From positions 1 to 48,508 of the IMG/VR virus record IMGVR_UViG_3300024429_000013: a DNA stretch of 48,508 nucleotides; one strand, 5' to 3'. The first letter of the stretch is position 1, and each line of letters begins with the position of its first letter. The notes beneath the pieces are model-generated. The model did no database searches and was not told the origin of the DNA. It worked only from the letters and a program-made list of their open reading frames with translations. This DNA is from a virus. Positions 1-48,508 of the stretch are shown one piece after another. Made by a program: the position numbers and the translations under genes.

Positions 1-32
1 TGATAATACTGTTCCCGCTAACAGTATTATCA
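1..32. repeat. Fold-back end: perfect inverted repeat
   Basis: The first 13 bases are the exact reverse complement of bases 20-32, around a six-base loop. In the other copy of this region (48375-48406) only the inner five base pairs exist naturally and the outer eight bases differ. Bases 1-8 are therefore most simply explained by a 3' end that folded on the natural CTGTT/AACAG hairpin and was copied, a library or amplification artefact. They should be trimmed. Confidence 0.75.
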
Positions 33-134
33 TAACTATTGCAACCAATAATCGCTTCATTTCAAATCCTCCTATTTTTTTAATGATTTCTTTTTTCTCC
101 GAGAAATTACAAAAAATATAATCATAGCTATTAT
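9..134. repeat. Direct terminal repeat (assembly overlap), left copy
   Basis: The 126 bases here are identical to 48383-48508. Genes at both ends read leftward across the join, so this is best read as the overlap left when a circular or circularly permuted genome is linearised. The true unit would be about 48,374 bp. The repeat covers the start codon and ribosome binding site (AGGAGG) of the gene at 47901-48434 and the 3' end of the gene at 72-977. A short fixed terminal repeat is less likely because it would cut through coding sequence. Confidence 0.85.
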
Positions 135-977
135 TATGATATATGGCATAATTGCCAATCTGTTTTTTTGAGATAGTGGATAAAAAACATCTTTCTCAAT
201 ATGATATACTTCCATCTGTTCCAACTCCGAGTTCCAGAAAACCATAACCTTTTCATGTTCAGTATCAATTGTAGGCAACCATTTTTCTTTAATGGTTTTA
301 CGTGTTTCCGCTGTAAATGTTATAGCCGGAGGGTCAACAACTCCCGAAGTTGTAAGTTTACCATCAAATATACCATTGCCAGTTACATGAAGCGAGCCAT
401 TAACCTCAAGCGTTGAATCTGGGTCAATTACTCCGATACCCACACTACTATCTCGAAGCGTCATAATACGGTAAGAATCACTCCAAAATTCCATTTGTGG
501 TTTAGCATTATAATCATGGTCGTATATAATTTTACCTAAATCTTCATCGTCTTGATCTCCAAAATAAATCCTACTTTCACCACTACTTCTTGCCAAAATT
601 GATAAAATAGCAACTCCATTTCCTACATTATTATTTGAGATAATTAAAATTGTTGAATCACTTATACCATTTGTAGGCTCTGTATATGTTTGATTTATAT
701 ATACCATCTTAAAATACGCCGTACTATCTTCTTCATTGATCTCAACTGCACCACCCCCTAATCTCACAGCGCCGGCTACATCGAGAGAATCCAATGTCAC
801 AAGTCCAGTTGACAACAAATAATTTGTAAGTGAATCACCTATCATTGCCGCCAAGACCGCCTTTACGCTTATTGTGCTCCAATCACTCTTATTCCACAGG
901 ATTTGACCTTGAGCATAAGATGTTAAGGGCATCAACAAAAATATGGCTAAAATCAAAAATAAAATTAACCTTTTCAT
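72..977 (-). CDS. Exported, membrane-anchored fibre-like protein
   Basis: The 301-residue product starts with a clear signal peptide ending near SYAQ. It ends with a hydrophobic helix (about residues 276-292) followed by a lysine/arginine-rich tail, so it should be exported and anchored by its C-terminus. The middle resembles phage fibre sequence: a stretch around residues 175-210 with the pattern GIGVIDPDSTLEVNGSLHV is typical of trimeric fibre shafts and of proteins preceding intramolecular chaperone domains. AGGAGG lies a few bases upstream of the start. It follows the endolysin and precedes another exported protein and the holin-like gene across the genome join. A virion protein with a Sec signal and a membrane anchor is odd; it could instead decorate the lysogen or lysing cell. 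Function unknown; the export topology is the firm part. Confidence 0.75.
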   Translation of the reverse strand: MKRLILFLILAIFLLMPLTSYAQGQILWNKSDWSTISVKAVLAAMIGDSLTNYLLSTGLVTLDSLDVAGAVRLGGGAVEINEEDSTAYFKMVYINQTYTEPTNGISDSTILIISNNNVGNGVAILSILARSSGESRIYFGDQDDEDLGKIIYDHDYNAKPQMEFWSDSYRIMTLRDSSVGIGVIDPDSTLEVNGSLHVTGNGIFDGKLTTSGVVDPPAITFTAETRKTIKEKWLPTIDTEHEKVMVFWNSELEQMEVYHIEKDVFYPLSQKNRLAIMPYIIIIAMIIFFVISRRKKKSLKK

Positions 978-1004
978 TTTACTTTCCTCCTATTCTTAAA
1001 TCCT

Positions 1005-1047
1005 AATTATTTTTTAATTCGTAACTCGTAATTCCTAATTCCTAATT
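1005..1047 (-). repeat. Tandem-word repeat, AATTAGGAATTACGAATT type
   Basis: A short run of imperfect copies of a word like AATTAGGAATTACGAATT lies between the endolysin and the next gene, just upstream of that gene's ribosome binding site. It does not look like phage coding sequence. It resembles degenerate word repeats that I recall between genes of many environmental bacteria. Confidence 0.6.
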
Positions 1048-1080
1048 GTCTTGTAGCATTCTCATAATCTCCTTTTCCTT

Positions 1081-1109
1081 TCTTTGTGTCTCCGCGTCTC
1101 TGCGGTTAA
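1081..1109 (-). repeat. AACCGCAGAGACGC-type word repeat, copy 1
   Basis: Read on the minus strand this is AACCGCAGAGACGCGGAGAC plus ACAAAG. It begins inside the TAA stop of the endolysin gene. It is one of about eight related copies in the genome, all in the same orientation as the leftward genes. Confidence 0.75.
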
Positions 1110-1528
1110 ATTATTAATTCGAAATGCACTAAATCATCAAACGTATTATCCAATATCTCATAATCGCTGTCCCAATCGCCGCCCCACCGAATCTTGATCC
1201 CCAATTTCTTCGCCATCCCCTTAACGTATCCCGCAAAATAATAATACCGCCCCACGTCTTTTAAGTATGTCGTTGGATTTTCCTTGTCCGGGAACACAAT
1301 AGGGTATGGCACAACGTCCACCGCCTCAGAAGGCTTCTTATTATGCTTTCCGTCCGGAAACTTAACCTTCGACCTGCCTTCCTTGTAATACCGGTTCTGC
1401 TTCGTCTTGCCTCGATGCCCCTCGAGGACCTTGCAGTCGAAATCCGCCACAACCTGAAAAAACAAAATCCGCAGCAGCTCATGGCACGTATACAACCGCC
1501 TCGCAGATGTCTTACTAAAATTCGCCAT
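1106..1528 (-). CDS. Endolysin, M15-family metallopeptidase
   Basis: The 140-residue product matches phage M15 (VanY/T5 endolysin-like) peptidases, zinc enzymes that cut the peptide stems of peptidoglycan. The first zinc motif is GKHNKKPSEAVDVVPY (about residues 60-75), with H62 and D71 as ligands. WGGDWD follows at 115-120, and the final FDDLVHFEL (130-138) gives the catalytic acid region and third ligand H135. The length fits a single-domain endolysin without a cell-wall-binding domain. There is no signal peptide, so release would need the holin. The gene overlaps the stop of the upstream 1809-residue gene as TAATG, implying coupled translation. Confidence 0.88.
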   Translation of the reverse strand: MANFSKTSARRLYTCHELLRILFFQVVADFDCKVLEGHRGKTKQNRYYKEGRSKVKFPDGKHNKKPSEAVDVVPYPIVFPDKENPTTYLKDVGRYYYFAGYVKGMAKKLGIKIRWGGDWDSDYEILDNTFDDLVHFELII

Positions 1529-4500
1529 TATCGCCCCCTCTCCAAGCCTCTCTTGCGAAGCTCTTCATCAATAAATTTTTCCCGCTCTTTTTCAGCTTTT
1601 TCTTCTTCTATGTATTCACGCCCCTTGCCAAACCAATAATAATACATTTTACCAAACATAAAAAGCCTGACGCTTGCTATATCCTTAATTTGAAAATCTT
1701 CCCATTCGCCACTTATTGCTTTTTTTATCGCATACGTAATGTCTTTCTCTGGATATTCAAGATATGGATACGGCGGTAGCAAAAGTCTAATAGCAGCTTT
1801 TGTTAAACCATGCCTTGCTCCGTACCAAGTTATATATCTTGATAAACCAAACAATCTCAATAAGTTATCCACCACTCTTTCTGAAATAGTCGTAGTTCTG
1901 CCGTATATGAAATCTCGTATTTCATCAGCGCCCATATTCGCAAGCAAAAATAATCCCGCCAATCTTATAGCCCTTTTATAAGCTGCAATCTTTTCCTGTT
2001 TTGTACCGTATTTTATTCCCCATATAATTTCACGCCTTATTATATCTAAGTGCTTGATTTGAAAGGTTTTAAGTGAGTATGCTATTCTGCCGTTTGGTGC
2101 ATCAAGATATTTTTTCGGCACTTCGCTTCGTGCAACCGGTTGAAAATCCAAAAGAGTATTAAACGCTAAATATCTTATATTCTCAGTCAGTTTCCCGCTC
2201 TTTAAATCCTTAATTACTTGTTCGGTTTCGCCCTCGAACATATGTTTTAACTTTTTCATGTGAAATGGACTAATTGTACCCTTGCGTGCCGTTCTTCTGA
2301 ATCTGTCTATTGTTCCGTTCATTAATGTTTCTTTACCAAGATTATCTATCTTAGTAAATCCAATATATTTGAATTGTTTTTCCAAAAGCCTGCCGAGTAA
2401 TTTTGGATTAGCAAATTCTTGAGCAATGTATTCTATGCCTTGATCTTTACGTGTAATCTCAGATTTTCCTACAATAGCCTTACCCAATGCTTTAGTTGCA
2501 CTGTAAAAACCAGCATTGTAATATGCATAAGTTAAATCCCCTAATTGCGTAATGGTATTACCTATATCATTAAGTGTTGTAAGATAACCCAAATTTTTCA
2601 TCGTCTGTATAAAACCCGAACTGTATCGGTAATTGAAATAAGACCGTATCAATCCTATTATTTTATTCGACTGTGCCGGTGATATTTCGTTCTCTTTGAT
2701 AAAATCCGTAACGTATTTGCCTATGCTTTCATCTAAATCGTCAATATTCGGATCGTCATTCTTCAATCCATAAACTTCTACCATTTCGCCTTCTTCTTCA
2801 ACTTTTTTCTTTGCGGTTTTCCCGAAAAATTTCCTCGTTTCTATTGCTCGGTTCGTTTCCTCGATGTACATTAAAAGCGAAACGTTAGTATCATGGTAAA
2901 ATTGATTCAGTTCGTTATCGATTATTTCTATTCGCCGCTCCTTCAATCCTTTCGGTTTTGCTAAAGTTATTTTCCCGCCGTATCCCCTTATAACGTTATT
3001 CGCAATCCTTATTATTTCATCTTGCGACAATGTTCTGCCTATCGTTTTTTCTTTTTCTTTTATAGATTCTTCTATTAATCCCCAAGCATCAGTGTCATAA
3101 AGATAATCCAGAAATCCATTTTTGTCTTTTAATATTCGGGGAAAATAATTCGGCAGATAATTAACGTCGTATCCGACTTTCCTGGCTCTTTCATATATTC
3201 CGTCAAGAATTCCACGTGCTTGCTCAATTTCGCTTTGTATACCGTATTTCTCAACAATCTCATTAACTTTCTCGTGATCTCCGTTCTTCTGAGCTAAATC
3301 GAATACTGCAAAATCCTTCTTATTCATTTTCTTTGTGGATTTAAGCAATGGATAAACGCCTTCCATATCCCTCTTGACTGCCATATTTACGTTATCTATG
3401 TGTCGCCTTAAAGCAGATTTTAATTTCGGATGAATCAATTCAAGCTCCGAAGATATAAGGAAAATATGTTCCGCTATAATTCCCTGTTCAGCGTTCTTTA
3501 AATCTTTCTTCCTCTTATATAAAACTGCCTTGCTCTTTTCGCCGGCTTCCTCATAAATCTTTTCCCTAATAATGCTTTTTCTCAATATTCCCGCCAAATG
3601 CTCCGCAAATTTATTTGCCTGCTCGTATGTCAATTCCGTTGATGTCTCTTTTCCGTACAATTCCGCCATCTCAACCCTGTACCGCTCATCCGACCAGTTC
3701 AAATCCTTTTTCAGTATGTGAATCCGTGCCTTCTGCCTATTTGTACTTTTTCCTTCGGCAAGCTCCATGTCCTCCCGCCATCGCTCTAAATGAGGCTTGA
3801 ACTTTGCCCCGAGTTCTTTAATCATATCCCGCACAAATTCCGCTATCCCCTTGCCGGCAGCTTTATAATGCGCCCACGCCGCGTCAATATGAGGCTTCGC
3901 CTTCTTATAACCGCTCTCATAATTGACGTCTTCTATACGCAACCCAATATTCGGGTCTTTCGCAAGCTCTTTTAATGCCTTAAGGGATTCTTTGATACCC
4001 GCTTTTAATTCCGCGGCAGGCTTCTTTAAGGATGGCTTCTCGGCAGGTTTTACTTCTGCAGGCTTTTCTTCTCTTTTCCTTCTAACTTCTTCAGGTAATT
4101 CACTAATTTTCTCACGACCCACCGCCGGTTCTTCGAAAATGGATGGTTGGATGGATATTTCGGCATCTGATACCTCCAATGCGGATTCAAATAATTCCGC
4201 CTTTGATGGAATAGTACGTTTAAATAATCCTTTTTGTTTAGGATCGCCTATTCCTTCTACCAATTTAATATATTTATCGAATATTTCAACTATTTTCTTC
4301 GTGCTTCGCTTATTATTTTCAAAAGCAGATAAAATCATTTTCGATAATTGCGATATATCTGTCTGTTCAAATAAATCTTTTTGTTTTAAATAATCTTCAA
4401 TATGTCTCCCTTCGCTTCTTAAATTTGAAAGTTTTTCCGCAGCATCTGCCATATCTTTGCTTATGTCAAAATCATATCTCGCACCTTCTTTAATTTGTTG

Positions 4501-6957
4501 GCTTAAAATTGAAATATTCGGCGCAATATAAAGCATCGCATTCGTTATATTCCTGATATTATTATCTGAACTTTCAGCAAGCCTTTCAATTGCAGAAACC
4601 TCACCATAAGCCTTTGCAAATATAGCATTCCTTATTCGATTTAAACCCTCTTGCGATACATTGCCCCTTTTATCAATGTATCTACCGAGTTCAGTTTCGC
4701 CAATTACATTCTTAAAAAATCCCCTCCTGAAGTCTCTATTTGCAGGAGTATTAATGTTCCCAGCTTCATTCGGTACAAACTTTCCGAGCAAACTCGTAGT
4801 AAGTTTTTTAGAATCGCTCATTGCCTGTTCCGTAGCACTCAATACCGCGGTTGTCGGCACATTAGCTTCTTCAATAAATTTCCTTACATCAACATCCGTA
4901 ATCCTGCGCCGTACCATTATCGGCGATTCCATGCCTCTTATTGCTTCTACATCAAGACCGAATTTATCAGCATTTTCTATCAAAAACTGTTTATAAGTCT
5001 CAGCATTTCCGCTTTTATAAAGCCTCTGAAGGGCAATTATCCGAGCATTCCCGGACTCGACAATCCCCGCAAAGTCGACAATCGGAGCGCCCTCTGAAGC
5101 CATGACATTCTCCCCGAGACGTTCTGGTATTAAATCCCTCTCAATCTTCTGCACCTGTATCATCGAGGCAACCTTTGTACGGTCCCGGGGTTGCTTTTCG
5201 GCAGGATATTCTTTATTCGGCTTCAAATTAATATCATGCGAAGCAATTATATCTTTTTGGTCAAATATAACGTAATCAAACCCGATTTCCGTTCCCGCCT
5301 CCGTCCGTGCCGTTCCCTTTTTACCAGTGACCACAGGCTCTTTAGTGATAATCTCTTTTACTTTTTCCTCTGGCTTCCGCTCCACAATCTCCTCAACTTC
5401 CGTTATCTTCGCCGAAATCGCCATCTCCTTCAATTCGGGATAATCTTCGAGAACTTCTAATGGAAATTTCTTACCTTCAGAAATAGCCTTTTTCACTTCT
5501 TCTCTATGAATGTTTCTTCCGGTTTCTTCATTTATATCAACTGTTTTTCTAATCTCTTTTAAGTAACCATGCAATGTAAACAACCAGGGTTTTTCAATTT
5601 CAGGAACTTTAGCAGGTTTCTCTGCGACCTCTTCTTTGCGTCTCAGCGTCTCTGCGGTTATCTCTTCCTCTTTTTCCGCTTCTGCCGTTACTTCCTCCTC
5701 TGGCGGTACAACCACCGCCTCAGCCTCTTTCTTCTCAACAGCGGGCTTCTCTGGTTCAACGACAGGCGGTTCTTCCTCTATCGCTTCTTTTTCTTTCGTC
5801 AATGCAGTTACTGCCGCGGTACCGCCCACTCCCATTAAAAAAGCCGGCGGTACGACATCTATCCCACGTTTTGTCTGTTCCCATACGTCCTCAAGCGTTG
5901 CATATCCTAAACCATGTTTAATCAATCCCTCTGCCGGTTCTTCTGCCCATTCTGTTAAACCTTCCATTGAGCCTGTTGTCAAATATTGGATAACAGCTTT
6001 CTTATAACCATCAGGCATTTTCTTTAACATTTGTCCCAAAGAGAGAGCATTTAATCCACCGGAAGCAAGCGTCATTAATTCCAATGCGGATTCGGCTTCC
6101 TCTCGGGTCCCGCCCAATTTTATTATCTCCTCATAAGTAGAAGCGCCCTCAAGAAAACCTCCAACTGTACCACCAACTAATTGAGGCGCAAATCTGGCAA
6201 GTCTCGGTATAGTCTGTGCCGTAAATGGAATCTTTGTGCCGAATATCTGTATAAATTTCGCTGTCCCAATTCCTGGTATAAGCGCAGCCCCAAATGAAGG
6301 TATCATCTTGCCGACATTCCAAGCCCACCATGTTGCATTACGCATCAATTCAGGATTATCCCAAAGAGTTTTGCCCTCAAGTTCTTCCGGTTCTTCGATT
6401 TTCTCAGCTTTTTTCTCGAAATATTCATGCGTTTGTGCCCCGGCAATTTCCAATGTCTTGCCAAGTTGTAACACTATCTCAGGTTTGACATAAGGTCTCT
6501 CAAATTCAGGCGATACTTTGAAACCCAACGGGTCTTCCTCTTGTAATTTTCCGCCTATATATTTTAAACTCGTGCCGAATAAAGAACCCAATGTCTCAAA
6601 AAGACCTCTCTTAATAGCCCTGCCCAATGTCTTTGTAAAATAATCCATTTCTTCGGGTGTCGCCATATGCGAATATCCACGTCTTTTTACGTAACTTTCA
6701 ATCTCAGGCTCTTTTTCCTCCTGCTGCTCGATAGCCTGTTGCTCCTGCGTCTGCCTCTGCCTATCCGCCTCAGCATCCCGCAACGTATCCTCTATAACGT
6801 CAATCTCATTGCGGGGGCGAAACATCTCCCGAAGCATTTCTTGCCTCTCAGCCTCACGAGATTTATAATCAGCAAGCATTTGCCCAAACGTAAATTCCTG
6901 CACTTTTTGCTGTTTTGCCTTATAATCAGACAGCATTTGTCCAAAAGTCTGCGACAT
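1528..6957 (-). CDS. Giant polyvalent/ejection protein with ddrB-ParB-like domain
   Basis: This 1809-residue protein is probably packaged in the virion and ejected with the DNA. Residues 1-35 contain a duplicated motif, TFGQMLSDYK and TFGQMLADYK. Residues 210-275 and 365-388 are hydrophobic. Residues 390-450 are a low-complexity E/P/V linker that includes an in-frame copy of the AACCGCAGAG repeat (ITAETLRRKE). Residues about 550-785 resemble the DdrB-like ParB-superfamily domain of phage and conjugative polyvalent proteins, with the core GIVESGNARIIALQRLY at 631-647. The rest is long helical sequence, including a motif like YLPNYFPRILK that is common in very large phage polyvalent proteins. 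Its position after the nozzle-like protein matches podovirus internal virion proteins. A tape measure is unlikely because no tail tube or baseplate genes accompany it. The domain call is from recognition. Confidence 0.78.
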   Translation of the reverse strand: MSQTFGQMLSDYKAKQQKVQEFTFGQMLADYKSREAERQEMLREMFRPRNEIDVIEDTLRDAEADRQRQTQEQQAIEQQEEKEPEIESYVKRRGYSHMATPEEMDYFTKTLGRAIKRGLFETLGSLFGTSLKYIGGKLQEEDPLGFKVSPEFERPYVKPEIVLQLGKTLEIAGAQTHEYFEKKAEKIEEPEELEGKTLWDNPELMRNATWWAWNVGKMIPSFGAALIPGIGTAKFIQIFGTKIPFTAQTIPRLARFAPQLVGGTVGGFLEGASTYEEIIKLGGTREEAESALELMTLASGGLNALSLGQMLKKMPDGYKKAVIQYLTTGSMEGLTEWAEEPAEGLIKHGLGYATLEDVWEQTKRGIDVVPPAFLMGVGGTAAVTALTKEKEAIEEEPPVVEPEKPAVEKKEAEAVVVPPEEEVTAEAEKEEEITAETLRRKEEVAEKPAKVPEIEKPWLFTLHGYLKEIRKTVDINEETGRNIHREEVKKAISEGKKFPLEVLEDYPELKEMAISAKITEVEEIVERKPEEKVKEIITKEPVVTGKKGTARTEAGTEIGFDYVIFDQKDIIASHDINLKPNKEYPAEKQPRDRTKVASMIQVQKIERDLIPERLGENVMASEGAPIVDFAGIVESGNARIIALQRLYKSGNAETYKQFLIENADKFGLDVEAIRGMESPIMVRRRITDVDVRKFIEEANVPTTAVLSATEQAMSDSKKLTTSLLGKFVPNEAGNINTPANRDFRRGFFKNVIGETELGRYIDKRGNVSQEGLNRIRNAIFAKAYGEVSAIERLAESSDNNIRNITNAMLYIAPNISILSQQIKEGARYDFDISKDMADAAEKLSNLRSEGRHIEDYLKQKDLFEQTDISQLSKMILSAFENNKRSTKKIVEIFDKYIKLVEGIGDPKQKGLFKRTIPSKAELFESALEVSDAEISIQPSIFEEPAVGREKISELPEEVRRKREEKPAEVKPAEKPSLKKPAAELKAGIKESLKALKELAKDPNIGLRIEDVNYESGYKKAKPHIDAAWAHYKAAGKGIAEFVRDMIKELGAKFKPHLERWREDMELAEGKSTNRQKARIHILKKDLNWSDERYRVEMAELYGKETSTELTYEQANKFAEHLAGILRKSIIREKIYEEAGEKSKAVLYKRKKDLKNAEQGIIAEHIFLISSELELIHPKLKSALRRHIDNVNMAVKRDMEGVYPLLKSTKKMNKKDFAVFDLAQKNGDHEKVNEIVEKYGIQSEIEQARGILDGIYERARKVGYDVNYLPNYFPRILKDKNGFLDYLYDTDAWGLIEESIKEKEKTIGRTLSQDEIIRIANNVIRGYGGKITLAKPKGLKERRIEIIDNELNQFYHDTNVSLLMYIEETNRAIETRKFFGKTAKKKVEEEGEMVEVYGLKNDDPNIDDLDESIGKYVTDFIKENEISPAQSNKIIGLIRSYFNYRYSSGFIQTMKNLGYLTTLNDIGNTITQLGDLTYAYYNAGFYSATKALGKAIVGKSEITRKDQGIEYIAQEFANPKLLGRLLEKQFKYIGFTKIDNLGKETLMNGTIDRFRRTARKGTISPFHMKKLKHMFEGETEQVIKDLKSGKLTENIRYLAFNTLLDFQPVARSEVPKKYLDAPNGRIAYSLKTFQIKHLDIIRREIIWGIKYGTKQEKIAAYKRAIRLAGLFLLANMGADEIRDFIYGRTTTISERVVDNLLRLFGLSRYITWYGARHGLTKAAIRLLLPPYPYLEYPEKDITYAIKKAISGEWEDFQIKDIASVRLFMFGKMYYYWFGKGREYIEEEKAEKEREKFIDEELRKRGLERGR
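5632..5660 (-). repeat. AACCGCAGAGACGC-type word repeat, copy 2, read in frame
   Basis: This copy lies inside the 1809-residue gene and is translated as ITAETLRRKE (about residues 433-442) within a low-complexity linker. The DNA word is nearly the same as the copies at gene junctions, so the repeat appears to have landed in or been tolerated by coding sequence. Confidence 0.72.
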
Positions 6958-6966
6958 TATTCCTTA

Positions 6967-8187
6967 TCACCTTTTAATAGGTAAAGGCATAGTTACGGTA
7001 TGGACATCTCTCCGCAGTTTTCCTTTACCAGATTTCATTAGCTCTTGAATTTTATACATTGCTTCTTTCAAAGTATTTACTTCGGGTATATTTTCTGTAA
7101 TGTAATATTGGTCCATAATTGCAATATACTTCTGGAATAACAATTCCATATAATCGGGATTATCGCCATAATGTATAACCTTATCTATGAATGTCAATTG
7201 CTCAGCCTCAAACGCAATTTCTTCTCTGGATTTTTCAAACCTTTTATCTAATTTTTTTTCACTTATAGCAATATCAGTCAATTCTTTTCTGATTTTATCA
7301 ATTCTTGCTACATATTCGTCATCAAAATCCTTGTATCTCTGTGCTTGTTCTTCAGTTAGTTCACGTGCTTTTACCTTTTGGTCAAGCGCAAAATCTCTAT
7401 CATCTTCGTATATCCGACGCTGCTCTCTTCTCTCAGCAAGGTCTTCCGATGGTGTCAATGGCTTCGGCAATCCCACTGCTCTCCCCGGTAAATCTTCTGC
7501 ACTTATCTCTCCCAATTTTAATAAAAAAGACTCTTCTTCTGGTGTCGTTAATCCTTGACCCCATTTATCTTTTAATAATGCAATTTTTTCTCTTAATTCT
7601 CCAGATGGTGTCGGTGCGCCTTCGCCACGATTATAATATTTGTACATGGCTTCCGCTCGTATCTTATCAATTTTAAGTTGCCTCTCGCTTATATACCCCT
7701 GCATTCCCGCACCCGCTGCCCCGATTAATCCCCTGTGCAATTCGGTCTTAGCCTGCCTCTCAAATTCCGCCCGCCGTTCCTCAGACATGGTCGACATCCG
7801 AGCTAACTCTTCCTTCGCAACCACCTTTGACCGTTCCTGTTCCAAGTCGATCGCCCGCGTTGTCTCCGAAACCTGCCTCATCTGCTCGAGGACCGGCTCT
7901 GTCGTAGCCCGGATACCCGCAACGCTACCGGCGCCGATACCGCCAGCTTCGAGCTCCCCGCGTACCTCAGCCTTCCGCCTCTGCGCAATCGCACCAGCTG
8001 TCGCACTCGTCTTTCCGATCAACAGCCTCCGTGCCTTTGGTGTTATAGCGCCTTCCTCGCTGACTTCCGTCAGTCTTTTGTAATATTCGGTATCCTCGAA
8101 CCGTCTCGGCTTCTTGCGGGTGATGTACCTCAATCCCGAAACTCCCGCACTGACCCCCGCATATATCGCCCACGCAGGTAATGGCAT
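6967..8187 (-). CDS. Internal virion/ejection-like protein
   Basis: The 406-residue product has a glycine/alanine-rich N-terminus (ASVGVSG-like, residues 5-20), an alanine-rich region around 60-120, then long charged, probably coiled-coil sequence to the end. This profile, and the location directly upstream of a giant virion protein and downstream of the nozzle-like and adaptor-like genes, fits the small ejection proteins of podoviruses (T7 gp14-like position). No catalytic motif is visible. A ribosome binding site (AGGAG) precedes the start. Function is inferred from order and composition only. Confidence 0.6.
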   Translation of the reverse strand: MPLPAWAIYAGVSAGVSGLRYITRKKPRRFEDTEYYKRLTEVSEEGAITPKARRLLIGKTSATAGAIAQRRKAEVRGELEAGGIGAGSVAGIRATTEPVLEQMRQVSETTRAIDLEQERSKVVAKEELARMSTMSEERRAEFERQAKTELHRGLIGAAGAGMQGYISERQLKIDKIRAEAMYKYYNRGEGAPTPSGELREKIALLKDKWGQGLTTPEEESFLLKLGEISAEDLPGRAVGLPKPLTPSEDLAERREQRRIYEDDRDFALDQKVKARELTEEQAQRYKDFDDEYVARIDKIRKELTDIAISEKKLDKRFEKSREEIAFEAEQLTFIDKVIHYGDNPDYMELLFQKYIAIMDQYYITENIPEVNTLKEAMYKIQELMKSGKGKLRRDVHTVTMPLPIKR

Positions 8188-8205
8188 TTTATTCTCCTAT
8201 TCTAT

Positions 8206-8236
8206 AATTCGACATTCGGCATTCGACATTCGTAAT
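8206..8236 (-). repeat. Tandem-word repeat, TTCGACATTCGGC type
   Basis: Imperfect copies of a word like ACGAATGTCGAATGCCGAAT fill the gap between two tail genes, ending just before the ribosome binding site of the next gene. The word differs from the other families in this genome. Confidence 0.6.
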
Positions 8237-9129
8237 TACCTTTCCCCTCTCGTTCCAATCCCCGCTCTCGGTGCATAACGCTCATTTAATACCGCTATAA
8301 CGCCCAAAGCCTTCTTCTCCACGTCTGCGCTCCTGCTTGCCTTTTCATCCATCGACCAACAAGCACTCTCAGCCATTTCAAGTACCAATTCTATCAATGC
8401 CTCATTAAGATCGCACTCGATGCCAACTAAATTTATCAGGTCAAAAGAATGAGTTATAAAATACATCTCCTCTTCCTCTGCAAAATTGGCGGCGGCGGCG
8501 GGTTCAACGGTAAACATTAATTTTGTACCATCATAATCCGTTACAACGTGATAACTGCCCTTCGTTATGTTGTAAATCACTGCTCCGTTATAAGTGTCAT
8601 TAACGGCGCTCAATCCCTCGCCTTCCAAACCGTCAAACAACACATCTGACGCCCCATCATCCGCCTGATCAGACGTGAATTTATACCGCAGCGTACTCGG
8701 AATTTTCAGGAAATATACGTCGATCGCTGGATTCGTCTGCCCATTAGATACATATATGTGATTCTGAAATACCCATGCCAAAGGATTCTGCAAAGTGCCC
8801 GCAAGATAAGCATTCTCCGTTCTTTTCAGGTCGTCGAGATCAATCATATTGCAATACAATCCGTCTTTGATTCTGACTTTTAGGATACCCTCGGCGCCCT
8901 TCAAAACCCCATAATCGAGATTCGCAACAGTCATCTCAACTTTCCCTGCAGTCGCCGTTACATCCTCTTTAAGTACCTGCAACTCCGTCAAATAAGCATT
9001 ATGAAGAAAATTTGCAACCTTGAGCTGTGCATTATTTAAAGCGTCAAGTTTAAGAGCATCAGTAAATTTAACTTTATCGGCATCCTCAAGCCTTAAACCC
9101 AACTGCCCAATCATTGTCTGTACGTCCAT
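8236..9129 (-). CDS. Tail adaptor-like protein (gatekeeper)
   Basis: The 297-residue protein begins with a helical segment of the type MIGQLGLRLEDADKVKFTDALKLDALNNAQLKVANFLH, then a beta-rich middle, then a C-terminal helical region around ALIELVLEMAESACWSMDEKAS. This arrangement is seen in podovirus head-to-tail adaptor and tail tubular protein A families (T7 gp11/P22 gp4-like position). The gene at 14960-15958 has a similar plan, so the phage seems to encode two related adaptor-type proteins. A strong AAGGAG precedes the start. Assignment is by architecture and neighbourhood. Confidence 0.55.
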   Translation of the reverse strand: MDVQTMIGQLGLRLEDADKVKFTDALKLDALNNAQLKVANFLHNAYLTELQVLKEDVTATAGKVEMTVANLDYGVLKGAEGILKVRIKDGLYCNMIDLDDLKRTENAYLAGTLQNPLAWVFQNHIYVSNGQTNPAIDVYFLKIPSTLRYKFTSDQADDGASDVLFDGLEGEGLSAVNDTYNGAVIYNITKGSYHVVTDYDGTKLMFTVEPAAAANFAEEEEMYFITHSFDLINLVGIECDLNEALIELVLEMAESACWSMDEKASRSADVEKKALGVIAVLNERYAPRAGIGTRGER

Positions 9130-9141
9130 CTCGCACTCCTT

Positions 9142-11952
9142 TTATGAATGTTCTATCTTTATCCTGTTAATCTCCGTACCAACCAGTGGATTCAAATAAA
9201 CCGCATCCCCATCCACTCGCCATATATGATTCGATATTGGATTACTCTTTAGAATTACTGCATCTCCGTCCAATTCCCACACCGTATCCGTCAATCCATC
9301 AGGATTTATCACGACCCCATCGCCTAACTCAGTCCATAATTGAGACGATTCAGTCGCTGAAGCGATATTTAACTCAAAAGAAAAAACCTTCGCCCTGTAA
9401 CGAATACCTAATTTAACGGTAGTTAATTCCCCTTTTGCCTCTAAAGTATAAGAAGCAACTTCCGTTTCAGAATAATCAGTATACAGCTTCAACGTAATTG
9501 CCGTAACGGATTTATAGGTTATGTAAAAATAACGAACAACCTCTGCCCGCTCATCTGATATGCGAAAATTCTTTAACCTAACCTGCATACTGACAAAATC
9601 ATCCCCGCCAAGCGTGTATACCTTCTTGTCTGTCGCATCATAAATTATTACATTCGAATCCTCATCCTGTGATAATATTGAAAATGTAACGTCAGTCTCA
9701 ATCTGCCTCCACGCATCGGTATCAATATTAAATGCCCAAAGGTCATTATCTAACGTGTATATGATCTCGCCTTTTCTCTGGTCGTATGTAGCAACTATCG
9801 CCTCTTTCTTCTGTGTAGATAAATTCGTATAAATATCTCCTATCGGATCACTGATTTTAAGTCTCTCCGTTGGAGTAGCGTCAGATTCCGCAAGATTGTT
9901 CGGCATTAACCTGTATATTCCGTCATAATAACAAATATAAAGTGCCTCACCAACCTGTACCTGCCCCTCTTTAGCAATATTCCCAATATTATGCTCGGAT
10001 TTTATTACAGGAAACGGGGGTGGATAAACTTGACTTATGTCGATCGTATGAATAGCATGAGGCTTCGTAAATACAGGATTACCCAAAATCTCCGCAATTC
10101 CTGTAACGGCGCCCCCCTCTTTATCCGGCAGACTTATCAAATTCGATACGGGATTTACGTCATATTGCGATAACTCCGAATAACATACTTTCCCGATATG
10201 TTCTTCATTCTTCCCACCCGGGTCAAGTACCGGATTCGCTTGCCACAATCGGCTACCAATTACCTTCGCAATATCTCCATTCGCCTTAATTGAATATTCA
10301 TCTTCTAATTTATATTCTGCACCCTCATCAATATTATTGTCATAAAATCTGTATGTAATATAATTCCCTGTCATTTCTGCATAATAAAGTCCCTTATTCA
10401 ACTTCATTAATTTCCAAGAACTATCAGCAGTAAAACTACCCCAATATTCTCTATTTAGGCGGATAGCCCATCCATAATTATCTGTTATAAATCTCTTTTC
10501 ACCATATACTTGATATTTACCGCTGTGATCATCGCTTATAAATTGTGTATCTATCGTAAAATACGTACCGGAACAATCTCTGACAACATAAGTACCGTTA
10601 TAACTGTCATCTGTCGTAAAACCAGATAATACTACAACATCGCCAATTTCTAAAATATTTGTAGCCGAAAATTTTGTTTGATTTCCCCCTCCAGCGGTTT
10701 CGGCTTTCGATACACTCGCACAAATAGAATTTTCAACATGAATCAATCCATTTATTGCGTTGCTTATTCCTGTATCTGTTTGAAATAATATAATTATATT
10801 ACGATCCCCAAAAGAACCTGAACCGCCCCTTCTTACAGTATTATATCCTTCCCCTTGGTCTTCCTGTAAATACCATTCAACATTCCAACAACTTAATTGA
10901 TAACCCCATGGATTCGGTGCTTTAAATAAAACATTATTCAATCTTACTGGAGTAGTTATTACTTGACCAGCAAATGTTGTTGATGTTGTTCTATGATATA
11001 TCTTATATGTATATCCTAAATCATTTCTAAAATCAAAATTAATTAATTCTGGTATATAAATATATGTCGCCTCATACGCTCCGTTAGGAGAAGAACCACT
11101 TAATACATCTTTGCTTTCTCTAATAAAATCAATAGTATGTATATGCTTATAAATTCCATCTGCCAAATCCGAACGGTACACTTTTAAAGCTATTATCCTT
11201 TTGTTGTGAGTTGTTTTATCTATAGTAAATTCAAATTCTCCATAAAGATTTTCGGCTAAATCATAATTCACTTCGATTTCATCACTCAATAAACTTTCCT
11301 GATCGCCATCGTAAATATAGCTGAATTTGTAAAATCGCCTGTCGGTATCGCCATCTGTCGGACTAAAGTTCCCCCCCTGAATTTGCCTGACCGTAAAATT
11401 TATATCCGGCTTTTCTATTATTGTCTCGTAATTATAAAATTGGACAGTCGGCTCATATAACTCATCGAAAAATTTCCTATCAATATGCCCTATCCAGATA
11501 CCCTTTGCCTCGTTACCGCTAACTTCTCCAACGTTCCCCGGAAGTATCCGCAAAACACTGTCAACCTGTATTATTGGATTTTTTCCCAAATTCTGATAAA
11601 GCGCCATAGATTGAGCCGACATCTCGGATAAATCCCCTATCGCAACCCAAGCAGTTCCATTCCACGCATAAATAAAAGCACGATTATCGCTTAAACGAAT
11701 CAAAACGGTTAAATATCGGCTATTTTCGGTCGGAAATTCCCTGTGAATATATGTGCATAAATTGTATACGGAAGATAAGGCAGGAGGGGAAACAGCCGTA
11801 CCTATCTTCACCCCGGGTCCAAAAGACTTTAAAAGCCTGCCATTCCAAGGTCGTGCATTCTTGCAAATAGTTAAAAATTCAACTGGCAAATCCTCAACAT
11901 CCGCATTCGTGAATACACCCTTGAACTCCCGTATTTCAATCTCTTTCGCCAT
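9142..11952 (-). CDS. Tail nozzle/tubular B-like protein
   Basis: The start is set at the ATG for MAKEIEIREFKGVF. An in-frame upstream extension to 12213 is basic, unlike the rest, and overlaps the gene at 11984-12355, so it is rejected. The resulting 936-residue protein is almost wholly beta-strand, with repeated short motifs of the sort VYRSDLADGIYKHIH and DGIYRLMPNNL that suggest beta-propeller or nozzle blades. N-terminal features such as DLPVEFLTICKNARPWNG resemble podovirus nozzle and DNA-stabilisation proteins that close the tail tip. It sits between the fibres and the second adaptor-like gene. Function is inferred. Confidence 0.6.
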   Translation of the reverse strand: MAKEIEIREFKGVFTNADVEDLPVEFLTICKNARPWNGRLLKSFGPGVKIGTAVSPPALSSVYNLCTYIHREFPTENSRYLTVLIRLSDNRAFIYAWNGTAWVAIGDLSEMSAQSMALYQNLGKNPIIQVDSVLRILPGNVGEVSGNEAKGIWIGHIDRKFFDELYEPTVQFYNYETIIEKPDINFTVRQIQGGNFSPTDGDTDRRFYKFSYIYDGDQESLLSDEIEVNYDLAENLYGEFEFTIDKTTHNKRIIALKVYRSDLADGIYKHIHTIDFIRESKDVLSGSSPNGAYEATYIYIPELINFDFRNDLGYTYKIYHRTTSTTFAGQVITTPVRLNNVLFKAPNPWGYQLSCWNVEWYLQEDQGEGYNTVRRGGSGSFGDRNIIILFQTDTGISNAINGLIHVENSICASVSKAETAGGGNQTKFSATNILEIGDVVVLSGFTTDDSYNGTYVVRDCSGTYFTIDTQFISDDHSGKYQVYGEKRFITDNYGWAIRLNREYWGSFTADSSWKLMKLNKGLYYAEMTGNYITYRFYDNNIDEGAEYKLEDEYSIKANGDIAKVIGSRLWQANPVLDPGGKNEEHIGKVCYSELSQYDVNPVSNLISLPDKEGGAVTGIAEILGNPVFTKPHAIHTIDISQVYPPPFPVIKSEHNIGNIAKEGQVQVGEALYICYYDGIYRLMPNNLAESDATPTERLKISDPIGDIYTNLSTQKKEAIVATYDQRKGEIIYTLDNDLWAFNIDTDAWRQIETDVTFSILSQDEDSNVIIYDATDKKVYTLGGDDFVSMQVRLKNFRISDERAEVVRYFYITYKSVTAITLKLYTDYSETEVASYTLEAKGELTTVKLGIRYRAKVFSFELNIASATESSQLWTELGDGVVINPDGLTDTVWELDGDAVILKSNPISNHIWRVDGDAVYLNPLVGTEINRIKIEHS

Positions 11953-11958
11953 AATTTT

Positions 11959-11986
11959 TCTCTGCGTCTTTGCGCCTCTGCGGTTA
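11959..11986 (-). repeat. AACCGCAGAGGCGC-type word repeat, copy 3
   Basis: Minus-strand reading is AACCGCAGAGGCGCAAAGAC followed by GCAGAGA. It lies between the stop of the 123-residue gene and the start of the nozzle-like gene, and creates a spurious in-frame N-terminal extension of the latter (RGAKTQRKI). Confidence 0.78.
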
Positions 11987-12355
11987 TCTTTTCTTCTTTT
12001 TACTATTCTGAAACTTAACCAATTCCCGCAAATTAAACATATCATTCGCAGAAATATCCTTCGGAATCTTCGGTATAACCAGAATTTTATGGTCAAGCTC
12101 GACCTCCATTTCCAATACCTTTTCAAACTCAGCGTCTGCCTTAATCCGCTTATCTTCTGGAATTTCATTGTCAACCGCATATTGTTTAAATATACCCTGT
12201 TTTGTTGACACAAAAGGCTTCTCCGCCTCGATTACCTTCTCTTTAAGCTCGAAAACATGAAACTTCATCTCCGGTTCAAGTTCCCGTGCCGATGCCAATA
12301 CGTTCAACGACTGCGACCTCGCAAGTATCTCAAATAACCTGTTCCTTACCTTCAT
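11984..12355 (-). CDS. Small virion-region protein, unknown function
   Basis: The 123-residue product is helical and charged, with a lysine-rich end (NSKKKKR). The N-terminal half has the pattern of residues seen in small phage tail-region proteins (leucine-rich, LFEILARSQSLNVLASARELEP). It has a strong AGGAGG seven bases upstream and lies between the fibre genes and the nozzle-like gene. I cannot assign a family; a chaperone or minor tail component is possible. Confidence 0.65.
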   Translation of the reverse strand: MKVRNRLFEILARSQSLNVLASARELEPEMKFHVFELKEKVIEAEKPFVSTKQGIFKQYAVDNEIPEDKRIKADAEFEKVLEMEVELDHKILVIPKIPKDISANDMFNLRELVKFQNSKKKKR

Positions 12356-12366
12356 AAAACCTCCTG

Positions 12367-13206
12367 TTAAACATTAACAAAACCTGTTGCTTCATTTACG
12401 TAACCCGCTAAATTACCCCCTATATAAAATTCTAATCTACTATCGCCATTATTCCAGACAAGATGTACATTCCCAGTCTCGCCGTCAAGTACAAGTTTTT
12501 TAGCTGCCGCAATAGCTACGTCACCAGAAAAAAGAGATAACTCGGTAGCTAATGAATATATAGGATAAACAGAACCCGCTCCTGTCGTACTTAAATTGTC
12601 AGCAATATACAATCCATAAACAGGACCCGCCGGCGTATTCCCCTTATTTATGACTCCTGTAATCCTTAAACCAGCAATAAAATCTGATGCCTGACCCTCT
12701 AAATATACGACAACACCATCTATACTCAATAAACTTTGCTCATCAACATTAAAATTAACTTGCATACCTTGAAGTGTATATGCCCCTCCACCAGAAAGAT
12801 TTGAAGCCAAAGCATAAAACATTCGCCTGTTTTTTGAAAATGTATATGATTCAAGCTCACACTTAACAAAAGCATTTTCATCATCATCTATCGTAAGAAC
12901 ATTCTTCCCATCGGCATCATAAAATTTCATATTGTTATCAGGACCGCTTATAACTAACCTTTGTCCTGAATCCGAAGTTTGAATTATGCCTGTTATTGTA
13001 TTACTGCTTCCGCTTAAAACCAAATCCCCGCTGAATGTCAAATTACCGCTGAACGTTGCATTTCCTGTTATTGTTTGCCCATTAAGGCTCAATGTCTGAC
13101 CCAACTTGTCGGCATGAAGTTCAAATATATGACCCTCGTTATAACGATAATCAGCATGACCCAAATTCTCGCCCTTATCCGAAACCGGTCTTAAATATTT
13201 AGCCAT
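12367..13206 (-). CDS. Tail fibre, short paralogue
   Basis: This 279-residue protein is a paralogue of the product of 13224-14948. Both start with a head segment ending FE(L/F)HADKLGQ, followed by a repetitive GNATFSGNLTFSGDLVLSG-like shaft. They share the block IIQTSDSGQRLVISG and end in an EFYIGGNLAGYVNEATGFVNV-type tip. Such glycine/serine/asparagine-rich beta repeats are typical of trimeric phage fibres that bind surface glycans. The shared ends suggest both occupy the same virion socket or assemble together. It is much shorter in the shaft than its neighbour, consistent with tandem duplication and shaft deletion. Confidence 0.72.
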   Translation of the reverse strand: MAKYLRPVSDKGENLGHADYRYNEGHIFELHADKLGQTLSLNGQTITGNATFSGNLTFSGDLVLSGSSNTITGIIQTSDSGQRLVISGPDNNMKFYDADGKNVLTIDDDENAFVKCELESYTFSKNRRMFYALASNLSGGGAYTLQGMQVNFNVDEQSLLSIDGVVVYLEGQASDFIAGLRITGVINKGNTPAGPVYGLYIADNLSTTGAGSVYPIYSLATELSLFSGDVAIAAAKKLVLDGETGNVHLVWNNGDSRLEFYIGGNLAGYVNEATGFVNV

Positions 13207-13223
13207 ATTAATTCTTCCTTTCT

Positions 13224-14948
13224 TTATGTACTTACAAAACCGTTTGCGTCAACGTAACCTTCAAGAACACCATTCACAAAAAATTCTATTCTGCTATTCT
13301 GGAACACCATCTTATCATTACCCCCAGAGCCATCCAGAATTATAGCTTTACCTGCAGGGACAGAGAAATCACCAGCCGTAAGTCTAACATTACTATTATA
13401 ATCCACCACGAAAGCCGTAGTTGAACCTGCACTGTCATCTATAACGAATTCCATCTTATGTCCTCCACCAATTGGAACTGCTTGAATATAAGTCCTCGCA
13501 ACAGCTGTTCCATCAAGATAAAGTCTCGCTTCGGCTTCCATGTAAACCCAGCTACTAAAGGTTAAAATTCCATCAAGCACTAACTTCTCTCCAGAACTAT
13601 ATATAGTACAGGCATGTGCACTTTCAGAATCATAAAATTTTATGCTATTAGTATTTCCAGATTCGTTTATAACTACTCTTTGCCCCGAAGCGGCAGTTTG
13701 GATTATACCACCGGTTATAACACTATCCGCAGCACCAGTCAAAGTCTTTGAGCTTATCGTCCATCCGCTCGCTCCACCTATATGCCCTGTATTTGCTGTA
13801 ATCACACCTGTAAGTGTTACATTTGTCGCCGTTATATTCCCACTTCCATCCAATTCAAAATTCGCAGCCTTTATTAATATCTTATTGCCGTCATACTGAA
13901 AATAATTATTCGCATCCTTGTATAAATCTAATCTTGGAACATTTCCCGATGTAAATTCTAACCAAAATCCTTGTCCAGAACCATAAGCAGATTTGCCATA
14001 ACTTTTTATTAATCCCTGAGTATCTGTTTTTCCTAAAGTAATTACATTCTCAACTGAAAGTGTACCTGTAATCCAACCCTCTGTCGTGTTAATTTTCCCT
14101 GTTACTGACACATTCGATGCCCACAAATCGCCTAATTTATTAACCCTGAAAGGTGCACTCGCAGGTGTTGCATGTCCCACATATATCCTGTACGTTCCAT
14201 CCGAACCATCCAAAACACCTACATTATTACCCGTACCTGCTGTTATCTTACCTGTACATGTAAGATTCCCCGAAAAATCCCCACCTGTAGCGGTTATAGT
14301 GCCAACAATTGTCATTACACCACCCGAAGCATCCCAATCAATCTTATTCCCCGCCGCATTACCAACAAAAAAATCCCCCTCATCCGTGCCATCATATATT
14401 ACTCTAAAAGTCAAATTACCACCAGAATTGTATCCCTTCATCTCGGTATTATTTATAATCAATCCGCCATTATTCGCAACGTCAGCATTTGTTCTAATAA
14501 CTCCAGATGTATATATCTCATAGACACATTCTTTTATAACTCCAGAACTAAACTCAGGTGCAGAACCATCCGTCAATAACTTAAATGTAGTGCCTAATAC
14601 AGAATCATAACCTGTAATCCCCCCTGAAGTAATGTCTACATAATTATCTCCCGAATAAACCCTGAATCTGTTATTATCCGAATCAAGTTCCATTCCCGTA
14701 ATTGATATTTTTGTAGCATCTATTGTCCAGCCGCCAATCGTAGTGCCGGTTATTATGCAATTGCTTGTTTGTAAATTATTAATTTCAATGTTTCCAATAA
14801 ATACAGCATTCCCTAAAAGCGTCTTGCTGTTAAGATTAAGGTTTTGACCCAACTTATCCGCATGAAACTCGTAAACATGTAATTGCGAAAATCGGTGAAC
14901 CCTGTCACCTAACTTCTCGCCCCTGTCTTTTCTCGGTACTCTATCCAT
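13224..14948 (-). CDS. Tail fibre, long paralogue
   Basis: The 574-residue product has the same N-terminal head (FHADKLGQNLNLNSKTLLGN) and C-terminal tip (RIEFFVNGVLEGYVDANGF) as the gene downstream. The shaft is about 300 residues longer and built of repeats such as TGKITAGTGNNVG, VTGKINTTEGWITG and TGVITANTGHIGG. It also contains TIGGWTIDATKISITGMELDS, a motif common in phage fibres and receptor-binding proteins. No peptidase S74 chaperone is visible at the end. It probably forms an elongated trimer for host recognition. Confidence 0.74.
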   Translation of the reverse strand: MDRVPRKDRGEKLGDRVHRFSQLHVYEFHADKLGQNLNLNSKTLLGNAVFIGNIEINNLQTSNCIITGTTIGGWTIDATKISITGMELDSDNNRFRVYSGDNYVDITSGGITGYDSVLGTTFKLLTDGSAPEFSSGVIKECVYEIYTSGVIRTNADVANNGGLIINNTEMKGYNSGGNLTFRVIYDGTDEGDFFVGNAAGNKIDWDASGGVMTIVGTITATGGDFSGNLTCTGKITAGTGNNVGVLDGSDGTYRIYVGHATPASAPFRVNKLGDLWASNVSVTGKINTTEGWITGTLSVENVITLGKTDTQGLIKSYGKSAYGSGQGFWLEFTSGNVPRLDLYKDANNYFQYDGNKILIKAANFELDGSGNITATNVTLTGVITANTGHIGGASGWTISSKTLTGAADSVITGGIIQTAASGQRVVINESGNTNSIKFYDSESAHACTIYSSGEKLVLDGILTFSSWVYMEAEARLYLDGTAVARTYIQAVPIGGGHKMEFVIDDSAGSTTAFVVDYNSNVRLTAGDFSVPAGKAIILDGSGGNDKMVFQNSRIEFFVNGVLEGYVDANGFVST

Positions 14949-14959
14949 AATCTAATCCC

Positions 14960-15958
14960 TTAAATCGCCCAATATTCTATCCGCTTCTCATCGTCCATCG
15001 GGTCCCAACTCTCCTCGATGTCAGAATCATGTAAAATGCTGTCGGTCGGCGCCATGGTCGAATGTATCTCCCCAATCCGCTCAAAATACTTCACCTTACA
15101 TTTATCCGCCAAATCGCCTTCGCCTATCGAATCGAGCCATAAAGAAACCGCTATCTCGATAATAACGTCCTGCAGACCCTCGCCCAATTCGCAGTCCACC
15201 GAATCCAACACCATGTCTACAGGGCGCCGGTACCCGTAAATATCGATTGTCTGGCTCGCATAAGGCTCAACGTAAATTTTACTCCCCCTGATATGATAAA
15301 TAGGTTTTGAAGTGCTTGGAGTTCTGTAAGCGTTCCTTATTTCCCTTATTTCATCAAGAGATTTCTTCGTGCAGAATTTACCATCCGTTAGCCGTATTTT
15401 ATCTATCCCGATATAAACCCCGAAAAGGGGCGGGGATAATGTCGTCAAATCAAAATGTCCGTCATCTGAATCGAGCGCCTGTTCCGTAAAATCGTTATCG
15501 AGCTCGTGCCGGAAATGCCTCCGAATGAGCGTTACAGCCCGCCTCTGTGCCTTATTTAAAAACAAAACCGCCTTCTGTGGCGTGAATGTTAAACCGTAAT
15601 CAAGATTCTCAAGAAACCGCTCCATCTTAATACGAACTAAATCTATCATCTCATCCAGCGTCATACCAACCGTAACAGGCGTTTTCGTCCCCGAAATCTC
15701 AAATTCAAGCTGTGTGGTAACCCCGCTGTATACCGATTCAATCCAATATTCATATGTCAAATCATAAGCAGGGTCTTCAAAGCTGTACTGATAAACACCA
15801 GTTGCAATCTTAACCATCGCCGTGCCGTCGGCAACTACATTAGCACCACCTTTTATCTTAACCCCAAAATTACCATCAGGGTCGGATAATACAAAACTCG
15901 TGGCATCCTTCAACACACCATCAATATAATGCCGCTTCGTTATAGTCGTTAAACTCAT
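14960..15958 (-). CDS. Phage adaptor-like structural protein, second copy
   Basis: The 332-residue protein has an N-terminal beta domain (about residues 1-95) resembling the BppU-like fold also suspected in the product of 16183-17064, followed by an adaptor-type helical/beta module. That module begins MTLDEMIDLVRIKMERFLEN and includes TPQKAVLFLNKAQRRAVTLIRRH, IYHIRGSKIYVEPYASQTI and LQDVIIEIAVSLWLDSIGE. This module is typical of the phage adaptor family that links portal to tail in podovirus-like genomes. It would be the better candidate for the true adaptor of the two; the fused N-terminal domain is unusual. Confidence 0.62.
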   Translation of the reverse strand: MSLTTITKRHYIDGVLKDATSFVLSDPDGNFGVKIKGGANVVADGTAMVKIATGVYQYSFEDPAYDLTYEYWIESVYSGVTTQLEFEISGTKTPVTVGMTLDEMIDLVRIKMERFLENLDYGLTFTPQKAVLFLNKAQRRAVTLIRRHFRHELDNDFTEQALDSDDGHFDLTTLSPPLFGVYIGIDKIRLTDGKFCTKKSLDEIREIRNAYRTPSTSKPIYHIRGSKIYVEPYASQTIDIYGYRRPVDMVLDSVDCELGEGLQDVIIEIAVSLWLDSIGEGDLADKCKVKYFERIGEIHSTMAPTDSILHDSDIEESWDPMDDEKRIEYWAI

Positions 15959-15967
15959 ATTTAATTA

Positions 15968-16006
15968 TCCATTTTTCAATTTGCAATTTTCATTTTTCAT
16001 TTTTCA
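15968..16006 (-). repeat. Tandem-word repeat, AATGAAAAATTGC type
   Basis: A run of imperfect AATGAAAAATGAAAATTGC-like words fills the gap between the 58-residue gene and the adaptor-like gene. A similar run lies at 19087-19126. Confidence 0.6.
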
Positions 16007-16183
16007 TTACCTTATCTGAACCCCCTCATCTTCAATCCGCACCTCAAAAGTCCCGCCCGGATCATAAGTACCGTCAAATTCATCATTGCCATATTTTTCG
16101 TCTTTTTTTACAACACTTTCATCAGGATAATCCGGAAAATCCCCATCCGTGCCGATAGCTATCAAACTTGTTGTTTCTGCCAT
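16007..16183 (-). CDS. Small acidic protein, 58 residues
   Basis: A short reading frame starting MAETTSLIAIGTDGDFPDYP and ending GTFEVRIEDEGVQIR. Its start overlaps the stop of the upstream gene as TAATG, the same coupling used by other genes here. The product is acidic with likely beta structure. A minor structural role is plausible from position; no family is recognised. Confidence 0.55.
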   Translation of the reverse strand: MAETTSLIAIGTDGDFPDYPDESVVKKDEKYGNDEFDGTYDPGGTFEVRIEDEGVQIR

Positions 16184-17064
16184 TATGTTACCGACCTTTT
16201 TGTTGTAGTATAAGAATGTTTGAAAACTTCAGTTGTATCATCATCATCTTTATACGAAACATCATCACCGCTTTTATCGGCTTGCCCCCTTGATTTAGCA
16301 TAAATTGCTTTTATAATATTCGCAAATGTAACCGCACCGCCAACCGTTATCCCCGTCTTCCCAAATATCGCCGTTACAATCTCCGCCACAGAATGAGAAC
16401 TCCTCGAACTAACTGCTACATCAAGATTTGTAACATTTGCTTTACTTGCAGTTCTACTCGCTGCGTCAGTTACAACTACATTAGTTATCCCAGTAACAAC
16501 CGGAACTGTTATATTCGTCAGAGTTTTCGCCCCGCTCGCATCCTTAATATTATCAAAATCAAGTCCCACCTCGCCTGTATTCGATACATCCAACTTATTC
16601 GCTGGTGTTGTCGACCGTACTAATTTAGCAAGTCCGTGGTCAGCATGGTCTACTGTTGCAATTATAGAATCAATAAGCTGGTCAAGCCGTCCATCGTTTA
16701 TCAAATCAGTCAAAACAGCAGCCCTAACAGCCGTTAACCGTGCTGCATCTGTCGCTATAACCGCTAAATCTGCACGAACTGTATGTATGATAACAGGTTC
16801 AATCTTTATATTTCCTGTTGAGCTTTTCGCAAATAAGATAAACAAATTAGCATTAGTCTCCGCCTGTAACGTATCAAAGAGATAAACGCCTGGTGCATCC
16901 GTAGCATCAAGTTCTGTCGGGTTCGCATCATTACTCGCCGCACAAGCCCCACCATCTTTCGAGATTTGAGCAGTTATATTCGCCGCATCCCCAGTCTTTT
17001 CACTGTCTGCATTCGTATCCCATGCAAAAATGGCTACCTTCTGACTTGCCACATTTTTTAACAT
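16183..17064 (-). CDS. Baseplate/fibre-associated structural protein (BppU-like N-terminus)
   Basis: The 293-residue protein has an N-terminal domain with the pattern DTNADSEKTGDAANITAQIS...DAPGVYLFDTLQAETNANLF, resembling the N-terminal domain of phage baseplate upper/fibre-attachment proteins. An alanine/valine-rich region follows with repeat-like KANVTNLDVAVSSRSSHS, a motif found in structural proteins of many environmental phages. It lies next to the tailspike-like gene and probably belongs to the host-recognition apparatus. Family assignment is tentative. Confidence 0.5.
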   Translation of the reverse strand: MLKNVASQKVAIFAWDTNADSEKTGDAANITAQISKDGGACAASNDANPTELDATDAPGVYLFDTLQAETNANLFILFAKSSTGNIKIEPVIIHTVRADLAVIATDAARLTAVRAAVLTDLINDGRLDQLIDSIIATVDHADHGLAKLVRSTTPANKLDVSNTGEVGLDFDNIKDASGAKTLTNITVPVVTGITNVVVTDAASRTASKANVTNLDVAVSSRSSHSVAEIVTAIFGKTGITVGGAVTFANIIKAIYAKSRGQADKSGDDVSYKDDDDTTEVFKHSYTTTKRSVT

Positions 17065-17067
17065 GAT

Positions 17068-18141
17068 TTAAACTCCATGTTGCCTGATTCTTGAACGTCT
17101 ACCTGAACCATTGCCGCCAGCACATTCCTGCTGAAATGCCCCCATATCCATAAAAGCATCTTGGTCAAGTCCCTTATTTAATGCCTCCGAACCAGATTTC
17201 AATGTATAATCATTAGCCCCTGAATCTGTAAATGGGTCTGATGTACCTGTAACATCATTTGCACCCGCCGTTACTTGGTCATAATCTGTATTACATGAAT
17301 AGAATAAATTGTAATCCCAAATATGCAAAAGCGTATTTCCATCATCTCTTACACCCGTATCACAATCAAATATGATATTGTTGATAATAGCAAAACCCTG
17401 GCCATTTGCGGCAGCAATGTCCTGTTTGATACCTATTGAACCAGCCTGATTATCACCATCAATGGTATTTCCTGTAACAAGAGTGCCCGCAGTGGTTACA
17501 AAAATATATATATTTCCACCGTTCTCGTAGAGCAAATTACCGCAAACACTACCACTTCCTGCAGTAACAACACCAATTCCTGAATTACTGAAAATTTTAC
17601 ATGCTATAATATGACAATACGAATCTGCATCAATACCCCCAGCAGTGTTATTATCTGCCTGACACTTAAAGAAAATATGTTTGTCATTACCTTGAAAACC
17701 CCAACCAGTGTTATTATCAAAGCGACAATTTTCAAATGTAATACTGCTATCAGTTACTCCATTTGCATCAAAACCATCTCCGCCACCACCAGTAAATCTA
17801 ATATTTTCAAACTTCCAATTGACCTCAGCCCCAATAGATGTTATAACTGCACTCGCAAGAGCATTTGTACCAGCATTTATCGTAACAGTTCCACCATCGC
17901 CGGGATTAGTCGTATATCCCCTAATTACAATCGGGGCAACAGCAGTTCCAGCAGTATCAACCAACATCACACAATCATTAGCGCCGTCCTCAACCACATA
18001 ATCTGCACTGCCTTTGACGTGCACCAAATCGCCAGCAGCAACTTGGTCAGCGGCATGATGCAACGTTTGCCAAGCATTGACTTCACTTAAACCATCATCA
18101 CCATCATTGCCAGTGGTTACATCTACGTAGTACGTAGTCAT
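17068..18141 (-). CDS. Tailspike-like right-handed beta-helix protein
   Basis: The 357-residue product begins YYVDVTTGNDGDDGLSEVNAWQTLHHAAD, the entry motif of many parallel beta-helix (pectate-lyase-like) proteins. It continues with regular rungs such as NWKFENIRFTGGGGDG, SITFENCRFDNNTGWGF, HIIACKIFSNSGIGV and LVTGNTIDGDN. It ends with DPFTDSGANDYTLKSGSEALNKG, typical of the C-terminal cap. Such proteins in phages usually bind or cleave surface polysaccharide. Catalytic residues cannot be assigned by eye. Confidence 0.75.
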   Translation of the reverse strand: MTTYYVDVTTGNDGDDGLSEVNAWQTLHHAADQVAAGDLVHVKGSADYVVEDGANDCVMLVDTAGTAVAPIVIRGYTTNPGDGGTVTINAGTNALASAVITSIGAEVNWKFENIRFTGGGGDGFDANGVTDSSITFENCRFDNNTGWGFQGNDKHIFFKCQADNNTAGGIDADSYCHIIACKIFSNSGIGVVTAGSGSVCGNLLYENGGNIYIFVTTAGTLVTGNTIDGDNQAGSIGIKQDIAAANGQGFAIINNIIFDCDTGVRDDGNTLLHIWDYNLFYSCNTDYDQVTAGANDVTGTSDPFTDSGANDYTLKSGSEALNKGLDQDAFMDMGAFQQECAGGNGSGRRSRIRQHGV

Positions 18142-18506
18142 TATTTAATAGCCTCAATCTCGACTGATGTTATATATTCCTTGACTTTTGTAAAATAAAC
18201 AGCCTTCTCGGTTTTGGCATCAAAATAACCATGTACCCGAATCTTTTCCTCGGTCGGAGTTTTAATCCCAACCTCGGCTATGGTCCTATTGCAATTTATC
18301 AATTCACTCCCGGGTGGCGGTATGCAATTCGTCAAATTACATTCCACAAACTTTCTCGGCGTATCGTCATCGGGAAATATCCGCCAACCAACCTTTTTAC
18401 CATCCTTTTCATCAAGCATCTTATGACTGAAATTGCAATTATAATATTCCTCCGCAATGATTTTTGGAGTTACTTGCCCCGCAAAGTTTTTGCCCTTTAC
18501 AACCAT
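18141..18506 (-). CDS. Unknown structural-region protein
   Basis: The start chosen is the second in-frame ATG (MVVKGKNFAGQVTPK), because GGGAGAGG precedes it at normal spacing. The upstream ATG at 18542 lies inside a CTGGATACTGGAT-like word repeat and has no such site. The 121-residue product is beta-rich with four cysteines in the N-terminal and middle part (YYNCNF, VECNLTNC, INCNRT). No family is recognised. Its stop overlaps the start of the tailspike-like gene, suggesting co-translation. Confidence 0.6.
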   Translation of the reverse strand: MVVKGKNFAGQVTPKIIAEEYYNCNFSHKMLDEKDGKKVGWRIFPDDDTPRKFVECNLTNCIPPPGSELINCNRTIAEVGIKTPTEEKIRVHGYFDAKTEKAVYFTKVKEYITSVEIEAIK

Positions 18507-18540
18507 ATCAACGTACCTCTCCCTATTAAAAATAGCCAAC

Positions 18541-18569
18541 ATCCAGTATCTAATGTCCAGAATCCAGAC
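18541..18569 (-). repeat. Tandem-word repeat, CTGGATACTGGAT type
   Basis: Minus-strand words such as TCTGGACATTAGATACTGGA fill the junction between two structural genes. Related words occur at 20348-20383, 39826-39841, 41651-41681 and 41823-41868. Confidence 0.62.
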
Positions 18570-19079
18570 TTACGAAAACAAATTCTCAACCGAACCGTCT
18601 GATTGCTCGCTAAACTTATGCTTAATACGCTCGGCAAATACGATCGCAGGCACGCCGTCTAAAGTCCTCATAATCACAGTGCCCGGACTGCCGCATTTGA
18701 TTATTTCAGTCTTATCTTTGCCATCTGAGGATTGATGTATCAGTGTCCACGGGTTATGTTTCGTACGTTTCGCCGCCTGCTTCTGCTGTCTTTCGTGATC
18801 CCGCTTGATAAGCTCAATTTCCGTTGCCTTCGCAAGAATAACATTTTTCAGTTTCGTATTCTCTTTTTCAAGAACATCGATTTTGTCCTGAAATGTCTTT
18901 ACGGCTTCAACATTACTTGCGACCTCACGATCAACATTGTTCTTTTCGGCAAGAACTCCCTTCCTTAACGTGAGTTTTTCTTTTTTGAGTTCGGAAATCT
19001 CGTCCTCAAGTTTTTTGCAAATTTCCTCATAGGATTCTGTAGTTTGAACCCCATCTGTGGTGCTTTTTTTCTCAGCCAT
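18570..19079 (-). CDS. Coiled-coil protein, unknown function
   Basis: The 169-residue product has a long heptad-like coiled coil (about residues 15-100, LEDEISELKKEKLTLRKG and IDVLEKENTKLKN). A compact C-terminal part follows (TEIIKCGSPGTVIMRTLDGVPAIVFAERIKHKF). AAGGAG precedes the start. It sits between the exported lectin-like gene and the tailspike region. A structural linker or assembly role is possible, but nothing identifies it. Confidence 0.62.
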   Translation of the reverse strand: MAEKKSTTDGVQTTESYEEICKKLEDEISELKKEKLTLRKGVLAEKNNVDREVASNVEAVKTFQDKIDVLEKENTKLKNVILAKATEIELIKRDHERQQKQAAKRTKHNPWTLIHQSSDGKDKTEIIKCGSPGTVIMRTLDGVPAIVFAERIKHKFSEQSDGSVENLFS

Positions 19080-19086
19080 TACTTCT

Positions 19087-19126
19087 CCTTAATTTTTCAT
19101 TTTGCAATTTTCATTTTGCATTGTTA
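19087..19126 (-). repeat. Tandem-word repeat, AATGAAAATTGC type
   Basis: Second run of the AATGAAAATTGCAAAATG-like word, again at a gene junction directly upstream of a ribosome binding site. Confidence 0.6.
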
Positions 19127-19130
19127 TTTA

Positions 19131-19919
19131 TTAGTGTTCCTTACGAACTTGCTGACTGTAATACCAGTCAATCCAGAATACCTCAGCAACAGATTGCCCA
19201 TTCCAGAATCCAAAAGTAGGTGTAAGTTCTTCATCATTGGGGAAATATGCAGTAGACGTATGGGTAGCTACAACAACATTGTCAATCCTGAATGTAATCC
19301 GATTCCGCCCATTAAAATCAATATCGAAACGATTCCATACGGAATCTACAAATACTGAATTAGTTTGAGTAGTATCACCAACGGTGTTTTTGACAACAGT
19401 GCAAAAAATCGTGTCTTGAGCATCCGTTTTGTAAAACCATACTCCATCGCTCGAACCATCTGTTAAATCCGTGTCTGTTATTGATAGTCCACCCATGAAA
19501 TCCGATTCTGTTGCCTCGCCGAGTTTAACATCCATTCCAACTGTCCAACCCCTGTAACCGGTCGTAACATTAGTATCGCAGTCAAATATCTCCGCATTCC
19601 ACTGAAATCCCGCGCCATCATTATCAGATGCGGCAGGGGTCAGTTTTAAAATGCCGTTCATCTCGTCAATTATCTGCACAGACGTATCTTGAGAAGAACC
19701 AACCATCGTAACTATCCAACCGAAATCATAAAAATCGTTATCGCCGATTCCGGTGCCTGTGCTATCAATGAAATGTCGGAAACTCAGAAAATCATCGAAA
19801 AATGTAACAACATCGAGAGTAGCTTCCTTGTTGGCACGCATTGTAGCCATAGTTTGTGCCTGCACCATTCCCGTAAAAAGGAAAAGTGCGACTATAATAA
19901 ACGCTATTATCCGTTTCAT
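19131..19919 (-). CDS. Exported lectin/jelly-roll-like protein in the head operon
   Basis: The 262-residue protein has a signal peptide (MKRIIAFIIVALFLFTGMVQAQ) and then a beta-sandwich-type domain with motifs such as FDCDTNVTTGYRGWTVGMDVKLGE, VWNRFDIDFNGRNRITFRID and TPTFGFWNGQSVAEVFWIDWYY. This pattern is common in concanavalin A/LamG-like domains of phage structural proteins. Those are usually cytoplasmic decoration proteins, so a Sec signal is surprising. It lies two genes downstream of the capsid gene. It may be exported to the periplasm or surface, or the signal-like segment may serve in assembly. It shares the MKR-hydrophobic-AQ start with the genes at 72-977 and 47901-48434. Confidence 0.7.
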   Translation of the reverse strand: MKRIIAFIIVALFLFTGMVQAQTMATMRANKEATLDVVTFFDDFLSFRHFIDSTGTGIGDNDFYDFGWIVTMVGSSQDTSVQIIDEMNGILKLTPAASDNDGAGFQWNAEIFDCDTNVTTGYRGWTVGMDVKLGEATESDFMGGLSITDTDLTDGSSDGVWFYKTDAQDTIFCTVVKNTVGDTTQTNSVFVDSVWNRFDIDFNGRNRITFRIDNVVVATHTSTAYFPNDEELTPTFGFWNGQSVAEVFWIDWYYSQQVRKEH

Positions 19920-19947
19920 AATATCATTTCCTCATAATTTGAGCACA

Positions 19948-19983
19948 GGGCTCCCGGGTGGTGTCTATGAAAACCGGAAGCCC
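19948..19983 (-). ncRNA. RNA hairpin in leader of the exported lectin-like gene
   Basis: Ten-base arms (GGGCTTCCGG and CCGGGAGCCC on the minus strand) flank a 16-base loop. On the minus strand every position pairs, one as G-U; on the plus strand the same position would be an A-C mismatch. This points to a structure in the leftward transcript. No U-run follows, so it is not a standard terminator. It could control processing or translation of the downstream gene. Confidence 0.5.
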
Positions 19984-19999
19984 CGCACAATTTGTTTGT

Positions 20000-20254
20000 T
20001 TATGCCTGTGCAGTCCAAGCACTTGCGCCATCTGTATTTACGTACAGTTTTCCAGTAGCCGCTGTCTTACGATGAAAAATAGAACTTATCGGAGCTGTTA
20101 ATTCACCGTTTGGATCGCCATCGCCTGTAATTTCATATATCGAACCCTTTTTGATTCCATATATTTCATTTGAAGATGTAGCGCAGGTTATCTTGACACG
20201 AACCGGAGAAATTCCGGCTCTGTCTGCATCTGTCTGGGTTATAACTCCTGCCAT
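20000..20254 (-). CDS. Small head-region protein, possible decoration protein
   Basis: The 84-residue product (MAGVITQTDADRAGISPVRV...) is encoded directly after the major capsid gene. It has a beta-rich profile with a TGKLYVNTDGASAWTAQ end seen in small phage structural proteins. AAGGA precedes the start. Position suggests a capsid decoration or cement protein; no signature residues support that beyond order. Confidence 0.55.
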   Translation of the reverse strand: MAGVITQTDADRAGISPVRVKITCATSSNEIYGIKKGSIYEITGDGDPNGELTAPISSIFHRKTAATGKLYVNTDGASAWTAQA

Positions 20255-20300
20255 GATATAATTCCTTTATTTTAAAAAGTGTTGTGAGGGCTTATTGAAA

Positions 20301-20316
20301 TCCCGAAATTTCGGGA
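20301..20316. repeat. Perfect 16-bp palindrome between capsid and downstream gene
   Basis: TCCCGAAATTTCGGGA is perfectly self-complementary and would form a hairpin in the transcript after the capsid stop codon. No U-run follows on either strand. It may protect or separate capsid mRNA; the same kind of palindrome is also a common host intergenic motif. Confidence 0.5.
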
Positions 20317-20347
20317 AATCTCAACCCCCACCTTAATTTCCTGTCAA

Positions 20348-20383
20348 TTATCCAATATCCAGAATCCAGTAACCAGTAACCAG
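20348..20383 (-). repeat. Tandem-word repeat, CTGGTTACTGGATTC type
   Basis: Imperfect CTGGTTACTGGATTCTGGAT-like words lie immediately downstream of the capsid gene stop codon, same family as 18541-18569 and 41823-41868. Confidence 0.62.
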
Positions 20384-20386
20384 ACC

Positions 20387-21424
20387 CTATGCAGCAATAG
20401 GAGCCGCGTAAGTCTTTTTGGAATAAAGATTATCCTGCCTACACTGTGCCGCACGGTTCGATATTACCATCCCGCCGAATGCGTTGATCTTCATTACGGA
20501 TGCGTTGATATTGTATGCTTCCACGAATCCACCGGCTTTAAACACAGCCCGCGCATTGAAATAGAAGTACAAGAACTTGGTATTCAGGTAGTAAATTCTC
20601 GAATCCAAGTCGGTTTCCTGGTTATACGAAATATCCTCATCTGCAATGATTTTGCTGCCCCTGAACCGCAAATAATCAAAACCGAAATCTGCGTTATCAG
20701 TAACCAATTGCGAACCGCCTAACTTAGCGAATAACATCTGGTCGATCAGGTCGAACATATTTTGAGTAACGACTATCATATCCGGTTTGTGACCCATGTA
20801 ACCCGCTTTTGCTACTCCCTGCTGAAGTAATTTATATAGGTAAACATCACTGGTTGGGTCAGTCAATTTCGCGGGATCGCCGGGGCTATCCTCAAAACCA
20901 GCACCCGAAACATCGATGATTTGAGATTGCCACATCGTAGCGTCGCCCAAATCCGCCGGCGTAATTCCACCGCAAACTCCCGTACCGATTAATTCATCGA
21001 GTGCGAGCCATTCGTTTGTCCCTGCCGCACTCCTGCTAAATAGCCGGCGCGATGTTTTTATGTCAATCGAGTTTTTCAAATTGTTGACTTTTGAAATAAT
21101 GAGATCCATTACTTTGCCTGCGCCCATGTTCTCCAATTCTTCTTCGAGTGGTATAGCAAGCGGAATCGTCATCATTTTCGGAGTGTAATATGCCGCAGTT
21201 ATCGGGTCGGATTCGCCAATATTGAACGGCGCCATACGTGCAGTGAATTGCGCAAGGTCAGGGTCTCCCCACTCCAACAATACGTCCATCCGCTTCCCGC
21301 TCCAAATTTTCCTTTTCTTCATCAGAATCCTGAGTATCGGATGGTCACGGAAAACAATATTGTTAAGTACAGGAATAACATGCTCTTGCGTCAATGCGTT
21401 AATTGTATCTTTCGGTAAACTCAT
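20387..21424 (-). CDS. Major capsid protein
   Basis: The start is placed at the ATG for MSLPKDTINALTQEHVIPVL, which has GGAGAG upstream; a longer frame to 21466 would run through a hairpin. The 345-residue product has the order of secondary structure expected of HK97-fold coat proteins. It contains an N-terminal helical arm, GESDPITAAYYTPKMMTIPLAIPLEEELENMG in the E-loop/spine region, KNSIDIKTSRRLF, and a C-terminal stretch RAVFKAGGFVEAYNINASVMKINAFGG typical of the A-domain. It directly follows a scaffold-like gene, the standard head order. A structured RNA element lies in its leader. Confidence 0.82.
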   Translation of the reverse strand: MSLPKDTINALTQEHVIPVLNNIVFRDHPILRILMKKRKIWSGKRMDVLLEWGDPDLAQFTARMAPFNIGESDPITAAYYTPKMMTIPLAIPLEEELENMGAGKVMDLIISKVNNLKNSIDIKTSRRLFSRSAAGTNEWLALDELIGTGVCGGITPADLGDATMWQSQIIDVSGAGFEDSPGDPAKLTDPTSDVYLYKLLQQGVAKAGYMGHKPDMIVVTQNMFDLIDQMLFAKLGGSQLVTDNADFGFDYLRFRGSKIIADEDISYNQETDLDSRIYYLNTKFLYFYFNARAVFKAGGFVEAYNINASVMKINAFGGMVISNRAAQCRQDNLYSKKTYAAPIAA

Positions 21425-21450
21425 TGTACTCTCCATTTTAAAAGGGGCAT

Positions 21451-21498
21451 AAAAAAAGGGCGACATAGTGGTGAAGCTGGCACCAACTTTGCCGCCCT
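21451..21498 (-). ncRNA. Terminator-like RNA element A, capsid gene leader
   Basis: On the minus strand an outer stem AGGGCGGC/GTCGCCCT encloses, after one unpaired A, an inner stem AAGTTG/CAGCTT with loop GTGC and a nine-base 3' internal loop CACCACTAT; six or seven U follow. A homologous element lies at 28486-28533. Between the two, several stem positions change in a compensating way while the loop and internal-loop bases are kept. This marks a conserved RNA fold. It sits between the scaffold stop and the capsid start. Confidence 0.72.
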
Positions 21499-21565
21499 AA
21501 TTTTATCTTGCGCCGCCAATCGAGTGGCCCCCCGAATGACAGACCCCAGATTTTATTTTAGTTTG

Positions 21566-22459
21566 TTATTTGCCTATTTCTTCCTCTAATTTCTTGTATT
21601 CGGGGGTTGTTTTTATTGATTTCCCCAATTCTTCAATTGTTTCAGGCTTTTTTGCCTCTATTGTTGTAGCGCCTTTTTGCTTCGCAGGAACTGTCGTAAC
21701 CTCAACGGTGGACTTGGATTTCAGTTTCTCGATTTGCTTCTCCAACTTCGGAATCTTTTCCATAAGAGCGTAAGCTGTATCAAGAGTATACATCTCTCCG
21801 GTTTCCTCATTTTTCTTCAATGCCCAATCGTAAACCTTATCCCCTACATCTTGTTTGACGTTATGACGTTTACAAAAATCGCCCTTGTCCTTGATAAGAG
21901 CAAGTTCTTTGTCTTTTTGCTCGCCTTTGGTTTTCTCTGTCTCAAGTTCCTCTTTCAGAGGGTCCTCAAACTTGCCCTCCTCGAAAGCGAAAATAGTATC
22001 CACAATTTCCTTGCTTATGCCGAGTTCTTCAATAAAATATTCCTTGATTTCGGCATTATTCTCGCCCTTATCCTTCATCGTCTTAGCTAATTTGATGATA
22101 GGATCAAGAGATTTCCGCAAGGTGGACAATTCTTTCGTTTTCTCTCTCGTAGTTGAGATAAACGCATCAACGTCTTTGGAATCATCACGCCACTTCTTGA
22201 TTTGTTCTGCGGTAAACTTCTCCGCACCCTCAGCGTCAATCGCAAAAGTGGGCTCTTCTTCCTGTTCCTGCTCTTCTTTGGTCTTGCCTTCTTCTTCAGG
22301 TTTGACCTTTTCAGCATCAGATGAAATTTCCTCTTTCTTTTTTCCCGATAGTGCATCATCTAATATTTCCAAATCGGCTTCGGGGATTATAATCTCATCC
22401 ATGCTGCTCGGAGTTTCAGCCTGCGCTTTTTCGACCGTCTCCTGTGTTTCTTCAGCCAT
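21566..22459 (-). CDS. Scaffolding protein
   Basis: The 297-residue product is highly charged and helical. It has an acidic N-terminal half (KKKEEISSDAEKVKPEEEGK, EEQEQEEEPTF), long coiled-coil segments, and a basic/charged C-terminus (PEYKKLEEEIGK). Together with its place directly upstream of the capsid gene this is the typical profile of a capsid assembly scaffold. No protease motif is visible. AGGAA precedes the start and it follows the zinc-ribbon gene within a few bases. Confidence 0.75.
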   Translation of the reverse strand: MAEETQETVEKAQAETPSSMDEIIIPEADLEILDDALSGKKKEEISSDAEKVKPEEEGKTKEEQEQEEEPTFAIDAEGAEKFTAEQIKKWRDDSKDVDAFISTTREKTKELSTLRKSLDPIIKLAKTMKDKGENNAEIKEYFIEELGISKEIVDTIFAFEEGKFEDPLKEELETEKTKGEQKDKELALIKDKGDFCKRHNVKQDVGDKVYDWALKKNEETGEMYTLDTAYALMEKIPKLEKQIEKLKSKSTVEVTTVPAKQKGATTIEAKKPETIEELGKSIKTTPEYKKLEEEIGK

Positions 22460-22461
22460 GA

Positions 22462-22686
22462 TTATGTTCCTTTCTCAGTCGGTGTACTTGGGAAAGATGT
22501 AGTCGGTTTACTCGCTGGGTTAAAGTTATCCACAGCTTTCGACACTGCATTACTCTCCGGTTCTACACTGGATTGAGGTGCATGGTTATATGCTCCGTCC
22601 GGTAAATAGCCCGGACATCGTTTATTCGTACAATTTTCGCCCACATACGCCCCCCCGCAATGTGGACACATCCATACTTTAGCCAT
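22462..22686 (-). CDS. Small zinc-ribbon protein
   Basis: The 74-residue product starts MAKVWMCPHCGGAYVGENC with a second pair in NKRCPGY, giving a likely four-cysteine zinc ribbon (residues 7-24). A disordered P/S/T-rich tail follows. It overlaps the end of the upstream gene by a few bases and lies between portal and scaffold. A role in head assembly is possible but unproven. Confidence 0.62.
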   Translation of the reverse strand: MAKVWMCPHCGGAYVGENCTNKRCPGYLPDGAYNHAPQSSVEPESNAVSKAVDNFNPASKPTTSFPSTPTEKGT

Positions 22687-23110
22687 TTAGTCTTATAGTC
22701 CTATTATCCATTTCTTTATTAATCGTGTCTATGAGGCTCATTAAAAAACTATTATCAGCCTGCTTAACAAATTCCTTTACATCTGATGTGTCTACTTCAG
22801 GTAATCCTAAAATTGATTCCGTCAACCTGATTGCATCCAAAAATACCAAATGTTCATATTCTACACCTACTTGTGCAGTAATGGCGGTTAATTCGATATA
22901 TTTATTTGTATTGACAGGTATATCTTGCCATCTAATCTTTTTGAAAAATCCAAAACCCTTATTAATAATATCACCCAATAGATTATCCAATACTTTATGG
23001 GTTGTTGGATTCATTCTGAAAGAAGTCGGGTCTTTACCAGTTTCCCTAAGACAATCATTGCGTACTTTCTCAAAAGCACTCTTAAAATCTTGCAAATTTA
23101 ATTGTTCCAT
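22679..23110 (-). CDS. Unknown head-region protein, 143 residues
   Basis: Starts MEQLNLQDFKSAFEKVRNDC. Mostly helical with a PTTHKVLDNLLGDIINKGFGFFKKIRWQDIPV middle resembling the core of small phage proteins found near portals. No catalytic motif. Start and stop overlap neighbours (TAATG-type coupling upstream). Confidence 0.6.
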   Translation of the reverse strand: MEQLNLQDFKSAFEKVRNDCLRETGKDPTSFRMNPTTHKVLDNLLGDIINKGFGFFKKIRWQDIPVNTNKYIELTAITAQVGVEYEHLVFLDAIRLTESILGLPEVDTSDVKEFVKQADNSFLMSLIDTINKEMDNRTIRLNG

Positions 23111-23298
23111 TATTCCTCCACCAATTCATGTGTCTGTTCAAACATTTCCTTCGGGACAACAATTTCGCCACCGTCAAATTCTTTCTCAACATAATCCCCT
23201 GTTATGGCAAGAATTCTGCCGTATTTTGTCTCAATTGCCTTCGGAATCGTTACCTGATATGCCTCAACGATTATCGGCTTTTTGCGGTACTTCGGCAT
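23110..23298 (-). CDS. Small conserved phage protein, 62 residues
   Basis: Begins MPKYRKKPIIVEAYQVTIPK, a start shared by a widespread family of small phage proteins of unknown function (KYRKKPVVVEA-type). The product is a compact alpha/beta protein. Overlaps both neighbours with TAATG-like junctions, so its translation is coupled to the chain of small genes between portal and scaffold. Confidence 0.65.
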   Translation of the reverse strand: MPKYRKKPIIVEAYQVTIPKAIETKYGRILAITGDYVEKEFDGGEIVVPKEMFEQTHELVEE

Positions 23299-23468
23299 TA
23301 TACCCCCACCAATTCTTCGTCATCGGGCACTTCCCGATAAGAACCATTTTCCAAAATGTACAATTTGCCATCACGTTGCACATAATCTCCTTCTTGTATT
23401 TCCACAGGGTCGGGTACAATCGGAACTCCCGCAAATGATAAATTTTCAAAAAGCATATGATAAGCCAT
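23298..23468 (-). CDS. Small acidic protein, 56 residues
   Basis: A short frame (MAYHMLFENLSFAGVPIVPD...EELVGV) joined to its downstream neighbour by a TAATG overlap and to the upstream gene by the same device. The DGKLYILENGSYREVPDDEE part looks like a small beta-hairpin module. Function unknown. Confidence 0.58.
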   Translation of the reverse strand: MAYHMLFENLSFAGVPIVPDPVEIQEGDYVQRDGKLYILENGSYREVPDDEELVGV

Positions 23469-23611
23469 TATCCCGCCCTTTTCAATTTTTGATATTCGTA
23501 CATGACAAGAGCATGACTTATTGGCTTGCCTTTATTTATTGCTTTAGCTATCCGTTTCGCCTTCGCCCACAACTGCTCGTCATGTTTTGTGTGTACTGCA
23601 TTACGTGGCAT
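23468..23611 (-). CDS. Small basic protein, 47 residues
   Basis: A short frame (MPRNAVHTKHDEQLWAKAKR...YQKLKRAG) that begins in the stop of the portal gene (TAATG) and ends in the start of the next gene the same way. It is helical and basic; possibly nucleic-acid or capsid binding. Real status rests on tight coupling and protein-like composition. Confidence 0.55.
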   Translation of the reverse strand: MPRNAVHTKHDEQLWAKAKRIAKAINKGKPISHALVMYEYQKLKRAG

Positions 23612-25584
23612 TATTGCACTCCCGCCGTTATATCTTCCGGCATATCTAAAAATCTTTTTATCAGTCTAAATTTATACAAAAAAGGTAAATATTTAAATTC
23701 ATCATCGTTCAAAAACCCTTCAAATTCTATTAATAAATCACTCAGGTTTTTTTCATCAATACTGCCAATCCATTCATTTGCAACTCTTATTGAATAATCA
23801 TAAGATAGCTCATAATACCTTTCAAGCTGTTCTTCTAGGTCAATAAGCCCTTTTGTGTTTTCTTCCTTTACACTTTGTTTTGCTTTATCTGTTAATCTTT
23901 TGAGTTCTCCCCTTGCTTTATCCATTTTCTCTAAGTATGCTTTTATTTCAGCCATCCCCTGATTCTTATACCACGCATCAATGACCGCCTGCTTACGCTC
24001 CGGCGAAATATCTACATCGTCAACCGCAATCTCGATGCTGTAAAATCCTATATTCAAGAATTCGAGTGCCCGCTCCTCTGTTGCGATCCTGCCTCTTTTC
24101 CTTCCCGTGCCCGGAACAACCTTGACCTTGAATTTGCTCTTTTTAATATCCGCCGGATTGTACTTCTTAAATACCTGCTTGCCTTCCTCATCCCTGCTTT
24201 CGCCAACCGGCAGTTCAATCTCTTCCGTGTCGTATTCCTGAAAATACCATAATAACTGACGCCCAATTAGACCCAAATATTTCGATATGGGATTGTTGAT
24301 TTTATCTCGTACAACCTTATTTGCAGCCTCCTGAAGTGCTAAAATCGCCCTGCCCGATTCCGCCTGCTTATCCCGCTTCCCGACAGATACCTCCTGAATG
24401 CCAATCTCGTAATGGTGAACTTTTAACATAAGCTCTATAAACTGAAACGTCGACTGCGGGCAAGGTATTCCATGTTCAAAAGTTACGTCATCTACATGTT
24501 GAACCATGATTTTTTCTGCCGGCGTATGTCTTATTTTCCCTAATCCCCATTGTACCCAACTATACTTCACTTTAATAGGCGGATTGCCCATCTTCCGGAC
24601 GTTATCCGCTGTAGCGCTCAGTGTCTCGTCAAGTGATTTCTTGATTTTAGATACAATCTCAGGCTCGCCAACACCGAAAAAACTCCGCGCAGTGCCATTG
24701 TTCTTAATCATAAAATATGGAATTTTAGGTACGTACTCGCCTGGCTTAGGTGTATATCTATTCCAGAGAGGCTCATCTTTCAACAACACGCCATTTGCCC
24801 AGTGAACTTGACGACCACACGGGTATTTCTTCACATCCGCATCAATCCAGTAACACTCTTTGTACAAAGCCGAATTTGCCTGTTTATCATAATTATCATC
24901 TTCTTTGCTCATTTGCTTAAACGTGCCGTCATTATCTAATTTTCCCTCAGCCGGCACAGATATTCCGTCAGGATGGTCTTTCGATATTGTTATTCGCTTT
25001 ATTTCGTCAACATGCATCGGTGTAGCAAATATGATATTACGAGCGTCTTCGAGAGTCAAATCAGTAGCCCCCGGCGCCGGAAAACACGTGTGAACGTCAA
25101 CGTCTTTAATATCGAGCCCGTATAACTTACCATCTACAAGTTCTGGCAATATACATGTAATTCCGTTACTCATAATCAGCGATTGCTCCAGACAGTCAAG
25201 TGCTTTATACTCAAAATCAACGTCATCCAGAGCGTTATTAATTCGCAAATTTATAGCATCCGAATAATTATCGGACTTTTTGTCGACAGGAACTATGTTG
25301 ATTCTCGGAAAATAATCACCCGCAATCGCCATTTGCGTCCGGACATCCACGCGGGAGAGGCCAACCTTGATTTGTGTCCTCGCACTCGTCTCGCCCTTCA
25401 TTCTGTTTTCGTGTATCTCAAGATTCGTCCGCCAGCGTTGCGTTATACGTGCATCTCGATGCGTCCTATTCTCCTCGAACCACTCCTCAACCGTTGTCAG
25501 CGTCTGCTCATCCTCAACGGTCATTTTTTGGACATTCGCCTGCGCCTCTTCCTCCTGCTGCGCCTGTCTCTCTTCTTCGTTCAT
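23611..25584 (-). CDS. Portal protein
   Basis: The 657-residue product has the features of large podovirus portals. These include an acidic helical N-terminus, the block RTQIKVGLSRVDVRTQMAIAGDYFP, a middle region with TARSFFGVGEPEIVSKIKKSLDE, and a wing/stem segment SVGKRDKQAESGRAILALQEAANKVVRDK followed by a C-terminal coiled coil (about residues 575-625). It lies between terminase and scaffold genes as expected. In the virion it forms the dodecameric DNA channel and docks the terminase and adaptor. Confidence 0.82.
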   Translation of the reverse strand: MNEEERQAQQEEEAQANVQKMTVEDEQTLTTVEEWFEENRTHRDARITQRWRTNLEIHENRMKGETSARTQIKVGLSRVDVRTQMAIAGDYFPRINIVPVDKKSDNYSDAINLRINNALDDVDFEYKALDCLEQSLIMSNGITCILPELVDGKLYGLDIKDVDVHTCFPAPGATDLTLEDARNIIFATPMHVDEIKRITISKDHPDGISVPAEGKLDNDGTFKQMSKEDDNYDKQANSALYKECYWIDADVKKYPCGRQVHWANGVLLKDEPLWNRYTPKPGEYVPKIPYFMIKNNGTARSFFGVGEPEIVSKIKKSLDETLSATADNVRKMGNPPIKVKYSWVQWGLGKIRHTPAEKIMVQHVDDVTFEHGIPCPQSTFQFIELMLKVHHYEIGIQEVSVGKRDKQAESGRAILALQEAANKVVRDKINNPISKYLGLIGRQLLWYFQEYDTEEIELPVGESRDEEGKQVFKKYNPADIKKSKFKVKVVPGTGRKRGRIATEERALEFLNIGFYSIEIAVDDVDISPERKQAVIDAWYKNQGMAEIKAYLEKMDKARGELKRLTDKAKQSVKEENTKGLIDLEEQLERYYELSYDYSIRVANEWIGSIDEKNLSDLLIEFEGFLNDDEFKYLPFLYKFRLIKRFLDMPEDITAGVQ

Positions 25585-25961
25585 GCCTTATAAACCTCTG
25601 TTGTAACATACATATCATTTTCAAGAAAAAAATACTCCAAAGCATACCACATGAAAAATTCACTTATTTCACTCTTAGGACTTGAACTATGAAATCTAAA
25701 ATCCCATTTTGAAACATTACCGTTTGGACGTTTATAGGAAAAAATAATTATTACAAGCCTATTCTTGACTCTGCTTTGTCTCTCTTCCTCAGTCATTTGT
25801 AACTCAACTTTAGATGAATTCTTGCTCATTTCTTCAATCTTTTCTCCACAAGCAGGGCAGAAAACCCAACGACTTATGACAAATTCACCGCAATGAACAC
25901 AATAACCATTTGCTTTTCCAAGTTCATTCTCTTTGCTCGGTTTGGTTTTATAACTCCTCAT
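25581..25961 (-). CDS. Zinc-ribbon protein, unknown function
   Basis: The 126-residue product has two cysteine pairs, YCVHCGEF and FCPACGEK (about residues 21-42), forming a treble-clef or ribbon-type zinc site. A charged linker and a C-terminal domain with SKWDFRFHSSSPKSEISEFFMWYALEYFF follow. It overlaps the portal start by four bases. Placement between terminase and portal suggests a packaging accessory role, but this is only context. Confidence 0.6.
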   Translation of the reverse strand: MRSYKTKPSKENELGKANGYCVHCGEFVISRWVFCPACGEKIEEMSKNSSKVELQMTEEERQSRVKNRLVIIIFSYKRPNGNVSKWDFRFHSSSPKSEISEFFMWYALEYFFLENDMYVTTEVYKA

Positions 25962-25974
25962 GTCCCCGCTTCAT

Positions 25975-26136
25975 TCATTTGTGAATTGTTCTCCAATAAC
26001 TTTCGCCGTATGACATATCGTACTCAAGTTCTTGATGTTTATTACATGGATAATAATTACATCTTCTATACATTCCATTTGATGAATAACGCCATTGATG
26101 TCCTATACCAATCCAACAAAGAAGTTTACGTATCAT
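25975..26136 (-). CDS. DUF1660-like small cysteine protein
   Basis: A 53-residue frame beginning MIRKLLCWIGIGHQWRYSSNG with a following RRCNYYPCNKHQE. The arrangement LLC-x-GHxW...C...C..H resembles the small DUF1660 prophage family (KLLCKLFGHKW...CKRCG), probably metal-binding. It is shorter than most predicted genes but ends a short chain of small genes after the terminase. Function unknown. Confidence 0.58.
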   Translation of the reverse strand: MIRKLLCWIGIGHQWRYSSNGMYRRCNYYPCNKHQELEYDMSYGESYWRTIHK

Positions 26137-26139
26137 TAT

Positions 26140-26310
26140 TTACCTACAGTGATGGCATTTACTACAAGGATTTGCCATGTCAAAACTTCCATTAAGCTTC
26201 ATTATTGCTTTCAGAGCGTAATCAGGGTCTGTTAATTGCTCTTTTGAAAGCTCTGATTTTTGCACAAATCGAGGTTTTTCAATAGTTTGCTTTTGGCTAT
26301 GAGTTTTCAT
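26140..26310 (-). CDS. Small protein with C-terminal cysteine/histidine cluster
   Basis: The start is placed at MKTHSQKQTIEKP because that ATG overlaps the terminase stop as ATGA; the longer frame begins inside the terminase gene. The 56-residue product ends NPCSKCHHCR, a likely metal-binding tail. Function unknown. Confidence 0.58.
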   Translation of the reverse strand: MKTHSQKQTIEKPRFVQKSELSKEQLTDPDYALKAIMKLNGSFDMANPCSKCHHCR

Positions 26311-27701
26311 GTTCCCGTCTCCCAATTTTCCATTTCCACGTCCTCCGTGATTTCCTCCTCGAATAGCGTCTGCGGACACTTCTCAGGCTCTGGTAATCGT
26401 GTTTTAAATATATGAGCTGCTCCGTACCGCGCCGAATCCCCTGTATCGTCTCTCGGCATTTTCTCAACATCTTCTGGATTTCGCTCAGAATGAATCAAAT
26501 ACGCAAGGTCTTTATACACCCAATCAATGTGTTTAAATATCTTCAGTCGTGGTTCAAATACTCTACCCTTAGTCGGATCATCATTCCACTCAATCAAGTG
26601 CATAAGTGCTTGCCAACCCGGGACACGCTCCGTATTCGCCAAACTGCAATACAAGCCATTTGCGGCAGCCTCATCCATCATATTGTACTCAGGTGGCACT
26701 TCCTCTGTCTTAATCCGGGTTCTCATATCATGCCCCACCAACGTCATCACGATATTTTCGTCACGTGGGGTCATTGCAACGATGTTCCGAGCCATTTGAC
26801 CAACCGTATATTCAGATTCCCTATAAGCCCGATAAATATACGCATTACCTCTGAAATCCAATGCCCACCACAAACACACCGTAGGATGATTGTAGCCCCA
26901 ATCTAACGACCTAAATCGCAACCAACTCGGGTCCAGCCCACAAGGATCAATCACATGCTTATCGTAACGCAATTTCTTGAAGTATCGACCGGCAAATATA
27001 TACCAATCGCCGTCGAGGTAAGCTTTTCGAAGGTATTCAGGAAGGTCTTGCAAATTCCGCAGATATTGAGGATTAGCATTTAAGAAAAGCGGATTGTCCC
27101 ATATTTTAGCTTGTATGAAGTGAAAATCTTCCGGTGTTTCATTTGGATTAAAATTTCTCTCAATAAACCGACGCATAACCCATTCATGTCCAATGCCTCC
27201 AGGATTGCCTGTCAACAAAAACTTTGGCTTAAATCCAAGATTTTTAACTGAAATTTTTGGGTCTATCCGAAGTGAAGTCTTTAAAATTGTAAAAACTTCT
27301 TCTTCGTGTTGTGTCGCCTCATCCAACGACATATCATCATATTCAAGCCCTTGAAATCCATACACATCTTTTGTACTGTCTAAATGCTTGAAAAAGGTTA
27401 TACTTCCATTTGGGTATTTTATGAGTTTGTCACCCGCTCGATACCAGGGAACTATGAAAGGAAACTCGGTAAGCATTTTTTGAATGTGATTTGCATACAA
27501 CTCGGGGTGAGTTCTGCGGATAATAACGCCATCAGTACCTGCATAACGCATTCGCCGAATTATTTCCCTTGTCCGAACCAAATATGACTTACCACCGCCC
27601 TTAGCGCCACCGTACAAGGTATAAAGTGCATCCCCATGCTCTAAAGACTGAAACGCCTCAAACTGCTTAGGCTGAAAATTGATGTCAACGTTTATCGCCA
27701 T
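26307..27701 (-). CDS. Terminase large subunit
   Basis: The start chosen is MAINVDINFQPKQFEAFQSL, overlapping the small subunit stop by 17 bases. The 464-residue protein has a Walker A motif GGAKGGGKS (residues 31-39) and a Walker B region DDMSLDEATQ (about 122-131, with D127-E128). It also has a C-terminal RNase H-like nuclease with SLDWGYNHPTVCLWW and GHDMRTR. This is the motor that cuts and pumps DNA into the procapsid. A longer frame from 27743 lies within the small subunit and is rejected. Confidence 0.9.
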   Translation of the reverse strand: MAINVDINFQPKQFEAFQSLEHGDALYTLYGGAKGGGKSYLVRTREIIRRMRYAGTDGVIIRRTHPELYANHIQKMLTEFPFIVPWYRAGDKLIKYPNGSITFFKHLDSTKDVYGFQGLEYDDMSLDEATQHEEEVFTILKTSLRIDPKISVKNLGFKPKFLLTGNPGGIGHEWVMRRFIERNFNPNETPEDFHFIQAKIWDNPLFLNANPQYLRNLQDLPEYLRKAYLDGDWYIFAGRYFKKLRYDKHVIDPCGLDPSWLRFRSLDWGYNHPTVCLWWALDFRGNAYIYRAYRESEYTVGQMARNIVAMTPRDENIVMTLVGHDMRTRIKTEEVPPEYNMMDEAAANGLYCSLANTERVPGWQALMHLIEWNDDPTKGRVFEPRLKIFKHIDWVYKDLAYLIHSERNPEDVEKMPRDDTGDSARYGAAHIFKTRLPEPEKCPQTLFEEEITEDVEMENWETGT

Positions 27702-28233
27702 CAGATTTACCAGTATCAGGATTATGTACAACCGGCTCAACATTAATTAGCCTCACGTTTAAATTGATATTGCTATCGCCTTCAAATTGGTGTTTTTCTA
27801 CAACTAAACCCAAATGTTTGCAAAGTATTTCAAGAACACCCTTCTTATCTGCAAATTTAATGTCCGTTACTTCCTCATAATCACCATCTTCATTTTTCTT
27901 TGTAGTAAATTTTACACCAGATATTGCTGCAGCAGTTCTTTCGTCTATATCCTGCATATTTTTAAAACTGCCAACTTCGTTGAATATCTGCCTTATATCA
28001 GCAAAAGCTAAATTCGATATTTGTTCTAAAACAGCCTTCTTATTAACTCCTATTTCCGTAAGATGTTGCTCTATTCTCTTCTCAATTTCAACTTTTATTT
28101 CAACATCCTTCAACAACCGTTGACCACTTGAATAGGCTGTTTTTTCGCTATATCCTGCCTGTTTTGCTGCTTTTGTCGCATTAAATCCGCCAGCAATATA
28201 TGAATCGATAAATATTTTTTGCTTAGTAGTCAT
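27685..28233 (-). CDS. Terminase small subunit
   Basis: The 182-residue protein starts MTTKQKIFIDSYIAGGFNATKAAKQAGYSEKTAYSSGQRLL, the helix-turn-helix hallmark of the Terminase_2 family of small subunits that bind the packaging site. A central oligomerisation region (EQISNLAFADIRQIFNEVGS) follows. It precedes and overlaps the large subunit gene. Confidence 0.85.
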   Translation of the reverse strand: MTTKQKIFIDSYIAGGFNATKAAKQAGYSEKTAYSSGQRLLKDVEIKVEIEKRIEQHLTEIGVNKKAVLEQISNLAFADIRQIFNEVGSFKNMQDIDERTAAAISGVKFTTKKNEDGDYEEVTDIKFADKKGVLEILCKHLGLVVEKHQFEGDSNINLNVRLINVEPVVHNPDTGKSDGDKR

Positions 28234-28466
28234 TACGTTCCATCACCCCAATTAATTTCAGCCCCACCACCTTTGTCGTCTTTGTCTGATTTATTTAAGT
28301 TTTCTATAGCAATATCAGACATTCCGCCACCTTTCTCACCACCATAAATCATTGGTGATAATATCTGCCGAAGTGACTGACTTCGCAAGCCAAACCGATA
28401 AATCAACGCTCCCACAACCATTGAGCTCAGCACGACCCCAACATGATACAAAGCGTCATAAATCAT
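28233..28466 (-). CDS. Small membrane protein before terminase
   Basis: The start is placed at MIYDALYHVGVVLSSMVVGA, which has GGAGA upstream; the longer frame would pass through RNA element B. The 77-residue product has one transmembrane helix near the N-terminus (about residues 8-25) and a charged tail ending NWGDGT. Its position as first gene of the packaging operon is unusual for a membrane protein; a holin-like or entry-exclusion role can be imagined but not shown. Confidence 0.6.
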   Translation of the reverse strand: MIYDALYHVGVVLSSMVVGALIYRFGLRSQSLRQILSPMIYGGEKGGGMSDIAIENLNKSDKDDKGGGAEINWGDGT

Positions 28467-28485
28467 CGAAAATCTCCATTTAAGC

Positions 28486-28533
28486 AAAAAAAAAGACAGC
28501 AATCTGATGAAACTGGCACCAGCTTTGCCGTCT
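28486..28533 (-). ncRNA. Terminator-like RNA element B, late operon leader
   Basis: Homologue of the element at 21451-21498. Minus-strand outer stem AGACGGC/GCTGTCT, an unpaired A, inner stem AAGCTG/CAGTTT with loop GTGC, nine-base internal loop CATCAGATT, then eight U. It lies about 45 bases after a predicted start site and upstream of the first packaging gene, the place where lambda-type phages carry a terminator controlled by late antitermination. Whether it stops or regulates transcription is inferred. Confidence 0.72.
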
Positions 28534-28548
28534 AAAATTTTAAAACCG

Positions 28549-28562
28549 CTCAATTATGAGCT
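28549..28562 (-). other. Small hairpin at the late transcript 5' end
   Basis: GCTCATAATTGAGC is a five-base-pair hairpin with a four-base loop lying just after the predicted start site of the promoter at 28581-28609 and before element B. It would be one of the first structures in the RNA. Confidence 0.4.
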
Positions 28563-28580
28563 ATTTTCTGCCTTATTTAA

Positions 28581-28609
28581 AAAATATCCTACAAAAATGA
28601 GAATGTCAA
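28581..28609 (-). promoter_or_regulatory. Predicted sigma70-type late promoter
   Basis: Minus strand reads TTGACA, a 17-base spacer, then TATTTT, with an AT-rich flank. It would drive the leader with element B and the packaging, head and tail genes. It lies downstream of the DnaA-like gene stop, in a true intergenic gap. Confidence 0.6.
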
Positions 28610-28621
28610 GAACTTTTTTGA

Positions 28622-28981
28622 TTACTTTTCCACATAAATATAATTCACGTTCAATCCATGTTGATTAATCTGTAAACTATTTATCAAAAAACATACATCC
28701 GCCTTCAATTTTTCATTATACTTCATTTCCCACTCAATTCCCCGAACAGCACTCATAACAGTCGAATGATGCCGATCGCCGAACTCTTTACCGATTTTCT
28801 TATAACTGAGCTTATTCCCGCCATTTTCAATCAATTTTCGACAAAGATACATTGCAACATGCCGCGGTCCCGTAAACTCTATTAACCTTGAAGCACATTT
28901 CAGATAATATATAAAATCATAATCATCAACGCTATAATACTCGGCAACCTGCTTTTGCACCATTGCGATTGTTAACATCAT
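28622..28981 (-). CDS. Stand-alone DnaA domain IV protein
   Basis: The 119-residue product aligns by eye with the C-terminal DNA-binding domain of DnaA: TIAMVQKQVAEYYSV (4-18), GPRHVAMYLCRKL (38-50), SYKKIGKEFGDRHHSTVMSAVRGIE (59-83). There is no AAA+ ATPase, so it cannot be a full initiator. The signature is GDRHHSTV where DnaA normally has G-G-R-D-H-T-T-V; the Asp that helps read the DnaA box is His here (residue 71). It overlaps the upstream alpha-CTD-like gene by ATGA and sits near the iteron origin. It may bind phage sites or compete with host DnaA. Confidence 0.85.
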   Translation of the reverse strand: MMLTIAMVQKQVAEYYSVDDYDFIYYLKCASRLIEFTGPRHVAMYLCRKLIENGGNKLSYKKIGKEFGDRHHSTVMSAVRGIEWEMKYNEKLKADVCFLINSLQINQHGLNVNYIYVEK

Positions 28982-29355
28982 TCATCCTTAAGACTTAAGT
29001 TAAATAATTTTAAAGATTCTTGGATTTGTCTTATTTTTTTCCTACCTATGCCTTTATATTGCCTTAATTCCTCTGGTGTGTTATTAATTAAATCCTTAAT
29101 AGTTTCTATATCTTTGATAGCGAAAATATTAAACAAATCTTCAGATAAGTATAATTGTCCTACTCCGCCTTCCATAAATTCAACATCTGGTTCATCAAGC
29201 TTATATTCTCCACACCATTGATAATGATGTTTCGTAATTATTTTCGGATACCTACAACATTCTCCTTCTGTAAATTTTTCTTCTGTGTCTTCGTTAATAT
29301 AAAAAGCATTCAAAAAATAGTAACAAGTTCCACATTCTTTTTTAATCATTTTCAC
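28978..29355 (-). CDS. Cysteine cluster fused to RNA polymerase alpha-CTD-like domain
   Basis: The 125-residue protein has two parts. Residues 8-50 carry a cysteine set (CGTC at 8-11, CC at 33-34, WCGE at 47-50) of the small metal-binding CxxC...C..P...WCGE type. Residues 66-125 resemble the RNA polymerase alpha C-terminal domain: LYLSEDLFNIFAIKDIETIKDL, then TPEELRQYKGIGRKKIRQIQESLKLFNLSL. Against E. coli alpha, N76, G104 and K106 match N268, G296 and K298, but the DNA-contact Arg265 is Asp73. A generic helix-hairpin-helix domain is the alternative. It overlaps both neighbours (ATGA), tying it to replication genes. It could recruit RNA polymerase or bind DNA near the origin. Confidence 0.78.
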   Translation of the reverse strand: MKMIKKECGTCYYFLNAFYINEDTEEKFTEGECCRYPKIITKHHYQWCGEYKLDEPDVEFMEGGVGQLYLSEDLFNIFAIKDIETIKDLINNTPEELRQYKGIGRKKIRQIQESLKLFNLSLKDE

Positions 29356-30248
29356 TCCCTCCGCTTATAATTAATCCCGGCAGCCTCTTCTTCCGCTGTC
29401 GGTCTCAAAAGATACGGCACACCGTTTTTATTGAACACCCCAGCCATAAAAAAATGAACCGGTTTAGGAAGTTTTGTCTTTTTCGTTTTCTCCATCATCC
29501 GCCGAACCGCGATATACATAACGTGGATCCAGGGACGTTGTAAACTACTACACTGTTGCGACCGAACACTTTCGTTAGATTCAAAAATAGTTTTCAGATG
29601 ACTTGCGTCTAATTTTTCTTCGAACAACAATTCAAACTTGTCCGCAAAACTCTGAATTTCTTTTGGCGATGTTGTTAAATAATCTTCCCCCGTAACGATG
29701 TTTTTTAGGACGTTATCTAACCAGTTTTTTGAAGAGCGATCTTTTAAATTAGCCAAGTCTTTTTTGTCATTCTTCTCCTCGCGTGCGCGTGCGGTGTGGT
29801 TATTAACTAAGGCCTTATTTGGCTTTTTTATTTTAGTTTCTTTTCTTTTAAATTGGTCGTGAATGGTTCGTGAATCATTCGTGATTGGTTCGTGATTGGT
29901 TCGTGAATGGTTCGTGAATGGTTCAGGAATAGTTGAGGGACATTTATGGGGAACTTTTTGGTGTTTATCCCAATTTTTCAGCATTATAAATCTATTATTA
30001 TCAATACTTTTGTACCATATTATAAAACCTTTTTTATGTAGAACATCTAAGTCGTTTTCAATCATTCTTTTTGAAATCTTATCGGCGGGAAATATTTTAC
30101 TTTTCACAACAACTGGTTCACCTTCGAGCTTGCCAAAATCGTCTGCGTTAGAGAAAAGGCCTATGAAAAGGAGACGCTGACGCAAATTTAGGCTATAAAA
30201 TTTCCTTTTGTCCCAAATTTGCGGAGAAATCATTCGCTTTCTTGCCAT
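29352..30248 (-). CDS. Replication initiator with internal iterons
   Basis: The 298-residue product starts MARKRMISPQIWDKRKFYSLNLRQRLLFIGLFSNADDFGK, the winged-helix opening of phage replication organisers. ISKRMIENDLDVLHKKGFIIWY follows to complete the wing. Residues about 105-130 (PEPFTNHSRTNHEPITNDSR) are encoded by the DNA iterons, as in lambda O, where the origin lies inside the gene. The C-terminal part (WIHVMYIAVRRMMEKTKK) may contact the helicase loader. No helicase or primase is recognisable in the genome, so the phage probably recruits host DnaB. Confidence 0.78.
   Translation of the reverse strand: MARKRMISPQIWDKRKFYSLNLRQRLLFIGLFSNADDFGKLEGEPVVVKSKIFPADKISKRMIENDLDVLHKKGFIIWYKSIDNNRFIMLKNWDKHQKVPHKCPSTIPEPFTNHSRTNHEPITNDSRTIHDQFKRKETKIKKPNKALVNNHTARAREEKNDKKDLANLKDRSSKNWLDNVLKNIVTGEDYLTTSPKEIQSFADKFELLFEEKLDASHLKTIFESNESVRSQQCSSLQRPWIHVMYIAVRRMMEKTKKTKLPKPVHFFMAGVFNKNGVPYLLRPTAEEEAAGINYKRRE
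29855..29940 (-). repeat. Iteron cluster inside replication gene (candidate origin)
   Basis: Seven to eight copies of an 11-bp unit, consensus on the plus strand GGTTCGTGAAT, run head to tail (clean units start at 29865, 29876, 29887, 29898, 29909, 29920). The period of 11 is not a multiple of three although the DNA is coding, so the repeat is kept for DNA binding rather than for the protein. It equals about one helical turn. Confidence 0.82.
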
Positions 30249-30263
30249 GCCAAAACTCCTTAT

Positions 30264-30296
30264 TTTTCGTGAATCATTCGTGAATCATTCGTGAAA
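30264..30296 (-). repeat. Second iteron cluster, upstream of replication gene
   Basis: Three further copies of the same 11-bp unit (TTTTCGTGAAT, CATTCGTGAAT, CATTCGTGAAA on the plus strand) lie in the 5' leader of the initiator gene. They could autoregulate it or form part of the origin with the internal cluster about 330 bases away. Confidence 0.78.
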
Positions 30297-30575
30297 TTAT
30301 TTATAAAATTTAGGTGAACATTTGTCTCTTTTTTGTCTAAATTCGACAGCTTTTTTTGATTGCCGATCCCCGCCTGTCGGGTTAATTGAAACGCCGTACT
30401 GCCGAAGGATATTTCTGATGGAATTACCGCAAAACAGAAGCCCGAATCTCTCAAAAATGAAGTCCGCAATAGCCTCTGCCGATTTGAATTCTTGGTACAG
30501 AGATATTACATACAAACGACCCCCTGATTCCTTAAAAAATGTTTGAACGGGACCCTCACCCTTTATTCTGCCCAT
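30297..30575 (-). CDS. Possible small DNA-binding protein, 92 residues
   Basis: The product (MGRIKGEGPVQTFFKESGGR...) has a likely helix-turn-helix in AEAIADFIFERFGLLFCGNSIRNILRQYGV, then a basic tail with KKAVEFRQKRDKCSPKFYK. GGGAGA precedes the start. It lies directly upstream of the iterons and initiator gene and could regulate replication. Family not identified. Confidence 0.6.
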   Translation of the reverse strand: MGRIKGEGPVQTFFKESGGRLYVISLYQEFKSAEAIADFIFERFGLLFCGNSIRNILRQYGVSINPTGGDRQSKKAVEFRQKRDKCSPKFYK

Positions 30576-30587
30576 GTCATAATCTCC

Positions 30588-31274
30588 CTATTTCACGTTC
30601 ACAAACAAATCTTGATTGCCTTCATCTATTTTATTTTCAGCTATTAACATATATTGAGGATTTATTTCTATACCTATATATCTTCTGTTTAATTTTTTTG
30701 CTGCCAATATAGTTGTGCCCGATCCCATAAAAGGGTCGCAAATTATATCATTTTCTTTTGAAGATTTCTTTATAAGTTTTCCAATCAGATCTATAGGTTT
30801 TTCTGCTGGATGTTTTCTTTCGTTTACAGGTACTGTCTTGCAATTTATTATATCTCCATCTCCTGTTTCTATTTTTCTTGCATTCGGCATTTCACCCCAC
30901 AATATTATTTCGTGCTGATGTCTCCAACCATAACCCAAATATGCTGTTTTTTTATTCCATATTATAGGTCTTGTGCTTTTTGTAAAAAAATAACTATAAT
31001 AAAAAAATAATGGATAAGTTTGACCATTACAAAACATATAAAACGAACCATCCTCTTTCAAGATTCTTTCAAGCTCTTTAAAAAACATTCCAAAAAACGA
31101 TTCTAATATTCCTAAATCCCCAAAATTCCTTCTGAAATTTCTTCTTGTCTCGTAATGTTTAGCTGGTATAAAATACGGCGGATCCGTTACAATTAAATCG
31201 ATGCTATTGTTTATTATCTTCTCACTCATAATCTCCAGACAATCCCCTGTATATATCACATTCACTTCCATCAT
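30588..31274 (-). CDS. DNA methyltransferase, beta-class N4/N6
   Basis: The 228-residue enzyme has the catalytic motif TDPPY (30-34) before the SAM-binding motif DPFMGSGTT (180-188), the order of beta-class adenine-N6 or cytosine-N4 methyltransferases. HPAEKP (155-160) is the usual motif ahead of the SAM site. No restriction endonuclease gene is adjacent, so it is probably an orphan enzyme protecting phage DNA. The start overlaps the upstream small gene as ATGA. Confidence 0.88.
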   Translation of the reverse strand: MMEVNVIYTGDCLEIMSEKIINNSIDLIVTDPPYFIPAKHYETRRNFRRNFGDLGILESFFGMFFKELERILKEDGSFYMFCNGQTYPLFFYYSYFFTKSTRPIIWNKKTAYLGYGWRHQHEIILWGEMPNARKIETGDGDIINCKTVPVNERKHPAEKPIDLIGKLIKKSSKENDIICDPFMGSGTTILAAKKLNRRYIGIEINPQYMLIAENKIDEGNQDLFVNVK

Positions 31275-31444
31275 TTATTAGCTCCCCTGTCTCTCAAATA
31301 ATCCAGAATCAAATAAGCGCTCGGATTATCCTGCCAACCGTCAGGGAATTTAAACAAAGCCAGGTCTAATAACGGATAAACAAATCTGCCATAAGTTACG
31401 GACTCGTCCGTAGTAGGGTCAATTCTGCCTTTTCTACGTTTCAT
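31271..31444 (-). CDS. Small protein of unknown function, 57 residues
   Basis: A short frame (MKRRKGRIDPTTDESVTYGR...LRDRGANK) joined to the methyltransferase by ATGA and overlapping the end of the gene upstream. The acidic/aromatic middle (FKFPDGWQDNPSAYLILDYL) looks folded. Unknown function. Confidence 0.6.
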   Translation of the reverse strand: MKRRKGRIDPTTDESVTYGRFVYPLLDLALFKFPDGWQDNPSAYLILDYLRDRGANK

Positions 31445-31598
31445 TTTTCCGGTACCGTTCCTTAATCATAAAAGCCTTGCGCAACGCCCGCTCATACATA
31501 TACGGCGGGTTATCCCCTTCGAGCCATAGTAAGGCGTCCACCAAACTCTCATGTCGCTTAGATTCAATCCCAGCGAGCCTCAATAATCGTTTAATCAT
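31434..31598 (-). CDS. Small helical protein, 54 residues
   Basis: A short frame (MIKRLLRLAGIESKRHESLVDALLWLEGD...KERYRKNET). Its start overlaps the stop of the DUF5131 gene as ATGA. Helical and basic. Unknown function. Confidence 0.6.
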   Translation of the reverse strand: MIKRLLRLAGIESKRHESLVDALLWLEGDNPPYMYERALRKAFMIKERYRKNET

Positions 31599-32365
31599 AT
31601 CGGAAACTCCCGATATTGCAGTTCCGGCGGGAATTTACTAATATCATGTTCAACCTTACCGTTAATACTCACCTGCTTAACAAATACAGGGATATTAAAC
31701 TGTTTACAAACATTGACTATTATTTCAAATCCTCTTAATCCATATTCGCATTCTCGCCGTTTCGGTCCCGATTCGCAACCAATAATAACCCAGTCAATAT
31801 TTTGTAATAGAAAGTATATTTGTCTTGTAATAAAAGGTTTTAGCAATGGCTCAAAGCTCACAAAACGCACTGTTGCGGGAATTTGTAATAGCGTCTCTAT
31901 GCGGTGCAGATATTCCGGCGATTCAACGGAGACACCAAGCCATACATGAGGCATTGCACCACTTACGAAAGCATTCCCCAAAGTATCTTCAGATGTTATA
32001 TATTTTTTCATGTGCTCTGGTTGTTTTGTTAAAATCTGAAAGATATGTTTTTCATAACAATAAAACATAGCTTGAACAACTGAATCAATATCCCCAAATA
32101 ATACATTCTTATCGAACATATCCCCCATTGAATCAATAAATATCCGTTTATCCTTGCCTTGTGCGAATTGTTTTAACCGCTCCAGAAAGAACTGTATTAC
32201 ATTAAACGGCTTTGCATATTGCGGACAATTCTGCAATTTACCTTCTAAATACGCTTTATGTCGTTTTTTATGTAATTTCCTTGCAAAACAGTATGAACAT
32301 CCTTTTGTACAACCCACAAATGGATTAACCGTTTTGTCTGTCCAGGGTATTTTTGTCATAATCAT
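31595..32365 (-). CDS. DUF5131 (phage Gp37/Gp68) radical-SAM-like protein
   Basis: The 256-residue product matches the phage Gp37/Gp68 (DUF5131) family: IPWTDKTVNPFVGCTKGCSYCFA with a CX3CX2C iron-sulfur type motif, then RIFIDSMGDMFDKNV, IFQILTKQPEHMKKYI, WLGVSVESPEYLHRI and VRFVSFEPLLKPF. The family is related to spore photoproduct lyase-type radical SAM proteins and its reaction is not firmly known to me. The chosen ATG overlaps the upstream stop as ATGA; another ATG two codons later is also possible. Confidence 0.8.
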   Translation of the reverse strand: MIMTKIPWTDKTVNPFVGCTKGCSYCFARKLHKKRHKAYLEGKLQNCPQYAKPFNVIQFFLERLKQFAQGKDKRIFIDSMGDMFDKNVLFGDIDSVVQAMFYCYEKHIFQILTKQPEHMKKYITSEDTLGNAFVSGAMPHVWLGVSVESPEYLHRIETLLQIPATVRFVSFEPLLKPFITRQIYFLLQNIDWVIIGCESGPKRRECEYGLRGFEIIVNVCKQFNIPVFVKQVSINGKVEHDISKFPPELQYREFPI

Positions 32366-32874
32366 CCCGCCTCTTTCCGCAGTTTCCCGAAATGTTTGTA
32401 ACAGTAAGTTAAGTGCACCAGCACGTAACATTCCACTACATACCGGTTGCCCCAAAAAACGTGAATATGATAATGAATACTGCAACTCTTAAAGAAATTC
32501 CAGATGTCCATTTTCGTCAATTTCTTTCCACCTTCTTTTGTCTCTATTGCATTACTCGGAATCCTGAACGGATCAACCTCGACAACCAATCCTGCCCAAA
32601 GGTACTTACTCATAGCTTCGAGCTTCGGGATAGTCTTTTCCTGTCGCTCTGCGCCGACATAAGCCCAAAAATCACTACATTTGCGTTCAATCGTAATAGA
32701 ATCTTCGTAACCGACAATACTATAATCCCCATGCTTCAAACACTTGCGGACTATAACCAAGTCATCCGGCGGATTACAAAATAGCCCACCGGATTGCTCC
32801 CTCGTATCTTTCACAAATTCGCACCCTGCCGGAATTGGATACCGCTTCCATTTTTCAAGCTCATACAAACTCAA
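32362..32874 (-). CDS. ERCC4-type nuclease
   Basis: The 170-residue product has the ERCC4/XPF nuclease motif set: VKDTREQ (21-27), HGDYSI (48-53) and TIERKCSDFW (61-70), giving the GD...ERKxxxD pattern with catalytic D50, E63, R64, K65 and D68. Such small phage nucleases may resolve branched DNA in recombination or degrade host DNA. It sits between a methyltransferase and the radical-SAM-like gene, with stop/start overlaps on both sides. Confidence 0.83.
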   Translation of the reverse strand: MSLYELEKWKRYPIPAGCEFVKDTREQSGGLFCNPPDDLVIVRKCLKHGDYSIVGYEDSITIERKCSDFWAYVGAERQEKTIPKLEAMSKYLWAGLVVEVDPFRIPSNAIETKEGGKKLTKMDIWNFFKSCSIHYHIHVFWGNRYVVECYVLVHLTYCYKHFGKLRKEAG

Positions 32875-33413
32875 AACTTCATCTCTTGGTTCATATTTAT
32901 AATTTTCTTTTCAACCGTGCATATAGTATCATTTTTAGTCCCGCCATGGGGTACTAATAGTATTTCAATCATTTTAAAACCTCTATTTTTACCAAGACCC
33001 ATAGAAGTCCATCCAAAACATATTGCATAACCGTTAATTTTTATAATTCTTGCCATTTCGTTTTTGCAGATAGAATAAAATGTCATTTTTGTTTCTTCAT
33101 GTGTGGCAACTTTCCCTATACCTTTATAACATTCAACAACTTGTCTAACACTATACGGCGGGTCAAATAAAACACCATCAACTTCATTATCTGAAAAACG
33201 TTTAAGAAAATCACGAGCATCTTCGTTAAAATCAGCATTACATTCAGGATTTAAATCATTCCTATACTTTGCTGGGCTATACATACCTGCAAATGGGTCA
33301 ATCCAGTTATTATTTTTGAGTATATATTTTTTAATCAATTCTGCTATTGGTTTAATCCTAAATGTCCATTTATTTGGCATTGCCCAAATACGATTGATTT
33401 TAATCTCTCTCAT
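32871..33413 (-). CDS. Second DNA adenine methyltransferase-like protein
   Basis: The 180-residue product has a SAM-site motif DPFAG (39-43) followed by DPPYS (84-88), the reverse order to the other methyltransferase here, so it is of a different class. It is short and lacks an obvious target recognition domain, so it may be a minimal methylase or a non-DNA methylase. It overlaps the ERCC4 gene. Confidence 0.7.
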   Translation of the reverse strand: MREIKINRIWAMPNKWTFRIKPIAELIKKYILKNNNWIDPFAGMYSPAKYRNDLNPECNADFNEDARDFLKRFSDNEVDGVLFDPPYSVRQVVECYKGIGKVATHEETKMTFYSICKNEMARIIKINGYAICFGWTSMGLGKNRGFKMIEILLVPHGGTKNDTICTVEKKIINMNQEMKF

Positions 33414-33469
33414 ACAAGCTCATAAATACCATATGTTTAAATGTTAAAAACTGAGTCGCCGTGAAGTAG

Positions 33470-34243
33470 TTAATTTGTTGCAAACAAATCATTATCGTTT
33501 TCTTGAAATCTTTTCCCCGAGATCCACCAATTGAACATTTCATCTCCAGAATTCCAATGTCTAACTGATGGCATACCTTTTCTATTTTCATAAAGTCTAT
33601 TAATTGCCTTTTTAATATTCATTGTTTGTTTAGGATATAATTCCATTTCTCTTTCTTTAATATGAAATGATTGCATAGGACAGAGAATACAGCCAATACG
33701 TGAAAATCCATTATCATAAAGAGAACAATATGGCACATTATATCTATGAATAAAATCCCATATTTCCGATGTATCCCAATCAATTATTGGATGTAAGAAA
33801 ATCTTTTTTTTATTTCTTATGCTGATTTCATATAATTTTCTATTTTTTCTCTTTGCTGATTCCTGCCAACGAATACCTGTTAAAACAGTTCTACCAATTC
33901 CACCGTATTCTTTCAATAATTCACAACAAAAACGTGATTGTCTGCGTGGTACACCTTTTTTAACAATTAATTTTAAAAATGAATACTTAGGTCTATGTTC
34001 TTGCACATCGGGATAAAATTTCCTTATAAAATGAACCAATTCCGGCGGGTCGATTGTCGTATTATTATAATGTGCATCAAATTTCACCCCGCTCATTTTC
34101 GTAAGCTCATATATAACGACAGAATCTTTACCACCGGAGAACGCAAGATAATATCCCTCCGGCGGCTCATATCTTTTAATCCGGTTAATTGCAATTTTAA
34201 TACGGTCAACTTCCCCGAATAATGTCAATTCTTTAAGTGCCAT
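33470..34243 (-). CDS. PAPS reductase-family PP-loop protein
   Basis: The 257-residue product has the PP-loop LAFSGGKDS (33-41), RFCCELLKEYGG, and a later CILCPMQSFHIKE block, the layout of phosphoadenosine-phosphosulfate reductase/DndC-like proteins in phages. True PAPS reductases make sulfite; relatives activate sulfur for nucleic-acid modification. With two methyltransferases and a radical-SAM-like protein nearby, a DNA-modification role is possible but not shown. A reading frame at 33400-33591 over its end is a shadow. Confidence 0.8.
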   Translation of the reverse strand: MALKELTLFGEVDRIKIAINRIKRYEPPEGYYLAFSGGKDSVVIYELTKMSGVKFDAHYNNTTIDPPELVHFIRKFYPDVQEHRPKYSFLKLIVKKGVPRRQSRFCCELLKEYGGIGRTVLTGIRWQESAKRKNRKLYEISIRNKKKIFLHPIIDWDTSEIWDFIHRYNVPYCSLYDNGFSRIGCILCPMQSFHIKEREMELYPKQTMNIKKAINRLYENRKGMPSVRHWNSGDEMFNWWISGKRFQENDNDLFATN

Positions 34244-34247
34244 GTCA

Positions 34248-34481
34248 TTATTCTTTGTGTCTTTGTGTCTTTGCGGTTAAATTTTTCTCATATACTTCCA
34301 GATAATCCTTGATTTGATATTTGCTGTATAGGACATGTGGAAAATGCACAACTTTATTTTTCCAGCCCACATCAATACTAAATAATGAAGAATGGCTAAC
34401 CCGTATTATCTTAACCTCATCGGGAAATTCCACAACTGCCTGAATCTTCTCCCTGCCGTTTATCGCCTGCTCGTATGTCAT
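34248..34481 (-). CDS. Unknown protein with repeat-derived C-terminus
   Basis: The 77-residue product (MTYEQAINGREKIQAVVEFP...) looks like a small beta-rich protein. Its last residues, NLTAKTQRHKE, are encoded by an AACCGCAAAGACAC word repeat, so the original stop was probably lost when the repeat appeared. ATGA overlap with the upstream gene supports the start. Confidence 0.6.
   Translation of the reverse strand: MTYEQAINGREKIQAVVEFPDEVKIIRVSHSSLFSIDVGWKNKVVHFPHVLYSKYQIKDYLEVYEKNLTAKTQRHKE
34251..34280 (-). repeat. AACCGCAAAGACAC-type word repeat, copy 4
   Basis: Minus strand AACCGCAAAGACACAAAGAC then ACAAAG. It forms the C-terminal codons and stop region of the 77-residue gene. Confidence 0.75.
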
Positions 34482-34705
34482 TTTTTGTCCTTATTCATTA
34501 ACTGAAATATCGAATCTACTTGTTTTATTGCAAATTGAGATACTCTGTCATAAGAATTATTTGAAAAAGTCGGATTTGCCAACAATCCCTTCATGGCTTC
34601 TGCAATGAAATATTCACGCTTGGTTAAGCCGTCTGCACAAGTATTGCCCATATTGGGATCGTGATAGCCAAAACCAAAAGCTGAATCATCTGAATTTGTT
34701 TTCAT
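34478..34705 (-). CDS. Small conserved phage protein (GLTKREYFIA type)
   Basis: The 75-residue product contains DGLTKREYFIAEAMKGLLANP, a block I recognise from a widespread family of small phage proteins that has no known function. AGGAG precedes the start. Confidence 0.65.
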   Translation of the reverse strand: MKTNSDDSAFGFGYHDPNMGNTCADGLTKREYFIAEAMKGLLANPTFSNNSYDRVSQFAIKQVDSIFQLMNKDKK

Positions 34706-34726
34706 TGTTTTTCTCCTTAATTAACT

Positions 34727-34900
34727 TTATGCCGATTTCATTATCTTTGTATCGCCGCAAACTGTGCATGTATGCTTCGAGTTACCGCTCTGGTCTCTTT
34801 TCCCCACCGTATGAACACGCATTCCCTTGCCATATATCTGGTCTTGGAATGTCGCACTTTGTTTATCGGCATTCTTTTTGCAATTGCAGGGCAATATCAT
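34727..34900 (-). CDS. Small zinc-binding protein, 57 residues
   Basis: The start MILPCNCKKNADKQSATFQD is chosen because GGGAGGCGG lies upstream; the longer frame overlaps the next gene. Cysteines CNC and CTVCG form a probable zinc site. Unknown function; small zinc ribbons like this often accompany phage nucleases. Confidence 0.62.
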   Translation of the reverse strand: MILPCNCKKNADKQSATFQDQIYGKGMRVHTVGKRDQSGNSKHTCTVCGDTKIMKSA

Positions 34901-34916
34901 TCCGCCTCCCGCAAGT

Positions 34917-35375
34917 TTATGATTTAAAAGCCGGCAACATCTTTCGATATTCACCTTCAAGAAATTTATCACCGAGAGTTAAATCCTTATTAACAGCCAC
35001 AAAACCAAGTAATAATTTTATTGCGTCAACATTTTCAGTAGCAATTATAGAAATTTGCGAGTGAATCCAATCCTTCCATATTCGCCAAGTAATATTGTAT
35101 GCCTCATTAATAAAATCATCTTTTGATTTAGATTTCCTTGAATGTGATTTATTGTATTCATTAGCTAAAAATTCGGCAGTTTTTTCTACATTCGCTTCAA
35201 TTCTAAAAGGTATTTGATTGCTTTGTAAATCCAATGTAAACATTATAGCTTTCACACTTTTATCTTCAATAACCTTCATAATGTTTTCTGCACCAAATTC
35301 AATTAATAATTCATCAATCTCACCAATCGTTTTACCCGCAGATATTGATGTAGTAAAATTCTTTAAATTCGGCAT
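34917..35375 (-). CDS. Unknown protein, 152 residues
   Basis: Starts MPNLKNFTTSISAGKTIGEIDELLIEFGAENIMKVIED, with a helical middle and KAIMFTLDLQSNQIPFRIEANVEKTAEFL. No family recognised. It shares TAATG-type coupling with the upstream gene. Possibly part of the recombination region given the neighbours. Confidence 0.6.
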   Translation of the reverse strand: MPNLKNFTTSISAGKTIGEIDELLIEFGAENIMKVIEDKSVKAIMFTLDLQSNQIPFRIEANVEKTAEFLANEYNKSHSRKSKSKDDFINEAYNITWRIWKDWIHSQISIIATENVDAIKLLLGFVAVNKDLTLGDKFLEGEYRKMLPAFKS

Positions 35376-35656
35376 TACTCCGCCTCCCGCAACGTCTCAA
35401 TCTCATGGTGCAACTTGGCATATGCCCGCATATCATCCAGAATTGAACAATATACCTCCTGACTGCGATCTTTCAAATTATCGTACAGGCATTTACGTAT
35501 TTTGTCGAGCACCTTTAATTCCTTTTTTTCCAATATTTTGATTTCGACATCCTCATCACCTATCTCCATCGAAATCGCCAGCCCATTGTTCGGCATTAAC
35601 TCTGCGAATTTCGGAGTTTTAAATTTGCCACTCGCAATTGCTAATTTTGTACTCAT
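35375..35656 (-). CDS. Unknown protein, 93 residues
   Basis: Starts MSTKLAIASGKFKTPKFAELMP with a basic N-terminal half and an acidic, helical C-terminal half ending HHEIETLREAE. No family recognised. Coupled to neighbours by short overlaps. Confidence 0.58.
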   Translation of the reverse strand: MSTKLAIASGKFKTPKFAELMPNNGLAISMEIGDEDVEIKILEKKELKVLDKIRKCLYDNLKDRSQEVYCSILDDMRAYAKLHHEIETLREAE

Positions 35657-35943
35657 AGTTTTTCCTCCTCATTAAAATTTTGTACCAACAATAAAATTGC
35701 TTCTCTCATTTCTGGATGTTGCCTTTTTAATATCATTTCATCACCACTTTCGATATATTCAATAGCTTTAATATAAGGATACAATAACGCTTCTTGTTCT
35801 TCGGGGACAATATTTTTAACCGATTCCATTATTGTTTTAGCACTATCAAGATTGCCATTTCTGAAACATTTTTGAAGACATTCATGTACAATCCTTGCAA
35901 ATTTCAAATTATTTTCTGTAAGATTAGATAAATATTTACTCAT
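35653..35943 (-). CDS. Unknown helical protein, 96 residues
   Basis: Starts MSKYLSNLTENNLKFARIVHECLQKCFRNGNLDSAKTIMES. Entirely helical and acidic, with an ATGA overlap on both ends. No family recognised. Confidence 0.58.
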   Translation of the reverse strand: MSKYLSNLTENNLKFARIVHECLQKCFRNGNLDSAKTIMESVKNIVPEEQEALLYPYIKAIEYIESGDEMILKRQHPEMREAILLLVQNFNEEEKL

Positions 35944-36122
35944 TTTTTCTCCTTTTTATTATGAATCCATTTTGTCGGAACTTTTATATAATGTTCTTCT
36001 TCCTTTGTGTTGGGATAAAACTTTACCAATTCCACAGGCTCGCTTATCTCGATTTCCCGCCCCGTAATCGGGCACAATCCAAAATCATTTCGTTTTATAA
36101 TAATTTGTGCTAAGTCAGTCAT
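35940..36122 (-). CDS. Unknown small protein, 60 residues
   Basis: Starts MTDLAQIIIKRNDFGLCPITGREIEI. A lone CPITGREIE-like block suggests a small fold with one cysteine. Tightly coupled (ATGA/TAATG) to neighbours. Function unknown. Confidence 0.55.
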   Translation of the reverse strand: MTDLAQIIIKRNDFGLCPITGREIEISEPVELVKFYPNTKEEEHYIKVPTKWIHNKKEKK

Positions 36123-36322
36123 TATATATCTCCCCTGTATGGTTTGGGATAAGGATTATCCACCCAAGCAATAACATTGGAATATGTATTCCATTTTCCA
36201 AGAATGCAGCTATACCAATCTCTACCTACTATTCTTTTGCCTTCTTTTGTTAAATAAGTTACCCAAACATCTCTAATTGTGCCAGGTGACTGCTCGGAAC
36301 ATTTTATCCATTTAGTTTTCAT
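36122..36322 (-). CDS. DUF551-like small phage protein
   Basis: The 66-residue product matches the DUF551 layout: KWIKCSEQSPGTIRDVWVTY at the start and a tryptophan-proline tail WVDNPYPKPYRG, the variant of W-x-P-L-P at the end. These proteins are common in phage early regions with no known function. Overlaps the SbcC-like gene by four bases. Confidence 0.7.
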   Translation of the reverse strand: MKTKWIKCSEQSPGTIRDVWVTYLTKEGKRIVGRDWYSCILGKWNTYSNVIAWVDNPYPKPYRGDI

Positions 36323-37971
36323 TTTATTTTTCCATCTTCAATCCAATAAGCACTTCCGCCGATTTTGCTCAAATCCGGCAACTCCCTCTTACTCATGCTC
36401 ATCAACACCAGCGCCGGCACTTTGGAATCAAGAATCGCCTGGATTGTCCATGTCCGCTCTTGCTTCATAAACGTGTCGAAATTGTCCACAATAACTAAAT
36501 CCGAGCCATCCTTCTTGGCTACAAACAGTTGAAACGCCGTATTAATCCACAATTTCTCGGATGCACTGCAGAGTACGTAATGCCTGTCGCCATACATCAA
36601 ATTCAAATCACTATCGAATTGTATCGATTTCCAACCGGTCGGCGCACTCAACTCCCGGATTTCGACATTAAATTTCGATATAGCCTCATTAAGCACTTTC
36701 ATTCTGATACCTTCCGGCGATAATGCTTTCACCAAAACCATCTGTTTTATTATCGAAGCGTGTATCTTATCCGCTTCCTGTTTTTTCTCGAAAGCATCGA
36801 GACGCAACCGGGCTTTTTCCAACCGCTCCTTTGCACTCCCTATATCAACTTCCGATTGCACGTCCTTCGCGGTAGAATCAATCTCGTCTAATTGTTTCGC
36901 AGCCGCTTTCGCCTGATCCAGAAGTATTTCCACTTTGCTGGATTCAGCCTTCGCTTCGTTGATTTTCGCCCTTAATTCATTTATCTCTTTATTGATTTCT
37001 TTCAACTCCGCCGCAATTTTCTTCTTTTGTGCTTCACTGATTTGCTCGCCTTTATATTCCTCTATCATTCCATTAATTATAATTAAAGGTTGTTTGCAAT
37101 ATGGACAGTCTTGACTTTCCTCCTGAGGACTTAACCTCTTTGCGTTTTCCTCTTTTATATTCAATTGCGCCCCGAGCTCAATAACTTTGCGTGCTTTTTC
37201 AATTTGCTCTTTTGTTAATTTCGGCAAAGCCAATTTCAGCTCCGTCATTTTCGCAATCTCGGATTCCGAGACAGCCGTCTCTTTGAGAGCAACCTCAATG
37301 AACTTCTCTTGGTCTCTAACGTCATTTTCCAACTCCCGAATATCGGCGTTAATCAAATTATCATCCCAACCCACAGGATACCATGCCTCAGCCTTATTTT
37401 TACCGTACAAGAGAGGCGCTCCACCTTTGGTACATTGCACCCACATACCTTTCATCTGGGCGCCACGATCCTTCGCAGTGTCGTGTACAATATCCCAACT
37501 CAACGAATGAATCTTGACCCATAATTGATTTATCATCTTATCCGACATTTCGCATTCCATTATCGTAGGCAAAAACTGTTCAAGATTCGGCTCGGATTCC
37601 AAAAAATCAGTGAAAAATTGAAACCGTTCCTTCGTCGCCATATCCATAATTTTGTCAAACCCGACAGCGATCCTTGAAGCATGCGGTGGATTATCACCTG
37701 TCGTTTTAACAATACATTTCGGATAACTTATTGATACCGAGCTCGCATCCTTCTCAACGAAAACCATCCCATCCTTAGCGCCCTTATGAATAATTTCCTC
37801 GACATCCTTTTTCGGCAGCCCATGAGGCATAGCCTGACCAATCAGCGCCGCCCCTGCAGCATTTCCTAATGATGTCTTGCCGTCATAATTGCCTCCCCCA
37901 ACCACCGTGAAAGAATTAACCTCGATTTCGGCATTCTTCACCCCCAAAAAATTCGCTACCCTGATTTTCAT
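36319..37971 (-). CDS. SbcC/Rad50-like ATPase with CPYC hook
   Basis: The 550-residue protein has a P-loop GGNYDGKT (about residues 26-33), a CPYC hook (289-292) between two coiled coils, a signature-like CSASEK (468-473), and a Walker B VIVDNFD (493-499). In relatives the Walker B Asp is usually followed by Glu; here it is Asn497, so hydrolysis may be slow or the glutamate lies elsewhere. No SbcD-type nuclease partner is nearby. The size is about half that of full SbcC. It probably acts in phage recombination or DNA end handling with the Cas4-like nuclease. Confidence 0.78.
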   Translation of the reverse strand: MKIRVANFLGVKNAEIEVNSFTVVGGGNYDGKTSLGNAAGAALIGQAMPHGLPKKDVEEIIHKGAKDGMVFVEKDASSVSISYPKCIVKTTGDNPPHASRIAVGFDKIMDMATKERFQFFTDFLESEPNLEQFLPTIMECEMSDKMINQLWVKIHSLSWDIVHDTAKDRGAQMKGMWVQCTKGGAPLLYGKNKAEAWYPVGWDDNLINADIRELENDVRDQEKFIEVALKETAVSESEIAKMTELKLALPKLTKEQIEKARKVIELGAQLNIKEENAKRLSPQEESQDCPYCKQPLIIINGMIEEYKGEQISEAQKKKIAAELKEINKEINELRAKINEAKAESSKVEILLDQAKAAAKQLDEIDSTAKDVQSEVDIGSAKERLEKARLRLDAFEKKQEADKIHASIIKQMVLVKALSPEGIRMKVLNEAISKFNVEIRELSAPTGWKSIQFDSDLNLMYGDRHYVLCSASEKLWINTAFQLFVAKKDGSDLVIVDNFDTFMKQERTWTIQAILDSKVPALVLMSMSKRELPDLSKIGGSAYWIEDGKIK

Positions 37972-38138
37972 AACTGTCCCTCCAATTCGTTTATGCGGCT
38001 TTCTAAATTTTCTATTTCAAGTTTTAAATTGTCTATTTCAGAAGTTTTTTCAGAAAGTTCATTTTCCAAATCTTCAATTTCATCAGCAAGATTATTCAAT
38101 TCTGCCGATAAACTTTTTAAATCATCTGATGTAGCCAT
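37968..38138 (-). CDS. Small coiled-coil protein, 56 residues
   Basis: A short frame starting MATSDDLKSLSAELNNLADE with regular leucine heptads throughout (LAELNNLADEIEDLENEL-like). Its stop overlaps the SbcC-like start as ATGA and AGGAGG precedes it. A likely dimer; it may bind the coiled coils of the neighbouring ATPase, which is only inference from position. Confidence 0.65.
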   Translation of the reverse strand: MATSDDLKSLSAELNNLADEIEDLENELSEKTSEIDNLKLEIENLESRINELEGQL

Positions 38139-38157
38139 AACTCCTCCCTACTTTAAT

Positions 38158-38445
38158 TTAATTATGCAACATTATTATCTCACGAGGCTTGCCTTTCCTG
38201 AAAACGATTTGAACCCCTTTGTAATAACATTCTCCATCTATAAAACCAAAAACTTCACCCCCATTATTTGAAAGCCATAAATGGGTAAATGCCTCACTAT
38301 ATTTCTCTGGCACATATATACGAGAATGACTTGGATAATAGGGACCAAGCCTACCTTCATCGAAATACCAATGCTTATAACCTTCGCTGTAGGCTTTTCT
38401 TAGCCCCGCATCCAATTCCTTAGATGTAAATTCAAGTTTTTTCAT
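38158..38445 (-). CDS. Unknown protein, 95 residues
   Basis: Starts MKKLEFTSKELDAGLRKAYSEGYKHWYFDEG, with aromatic-rich sequence in the middle (HWYFDEGRLGPYYPSH) and GECYYKGVQIVFRKG at the end. No family recognised; a small alpha/beta fold is likely. Confidence 0.6.
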   Translation of the reverse strand: MKKLEFTSKELDAGLRKAYSEGYKHWYFDEGRLGPYYPSHSRIYVPEKYSEAFTHLWLSNNGGEVFGFIDGECYYKGVQIVFRKGKPREIIMLHN

Positions 38446-38454
38446 AAATCCCCC

Positions 38455-39429
38455 CTAAAACGATATTTCCAAATCCTCAGGCTGCCCATTTTCCTCTTCG
38501 ACCTCTGCTTTTCTCTCTGTGGTCTTTGCGGTTGGCTTTTCCCCTTCTTCGGTTATTTCCTCTTTCTTCTCAGGCTCGGCCAATGGCGGCGGCTCTTCCT
38601 TCACCACTTGTTCGGGATAAAATTCCTCTAATACCTCATTATCCGGCACTTCAACATCAATATTCTTTTTAGCTTCTTCTTCAATTTTTTCCATTCTCTG
38701 AATATGTGAAGCATCTGTAAGTAGTTTTTTGTAACCGGCTTCCAAAAGAGAACTCGGGTCGCCCTTATATTCTAACCCGACTACATATACCGTCTGGCTT
38801 TTACCATCTGGCGGAATACAAGTTTTAGGCTGTATGGTTAAATCTAATGGAATCCCCGATAATTGACCGTGAGTAATTCCTTTGATTAACGCCATCGAAG
38901 AAAGCAGTCCCCGAATCGTATTAAAACTCGTAGTCCGGAATTTCCATACTCCGCCGACAAATTCACTGCCTTTTATTATTACAGCCAACACGCCGTAAGG
39001 CTTGCATTTCAATTCACCCTTATAATCAATATCCAGATGGTCGCATGGACATTCCGTTTCTTTGCCATCCCTGAATGCACCCTCGCCGTCCCCGCTACAC
39101 CATAAAGTCCTGCCCCTGTAACACGTATATCTGCATTGAAAATTAAGCGCAATATCGTTGTACATTAAATAAACCGGTATCCGTTTCGGCTTCTCGCCAA
39201 GCATCTTATGAATTTCCGCATCCTTGACAAAATTGTTATCATTATCCCGCTCCATCGTTGTTACGAGAAAATGGTCGAGTTTTGTCGGTAACTGAAATTC
39301 CTTACCCGAAGTTTTTGATGTTCTCCATTCCCCCTTCTTTCCAATCTTGATTTTTCCCCGCTCCGGCAGTCCTGGTCGAAAATTCCTTATAATCGGCGAC
39401 CGCCCCTTTTCATAATTATTTGTACTCAT
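38455..39429 (-). CDS. Possible ssDNA-binding or recombination protein (metal-binding type)
   Basis: The 324-residue product has the pattern seen in a family of phage 'hydrolase or metal-binding' and recombination-directionality annotations: KLDHFLVTTMERD, KRIPVYLMYNDIALNFQCRYTCYRG, LWCSGDGEGAFRDG, ECPCDHLD, and VWKFRTTSFNTI. The cysteine set (CRYTCY, CSGDGE, CPC) is probably metal-binding. An acidic low-complexity tail ends EDLEISF, like the C-terminal hook of bacterial SSB. The low-complexity tail contains a repeat-encoded PTAKTTERKAE. Best guess is a DNA-binding protein; the exact activity is unknown. Confidence 0.6.
   Translation of the reverse strand: MSTNNYEKGRSPIIRNFRPGLPERGKIKIGKKGEWRTSKTSGKEFQLPTKLDHFLVTTMERDNDNNFVKDAEIHKMLGEKPKRIPVYLMYNDIALNFQCRYTCYRGRTLWCSGDGEGAFRDGKETECPCDHLDIDYKGELKCKPYGVLAVIIKGSEFVGGVWKFRTTSFNTIRGLLSSMALIKGITHGQLSGIPLDLTIQPKTCIPPDGKSQTVYVVGLEYKGDPSSLLEAGYKKLLTDASHIQRMEKIEEEAKKNIDVEVPDNEVLEEFYPEQVVKEEPPPLAEPEKKEEITEEGEKPTAKTTERKAEVEEENGQPEDLEISF
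38511..38534 (-). repeat. AACCGCAAAGACC-type word repeat, copy 5, read in frame
   Basis: This degenerate copy lies inside the gene at 38455-39429 and is translated PTAKTTERKA in its acidic linker, as in the 1809-residue protein. Confidence 0.6.
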
Positions 39430-39805
39430 AAATCCTCCTTGCTTTGTGTTTTCTGTCTTTCAAACATTTAATAGCATTCTCCGCTGCTTGTTTTTTTTGA
39501 ATAGACTGTGTTTTGCGTTTTAAATATCGCATTCGTCTTATAATTGCTTTTGCTTTCTGTGTGGGTTCTTTCGTAAGCCCTACTTTTAGGAGCGCATTAG
39601 TCCTTTGTATATAAGTCTCAATATCAGCATCAATTTGTTTCTGGAGCTTTCTATCCTTAGCGTCCTTAATAGCAACTAATCGATCCCTCGAAATACCTTT
39701 GCGCTTCTTAATGCGACTTCTTTTCCGTGTAAGGAAGGCGGCACTTAATAACTTGCGAATGCGGTTCTTGATTTTGTTTTTATAATTATCTCTTTTCGTT
39801 TTCAT
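39416..39805 (-). CDS. Very basic small protein, 129 residues
   Basis: A lysine/arginine-rich product (NKIKNRIRKLLSAAFLTRKRSRIKKRKG) of helical type. It overlaps the 324-residue gene by 14 bases. It may bind nucleic acid. No family recognised. Confidence 0.58.
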   Translation of the reverse strand: MKTKRDNYKNKIKNRIRKLLSAAFLTRKRSRIKKRKGISRDRLVAIKDAKDRKLQKQIDADIETYIQRTNALLKVGLTKEPTQKAKAIIRRMRYLKRKTQSIQKKQAAENAIKCLKDRKHKARRIYEYK

Positions 39806-39825
39806 AATTTTTCCTTATCCAGAAT

Positions 39826-39870
39826 CAAGTATCCAGAATCTTTATGCATTTTATGCCCTCTGCGGTTAAA
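39826..39870 (-). repeat. Two word-repeat families at one junction (includes copy 6)
   Basis: A CTGGATACTTGATTCTGGAT-type word (39826-39841) and a short AACCGCAGAGGG word (39856-39869) lie back to back between the basic protein gene and the nuclease gene, next to the latter's stop codon. Confidence 0.6.
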
Positions 39871-40695
39871 TTATTTCGTCATTTTGCAAAATTCCGTCCC
39901 CCATGCCGGACACCATTTCTCGCTACACATCATACTCATCGGATTTCTCGGAAAACTCGCCGGATCACCCGATTGCACAAATTTCATTACCTGTTCTATA
40001 ATCATGTAAAGCTGCGAATATGCCTCATCTTCACATTCCAATGGATTATAACATATAGTCTGCGGAGGCTTCTGAGCCAAAACCCTCTTAGAGTTTATCC
40101 GTGTTCTCGGTATCCAATTTATTATCAAATTTTTCAAAGTCTCTTTCGGAATATCATTTGACCGTGCAACTATCCGATAGCCACCCATATTCGCATGATA
40201 AGAATGTAACCGGACACCGGTCTTAGTATCTATAATCCCTTCATCTGCAATCACATCTGCATGTCCCATAATCCCAAAATCTACCGTAACCTTCGCCGGC
40301 AGTGCCTTTTCAACCTCGACCGGATTAATCTTCGGAGCAACCGCAAAACAAAACATCTTCGAAATGCTTTGAATCTGTAAATCCGAATTATTGGCATTTT
40401 GAGACGTCCCATCAAATTCTATACCGCCAACCATCTCTTTATGAAACTTCTCAATCCCTACATCTGCCATATCCTTCGCCCTGCAAGGCTCACCGGTTAT
40501 TTTCTTATCATTCATTACATACGCAGCCCCCGCATGAACACCAGTCCCGATGGCAGCCCCGACATGCACACACTTGGATTCATTCAACTCAAATCCCTTA
40601 CCCGCAATAATCTCCCGCAATTCCCTCGACTTCGCCGCCGCCCGCCTCATACAGTCATTCCACGATGACAAACTGCTCACTCTAATTGTGTACAT
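39871..40695 (-). CDS. Cas4/RecB-like PD-(D/E)XK exonuclease with iron-sulfur cysteines
   Basis: The 274-residue product has an N-terminal C15, a GTGVHAGAA block (51-58) like the conserved H of the superfamily, and the catalytic D147 (GHADV) with D156-T-K158 (IIDTKTG). Three C-terminal cysteines (C257, C262, C270) would complete a 4Fe-4S 'iron staple' with C15. This is the arrangement of Cas4 and AddB-type phage exonucleases. No CRISPR genes are present. It likely makes 3' or 5' tails for phage recombination. Confidence 0.8.
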   Translation of the reverse strand: MYTIRVSSLSSWNDCMRRAAAKSRELREIIAGKGFELNESKCVHVGAAIGTGVHAGAAYVMNDKKITGEPCRAKDMADVGIEKFHKEMVGGIEFDGTSQNANNSDLQIQSISKMFCFAVAPKINPVEVEKALPAKVTVDFGIMGHADVIADEGIIDTKTGVRLHSYHANMGGYRIVARSNDIPKETLKNLIINWIPRTRINSKRVLAQKPPQTICYNPLECEDEAYSQLYMIIEQVMKFVQSGDPASFPRNPMSMMCSEKWCPAWGTEFCKMTK

Positions 40696-40843
40696 TATTT
40701 ATTCTTTTCTTATTAACATACTCAGGAATCATTCTATAATAAGTGCAAATAAGCAGAACACCCGCTGTTCCCCAAATTCCAATCGCACCGATTGAAAGAA
40801 TTAACCCAATAAAAAGAATGCTGAGGGTGAAAATTTTATACAT
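40682..40843 (-). CDS. Small membrane protein, 53 residues
   Basis: A short frame (MYKIFTLSILFIGLILSIGAIGIWGTAGVLLICTYY...) of two closely spaced hydrophobic stretches. The start overlaps the stop of the next upstream gene as TAATG and the end overlaps the nuclease start. Unknown function. Confidence 0.62.
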   Translation of the reverse strand: MYKIFTLSILFIGLILSIGAIGIWGTAGVLLICTYYRMIPEYVNKKRINNVHN

Positions 40844-41043
40844 TATTTCCCAATATTCTTTGTTATGGATATTTTATTTTTATTAACTTCCAAAGTAGCT
40901 TTTAAATATTTCTCAAAATTTTCATCATTAAGGATATGACTTGCCATAGATATTTTCTCCATTAATCCTTCCGGGGCAATAATCATCATGCCTTCGGGAA
41001 TATCAAGGCGCGTTTCAAAGCTGATGTCTCTAATCGTATACAT
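40843..41043 (-). CDS. Unknown protein, 66 residues
   Basis: Starts MYTIRDISFETRLDIPEGMMII. It shares the first five residues MYTIR with the nuclease gene downstream, and its start region is copied almost exactly at that gene's start, which looks like a small duplication of translation-start DNA. Helical C-terminus. Unknown function. Confidence 0.58.
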   Translation of the reverse strand: MYTIRDISFETRLDIPEGMMIIAPEGLMEKISMASHILNDENFEKYLKATLEVNKNKISITKNIGK

Positions 41044-41046
41044 TAT

Positions 41047-41433
41047 CTATTCGCTATCATTATTTGTTATCAGTTTTGGCACATTCGGATATATCCCCAT
41101 CATTCTCTCCATTTCAACACTCATATTCTGTGCGACTGCAATCGGGTCTACATTTTTCCAATCTATTCTGTAAATATCATCTTGAAGCCAATCATTGTCT
41201 CTAACTAAATCCGATAATTCTTCATCACATGACGCAAGTAATGCACCTTTGACAAAACAGTCCTTTATATCACGAAATGTCAATCCCTTAACCAAGGTTG
41301 CCCCACGGATACCCGCATCTGTATGCGGTTGTCCATCATAAGGACGATTACGGTCATTAGAACGTGCAGTCGAACCCTGAATGTCTTTGAATGCCTTATT
41401 TAGCATTAAATTAAATCTTTTGCCTTTATCCAT
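41047..41433 (-). CDS. Unknown early protein, 128 residues
   Basis: Starts MDKGKRFNLMLNKAFKDIQG; contains DGQPHTDAGIRGATLVKGLTFRDIKDC, a block I have seen in phage early proteins without a known function. Acidic C-terminal helix. Not assigned. Confidence 0.58.
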   Translation of the reverse strand: MDKGKRFNLMLNKAFKDIQGSTARSNDRNRPYDGQPHTDAGIRGATLVKGLTFRDIKDCFVKGALLASCDEELSDLVRDNDWLQDDIYRIDWKNVDPIAVAQNMSVEMERMMGIYPNVPKLITNNDSE

Positions 41434-41436
41434 TAT

Positions 41437-41757
41437 CTATTCGCTCCTCTGTGCTCTCTGTGGTGAAAGATTTAATTTATTCTCTTTCAAAAACGCCTCG
41501 AAATTCTCTCTGCATTTTTCCACAGCTTGTCTATTCAAAACGGTATTATCTAATTCGGCAAAACCCACAAATTCATCTTCGCAATCCCGATACCCCAGCA
41601 TATATATCGTAACAAACTCATGCCAAATATTTGCCTTCAAATCCCGCAACGATCCAGTATCCAGCATCAAGCATCTTGAATCTTTCACAATTCTCGTACT
41701 TACTAAATGAGCCTCTCTCGGAACTTCCTGCATAAAACTCTCCACCGTCTTATTCAT
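41437..41757 (-). CDS. Unknown protein with repeat-derived end
   Basis: The 106-residue product ends NLSPQRAQRSE, encoded by an AACCACAGAG-like word at 41444-41467, and the middle CLMLDTGSLRDL is encoded by a CTTGATGCTGGAT-like word at 41651-41681. Both words therefore lie in coding sequence. The rest (FEAFLKENKLN) is helical. No family recognised. Confidence 0.55.
   Translation of the reverse strand: MNKTVESFMQEVPREAHLVSTRIVKDSRCLMLDTGSLRDLKANIWHEFVTIYMLGYRDCEDEFVGFAELDNTVLNRQAVEKCRENFEAFLKENKLNLSPQRAQRSE
41444..41467 (-). repeat. CACAGAGAGCACAGAG-type word repeat, copy 7
   Basis: Minus strand reads TTCACCACAGAGAGCACAGA then GGAG. It encodes the C-terminus and stop of the 106-residue gene. 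Confidence 0.65.
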
Positions 41758-41843
41758 TTTTCCGCCCTTTCAAATAAATCCTGATTAACTATTTGCGATT
41801 GCTTCTTATCTTCGGTTTTTGTCCAGAAACCAGCATCAAGCAT
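41754..41843 (-). CDS. Short frame, possible gene remnant (29 residues)
   Basis: A frame whose ATG comes from a CTTGATGCTGGAT-like word repeat and which ends in an ATGA overlap with the next gene (MLDAGFWTKTEDKK...LFERAEK). The C-terminal part looks protein-like. It may be the end of a gene whose front was replaced by repeat DNA. Weak call. Confidence 0.3.
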   Translation of the reverse strand: MLDAGFWTKTEDKKQSQIVNQDLFERAEK

Positions 41844-41868
41844 CAAGCATCCAGCATCCAGCAACCAA
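41823..41868 (-). repeat. Tandem-word repeat, CTGGATGCTTGATGCTGG type
   Basis: The longest run of this word family in the genome: alternating CTGGATG and CTTGATG units over about 45 bases, between two small early genes. Confidence 0.75.
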
Positions 41869-41869
41869 C

Positions 41870-42082
41870 CTAATCATTATCCGCCAACTCGACGCTTAAA
41901 ACCGTGCATTTCAAATCACACTTGAATTTATAAGGCGTCCCCGCTTCGGATTTGCACTTACCTCGAATCACGCCGTTATATTTCGCAAATTCCAATTCCG
42001 CAATTTTACTCGGCATCCGACTTAATTTTAAAGACCTTTCAAGATTTTTTCGCAAAATCGCTTCCTGTTCTTTCCTATCCAT
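41870..42082 (-). CDS. Unknown small protein, 70 residues
   Basis: Start placed at MDRKEQEAILRKNLERSLKLSRM because GGAGAAT precedes it; the longer frame runs through the neighbouring gene. A helical N-terminus and a C-terminal block with two cysteines (YKFKCDLKCTVLSVELAD). Unknown function. Confidence 0.6.
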   Translation of the reverse strand: MDRKEQEAILRKNLERSLKLSRMPSKIAELEFAKYNGVIRGKCKSEAGTPYKFKCDLKCTVLSVELADND

Positions 42083-42437
42083 TCTTATTCTCCTTTTGTG
42101 GTAAAAGACATTTATGGCATCTATAAATACCATCCATTGCTTTGAAAGTAATGTTATGAGGACATTTATCAATATCGAAATAATCTTCACCAGTTAAAGT
42201 TTTATATTCTTCTCTAAGCATATCCATATCAGTGCTAATATCTTCGTCAATTCCGTTTTTAATATCTTCAATTTCTGTTTCAAGCTCATTGATTTCCTCT
42301 TCTAAATCACGAATATCATCTCTTTTACTTTCGATTGCAATATCAGAATCATATTGATGTTCTCTATCAGTTTCAAGGTCTTTAATTTCCTGTTCGATTT
42401 GTTCTGCTGTTCTAATTTCTGGCATGGTGGTTTCCAT
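42075..42437 (-). CDS. Coiled-coil/zinc protein, first early gene
   Basis: The 120-residue product has a helical coiled coil (about residues 10-80) and a C-terminal C..H...C..C cluster (CPHNITFKAMDGIYRCHKC), like a small zinc ribbon. It is the first gene after the predicted promoter at 42458-42486 and has AAAGGA before its start. First genes of early operons often encode regulators; that is only position. Confidence 0.6.
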   Translation of the reverse strand: METTMPEIRTAEQIEQEIKDLETDREHQYDSDIAIESKRDDIRDLEEEINELETEIEDIKNGIDEDISTDMDMLREEYKTLTGEDYFDIDKCPHNITFKAMDGIYRCHKCLLPQKENKNG

Positions 42438-42457
42438 GTTTAGTTTTCCTTTAACGA

Positions 42458-42486
42458 ATTATCAAGTATAGTTAGAGCGGTTTCAA
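42458..42486 (-). promoter_or_regulatory. Predicted leftward early promoter
   Basis: Minus strand TTGAAA, 17-base spacer, GATAAT, 21 bases upstream of the first gene of the long early operon. It overlaps the left part of the attP region. Confidence 0.62.
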
Positions 42487-42499
42487 TTAGACTGTGCCA

Positions 42500-42516
42500 A
42501 CTGTGTCAAACACAGT
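42500..42516. repeat. Inverted repeat ACTGTGT-CAA-ACACAGT
   Basis: A perfect seven-base-pair palindrome with a three-base centre in the left attP arm, partly overlapping the second copy of the ACTGTG(C/T)CAA word. It may be an integrase or accessory-protein binding site. Confidence 0.5.
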
Positions 42517-42566
42517 CACTTTTGTGCACTATTTTTTATTAGTTTTTTGGAAAAATATTTACTAAA

Positions 42567-42594
42567 TTGAAGACGATTAGGAAGGATTTATACT
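42567..42594 (+). promoter_or_regulatory. Predicted promoter for the tRNA fragment
   Basis: TTGAAG, 16-base spacer, TATACT on the plus strand, with the predicted start site a few bases before the tRNA fragment at 42606. In the free phage it would make no functional tRNA. After integration it would drive the rebuilt host tRNA-Lys. Confidence 0.55.
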
Positions 42595-42605
42595 TGAAAA
42601 AACTT

Positions 42606-42650
42606 GCGCCATTAGCTCAATTGGTAGAGCAGCGGGCTCTTAATCCGATG
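42606..42650 (+). pseudogene. 5' half of tRNA-Lys(CUU), att core
   Basis: The sequence matches the acceptor 5' strand GCGCCAT, position 8-9 TA, D-arm GCTC-AATTGGTA-GAGC, and an anticodon stem around the loop CTCTTAA, giving anticodon CUU (42639-42641). After the anticodon stem there is no T-arm (no TTCRANY loop) and no 3' acceptor strand pairing with GCGCCAT. It is therefore a half tRNA, the usual sign of a tRNA integration site, but on the 5' side. Confidence 0.8.
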
Positions 42651-42742
42651 ACCCGACCTCTATATTCCTGTATTTTCACGCACTTATATCCCTCGAAAAT
42701 CGTCTCACTGTGCCAAAATTTAATGGAACAGTATATTTTTGT

Positions 42743-42937
42743 TTATGATTTGTTCGGTTGTTTTTCCTTAACTTCTAATTTTTCTCGTAATTTAAAATTT
42801 CCTAATTCAAGTTCTCTTAATCTTTTCTCGATTATAATACTTTTCTGTCTTGCTTCACATAATTCAATAGAAAGCAAGTGATTAACACCCGATAAAGATA
42901 TGAACATTTCTTTCGTTTCTTCATCATTAAATTCCAT
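42743..42937 (-). CDS. Small coiled-coil protein, 64 residues
   Basis: Starts MEFNDEETKEMFISLSGVNHLLSIELCEARQ with a coiled coil in the second half (IEKRLRELELGNFKLREKLEV). Lies between the integrase group and attP. Unknown function. Confidence 0.58.
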   Translation of the reverse strand: MEFNDEETKEMFISLSGVNHLLSIELCEARQKSIIIEKRLRELELGNFKLREKLEVKEKQPNKS

Positions 42938-42938
42938 G

Positions 42939-43394
42939 TTATTTCTCCTTATTTTGTAAAACCCATTCGCAGGCTTCGTCGAATGCCTGCTCTAATGTTT
43001 TTGCTCTAAATGTTCTTACAGGAAATCCATCAACTTCTTTTTTTGCTTCTATAGATTTAACAAGATTAAATATTTTATGGATTTTACAAAAATAATCAAT
43101 CCTATAAGGCTTTCCAATCTTGTAATGTTTAGTTTTTCCTGAATGCCAATTAATATCCAGACTATCCAATATCACAATATGCTGGTCAATGCGGGGAAGC
43201 CAAATAAAACGGTTTTTATCTTTTATTGGTTCGTAGAATGCACCATCATCATCAGTGTTCTCACCAATAACACCAACATCTAAATCTTCTTCTAAATCAT
43301 AATGTCGGCAGTAATCATGATTTTTCGGCTTCCACACCTTCTGCAAATGCGTATACTTTGCGAGCTTCTTAATTCGGGTTTTTGTCGTGTCCAT
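42939..43394 (-). CDS. Unknown protein, 151 residues
   Basis: Start is the ATG for MDTTKTRIKKLAKYTHLQ (GGAG upstream). Contains DYCRHYDLEEDLDVGVIGENTDDDGAFYEPIKD and a C-terminal FPVRTFRAKTLEQAFDEACEW. No family recognised. Located in the integration module. Confidence 0.58.
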   Translation of the reverse strand: MDTTKTRIKKLAKYTHLQKVWKPKNHDYCRHYDLEEDLDVGVIGENTDDDGAFYEPIKDKNRFIWLPRIDQHIVILDSLDINWHSGKTKHYKIGKPYRIDYFCKIHKIFNLVKSIEAKKEVDGFPVRTFRAKTLEQAFDEACEWVLQNKEK

Positions 43395-43410
43395 CAATAC
43401 TCCAATCCAT

Positions 43411-43620
43411 CTATTGTGTTCTTGATTTTTCTATTGATAATGCAAAATTGACAAAATTTTTGCAATTTTCACATGTTATGTTTTTGTATGTCCAACGCCA
43501 AAGACCTTCAATTAAATCATTTTCATTAAAAGAATGAGAACAACCTGTTGTATAGCCACTAAAATTCCAATCAGTTTGAATACAATGTATTTTACCATTT
43601 TTCTTTTTTATATTAGGCAT
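43411..43620 (-). CDS. Small cysteine-containing protein, 69 residues
   Basis: MPNIKKKNGKIHCIQTDWNF..., with Cys/His residues in GCSHSF and ITCENCKNF that could bind zinc. The start overlaps the integrase stop (TGATG). Small genes at this place can be excisionases, but the profile here is not typical. Confidence 0.55.
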   Translation of the reverse strand: MPNIKKKNGKIHCIQTDWNFSGYTTGCSHSFNENDLIEGLWRWTYKNITCENCKNFVNFALSIEKSRTQ

Positions 43621-44669
43621 CAATACCCCATCCTTCCTATTGCGTTCTTCAATTCTTCCATGCGTTGGCTCATCTGCTTATACCTCTGCACCATCGCTTG
43701 AGATTTCCAACCGAAGATTTCCATTGCTTGAGATTCGGTATTGCCCGATGTATTCAAGAAATCAGTAACAACAGTATGACGTAACGACTTAAATTCTTTA
43801 TATTCTATTCCTGCCCGCCGGATAGTAGCCCGCCATGCAGTCTTGAACCCGGCAGTCCTCATTTCTCCGATATGCGAGGGATGCGTGCTCGGAAAAACAT
43901 AATCGCTAAGGGGTGCGTCAGACCACCAACCCCTTAGTTCCGCTTTAAGCTCCGGATGCATAGGGATTATACGAAATTCACCGCTTTTAGTAGTCGTATC
44001 ATAACTTCTTTTTATATGAATCAAATCATTTTTGAAATCAGTATCTTCCCACTTCAATCCGCAAATCTCACCCAATCTCGCACCGGTATAAAGTGCAAAT
44101 TTTATGATTGGTCTGAAATTATCACTCGCAGCTTCAAATAGCAGCCGAATCTCAAATTTACTAAAAATAGGAATTATTGCATTCCTGCCTTTGTTTTCCT
44201 TGAAATATTTAATCTCTCGCACCGGATTTTCTTTGATGTATTTATATAATTTCGCATATTCGAATATCGCAGATAGCAAAGCAATGTACCGGTTCGCCGT
44301 AGCCTTGCTTATTCCCCGCGTTTTTATCAATAAAACAAGCACATCCAGGATTATAGGTGTGTCTATTCTCGTTATCAACATTCCGCTAAAATAAGGCTTA
44401 ATTACCTTGATTCGATTCAACTGCGTCCTAATAGTCAACGGCTTAAGCTCTTTAATATTAATAGCATAATCCATATACTTGCCAGCAATCACTGAAAAAT
44501 CCCTCTCATCAGTTGATGTTAATTCCCTTTCCTTCGCCTGTTTTATCTTTTCCGCCTCATCATCATCCGCGGTCCCCGTAGTCTGTCTCACAGGTCGACC
44601 AGTTACCGGATGCGGAAATTTAATCTGCCAATTCTCCGTGCCCGCCCTTTTAAACAACTTTACTTTCAT
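43620..44669 (-). CDS. int: Tyrosine recombinase (integrase)
   Basis: The 349-residue protein has an N-terminal arm-binding and core-binding region (about 1-160) and the catalytic domain with R198 (TGARLGE), K228, R297 (KSLRHTV), W321 (GWKS) and the nucleophile Y330 (RYKQ). The usual box II His three residues before the second Arg is Lys294, and the second His is Trp321; the latter is a known variation, the former less common. It lies next to attP and is led by an HTH gene it overlaps. It inserts the phage at a tRNA-Lys gene if the attP reading is right. Confidence 0.88.
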   Translation of the reverse strand: MKVKLFKRAGTENWQIKFPHPVTGRPVRQTTGTADDDEAEKIKQAKERELTSTDERDFSVIAGKYMDYAINIKELKPLTIRTQLNRIKVIKPYFSGMLITRIDTPIILDVLVLLIKTRGISKATANRYIALLSAIFEYAKLYKYIKENPVREIKYFKENKGRNAIIPIFSKFEIRLLFEAASDNFRPIIKFALYTGARLGEICGLKWEDTDFKNDLIHIKRSYDTTTKSGEFRIIPMHPELKAELRGWWSDAPLSDYVFPSTHPSHIGEMRTAGFKTAWRATIRRAGIEYKEFKSLRHTVVTDFLNTSGNTESQAMEIFGWKSQAMVQRYKQMSQRMEELKNAIGRMGY

Positions 44670-44908
44670 TCACACTGTATCCATTTTTCAACTTCGACTT
44701 TTTTAATTGGAAACCGAATGCTAATATCAATCTCCAAAAAATCAATGAGTTTTTGAACACCTAAATTGCTTAGATGCGAATGACCTTTAAAATATCCACT
44801 AATTTCTTGTGCACTAATTCCCGTAGCTTTTTCGATTTCTGCCATTTTAATCCCCTTTTCTTGCACTGCCTGAAGAATCGCTATTTGAATCCGCTCCATA
44901 AAATTCAT
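44666..44908 (-). CDS. XRE-family HTH regulator, upstream of integrase
   Basis: The 80-residue product has a helix-turn-helix MAEIEKATGISAQEISGYFKGHSHLSNLGVQKLIDFL typical of the Cro/C1 family. It overlaps the integrase by four bases and has AAGGAG before the start. It could regulate integrase or act as an excision factor. It is led by an RNA structure at 44932-44997. Confidence 0.72.
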   Translation of the reverse strand: MNFMERIQIAILQAVQEKGIKMAEIEKATGISAQEISGYFKGHSHLSNLGVQKLIDFLEIDISIRFPIKKVEVEKWIQCE

Positions 44909-44931
44909 TTTACATCTCCTTGTTTAATTAG

Positions 44932-44997
44932 CGGGCATCGACTGAATCGAACAGCCATTAACCATTATGCCCGAATGCGAGGAATTTCACCCCGCAT
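44932..44997 (-). ncRNA. Structured leader RNA with tRNA-like minihelix
   Basis: On the minus strand an 8-base-pair hairpin ATGCGGGG/CCTCGCAT with one G-U pair (loop TGAAATT) is followed by a tRNA-like unit. That unit has a 7-base-pair acceptor-like stem CGGGCAT/ATGCCCG, a 10-base linker AATGGTTAAT that resembles a D-loop, and a 5-base-pair T-stem GGCTG/CAGTC with loop TTCGATT that matches the TTCRANY consensus. There is no anticodon arm. It sits in the leader of the HTH/integrase genes. It may be a decayed tRNA (Gly-type acceptor) or a regulatory tRNA mimic. Confidence 0.65.
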
Positions 44998-45020
44998 ATG
45001 TTCACTTAGACCAAATTTTC

Positions 45021-45037
45021 CACAAATTGGAAATCAA
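45021..45037 (-). other. Small hairpin in the same leader
   Basis: TTTCCA-ATTTG-TGGAAA on the minus strand, a six-base-pair hairpin upstream of the two larger structures. The stretch 44998-45086 otherwise holds no gene beyond a three-codon AUG-AGA-UAA frame at 45063-45071 behind GGAGGG. Confidence 0.4.
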
Positions 45038-45086
45038 CAAACCTACTGTATGCCTCAATCTTTTATCTCATATGCAACCCTCCTGT

Positions 45087-45356
45087 CTAAAGTCTCCTGA
45101 TTTGCGTTCTTATATCTACCAAATTGGAACGAATAAGTGTAATAGCACGCTCCATTGCATCAGTTGCGCAATTTGGGTCCGATGAAGCTGTCTCAACTTC
45201 AGATACTTCCTCAACTTCTGAACCTACAACAGAAGATACACTTTTCGATACCTCGTTTTTAACATCAAAAGAAAGCCCCTTAATGCGATCCAAATCCCCC
45301 AAAGCTCTGTCTAATGGTGATTGAGGTTTTACTGCCTTACAGGTTTCTCCACTCAT
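45087..45356 (-). CDS. Small acidic protein, possibly membrane-anchored in longer form
   Basis: The preferred start MSGETCKAVKPQSPLDRALG gives 89 residues with an acidic middle (EVEEVSEVETASSD) and a C-terminal helix. In frame upstream, a GTG start at 45473 right after the previous stop would add a hydrophobic helix (GITAALLIFIGMML) and the repeat-encoded linker LTAETRRKE. AGGAAAG precedes the internal ATG. Both forms may be made. No family recognised. Confidence 0.55.
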   Translation of the reverse strand: MSGETCKAVKPQSPLDRALGDLDRIKGLSFDVKNEVSKSVSSVVGSEVEEVSEVETASSDPNCATDAMERAITLIRSNLVDIRTQIRRL

Positions 45357-45367
45357 AACACTTTCCT

Positions 45368-45389
45368 TTCTCCGCGTCTCTGCGGTTAA
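45368..45389 (-). repeat. AACCGCAGAGACGC-type word repeat, copy 8
   Basis: Minus strand AACCGCAGAGACGCGGAGAA, between a putative transmembrane segment and the acidic protein. It either lies in the leader or forms a linker. Confidence 0.72.
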
Positions 45390-45473
45390 AAAAACATTAA
45401 AGTTCCGCAACATCATTCCGATAAATATAAGAAGCGCCGCAGTAATGCCTATTCTCGCCCTCCACGGCGCCAC

Positions 45474-45656
45474 TTATCCATCTATTGCTTCTGTTTTTTC
45501 AGGTATATACTTATCTCTGAGGAAATCCTCGATTATGATTTCAAGCTGGTCTACTTTAGAACGTCTCGATATTTTGCAGTATGCAGAAAACTTGTCAAAA
45601 ATCTTTTGCTTGACAGTTAAATGCTTAAATACATTGTCATTATTCATAGTATTCAT
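45474..45656 (-). CDS. Ribbon-helix-helix-like regulator
   Basis: The 60-residue product has a short N-terminal strand and a helix-helix block (LTVKQKIFDKFSAYCKISRRSKVDQLEIIIEDFLRDK) similar to CopG/Arc-type ribbon-helix-helix DNA-binding proteins. It is the first leftward gene after the control region and directly follows the promoter at 45683-45711, the Cro-like position opposite the repressor. Confidence 0.65.
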   Translation of the reverse strand: MNTMNNDNVFKHLTVKQKIFDKFSAYCKISRRSKVDQLEIIIEDFLRDKYIPEKTEAIDG

Positions 45657-45682
45657 TTAGTCCTTATTTAGTTTTCGATAGC

Positions 45683-45711
45683 AATTTAAGTATAAAAATA
45701 GTCTTTGTCAA
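45683..45711 (-). promoter_or_regulatory. Predicted leftward promoter of the control region
   Basis: Minus strand TTGACA, 17-base spacer, TAAATT, followed by AAGGA and the ribbon-helix-helix gene. It faces the rightward promoter about 50 bases away, a PL/PR-PRM-like layout. Confidence 0.62.
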
Positions 45712-45724
45712 GTCTTTTTTTAAA

Positions 45725-45764
45725 TATTTTTAAATACTTTTAATACTAATATAGTACTTGTAAA
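45725..45764. promoter_or_regulatory. Possible operator cluster
   Basis: The AT-rich space between the divergent promoters has several near-repeats of AATACTT/AGTACTT (around 45733, 45743, 45754), and the related AAGTAT at 45687. These could be repressor half-sites, but AT-rich DNA makes chance matches likely. Confidence 0.35.
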
Positions 45765-45785
45765 TAAAATTATTTGTATTATAAT
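45758..45785 (+). promoter_or_regulatory. Predicted promoter of the rightward repressor gene
   Basis: TTGTAA, 16-base spacer, TATAAT on the plus strand. The predicted start site would fall on or next to the ATG at 45792, so the transcript would be leaderless. Confidence 0.6.
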
Positions 45786-45791
45786 TCAATT

Positions 45792-46199
45792 ATGAAATTT
45801 TGGGAACTTATATCTAAAGAAATGGAATATTGGGGTTTAAATAGAAATAAACTTTCTAAATTAGCGAGAATTTCAAGGTCAACACTTTTGAAATTAAAAA
45901 ATTGCGAAGAACCAACTTCCTTGAATAGAGAAGCGTTAGAATCTTTTTTCGGGAAAAAAATACTTAAATTAAATGAAAATAATTATGAGTGGGGTGAAAA
46001 ATTAAATGATAAAAATGATAACGAGGAAATAACTCAAGGATTAAAAGATTTACTTGATGACGAAAAAACTATGCGTATGATGTTTATAACCGAAGCTGAA
46101 GTAAAATGGATGAAAACAATCCGCTTCAGACCCAATCAAAAACCCACAAAGCAGGACTATATCGACCTGTTATTTATCTATAGAAACATAGGAGAATAA
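45792..46199 (+). CDS. Candidate phage repressor (HTH), leaderless start
   Basis: The 135-residue product has an N-terminal helix-turn-helix, GLNRNKLSKLARISRSTLLKLKNCEEP (about 15-41), then an acidic middle and a C-terminal helical part. It is the only rightward regulator and faces the leftward operon, as lambda cI does. The ATG at 45792 is chosen over a TTG at 45774 because it sits about seven bases after the -10 hexamer; no Shine-Dalgarno site is present, which fits a leaderless mRNA. No LexA-like peptidase domain is seen, so induction would not be by RecA cleavage. Confidence 0.68.
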   Translation: MKFWELISKEMEYWGLNRNKLSKLARISRSTLLKLKNCEEPTSLNREALESFFGKKILKLNENNYEWGEKLNDKNDNEEITQGLKDLLDDEKTMRMMFITEAEVKWMKTIRFRPNQKPTKQDYIDLLFIYRNIGE

Positions 46200-46202
46200 A
46201 CC

Positions 46203-46556
46203 ATGAAAAAATTAATGCTTATTGCCTCATTAATACTAACATTATCTTATTGCGCAGAAGATAATCCGACACAGTATGTTCAAAATAATGAAAATATAAT
46301 CTCAGGAATGTGGTATAGAATGGAGGAAATTTGTGAATATAGAATTGTGTTTTTTGAAAATAATCTATTTTTTAGATATTTTTTTAATGTTCTTACTCCA
46401 GAATCAATTAATGAATTAAAAGGCGGTAATTACAATTTTGATAATAATATTAAAGAAGGATATATTTATCAACCATTTGATTACTATTTAATAAGAGTTT
46501 ATAGCGACACTTTAATTATATATTATGATACTCCAGAAGAATACATCAAAAAATGA
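46203..46556 (+). CDS. Lipoprotein, possible superinfection exclusion factor
   Basis: The 117-residue product has a lipoprotein signal peptide with lipobox LSYC (cleaved before C17), then a beta-rich domain with WYRMEEICEYRIVFFENNLFFRYF. It is co-transcribed with the repressor, so it would be made in the lysogen. Short prophage lipoproteins in this position often block superinfecting phages at the membrane; this is inference. Confidence 0.7.
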   Translation: MKKLMLIASLILTLSYCAEDNPTQYVQNNENIISGMWYRMEEICEYRIVFFENNLFFRYFFNVLTPESINELKGGNYNFDNNIKEGYIYQPFDYYLIRVYSDTLIIYYDTPEEYIKK

Positions 46557-46834
46557 AAAATCAAAAACATAAATCAAAAATTAACTTTGATAGGGGATTT
46601 GAAAGAATACTCATTACAATTAGTTTACCCACAACAATTATTTCTTTTATTCTCATAATTAGAGAAATAATACATTGCTCGCAATTTATTAATAACAAGT
46701 GGGTTATTTATCCAACTTTTAACATTAAAACGCCTATAATAATATTAATTTTATCTGCATTAATTTGGATTTTGTTTTTTGTTATCAAATGGATTATTAA
46801 GGGATTTAAACAAACAGAAAAAATTAAAAAATAA
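46553..46834 (+). CDS. Two-TM membrane protein, lysogeny cassette
   Basis: The 93-residue product has two hydrophobic helices (about residues 19-37 and 61-82) between basic ends. It overlaps the lipoprotein gene by four bases, implying joint expression. It may be another exclusion factor; no family recognised. Confidence 0.65.
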   Translation: MKNQKHKSKINFDRGFERILITISLPTTIISFILIIREIIHCSQFINNKWVIYPTFNIKTPIIILILSALIWILFFVIKWIIKGFKQTEKIKK

Positions 46835-46851
46835 ACCCTCTATGGTGAAAA

Positions 46852-46986
46852 ATGAAAAACAAACAACCATACTCCGCAAAAGCAGAGTTCAAGCAAATCG
46901 GCAGATTCCTGCTCAAAATCCTGAAATTCCTGAATAAATTAGCGGGCACTCTCTTCGACATGCACAATACCGCCCGCCGCCGGTAA
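46852..46986 (+). CDS. Small basic peptide, 44 residues
   Basis: A short frame (MKNKQPYSAKAEFKQIGRFLLKILKFLNKLAG...RRR) with an amphipathic helix and an arginine end. It lies last in the rightward cassette, just before the convergent terminator. A possible gene, but no strong ribosome site is visible. Confidence 0.4.
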   Translation: MKNKQPYSAKAEFKQIGRFLLKILKFLNKLAGTLFDMHNTARRR

Positions 46987-47019
46987 AATAAAAAAGCCCC
47001 GGCGCTGCAACCAGGGCTT
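46985..47019 (-). terminator. Rho-independent terminator, end of late transcript
   Basis: Minus strand AAGCCCTGG, loop of eight, CCGGGGCTT, then a T-rich run. It would stop leftward transcription that has passed round the join, at the border with the rightward cassette. Confidence 0.82.
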
Positions 47020-47062
47020 ATCCCGCGTTTCGACTGTTTGTGGTGGTATTGTGGTAGGAAAA

Positions 47063-47335
47063 TTATTTGCCATTCTTATTTATCTTTTCGAGAATTTTAT
47101 CGACCGTATCCTTAATATATTCGATGTCCTTCTGCATCAGTTTACCGTTCACTGCCGGGAACGCCTTCTCCTTCACAACCTCTTCCGCAATCTTCTCAGC
47201 TTCCGGCAAAACGTATGCCTTGATTATTCCGCCGCCAATTATCCCCATAATCGCAAGAAAAAATACAATTATGAAAAGATACGTCCTTACCTTCTCCAAA
47301 GGCTGATCGCTTTTCCGTGTCCTCTCACTACGCAT
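47063..47335 (-). CDS. One-TM membrane protein, lysis module
   Basis: The 90-residue product has a basic start, one transmembrane helix (about residues 18-38) and a charged, helical, coiled-coil-like end. It follows the holin-like gene. It may be a second holin component, antiholin or spanin-like part; the single TM and long helical tail suit a class III/XhlA-like role. Not proven. Confidence 0.62.
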   Translation of the reverse strand: MRSERTRKSDQPLEKVRTYLFIIVFFLAIMGIIGGGIIKAYVLPEAEKIAEEVVKEKAFPAVNGKLMQKDIEYIKDTVDKILEKINKNGK

Positions 47336-47352
47336 GATTTTATCCCTATTGC

Positions 47353-47859
47353 TTACTGAGATTTCTTACCTGTAAAAATCATCATGATTACAGGGGTCAG
47401 GTTTTTAATTGCTCTCTCGCCAAACAGAAATCCGAGTACCAGCAAATTGATTACCAGCAATATCTTAGTCTTATCGGGATCATAATCACCCGGAGTGCTA
47501 AAATAAATCCAATCCCATACAAACGTACCGAAGCCGAATAGAGGTCTCTGGATTCCTCGCAGAAATATAACAACTTTACCGAGAAACCCGAACTGCATAA
47601 GGTCTTTTGCAGTCCCTTCAAGATCCTTAATCAGTTGGTAAAATGCAGCCACCTCATCTTGAATCTTTTCTATTATCTCTATCCTCTGTTCGTGTTCGAC
47701 AGCGTCCACCTCCATTTTAATTCGAGCCTTCTCGGCTTCTGATAGCTTCTCTGGAGCAACTCTGTCGAGAATCCCTGCAATCCTGTCTCCGACCGCCCCT
47801 GTCAGTAGCGTTTTAATCCCGCTAACCAATCCTTTACCAATTTCCATTATACCTGCCAT
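47353..47859 (-). CDS. Holin-like protein (GTA holin 3-TM type)
   Basis: The start MAGIMEIGKGLVSGIKTLLTG has GGGG upstream at proper spacing, unlike the ATG six codons earlier. The 168-residue protein has an amphipathic N-terminus, a coiled coil, then two hydrophobic stretches (IFLRGIQRPLFGFGTFVWDWIYF and ILLVINLLVLGFLFG), in the layout of the gene-transfer-agent-type three-TM holins. Followed by a one-TM gene and the terminator. Confidence 0.66.
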   Translation of the reverse strand: MAGIMEIGKGLVSGIKTLLTGAVGDRIAGILDRVAPEKLSEAEKARIKMEVDAVEHEQRIEIIEKIQDEVAAFYQLIKDLEGTAKDLMQFGFLGKVVIFLRGIQRPLFGFGTFVWDWIYFSTPGDYDPDKTKILLVINLLVLGFLFGERAIKNLTPVIMMIFTGKKSQ

Positions 47860-47900
47860 TTCAAAATCCCCTTTCATTTTTGAATTTTGAGATTTAAGTT

Positions 47901-48434
47901 TTATCTCCCTCTCCGTCTAATCACGTACGAATCATAAATTTTTATGTCTGTTCCCGATTCCGCAACAGTTGTAAATACATAAAAGAAGTGCGTACTCAAA
48001 AAAACATTGTGATGCCAAACATAAGTTCCGGCGCCGTCCTTCCAGAAACCATCCGCAGCATCGATATTGCCTGAAGTGTCCAACGAATCGACAAGAACAA
48101 CTGTCCTGCTTGTGGTGCTCGCACATACTCCCGCATAAACATATACCTTGAAATCCGTTGAATCATTAGCCTGTGCCACATAAAATATCGCCGCGACCTG
48201 CTCGAAAGATACATACGCAACTGACGTGTCGAGCGTACCCGATGTCGCTAACCATAAAGTATCCACACGAGTACTATTCCGCCATACTGGTGAGAGTTCA
48301 CTGTCTTTATTCAGGAGCGGTCTATCGAGGTCGTTCATAGTAACTGGTATTCCCGACTCAACTGGGATTGTCTGCGAAAAGGCTGTTCCCGCTAACAGTA
48401 TTATCATAACTATTGCAACCAATAATCGCTTCAT
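47901..48434 (-). CDS. Exported protein of unknown function
   Basis: The 177-residue product has a signal peptide ending AFSQ, then beta-rich sequence with repeats of tryptophan/threonine (STRVDTLWLATSGTLDTSVAYVSF, TYVWHHNVFLSTHFFYVFTTVAE). AGGAGG precedes the start. It lies between the fibre-like exported protein and the holin across the genome join. No family recognised; the C-terminus is basic (RRRGR). Confidence 0.65.
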   Translation of the reverse strand: MKRLLVAIVMIILLAGTAFSQTIPVESGIPVTMNDLDRPLLNKDSELSPVWRNSTRVDTLWLATSGTLDTSVAYVSFEQVAAIFYVAQANDSTDFKVYVYAGVCASTTSRTVVLVDSLDTSGNIDAADGFWKDGAGTYVWHHNVFLSTHFFYVFTTVAESGTDIKIYDSYVIRRRGR

Positions 48435-48508
48435 TTCAAATCCTCCTATTTTTTTAATGATTTCTTTTTTCTCCGAGAAATTACAAAAAATATAATCATA
48501 GCTATTAT
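48383..48508. repeat. Direct terminal repeat (assembly overlap), right copy
   Basis: Exact copy of bases 9-134. Contains the start and ribosome binding site of the gene at 47901-48434 and re-enters the C-terminal codons of the gene at 72-977. Confidence 0.85.

Follow-up and report, generated by a model that had tools for sequence, protein, structure and literature searches.

Two matched terminator hairpins before the first late gene and the capsid gene of a temperate phage: candidate attenuators with an alternative pairing

A strong terminator directly in front of a capsid gene raises the question of what it does there and how transcription gets past it. The window examined here, an IMG/VR virus record analysed over its full 48,508 bases, poses this question twice. 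Its minus strand carries two similar hairpins ending in U-runs, one (E1) before the first late gene and the other (E2) before the major capsid gene. A first-pass annotation, made from the sequence alone, had offered three options for the pair: regulated terminators, put-like antitermination sites or a new phage RNA class.

The two ends of the record share a 134-base overlap (97%), and the record is effectively a whole circular genome. Its GC content is 39%. An integrase gene is present, a recombination directionality factor and a Cro/C1-type HTH protein are also encoded, and the terminase small and large subunits, portal and capsid are identified among the genes; the phage is temperate and tailed. 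Almost all genes lie on the minus strand, where early genes are followed by terminase, portal, scaffold, capsid and tail genes before the order wraps round to a terminator at 47017.

Terminator anatomy and position of E1 and E2

The three terminators are as follows.

28486..28533, minus strand: E1, terminator hairpin with U9 (fold, shared core, terminator scan, covariation)
21451..21498, minus strand: E2, terminator hairpin with U7 (fold, shared core, terminator scan, covariation)
46996..47019, minus strand: plain intrinsic terminator closing the late operon, a control without the shared core (terminator scan)

E1 and E2 are present on the minus strand at the positions first annotated. They have a 25-nt core in common, GGCAAAGYTGGTGCCAGYTTCAYCA, which occurs exactly twice, against 0 expected occurrences in 100 shuffles even when three mismatches are allowed. 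Both fold better than shuffled sequences (z of -2.4 for E1 and -5.4 for E2), and both have the GC-rich hairpin abutting a U-run that marks an intrinsic terminator. A terminator-score scan of both strands of the whole genome gives 44.4 at 47017, 29.3 at E1 and 27.7 at E2, while the next-best real site scores 0.4 and the best score in 12 whole-genome shuffles is 22.1. These three sites are the only strong intrinsic terminators in the 48.5-kb genome.

The surroundings of E1 contain these features.

28581..28609, minus strand: sigma-70-like promoter candidate upstream of E1, TTGACA-17-TATTTT (10/12 consensus matches)
28548..28561, minus strand: small P1-like hairpin upstream of E1, GCUCA-UAAU-UGAGC (fold predicted from one sequence)
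28233..28466, minus strand: 77-aa ORF directly behind E1 and followed by terS, with the Shine-Dalgarno (SD) sequence GGAG at 28477-28474
27685..28233, minus strand: terminase small subunit (Terminase_2, 3.5e-33)

The promoter candidate is weak taken alone because the region yields 36 matches of this kind where 34.7 are expected. A family search with the 77-aa ORF gave no match. Those surrounding E2 are the following.

21444..21547, minus strand: E2 leader RNA, a three-way junction conserved with a relative described below
21513..21542, minus strand: P1 hairpin of the E2 leader (3 pairs altered in both strands with pairing retained; z -6.9)
20387..21424, minus strand: major capsid gene, SD GGAG at 21434-21431 (phrog_9953, 4.9e-22)

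The end of the E1 U-run lies 8 nt from GGAG and 19 nt from the ATG, so that E1, first described as a promoter-proximal leader, is more than that and adjoins the SD of the 77-aa ORF. E2 lies before the capsid gene, with 16 nt from its U-run to GGAG and 26 nt to the ATG. A promoter cannot fit between terminator and gene, and read-through of both E1 and E2 is therefore obligatory. Two further candidates were set aside. Open frames cross E1 and the 3' arm of E2 without a visible SD, and translation of the hairpin regions was dropped; so was a -10-like TAAAAT just 5' of both hairpins, which is common at 39% GC and has no -35 partner.

Conservation in a relative and searches for homologues

The comparison set consists of three copies from two phages: E1, E2 and the counterpart in L004, a 9.9-kb relative whose capsid is 80% and TerL 83-85% identical. 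The L004 contig begins inside terL, so its E1 counterpart falls outside the contig. The single strong terminator site of L004 scores 26.4 and precedes its capsid gene; there the structure, the U-run and the position are kept, the loops have changed and the stems are compensated. The compensatory changes first noted in the outer stem are borne out across the three copies, with 3 of 8 pairs changed on both sides and 0 broken.

At E2 the conserved element is larger than the hairpin originally delimited. It takes in P1, an A-tract facing the U-run that is conserved with L004, and a closing helix, GGGGU (21547-21543) with GCCCC (21448-21444), that L004 keeps. Between the E2 leader and L004, 4 of the 36 pairs in the three-way junction differ on both sides and 0 are broken. 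The stability of the leader relative to column-shuffled alignments gives a z of -8.7 (P1 alone -6.9, the E2 part alone -8.1). Only 11/26 inner positions of E2 are identical in L004, whereas flanks and outer strands are nearly unchanged, which indicates that the structure was kept while the inner sequence was replaced. L004 retains only part of the shared core.

Searches beyond this relative yield little. E1 and E2 match no family in an Rfam covariance-model search. Within IMG/VR, the core DNA pattern has one match, inside a coding gene of L001 and at about the estimated chance rate, and the leader pattern is found in the L004 contig only. Terminase, capsid and portal searches of IMG/VR and GTDB genomes return L004 alone as close, the TerS search reaches a 37% relative at best, and a capsid tblastn against phages and plasmids finds little. 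Distant DNA searches of phages with both leaders give chance-level matches. The covariance-model search that had been suggested for the two copies recovers the L004 homologue before its capsid gene, with covariation; the model is strong on E1, E2 and L004 and has no convincing match elsewhere, a weak match in L005 being a plain hairpin with a U-run. In the distant capsid relatives L005 and L006, a hairpin of the E2 type is absent before the capsid gene. One further homologue in one relative with 80% capsid identity, lacking in more distant phages, is too little for claiming a new phage RNA class; with three copies, the elements are a promising variant rather than an established class. A literature search, with most subscription journals outside its coverage, returned no paper describing a terminator directly before a capsid gene.

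An alternative pairing within the terminators

The inner stem with a GUGC loop described at first pass (AGYUG/GUGC/CAGYU) is unbroken in all 15 cells over the three copies but lies 5-7.5 kcal/mol above the minimum-energy fold. In that fold UGGUG pairs with CAYCA in both E1 and E2, so the nine bases taken for a conserved 3' internal loop are largely paired. In L004 a similar alternative pairing of the inner part comes to within 0.5 kcal/mol of the best fold.

Folding of the growing transcripts of E1 and E2 reveals another pairing, a new observation of this analysis: the 5' strand of the terminator pairs early with a nearer strand. The resulting hairpin is termed hairpin C.

28510..28533, minus strand: E1 hairpin C, antiterminator candidate that excludes the terminator, AGACGGCA / AAGCUGG / UGCC-a-GUUU
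28494..28501, minus strand: E1 distal 3' terminator strand, UGCUGUCU, which competes with hairpin C
21474..21497, minus strand: E2 hairpin C, antiterminator candidate, GGGCGGCA / AAGUUGG / UGCC-a-GCUU
21458..21465, minus strand: E2 distal 3' terminator strand, UGUCGCCC

The corresponding L004 hairpin is GGGCGACA / CGGCUGGA / UGUC-ca-GUCC. Hairpin C pairs at 8/8 positions in each copy and is the only 8/8 placement within each element. Over the three copies the 5' strand pairs in 24/24 cells with the near strand and in 24/24 with the far strand; when the near strand is slid, 7-13 of the 24 cells pair. Wherever a variable position has A in the 5' strand (three cases), U stands opposite it in the near and in the far strand alike, and both strands compensate for the G to A change in L004. 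All three copies have GYUGG in the loop and a bulged A preceding the second half-stem.

Mutually exclusive helices sharing one strand are thus conserved in the three copies, with nulls of 0.002-0.09. The chance of hairpin C is about 0.002 under fixed geometry (interior shuffling), 0.05 under free geometry and 0.09 for L004 with the E2-identical columns held fixed. Predicted energies are -16.8 (E1) and -21.3 (E2) kcal/mol for the terminator and -5.4 and -7.3 kcal/mol for hairpin C, which at 11-15 kcal/mol weaker would need a stabiliser. In the growing L004 transcript a local hairpin, GGCUGG/AUGU/CCAGUC, slightly outdoes hairpin C and makes the case for it weaker there. Hairpin C together with its displacing strand makes up the core common to E1 and E2. 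Judged from sequence, the layout of E1, E2 and L004 is that of an antiterminator/terminator pair, and the statistics behind it are modest.

The preferred explanation, given a probability of roughly 0.42, is that intrinsic termination at E1 and E2 is conditional: each would be an attenuator with an antiterminator of its own, and a trans factor would open these late-gene gates together. It builds on the terminator-type sequences, their placement, the lack of room for a promoter, the covariation and the alternative pairing, and it would entail termination in the host and stabilisation of hairpin C, with the following agent and timing. By default, the long hairpin and U7-U9 would halt polymerase just short of the first late gene and of the capsid gene, the terminator being favoured by its energy advantage over hairpin C. 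The 5' strand would meet the nearer strand (UGYC, bulged A, GYYY) first and form the shorter hairpin C, which has GYUGG in its loop and cannot coexist with the terminator. A late lytic factor, most likely a phage protein recognising the shared hairpin, would stabilise hairpin C. With hairpin C held, polymerase would pass both sites, and the terminase and capsid genes would open together. A core made up of hairpin C and its displacing strand fits one factor acting at two sites, and 47017 lacks the core. Since the phage is temperate, its late genes need a gate. Regulated terminators are accordingly the best supported of the options first offered: the elements are strong by sequence, must be passed, carry a special core and have an alternative pairing.

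The search for the factor covered the phage proteins except some small ORFs. Among the proteins scanned, none has a CAT or ANTAR domain, though a CAT protein may be supplied by the host, and none matches a Q- or N-like antiterminator in Pfam, PHROGs or NCBIfam. Proteins of the Q and N type diverge fast, and divergent ones could escape detection. The suggested search for a phage antiterminator thus left one candidate, chosen by position.

28978..29355, minus strand: candidate late regulator, encoded two genes before E1, with a Cys-rich N-terminus and an RNA polymerase alpha C-terminal-like domain

Known systems and competing explanations

In lambda, a promoter (PR') is followed by a terminator (tR') at the border of early and late genes, where Q brings about antitermination. 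In this temperate phage, too, the border of early and late genes has a terminator, E1, behind a promoter-like sequence, the match for which is not above chance for the region. The present phage differs from lambda in having a second, matched terminator before the capsid gene and an alternative antiterminator fold, and no Q homologue was found in the proteins scanned. In RAT elements, the antiterminator hairpin overlaps the 5' strand of an intrinsic leader terminator, and each fold precludes the other (PMC3369936; PMC9981650). E1 and E2 share this arrangement with the BglG/SacY/LicT systems. The RAT stem, however, has two asymmetric internal loops (PMC3369936), whereas hairpin C has one bulged A and a GYUGG loop, and RAT serves the control of sugar operons by CAT-domain proteins rather than a phage late operon. 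RAT membership was dropped, as the two asymmetric loops are missing and no CAT protein is among the proteins scanned. By analogy, E1 and E2 would work like RAT-type attenuators sited where lambda has tR'.

The rival that deserves most attention, a somewhat unlikely but serious one, holds that E1 and E2 are ordinary intrinsic terminators, either leaky, so as to set a low level of expression, or passed by a processive antiterminator of the Q or N type loaded elsewhere, with hairpin C incidental and the core a product of recent copying from one site to the other. The promoter-like sequence just ahead of E1, as at lambda tR', agrees with it, as do the free replacement of inner sequence in L004 with stem and U-run kept and the hairpin C null that reaches 0.09. 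It leaves the 24/24 near-strand pairing unaccounted for and does not say why the sharing extends past the stem to the inner sequence; nor was its Q- or N-like protein found among the proteins scanned.

Next to be considered is a role in the mRNA. The T7 gene 10 leader and RNase III sites place structured RNA before the capsid SD or between phage genes, and E2 is likewise a structured RNA directly before the major capsid SD. In a leader of the gene 10 type the hairpin marks the mature 5' end of the capsid mRNA. E1 and E2 could then be leader elements that raise terminase and capsid output through RNase III-type processing, 5'-end stabilisation or aid to the ribosome. The hairpins adjoin SD and ATG at both sites and in L004, two further intercistronic hairpins conserved with L004 precede the next structural genes (at 20254 and 19919, the latter without a U-run), and a capsid gene requires more expression, not less. 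We nevertheless consider this role unlikely. A U7-U9 on a GC-rich stem preceded by an A-tract is built like a terminator, and the genome has this at just three sites, an operon end among them; when the leaders fold, moreover, part of the SD is base-paired rather than exposed. The U-run abutting the stem and the alternative fold also set the elements apart from the T7 leader.

A cis-acting RNA that modifies polymerase to suppress downstream terminators, as put does without proteins, is very improbable. HK022 likewise carries a pair of related RNA elements, putL and putR, which serve in antitermination (PMC9378689); E1 and E2 both lie near starts of transcription units, and P1 and E2 stand side by side in the E2 leader. 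Yet put is about 70 nt, has two long stem-loops forming a V and is itself no terminator (PMC9378689), whereas E1 and E2 are each a single 40-nt hairpin ending in a U-run, and the stretch downstream holds a single further strong terminator, the one that ends the operon. With this difference from the definition of put (PMC9378689), put membership was dropped. Chance similarity or a recently duplicated neutral sequence is equally hard to credit: although there is a single relative for comparison, the core occurs twice in 0/100 shuffles, and pairs are compensated both within the phage and against L004, with an alignment-folding z of about -8.

Returning to the attenuator explanation, a wider and more doubtful extension is a phage-borne attenuator family in which one RNA-binding factor opens matched switches at several late units, the capsid gene included, and the core co-evolves with its factor in each phage, much as boxB co-evolves with N. 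Late control in tailed phages is known mostly from Q and N antitermination, new sigma factors and phage polymerases. If the explanation is true, paired attenuators that carry their own antiterminator would add a further means of coordinating late units, and they would account for a strong terminator in the least expected place, right before the capsid gene.

Genome completeness and the relative's terminase gene

The two ends of the record (1-134 and 48375-48508) overlap by 134 bases at 97%, so it effectively represents a complete circular genome. In L004, a contig of one relative, the terminase large subunit gene carries an in-frame TAG (L004:201-203) where the window has Trp, which reflects either a sequencing error or a broken gene.

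Intercistronic hairpins and gap repeats

Two further intercistronic hairpins are conserved with L004, and intergenic gaps in both phages are occupied by low-complexity repeats of a 7-mer type (GAATTAGGAATTACGA, GGATTCTGGATACTGG, AAATGAAAATTGC and AACCGCAGAGACGC), several tracts of which directly precede start codons.

20263-20330, minus strand: hairpin before structural gene 20254
19932-19990, minus strand: hairpin before structural gene 19919
960-1130, 8180-8245, 15950-16010, 19090-19130, 20340-20383, 39811-39843 and 41653-41865: repeats, window
8254-8295 and 9611-9662: repeats, L004

Early-region genes and presumed origin

29352-30248: replication initiator gene
29857-29924 and 30266-30295: tandem 11-bp repeats, TCGTGAATSRT
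31595-32485, minus strand: DUF5131-family protein
28978-29355, minus strand: phage protein, Cys-rich and RNA polymerase alpha C-terminal-like (Pfam and NCBIfam matches)
28622-28981, minus strand: stand-alone DnaA C-terminal HTH-like protein

The TCGTGAATSRT repeats lie within the initiator gene and just upstream of it, and are probably origin iterons like those of lambda O. The DnaA-like gene is placed between the replication genes and E1, the terminator hairpin before the first late gene. The 28978-29355 product combines a Cys-rich N-terminus (CGTC...ECC...WCGEY) with a domain resembling the C-terminal domain of RNA polymerase alpha, which matches RNA_pol_A_CTD in Pfam at 7e-7 and rpoA in NCBIfam at 1.5e-8. 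No relative of this protein was found in the phage collection; it is a candidate transcription regulator.
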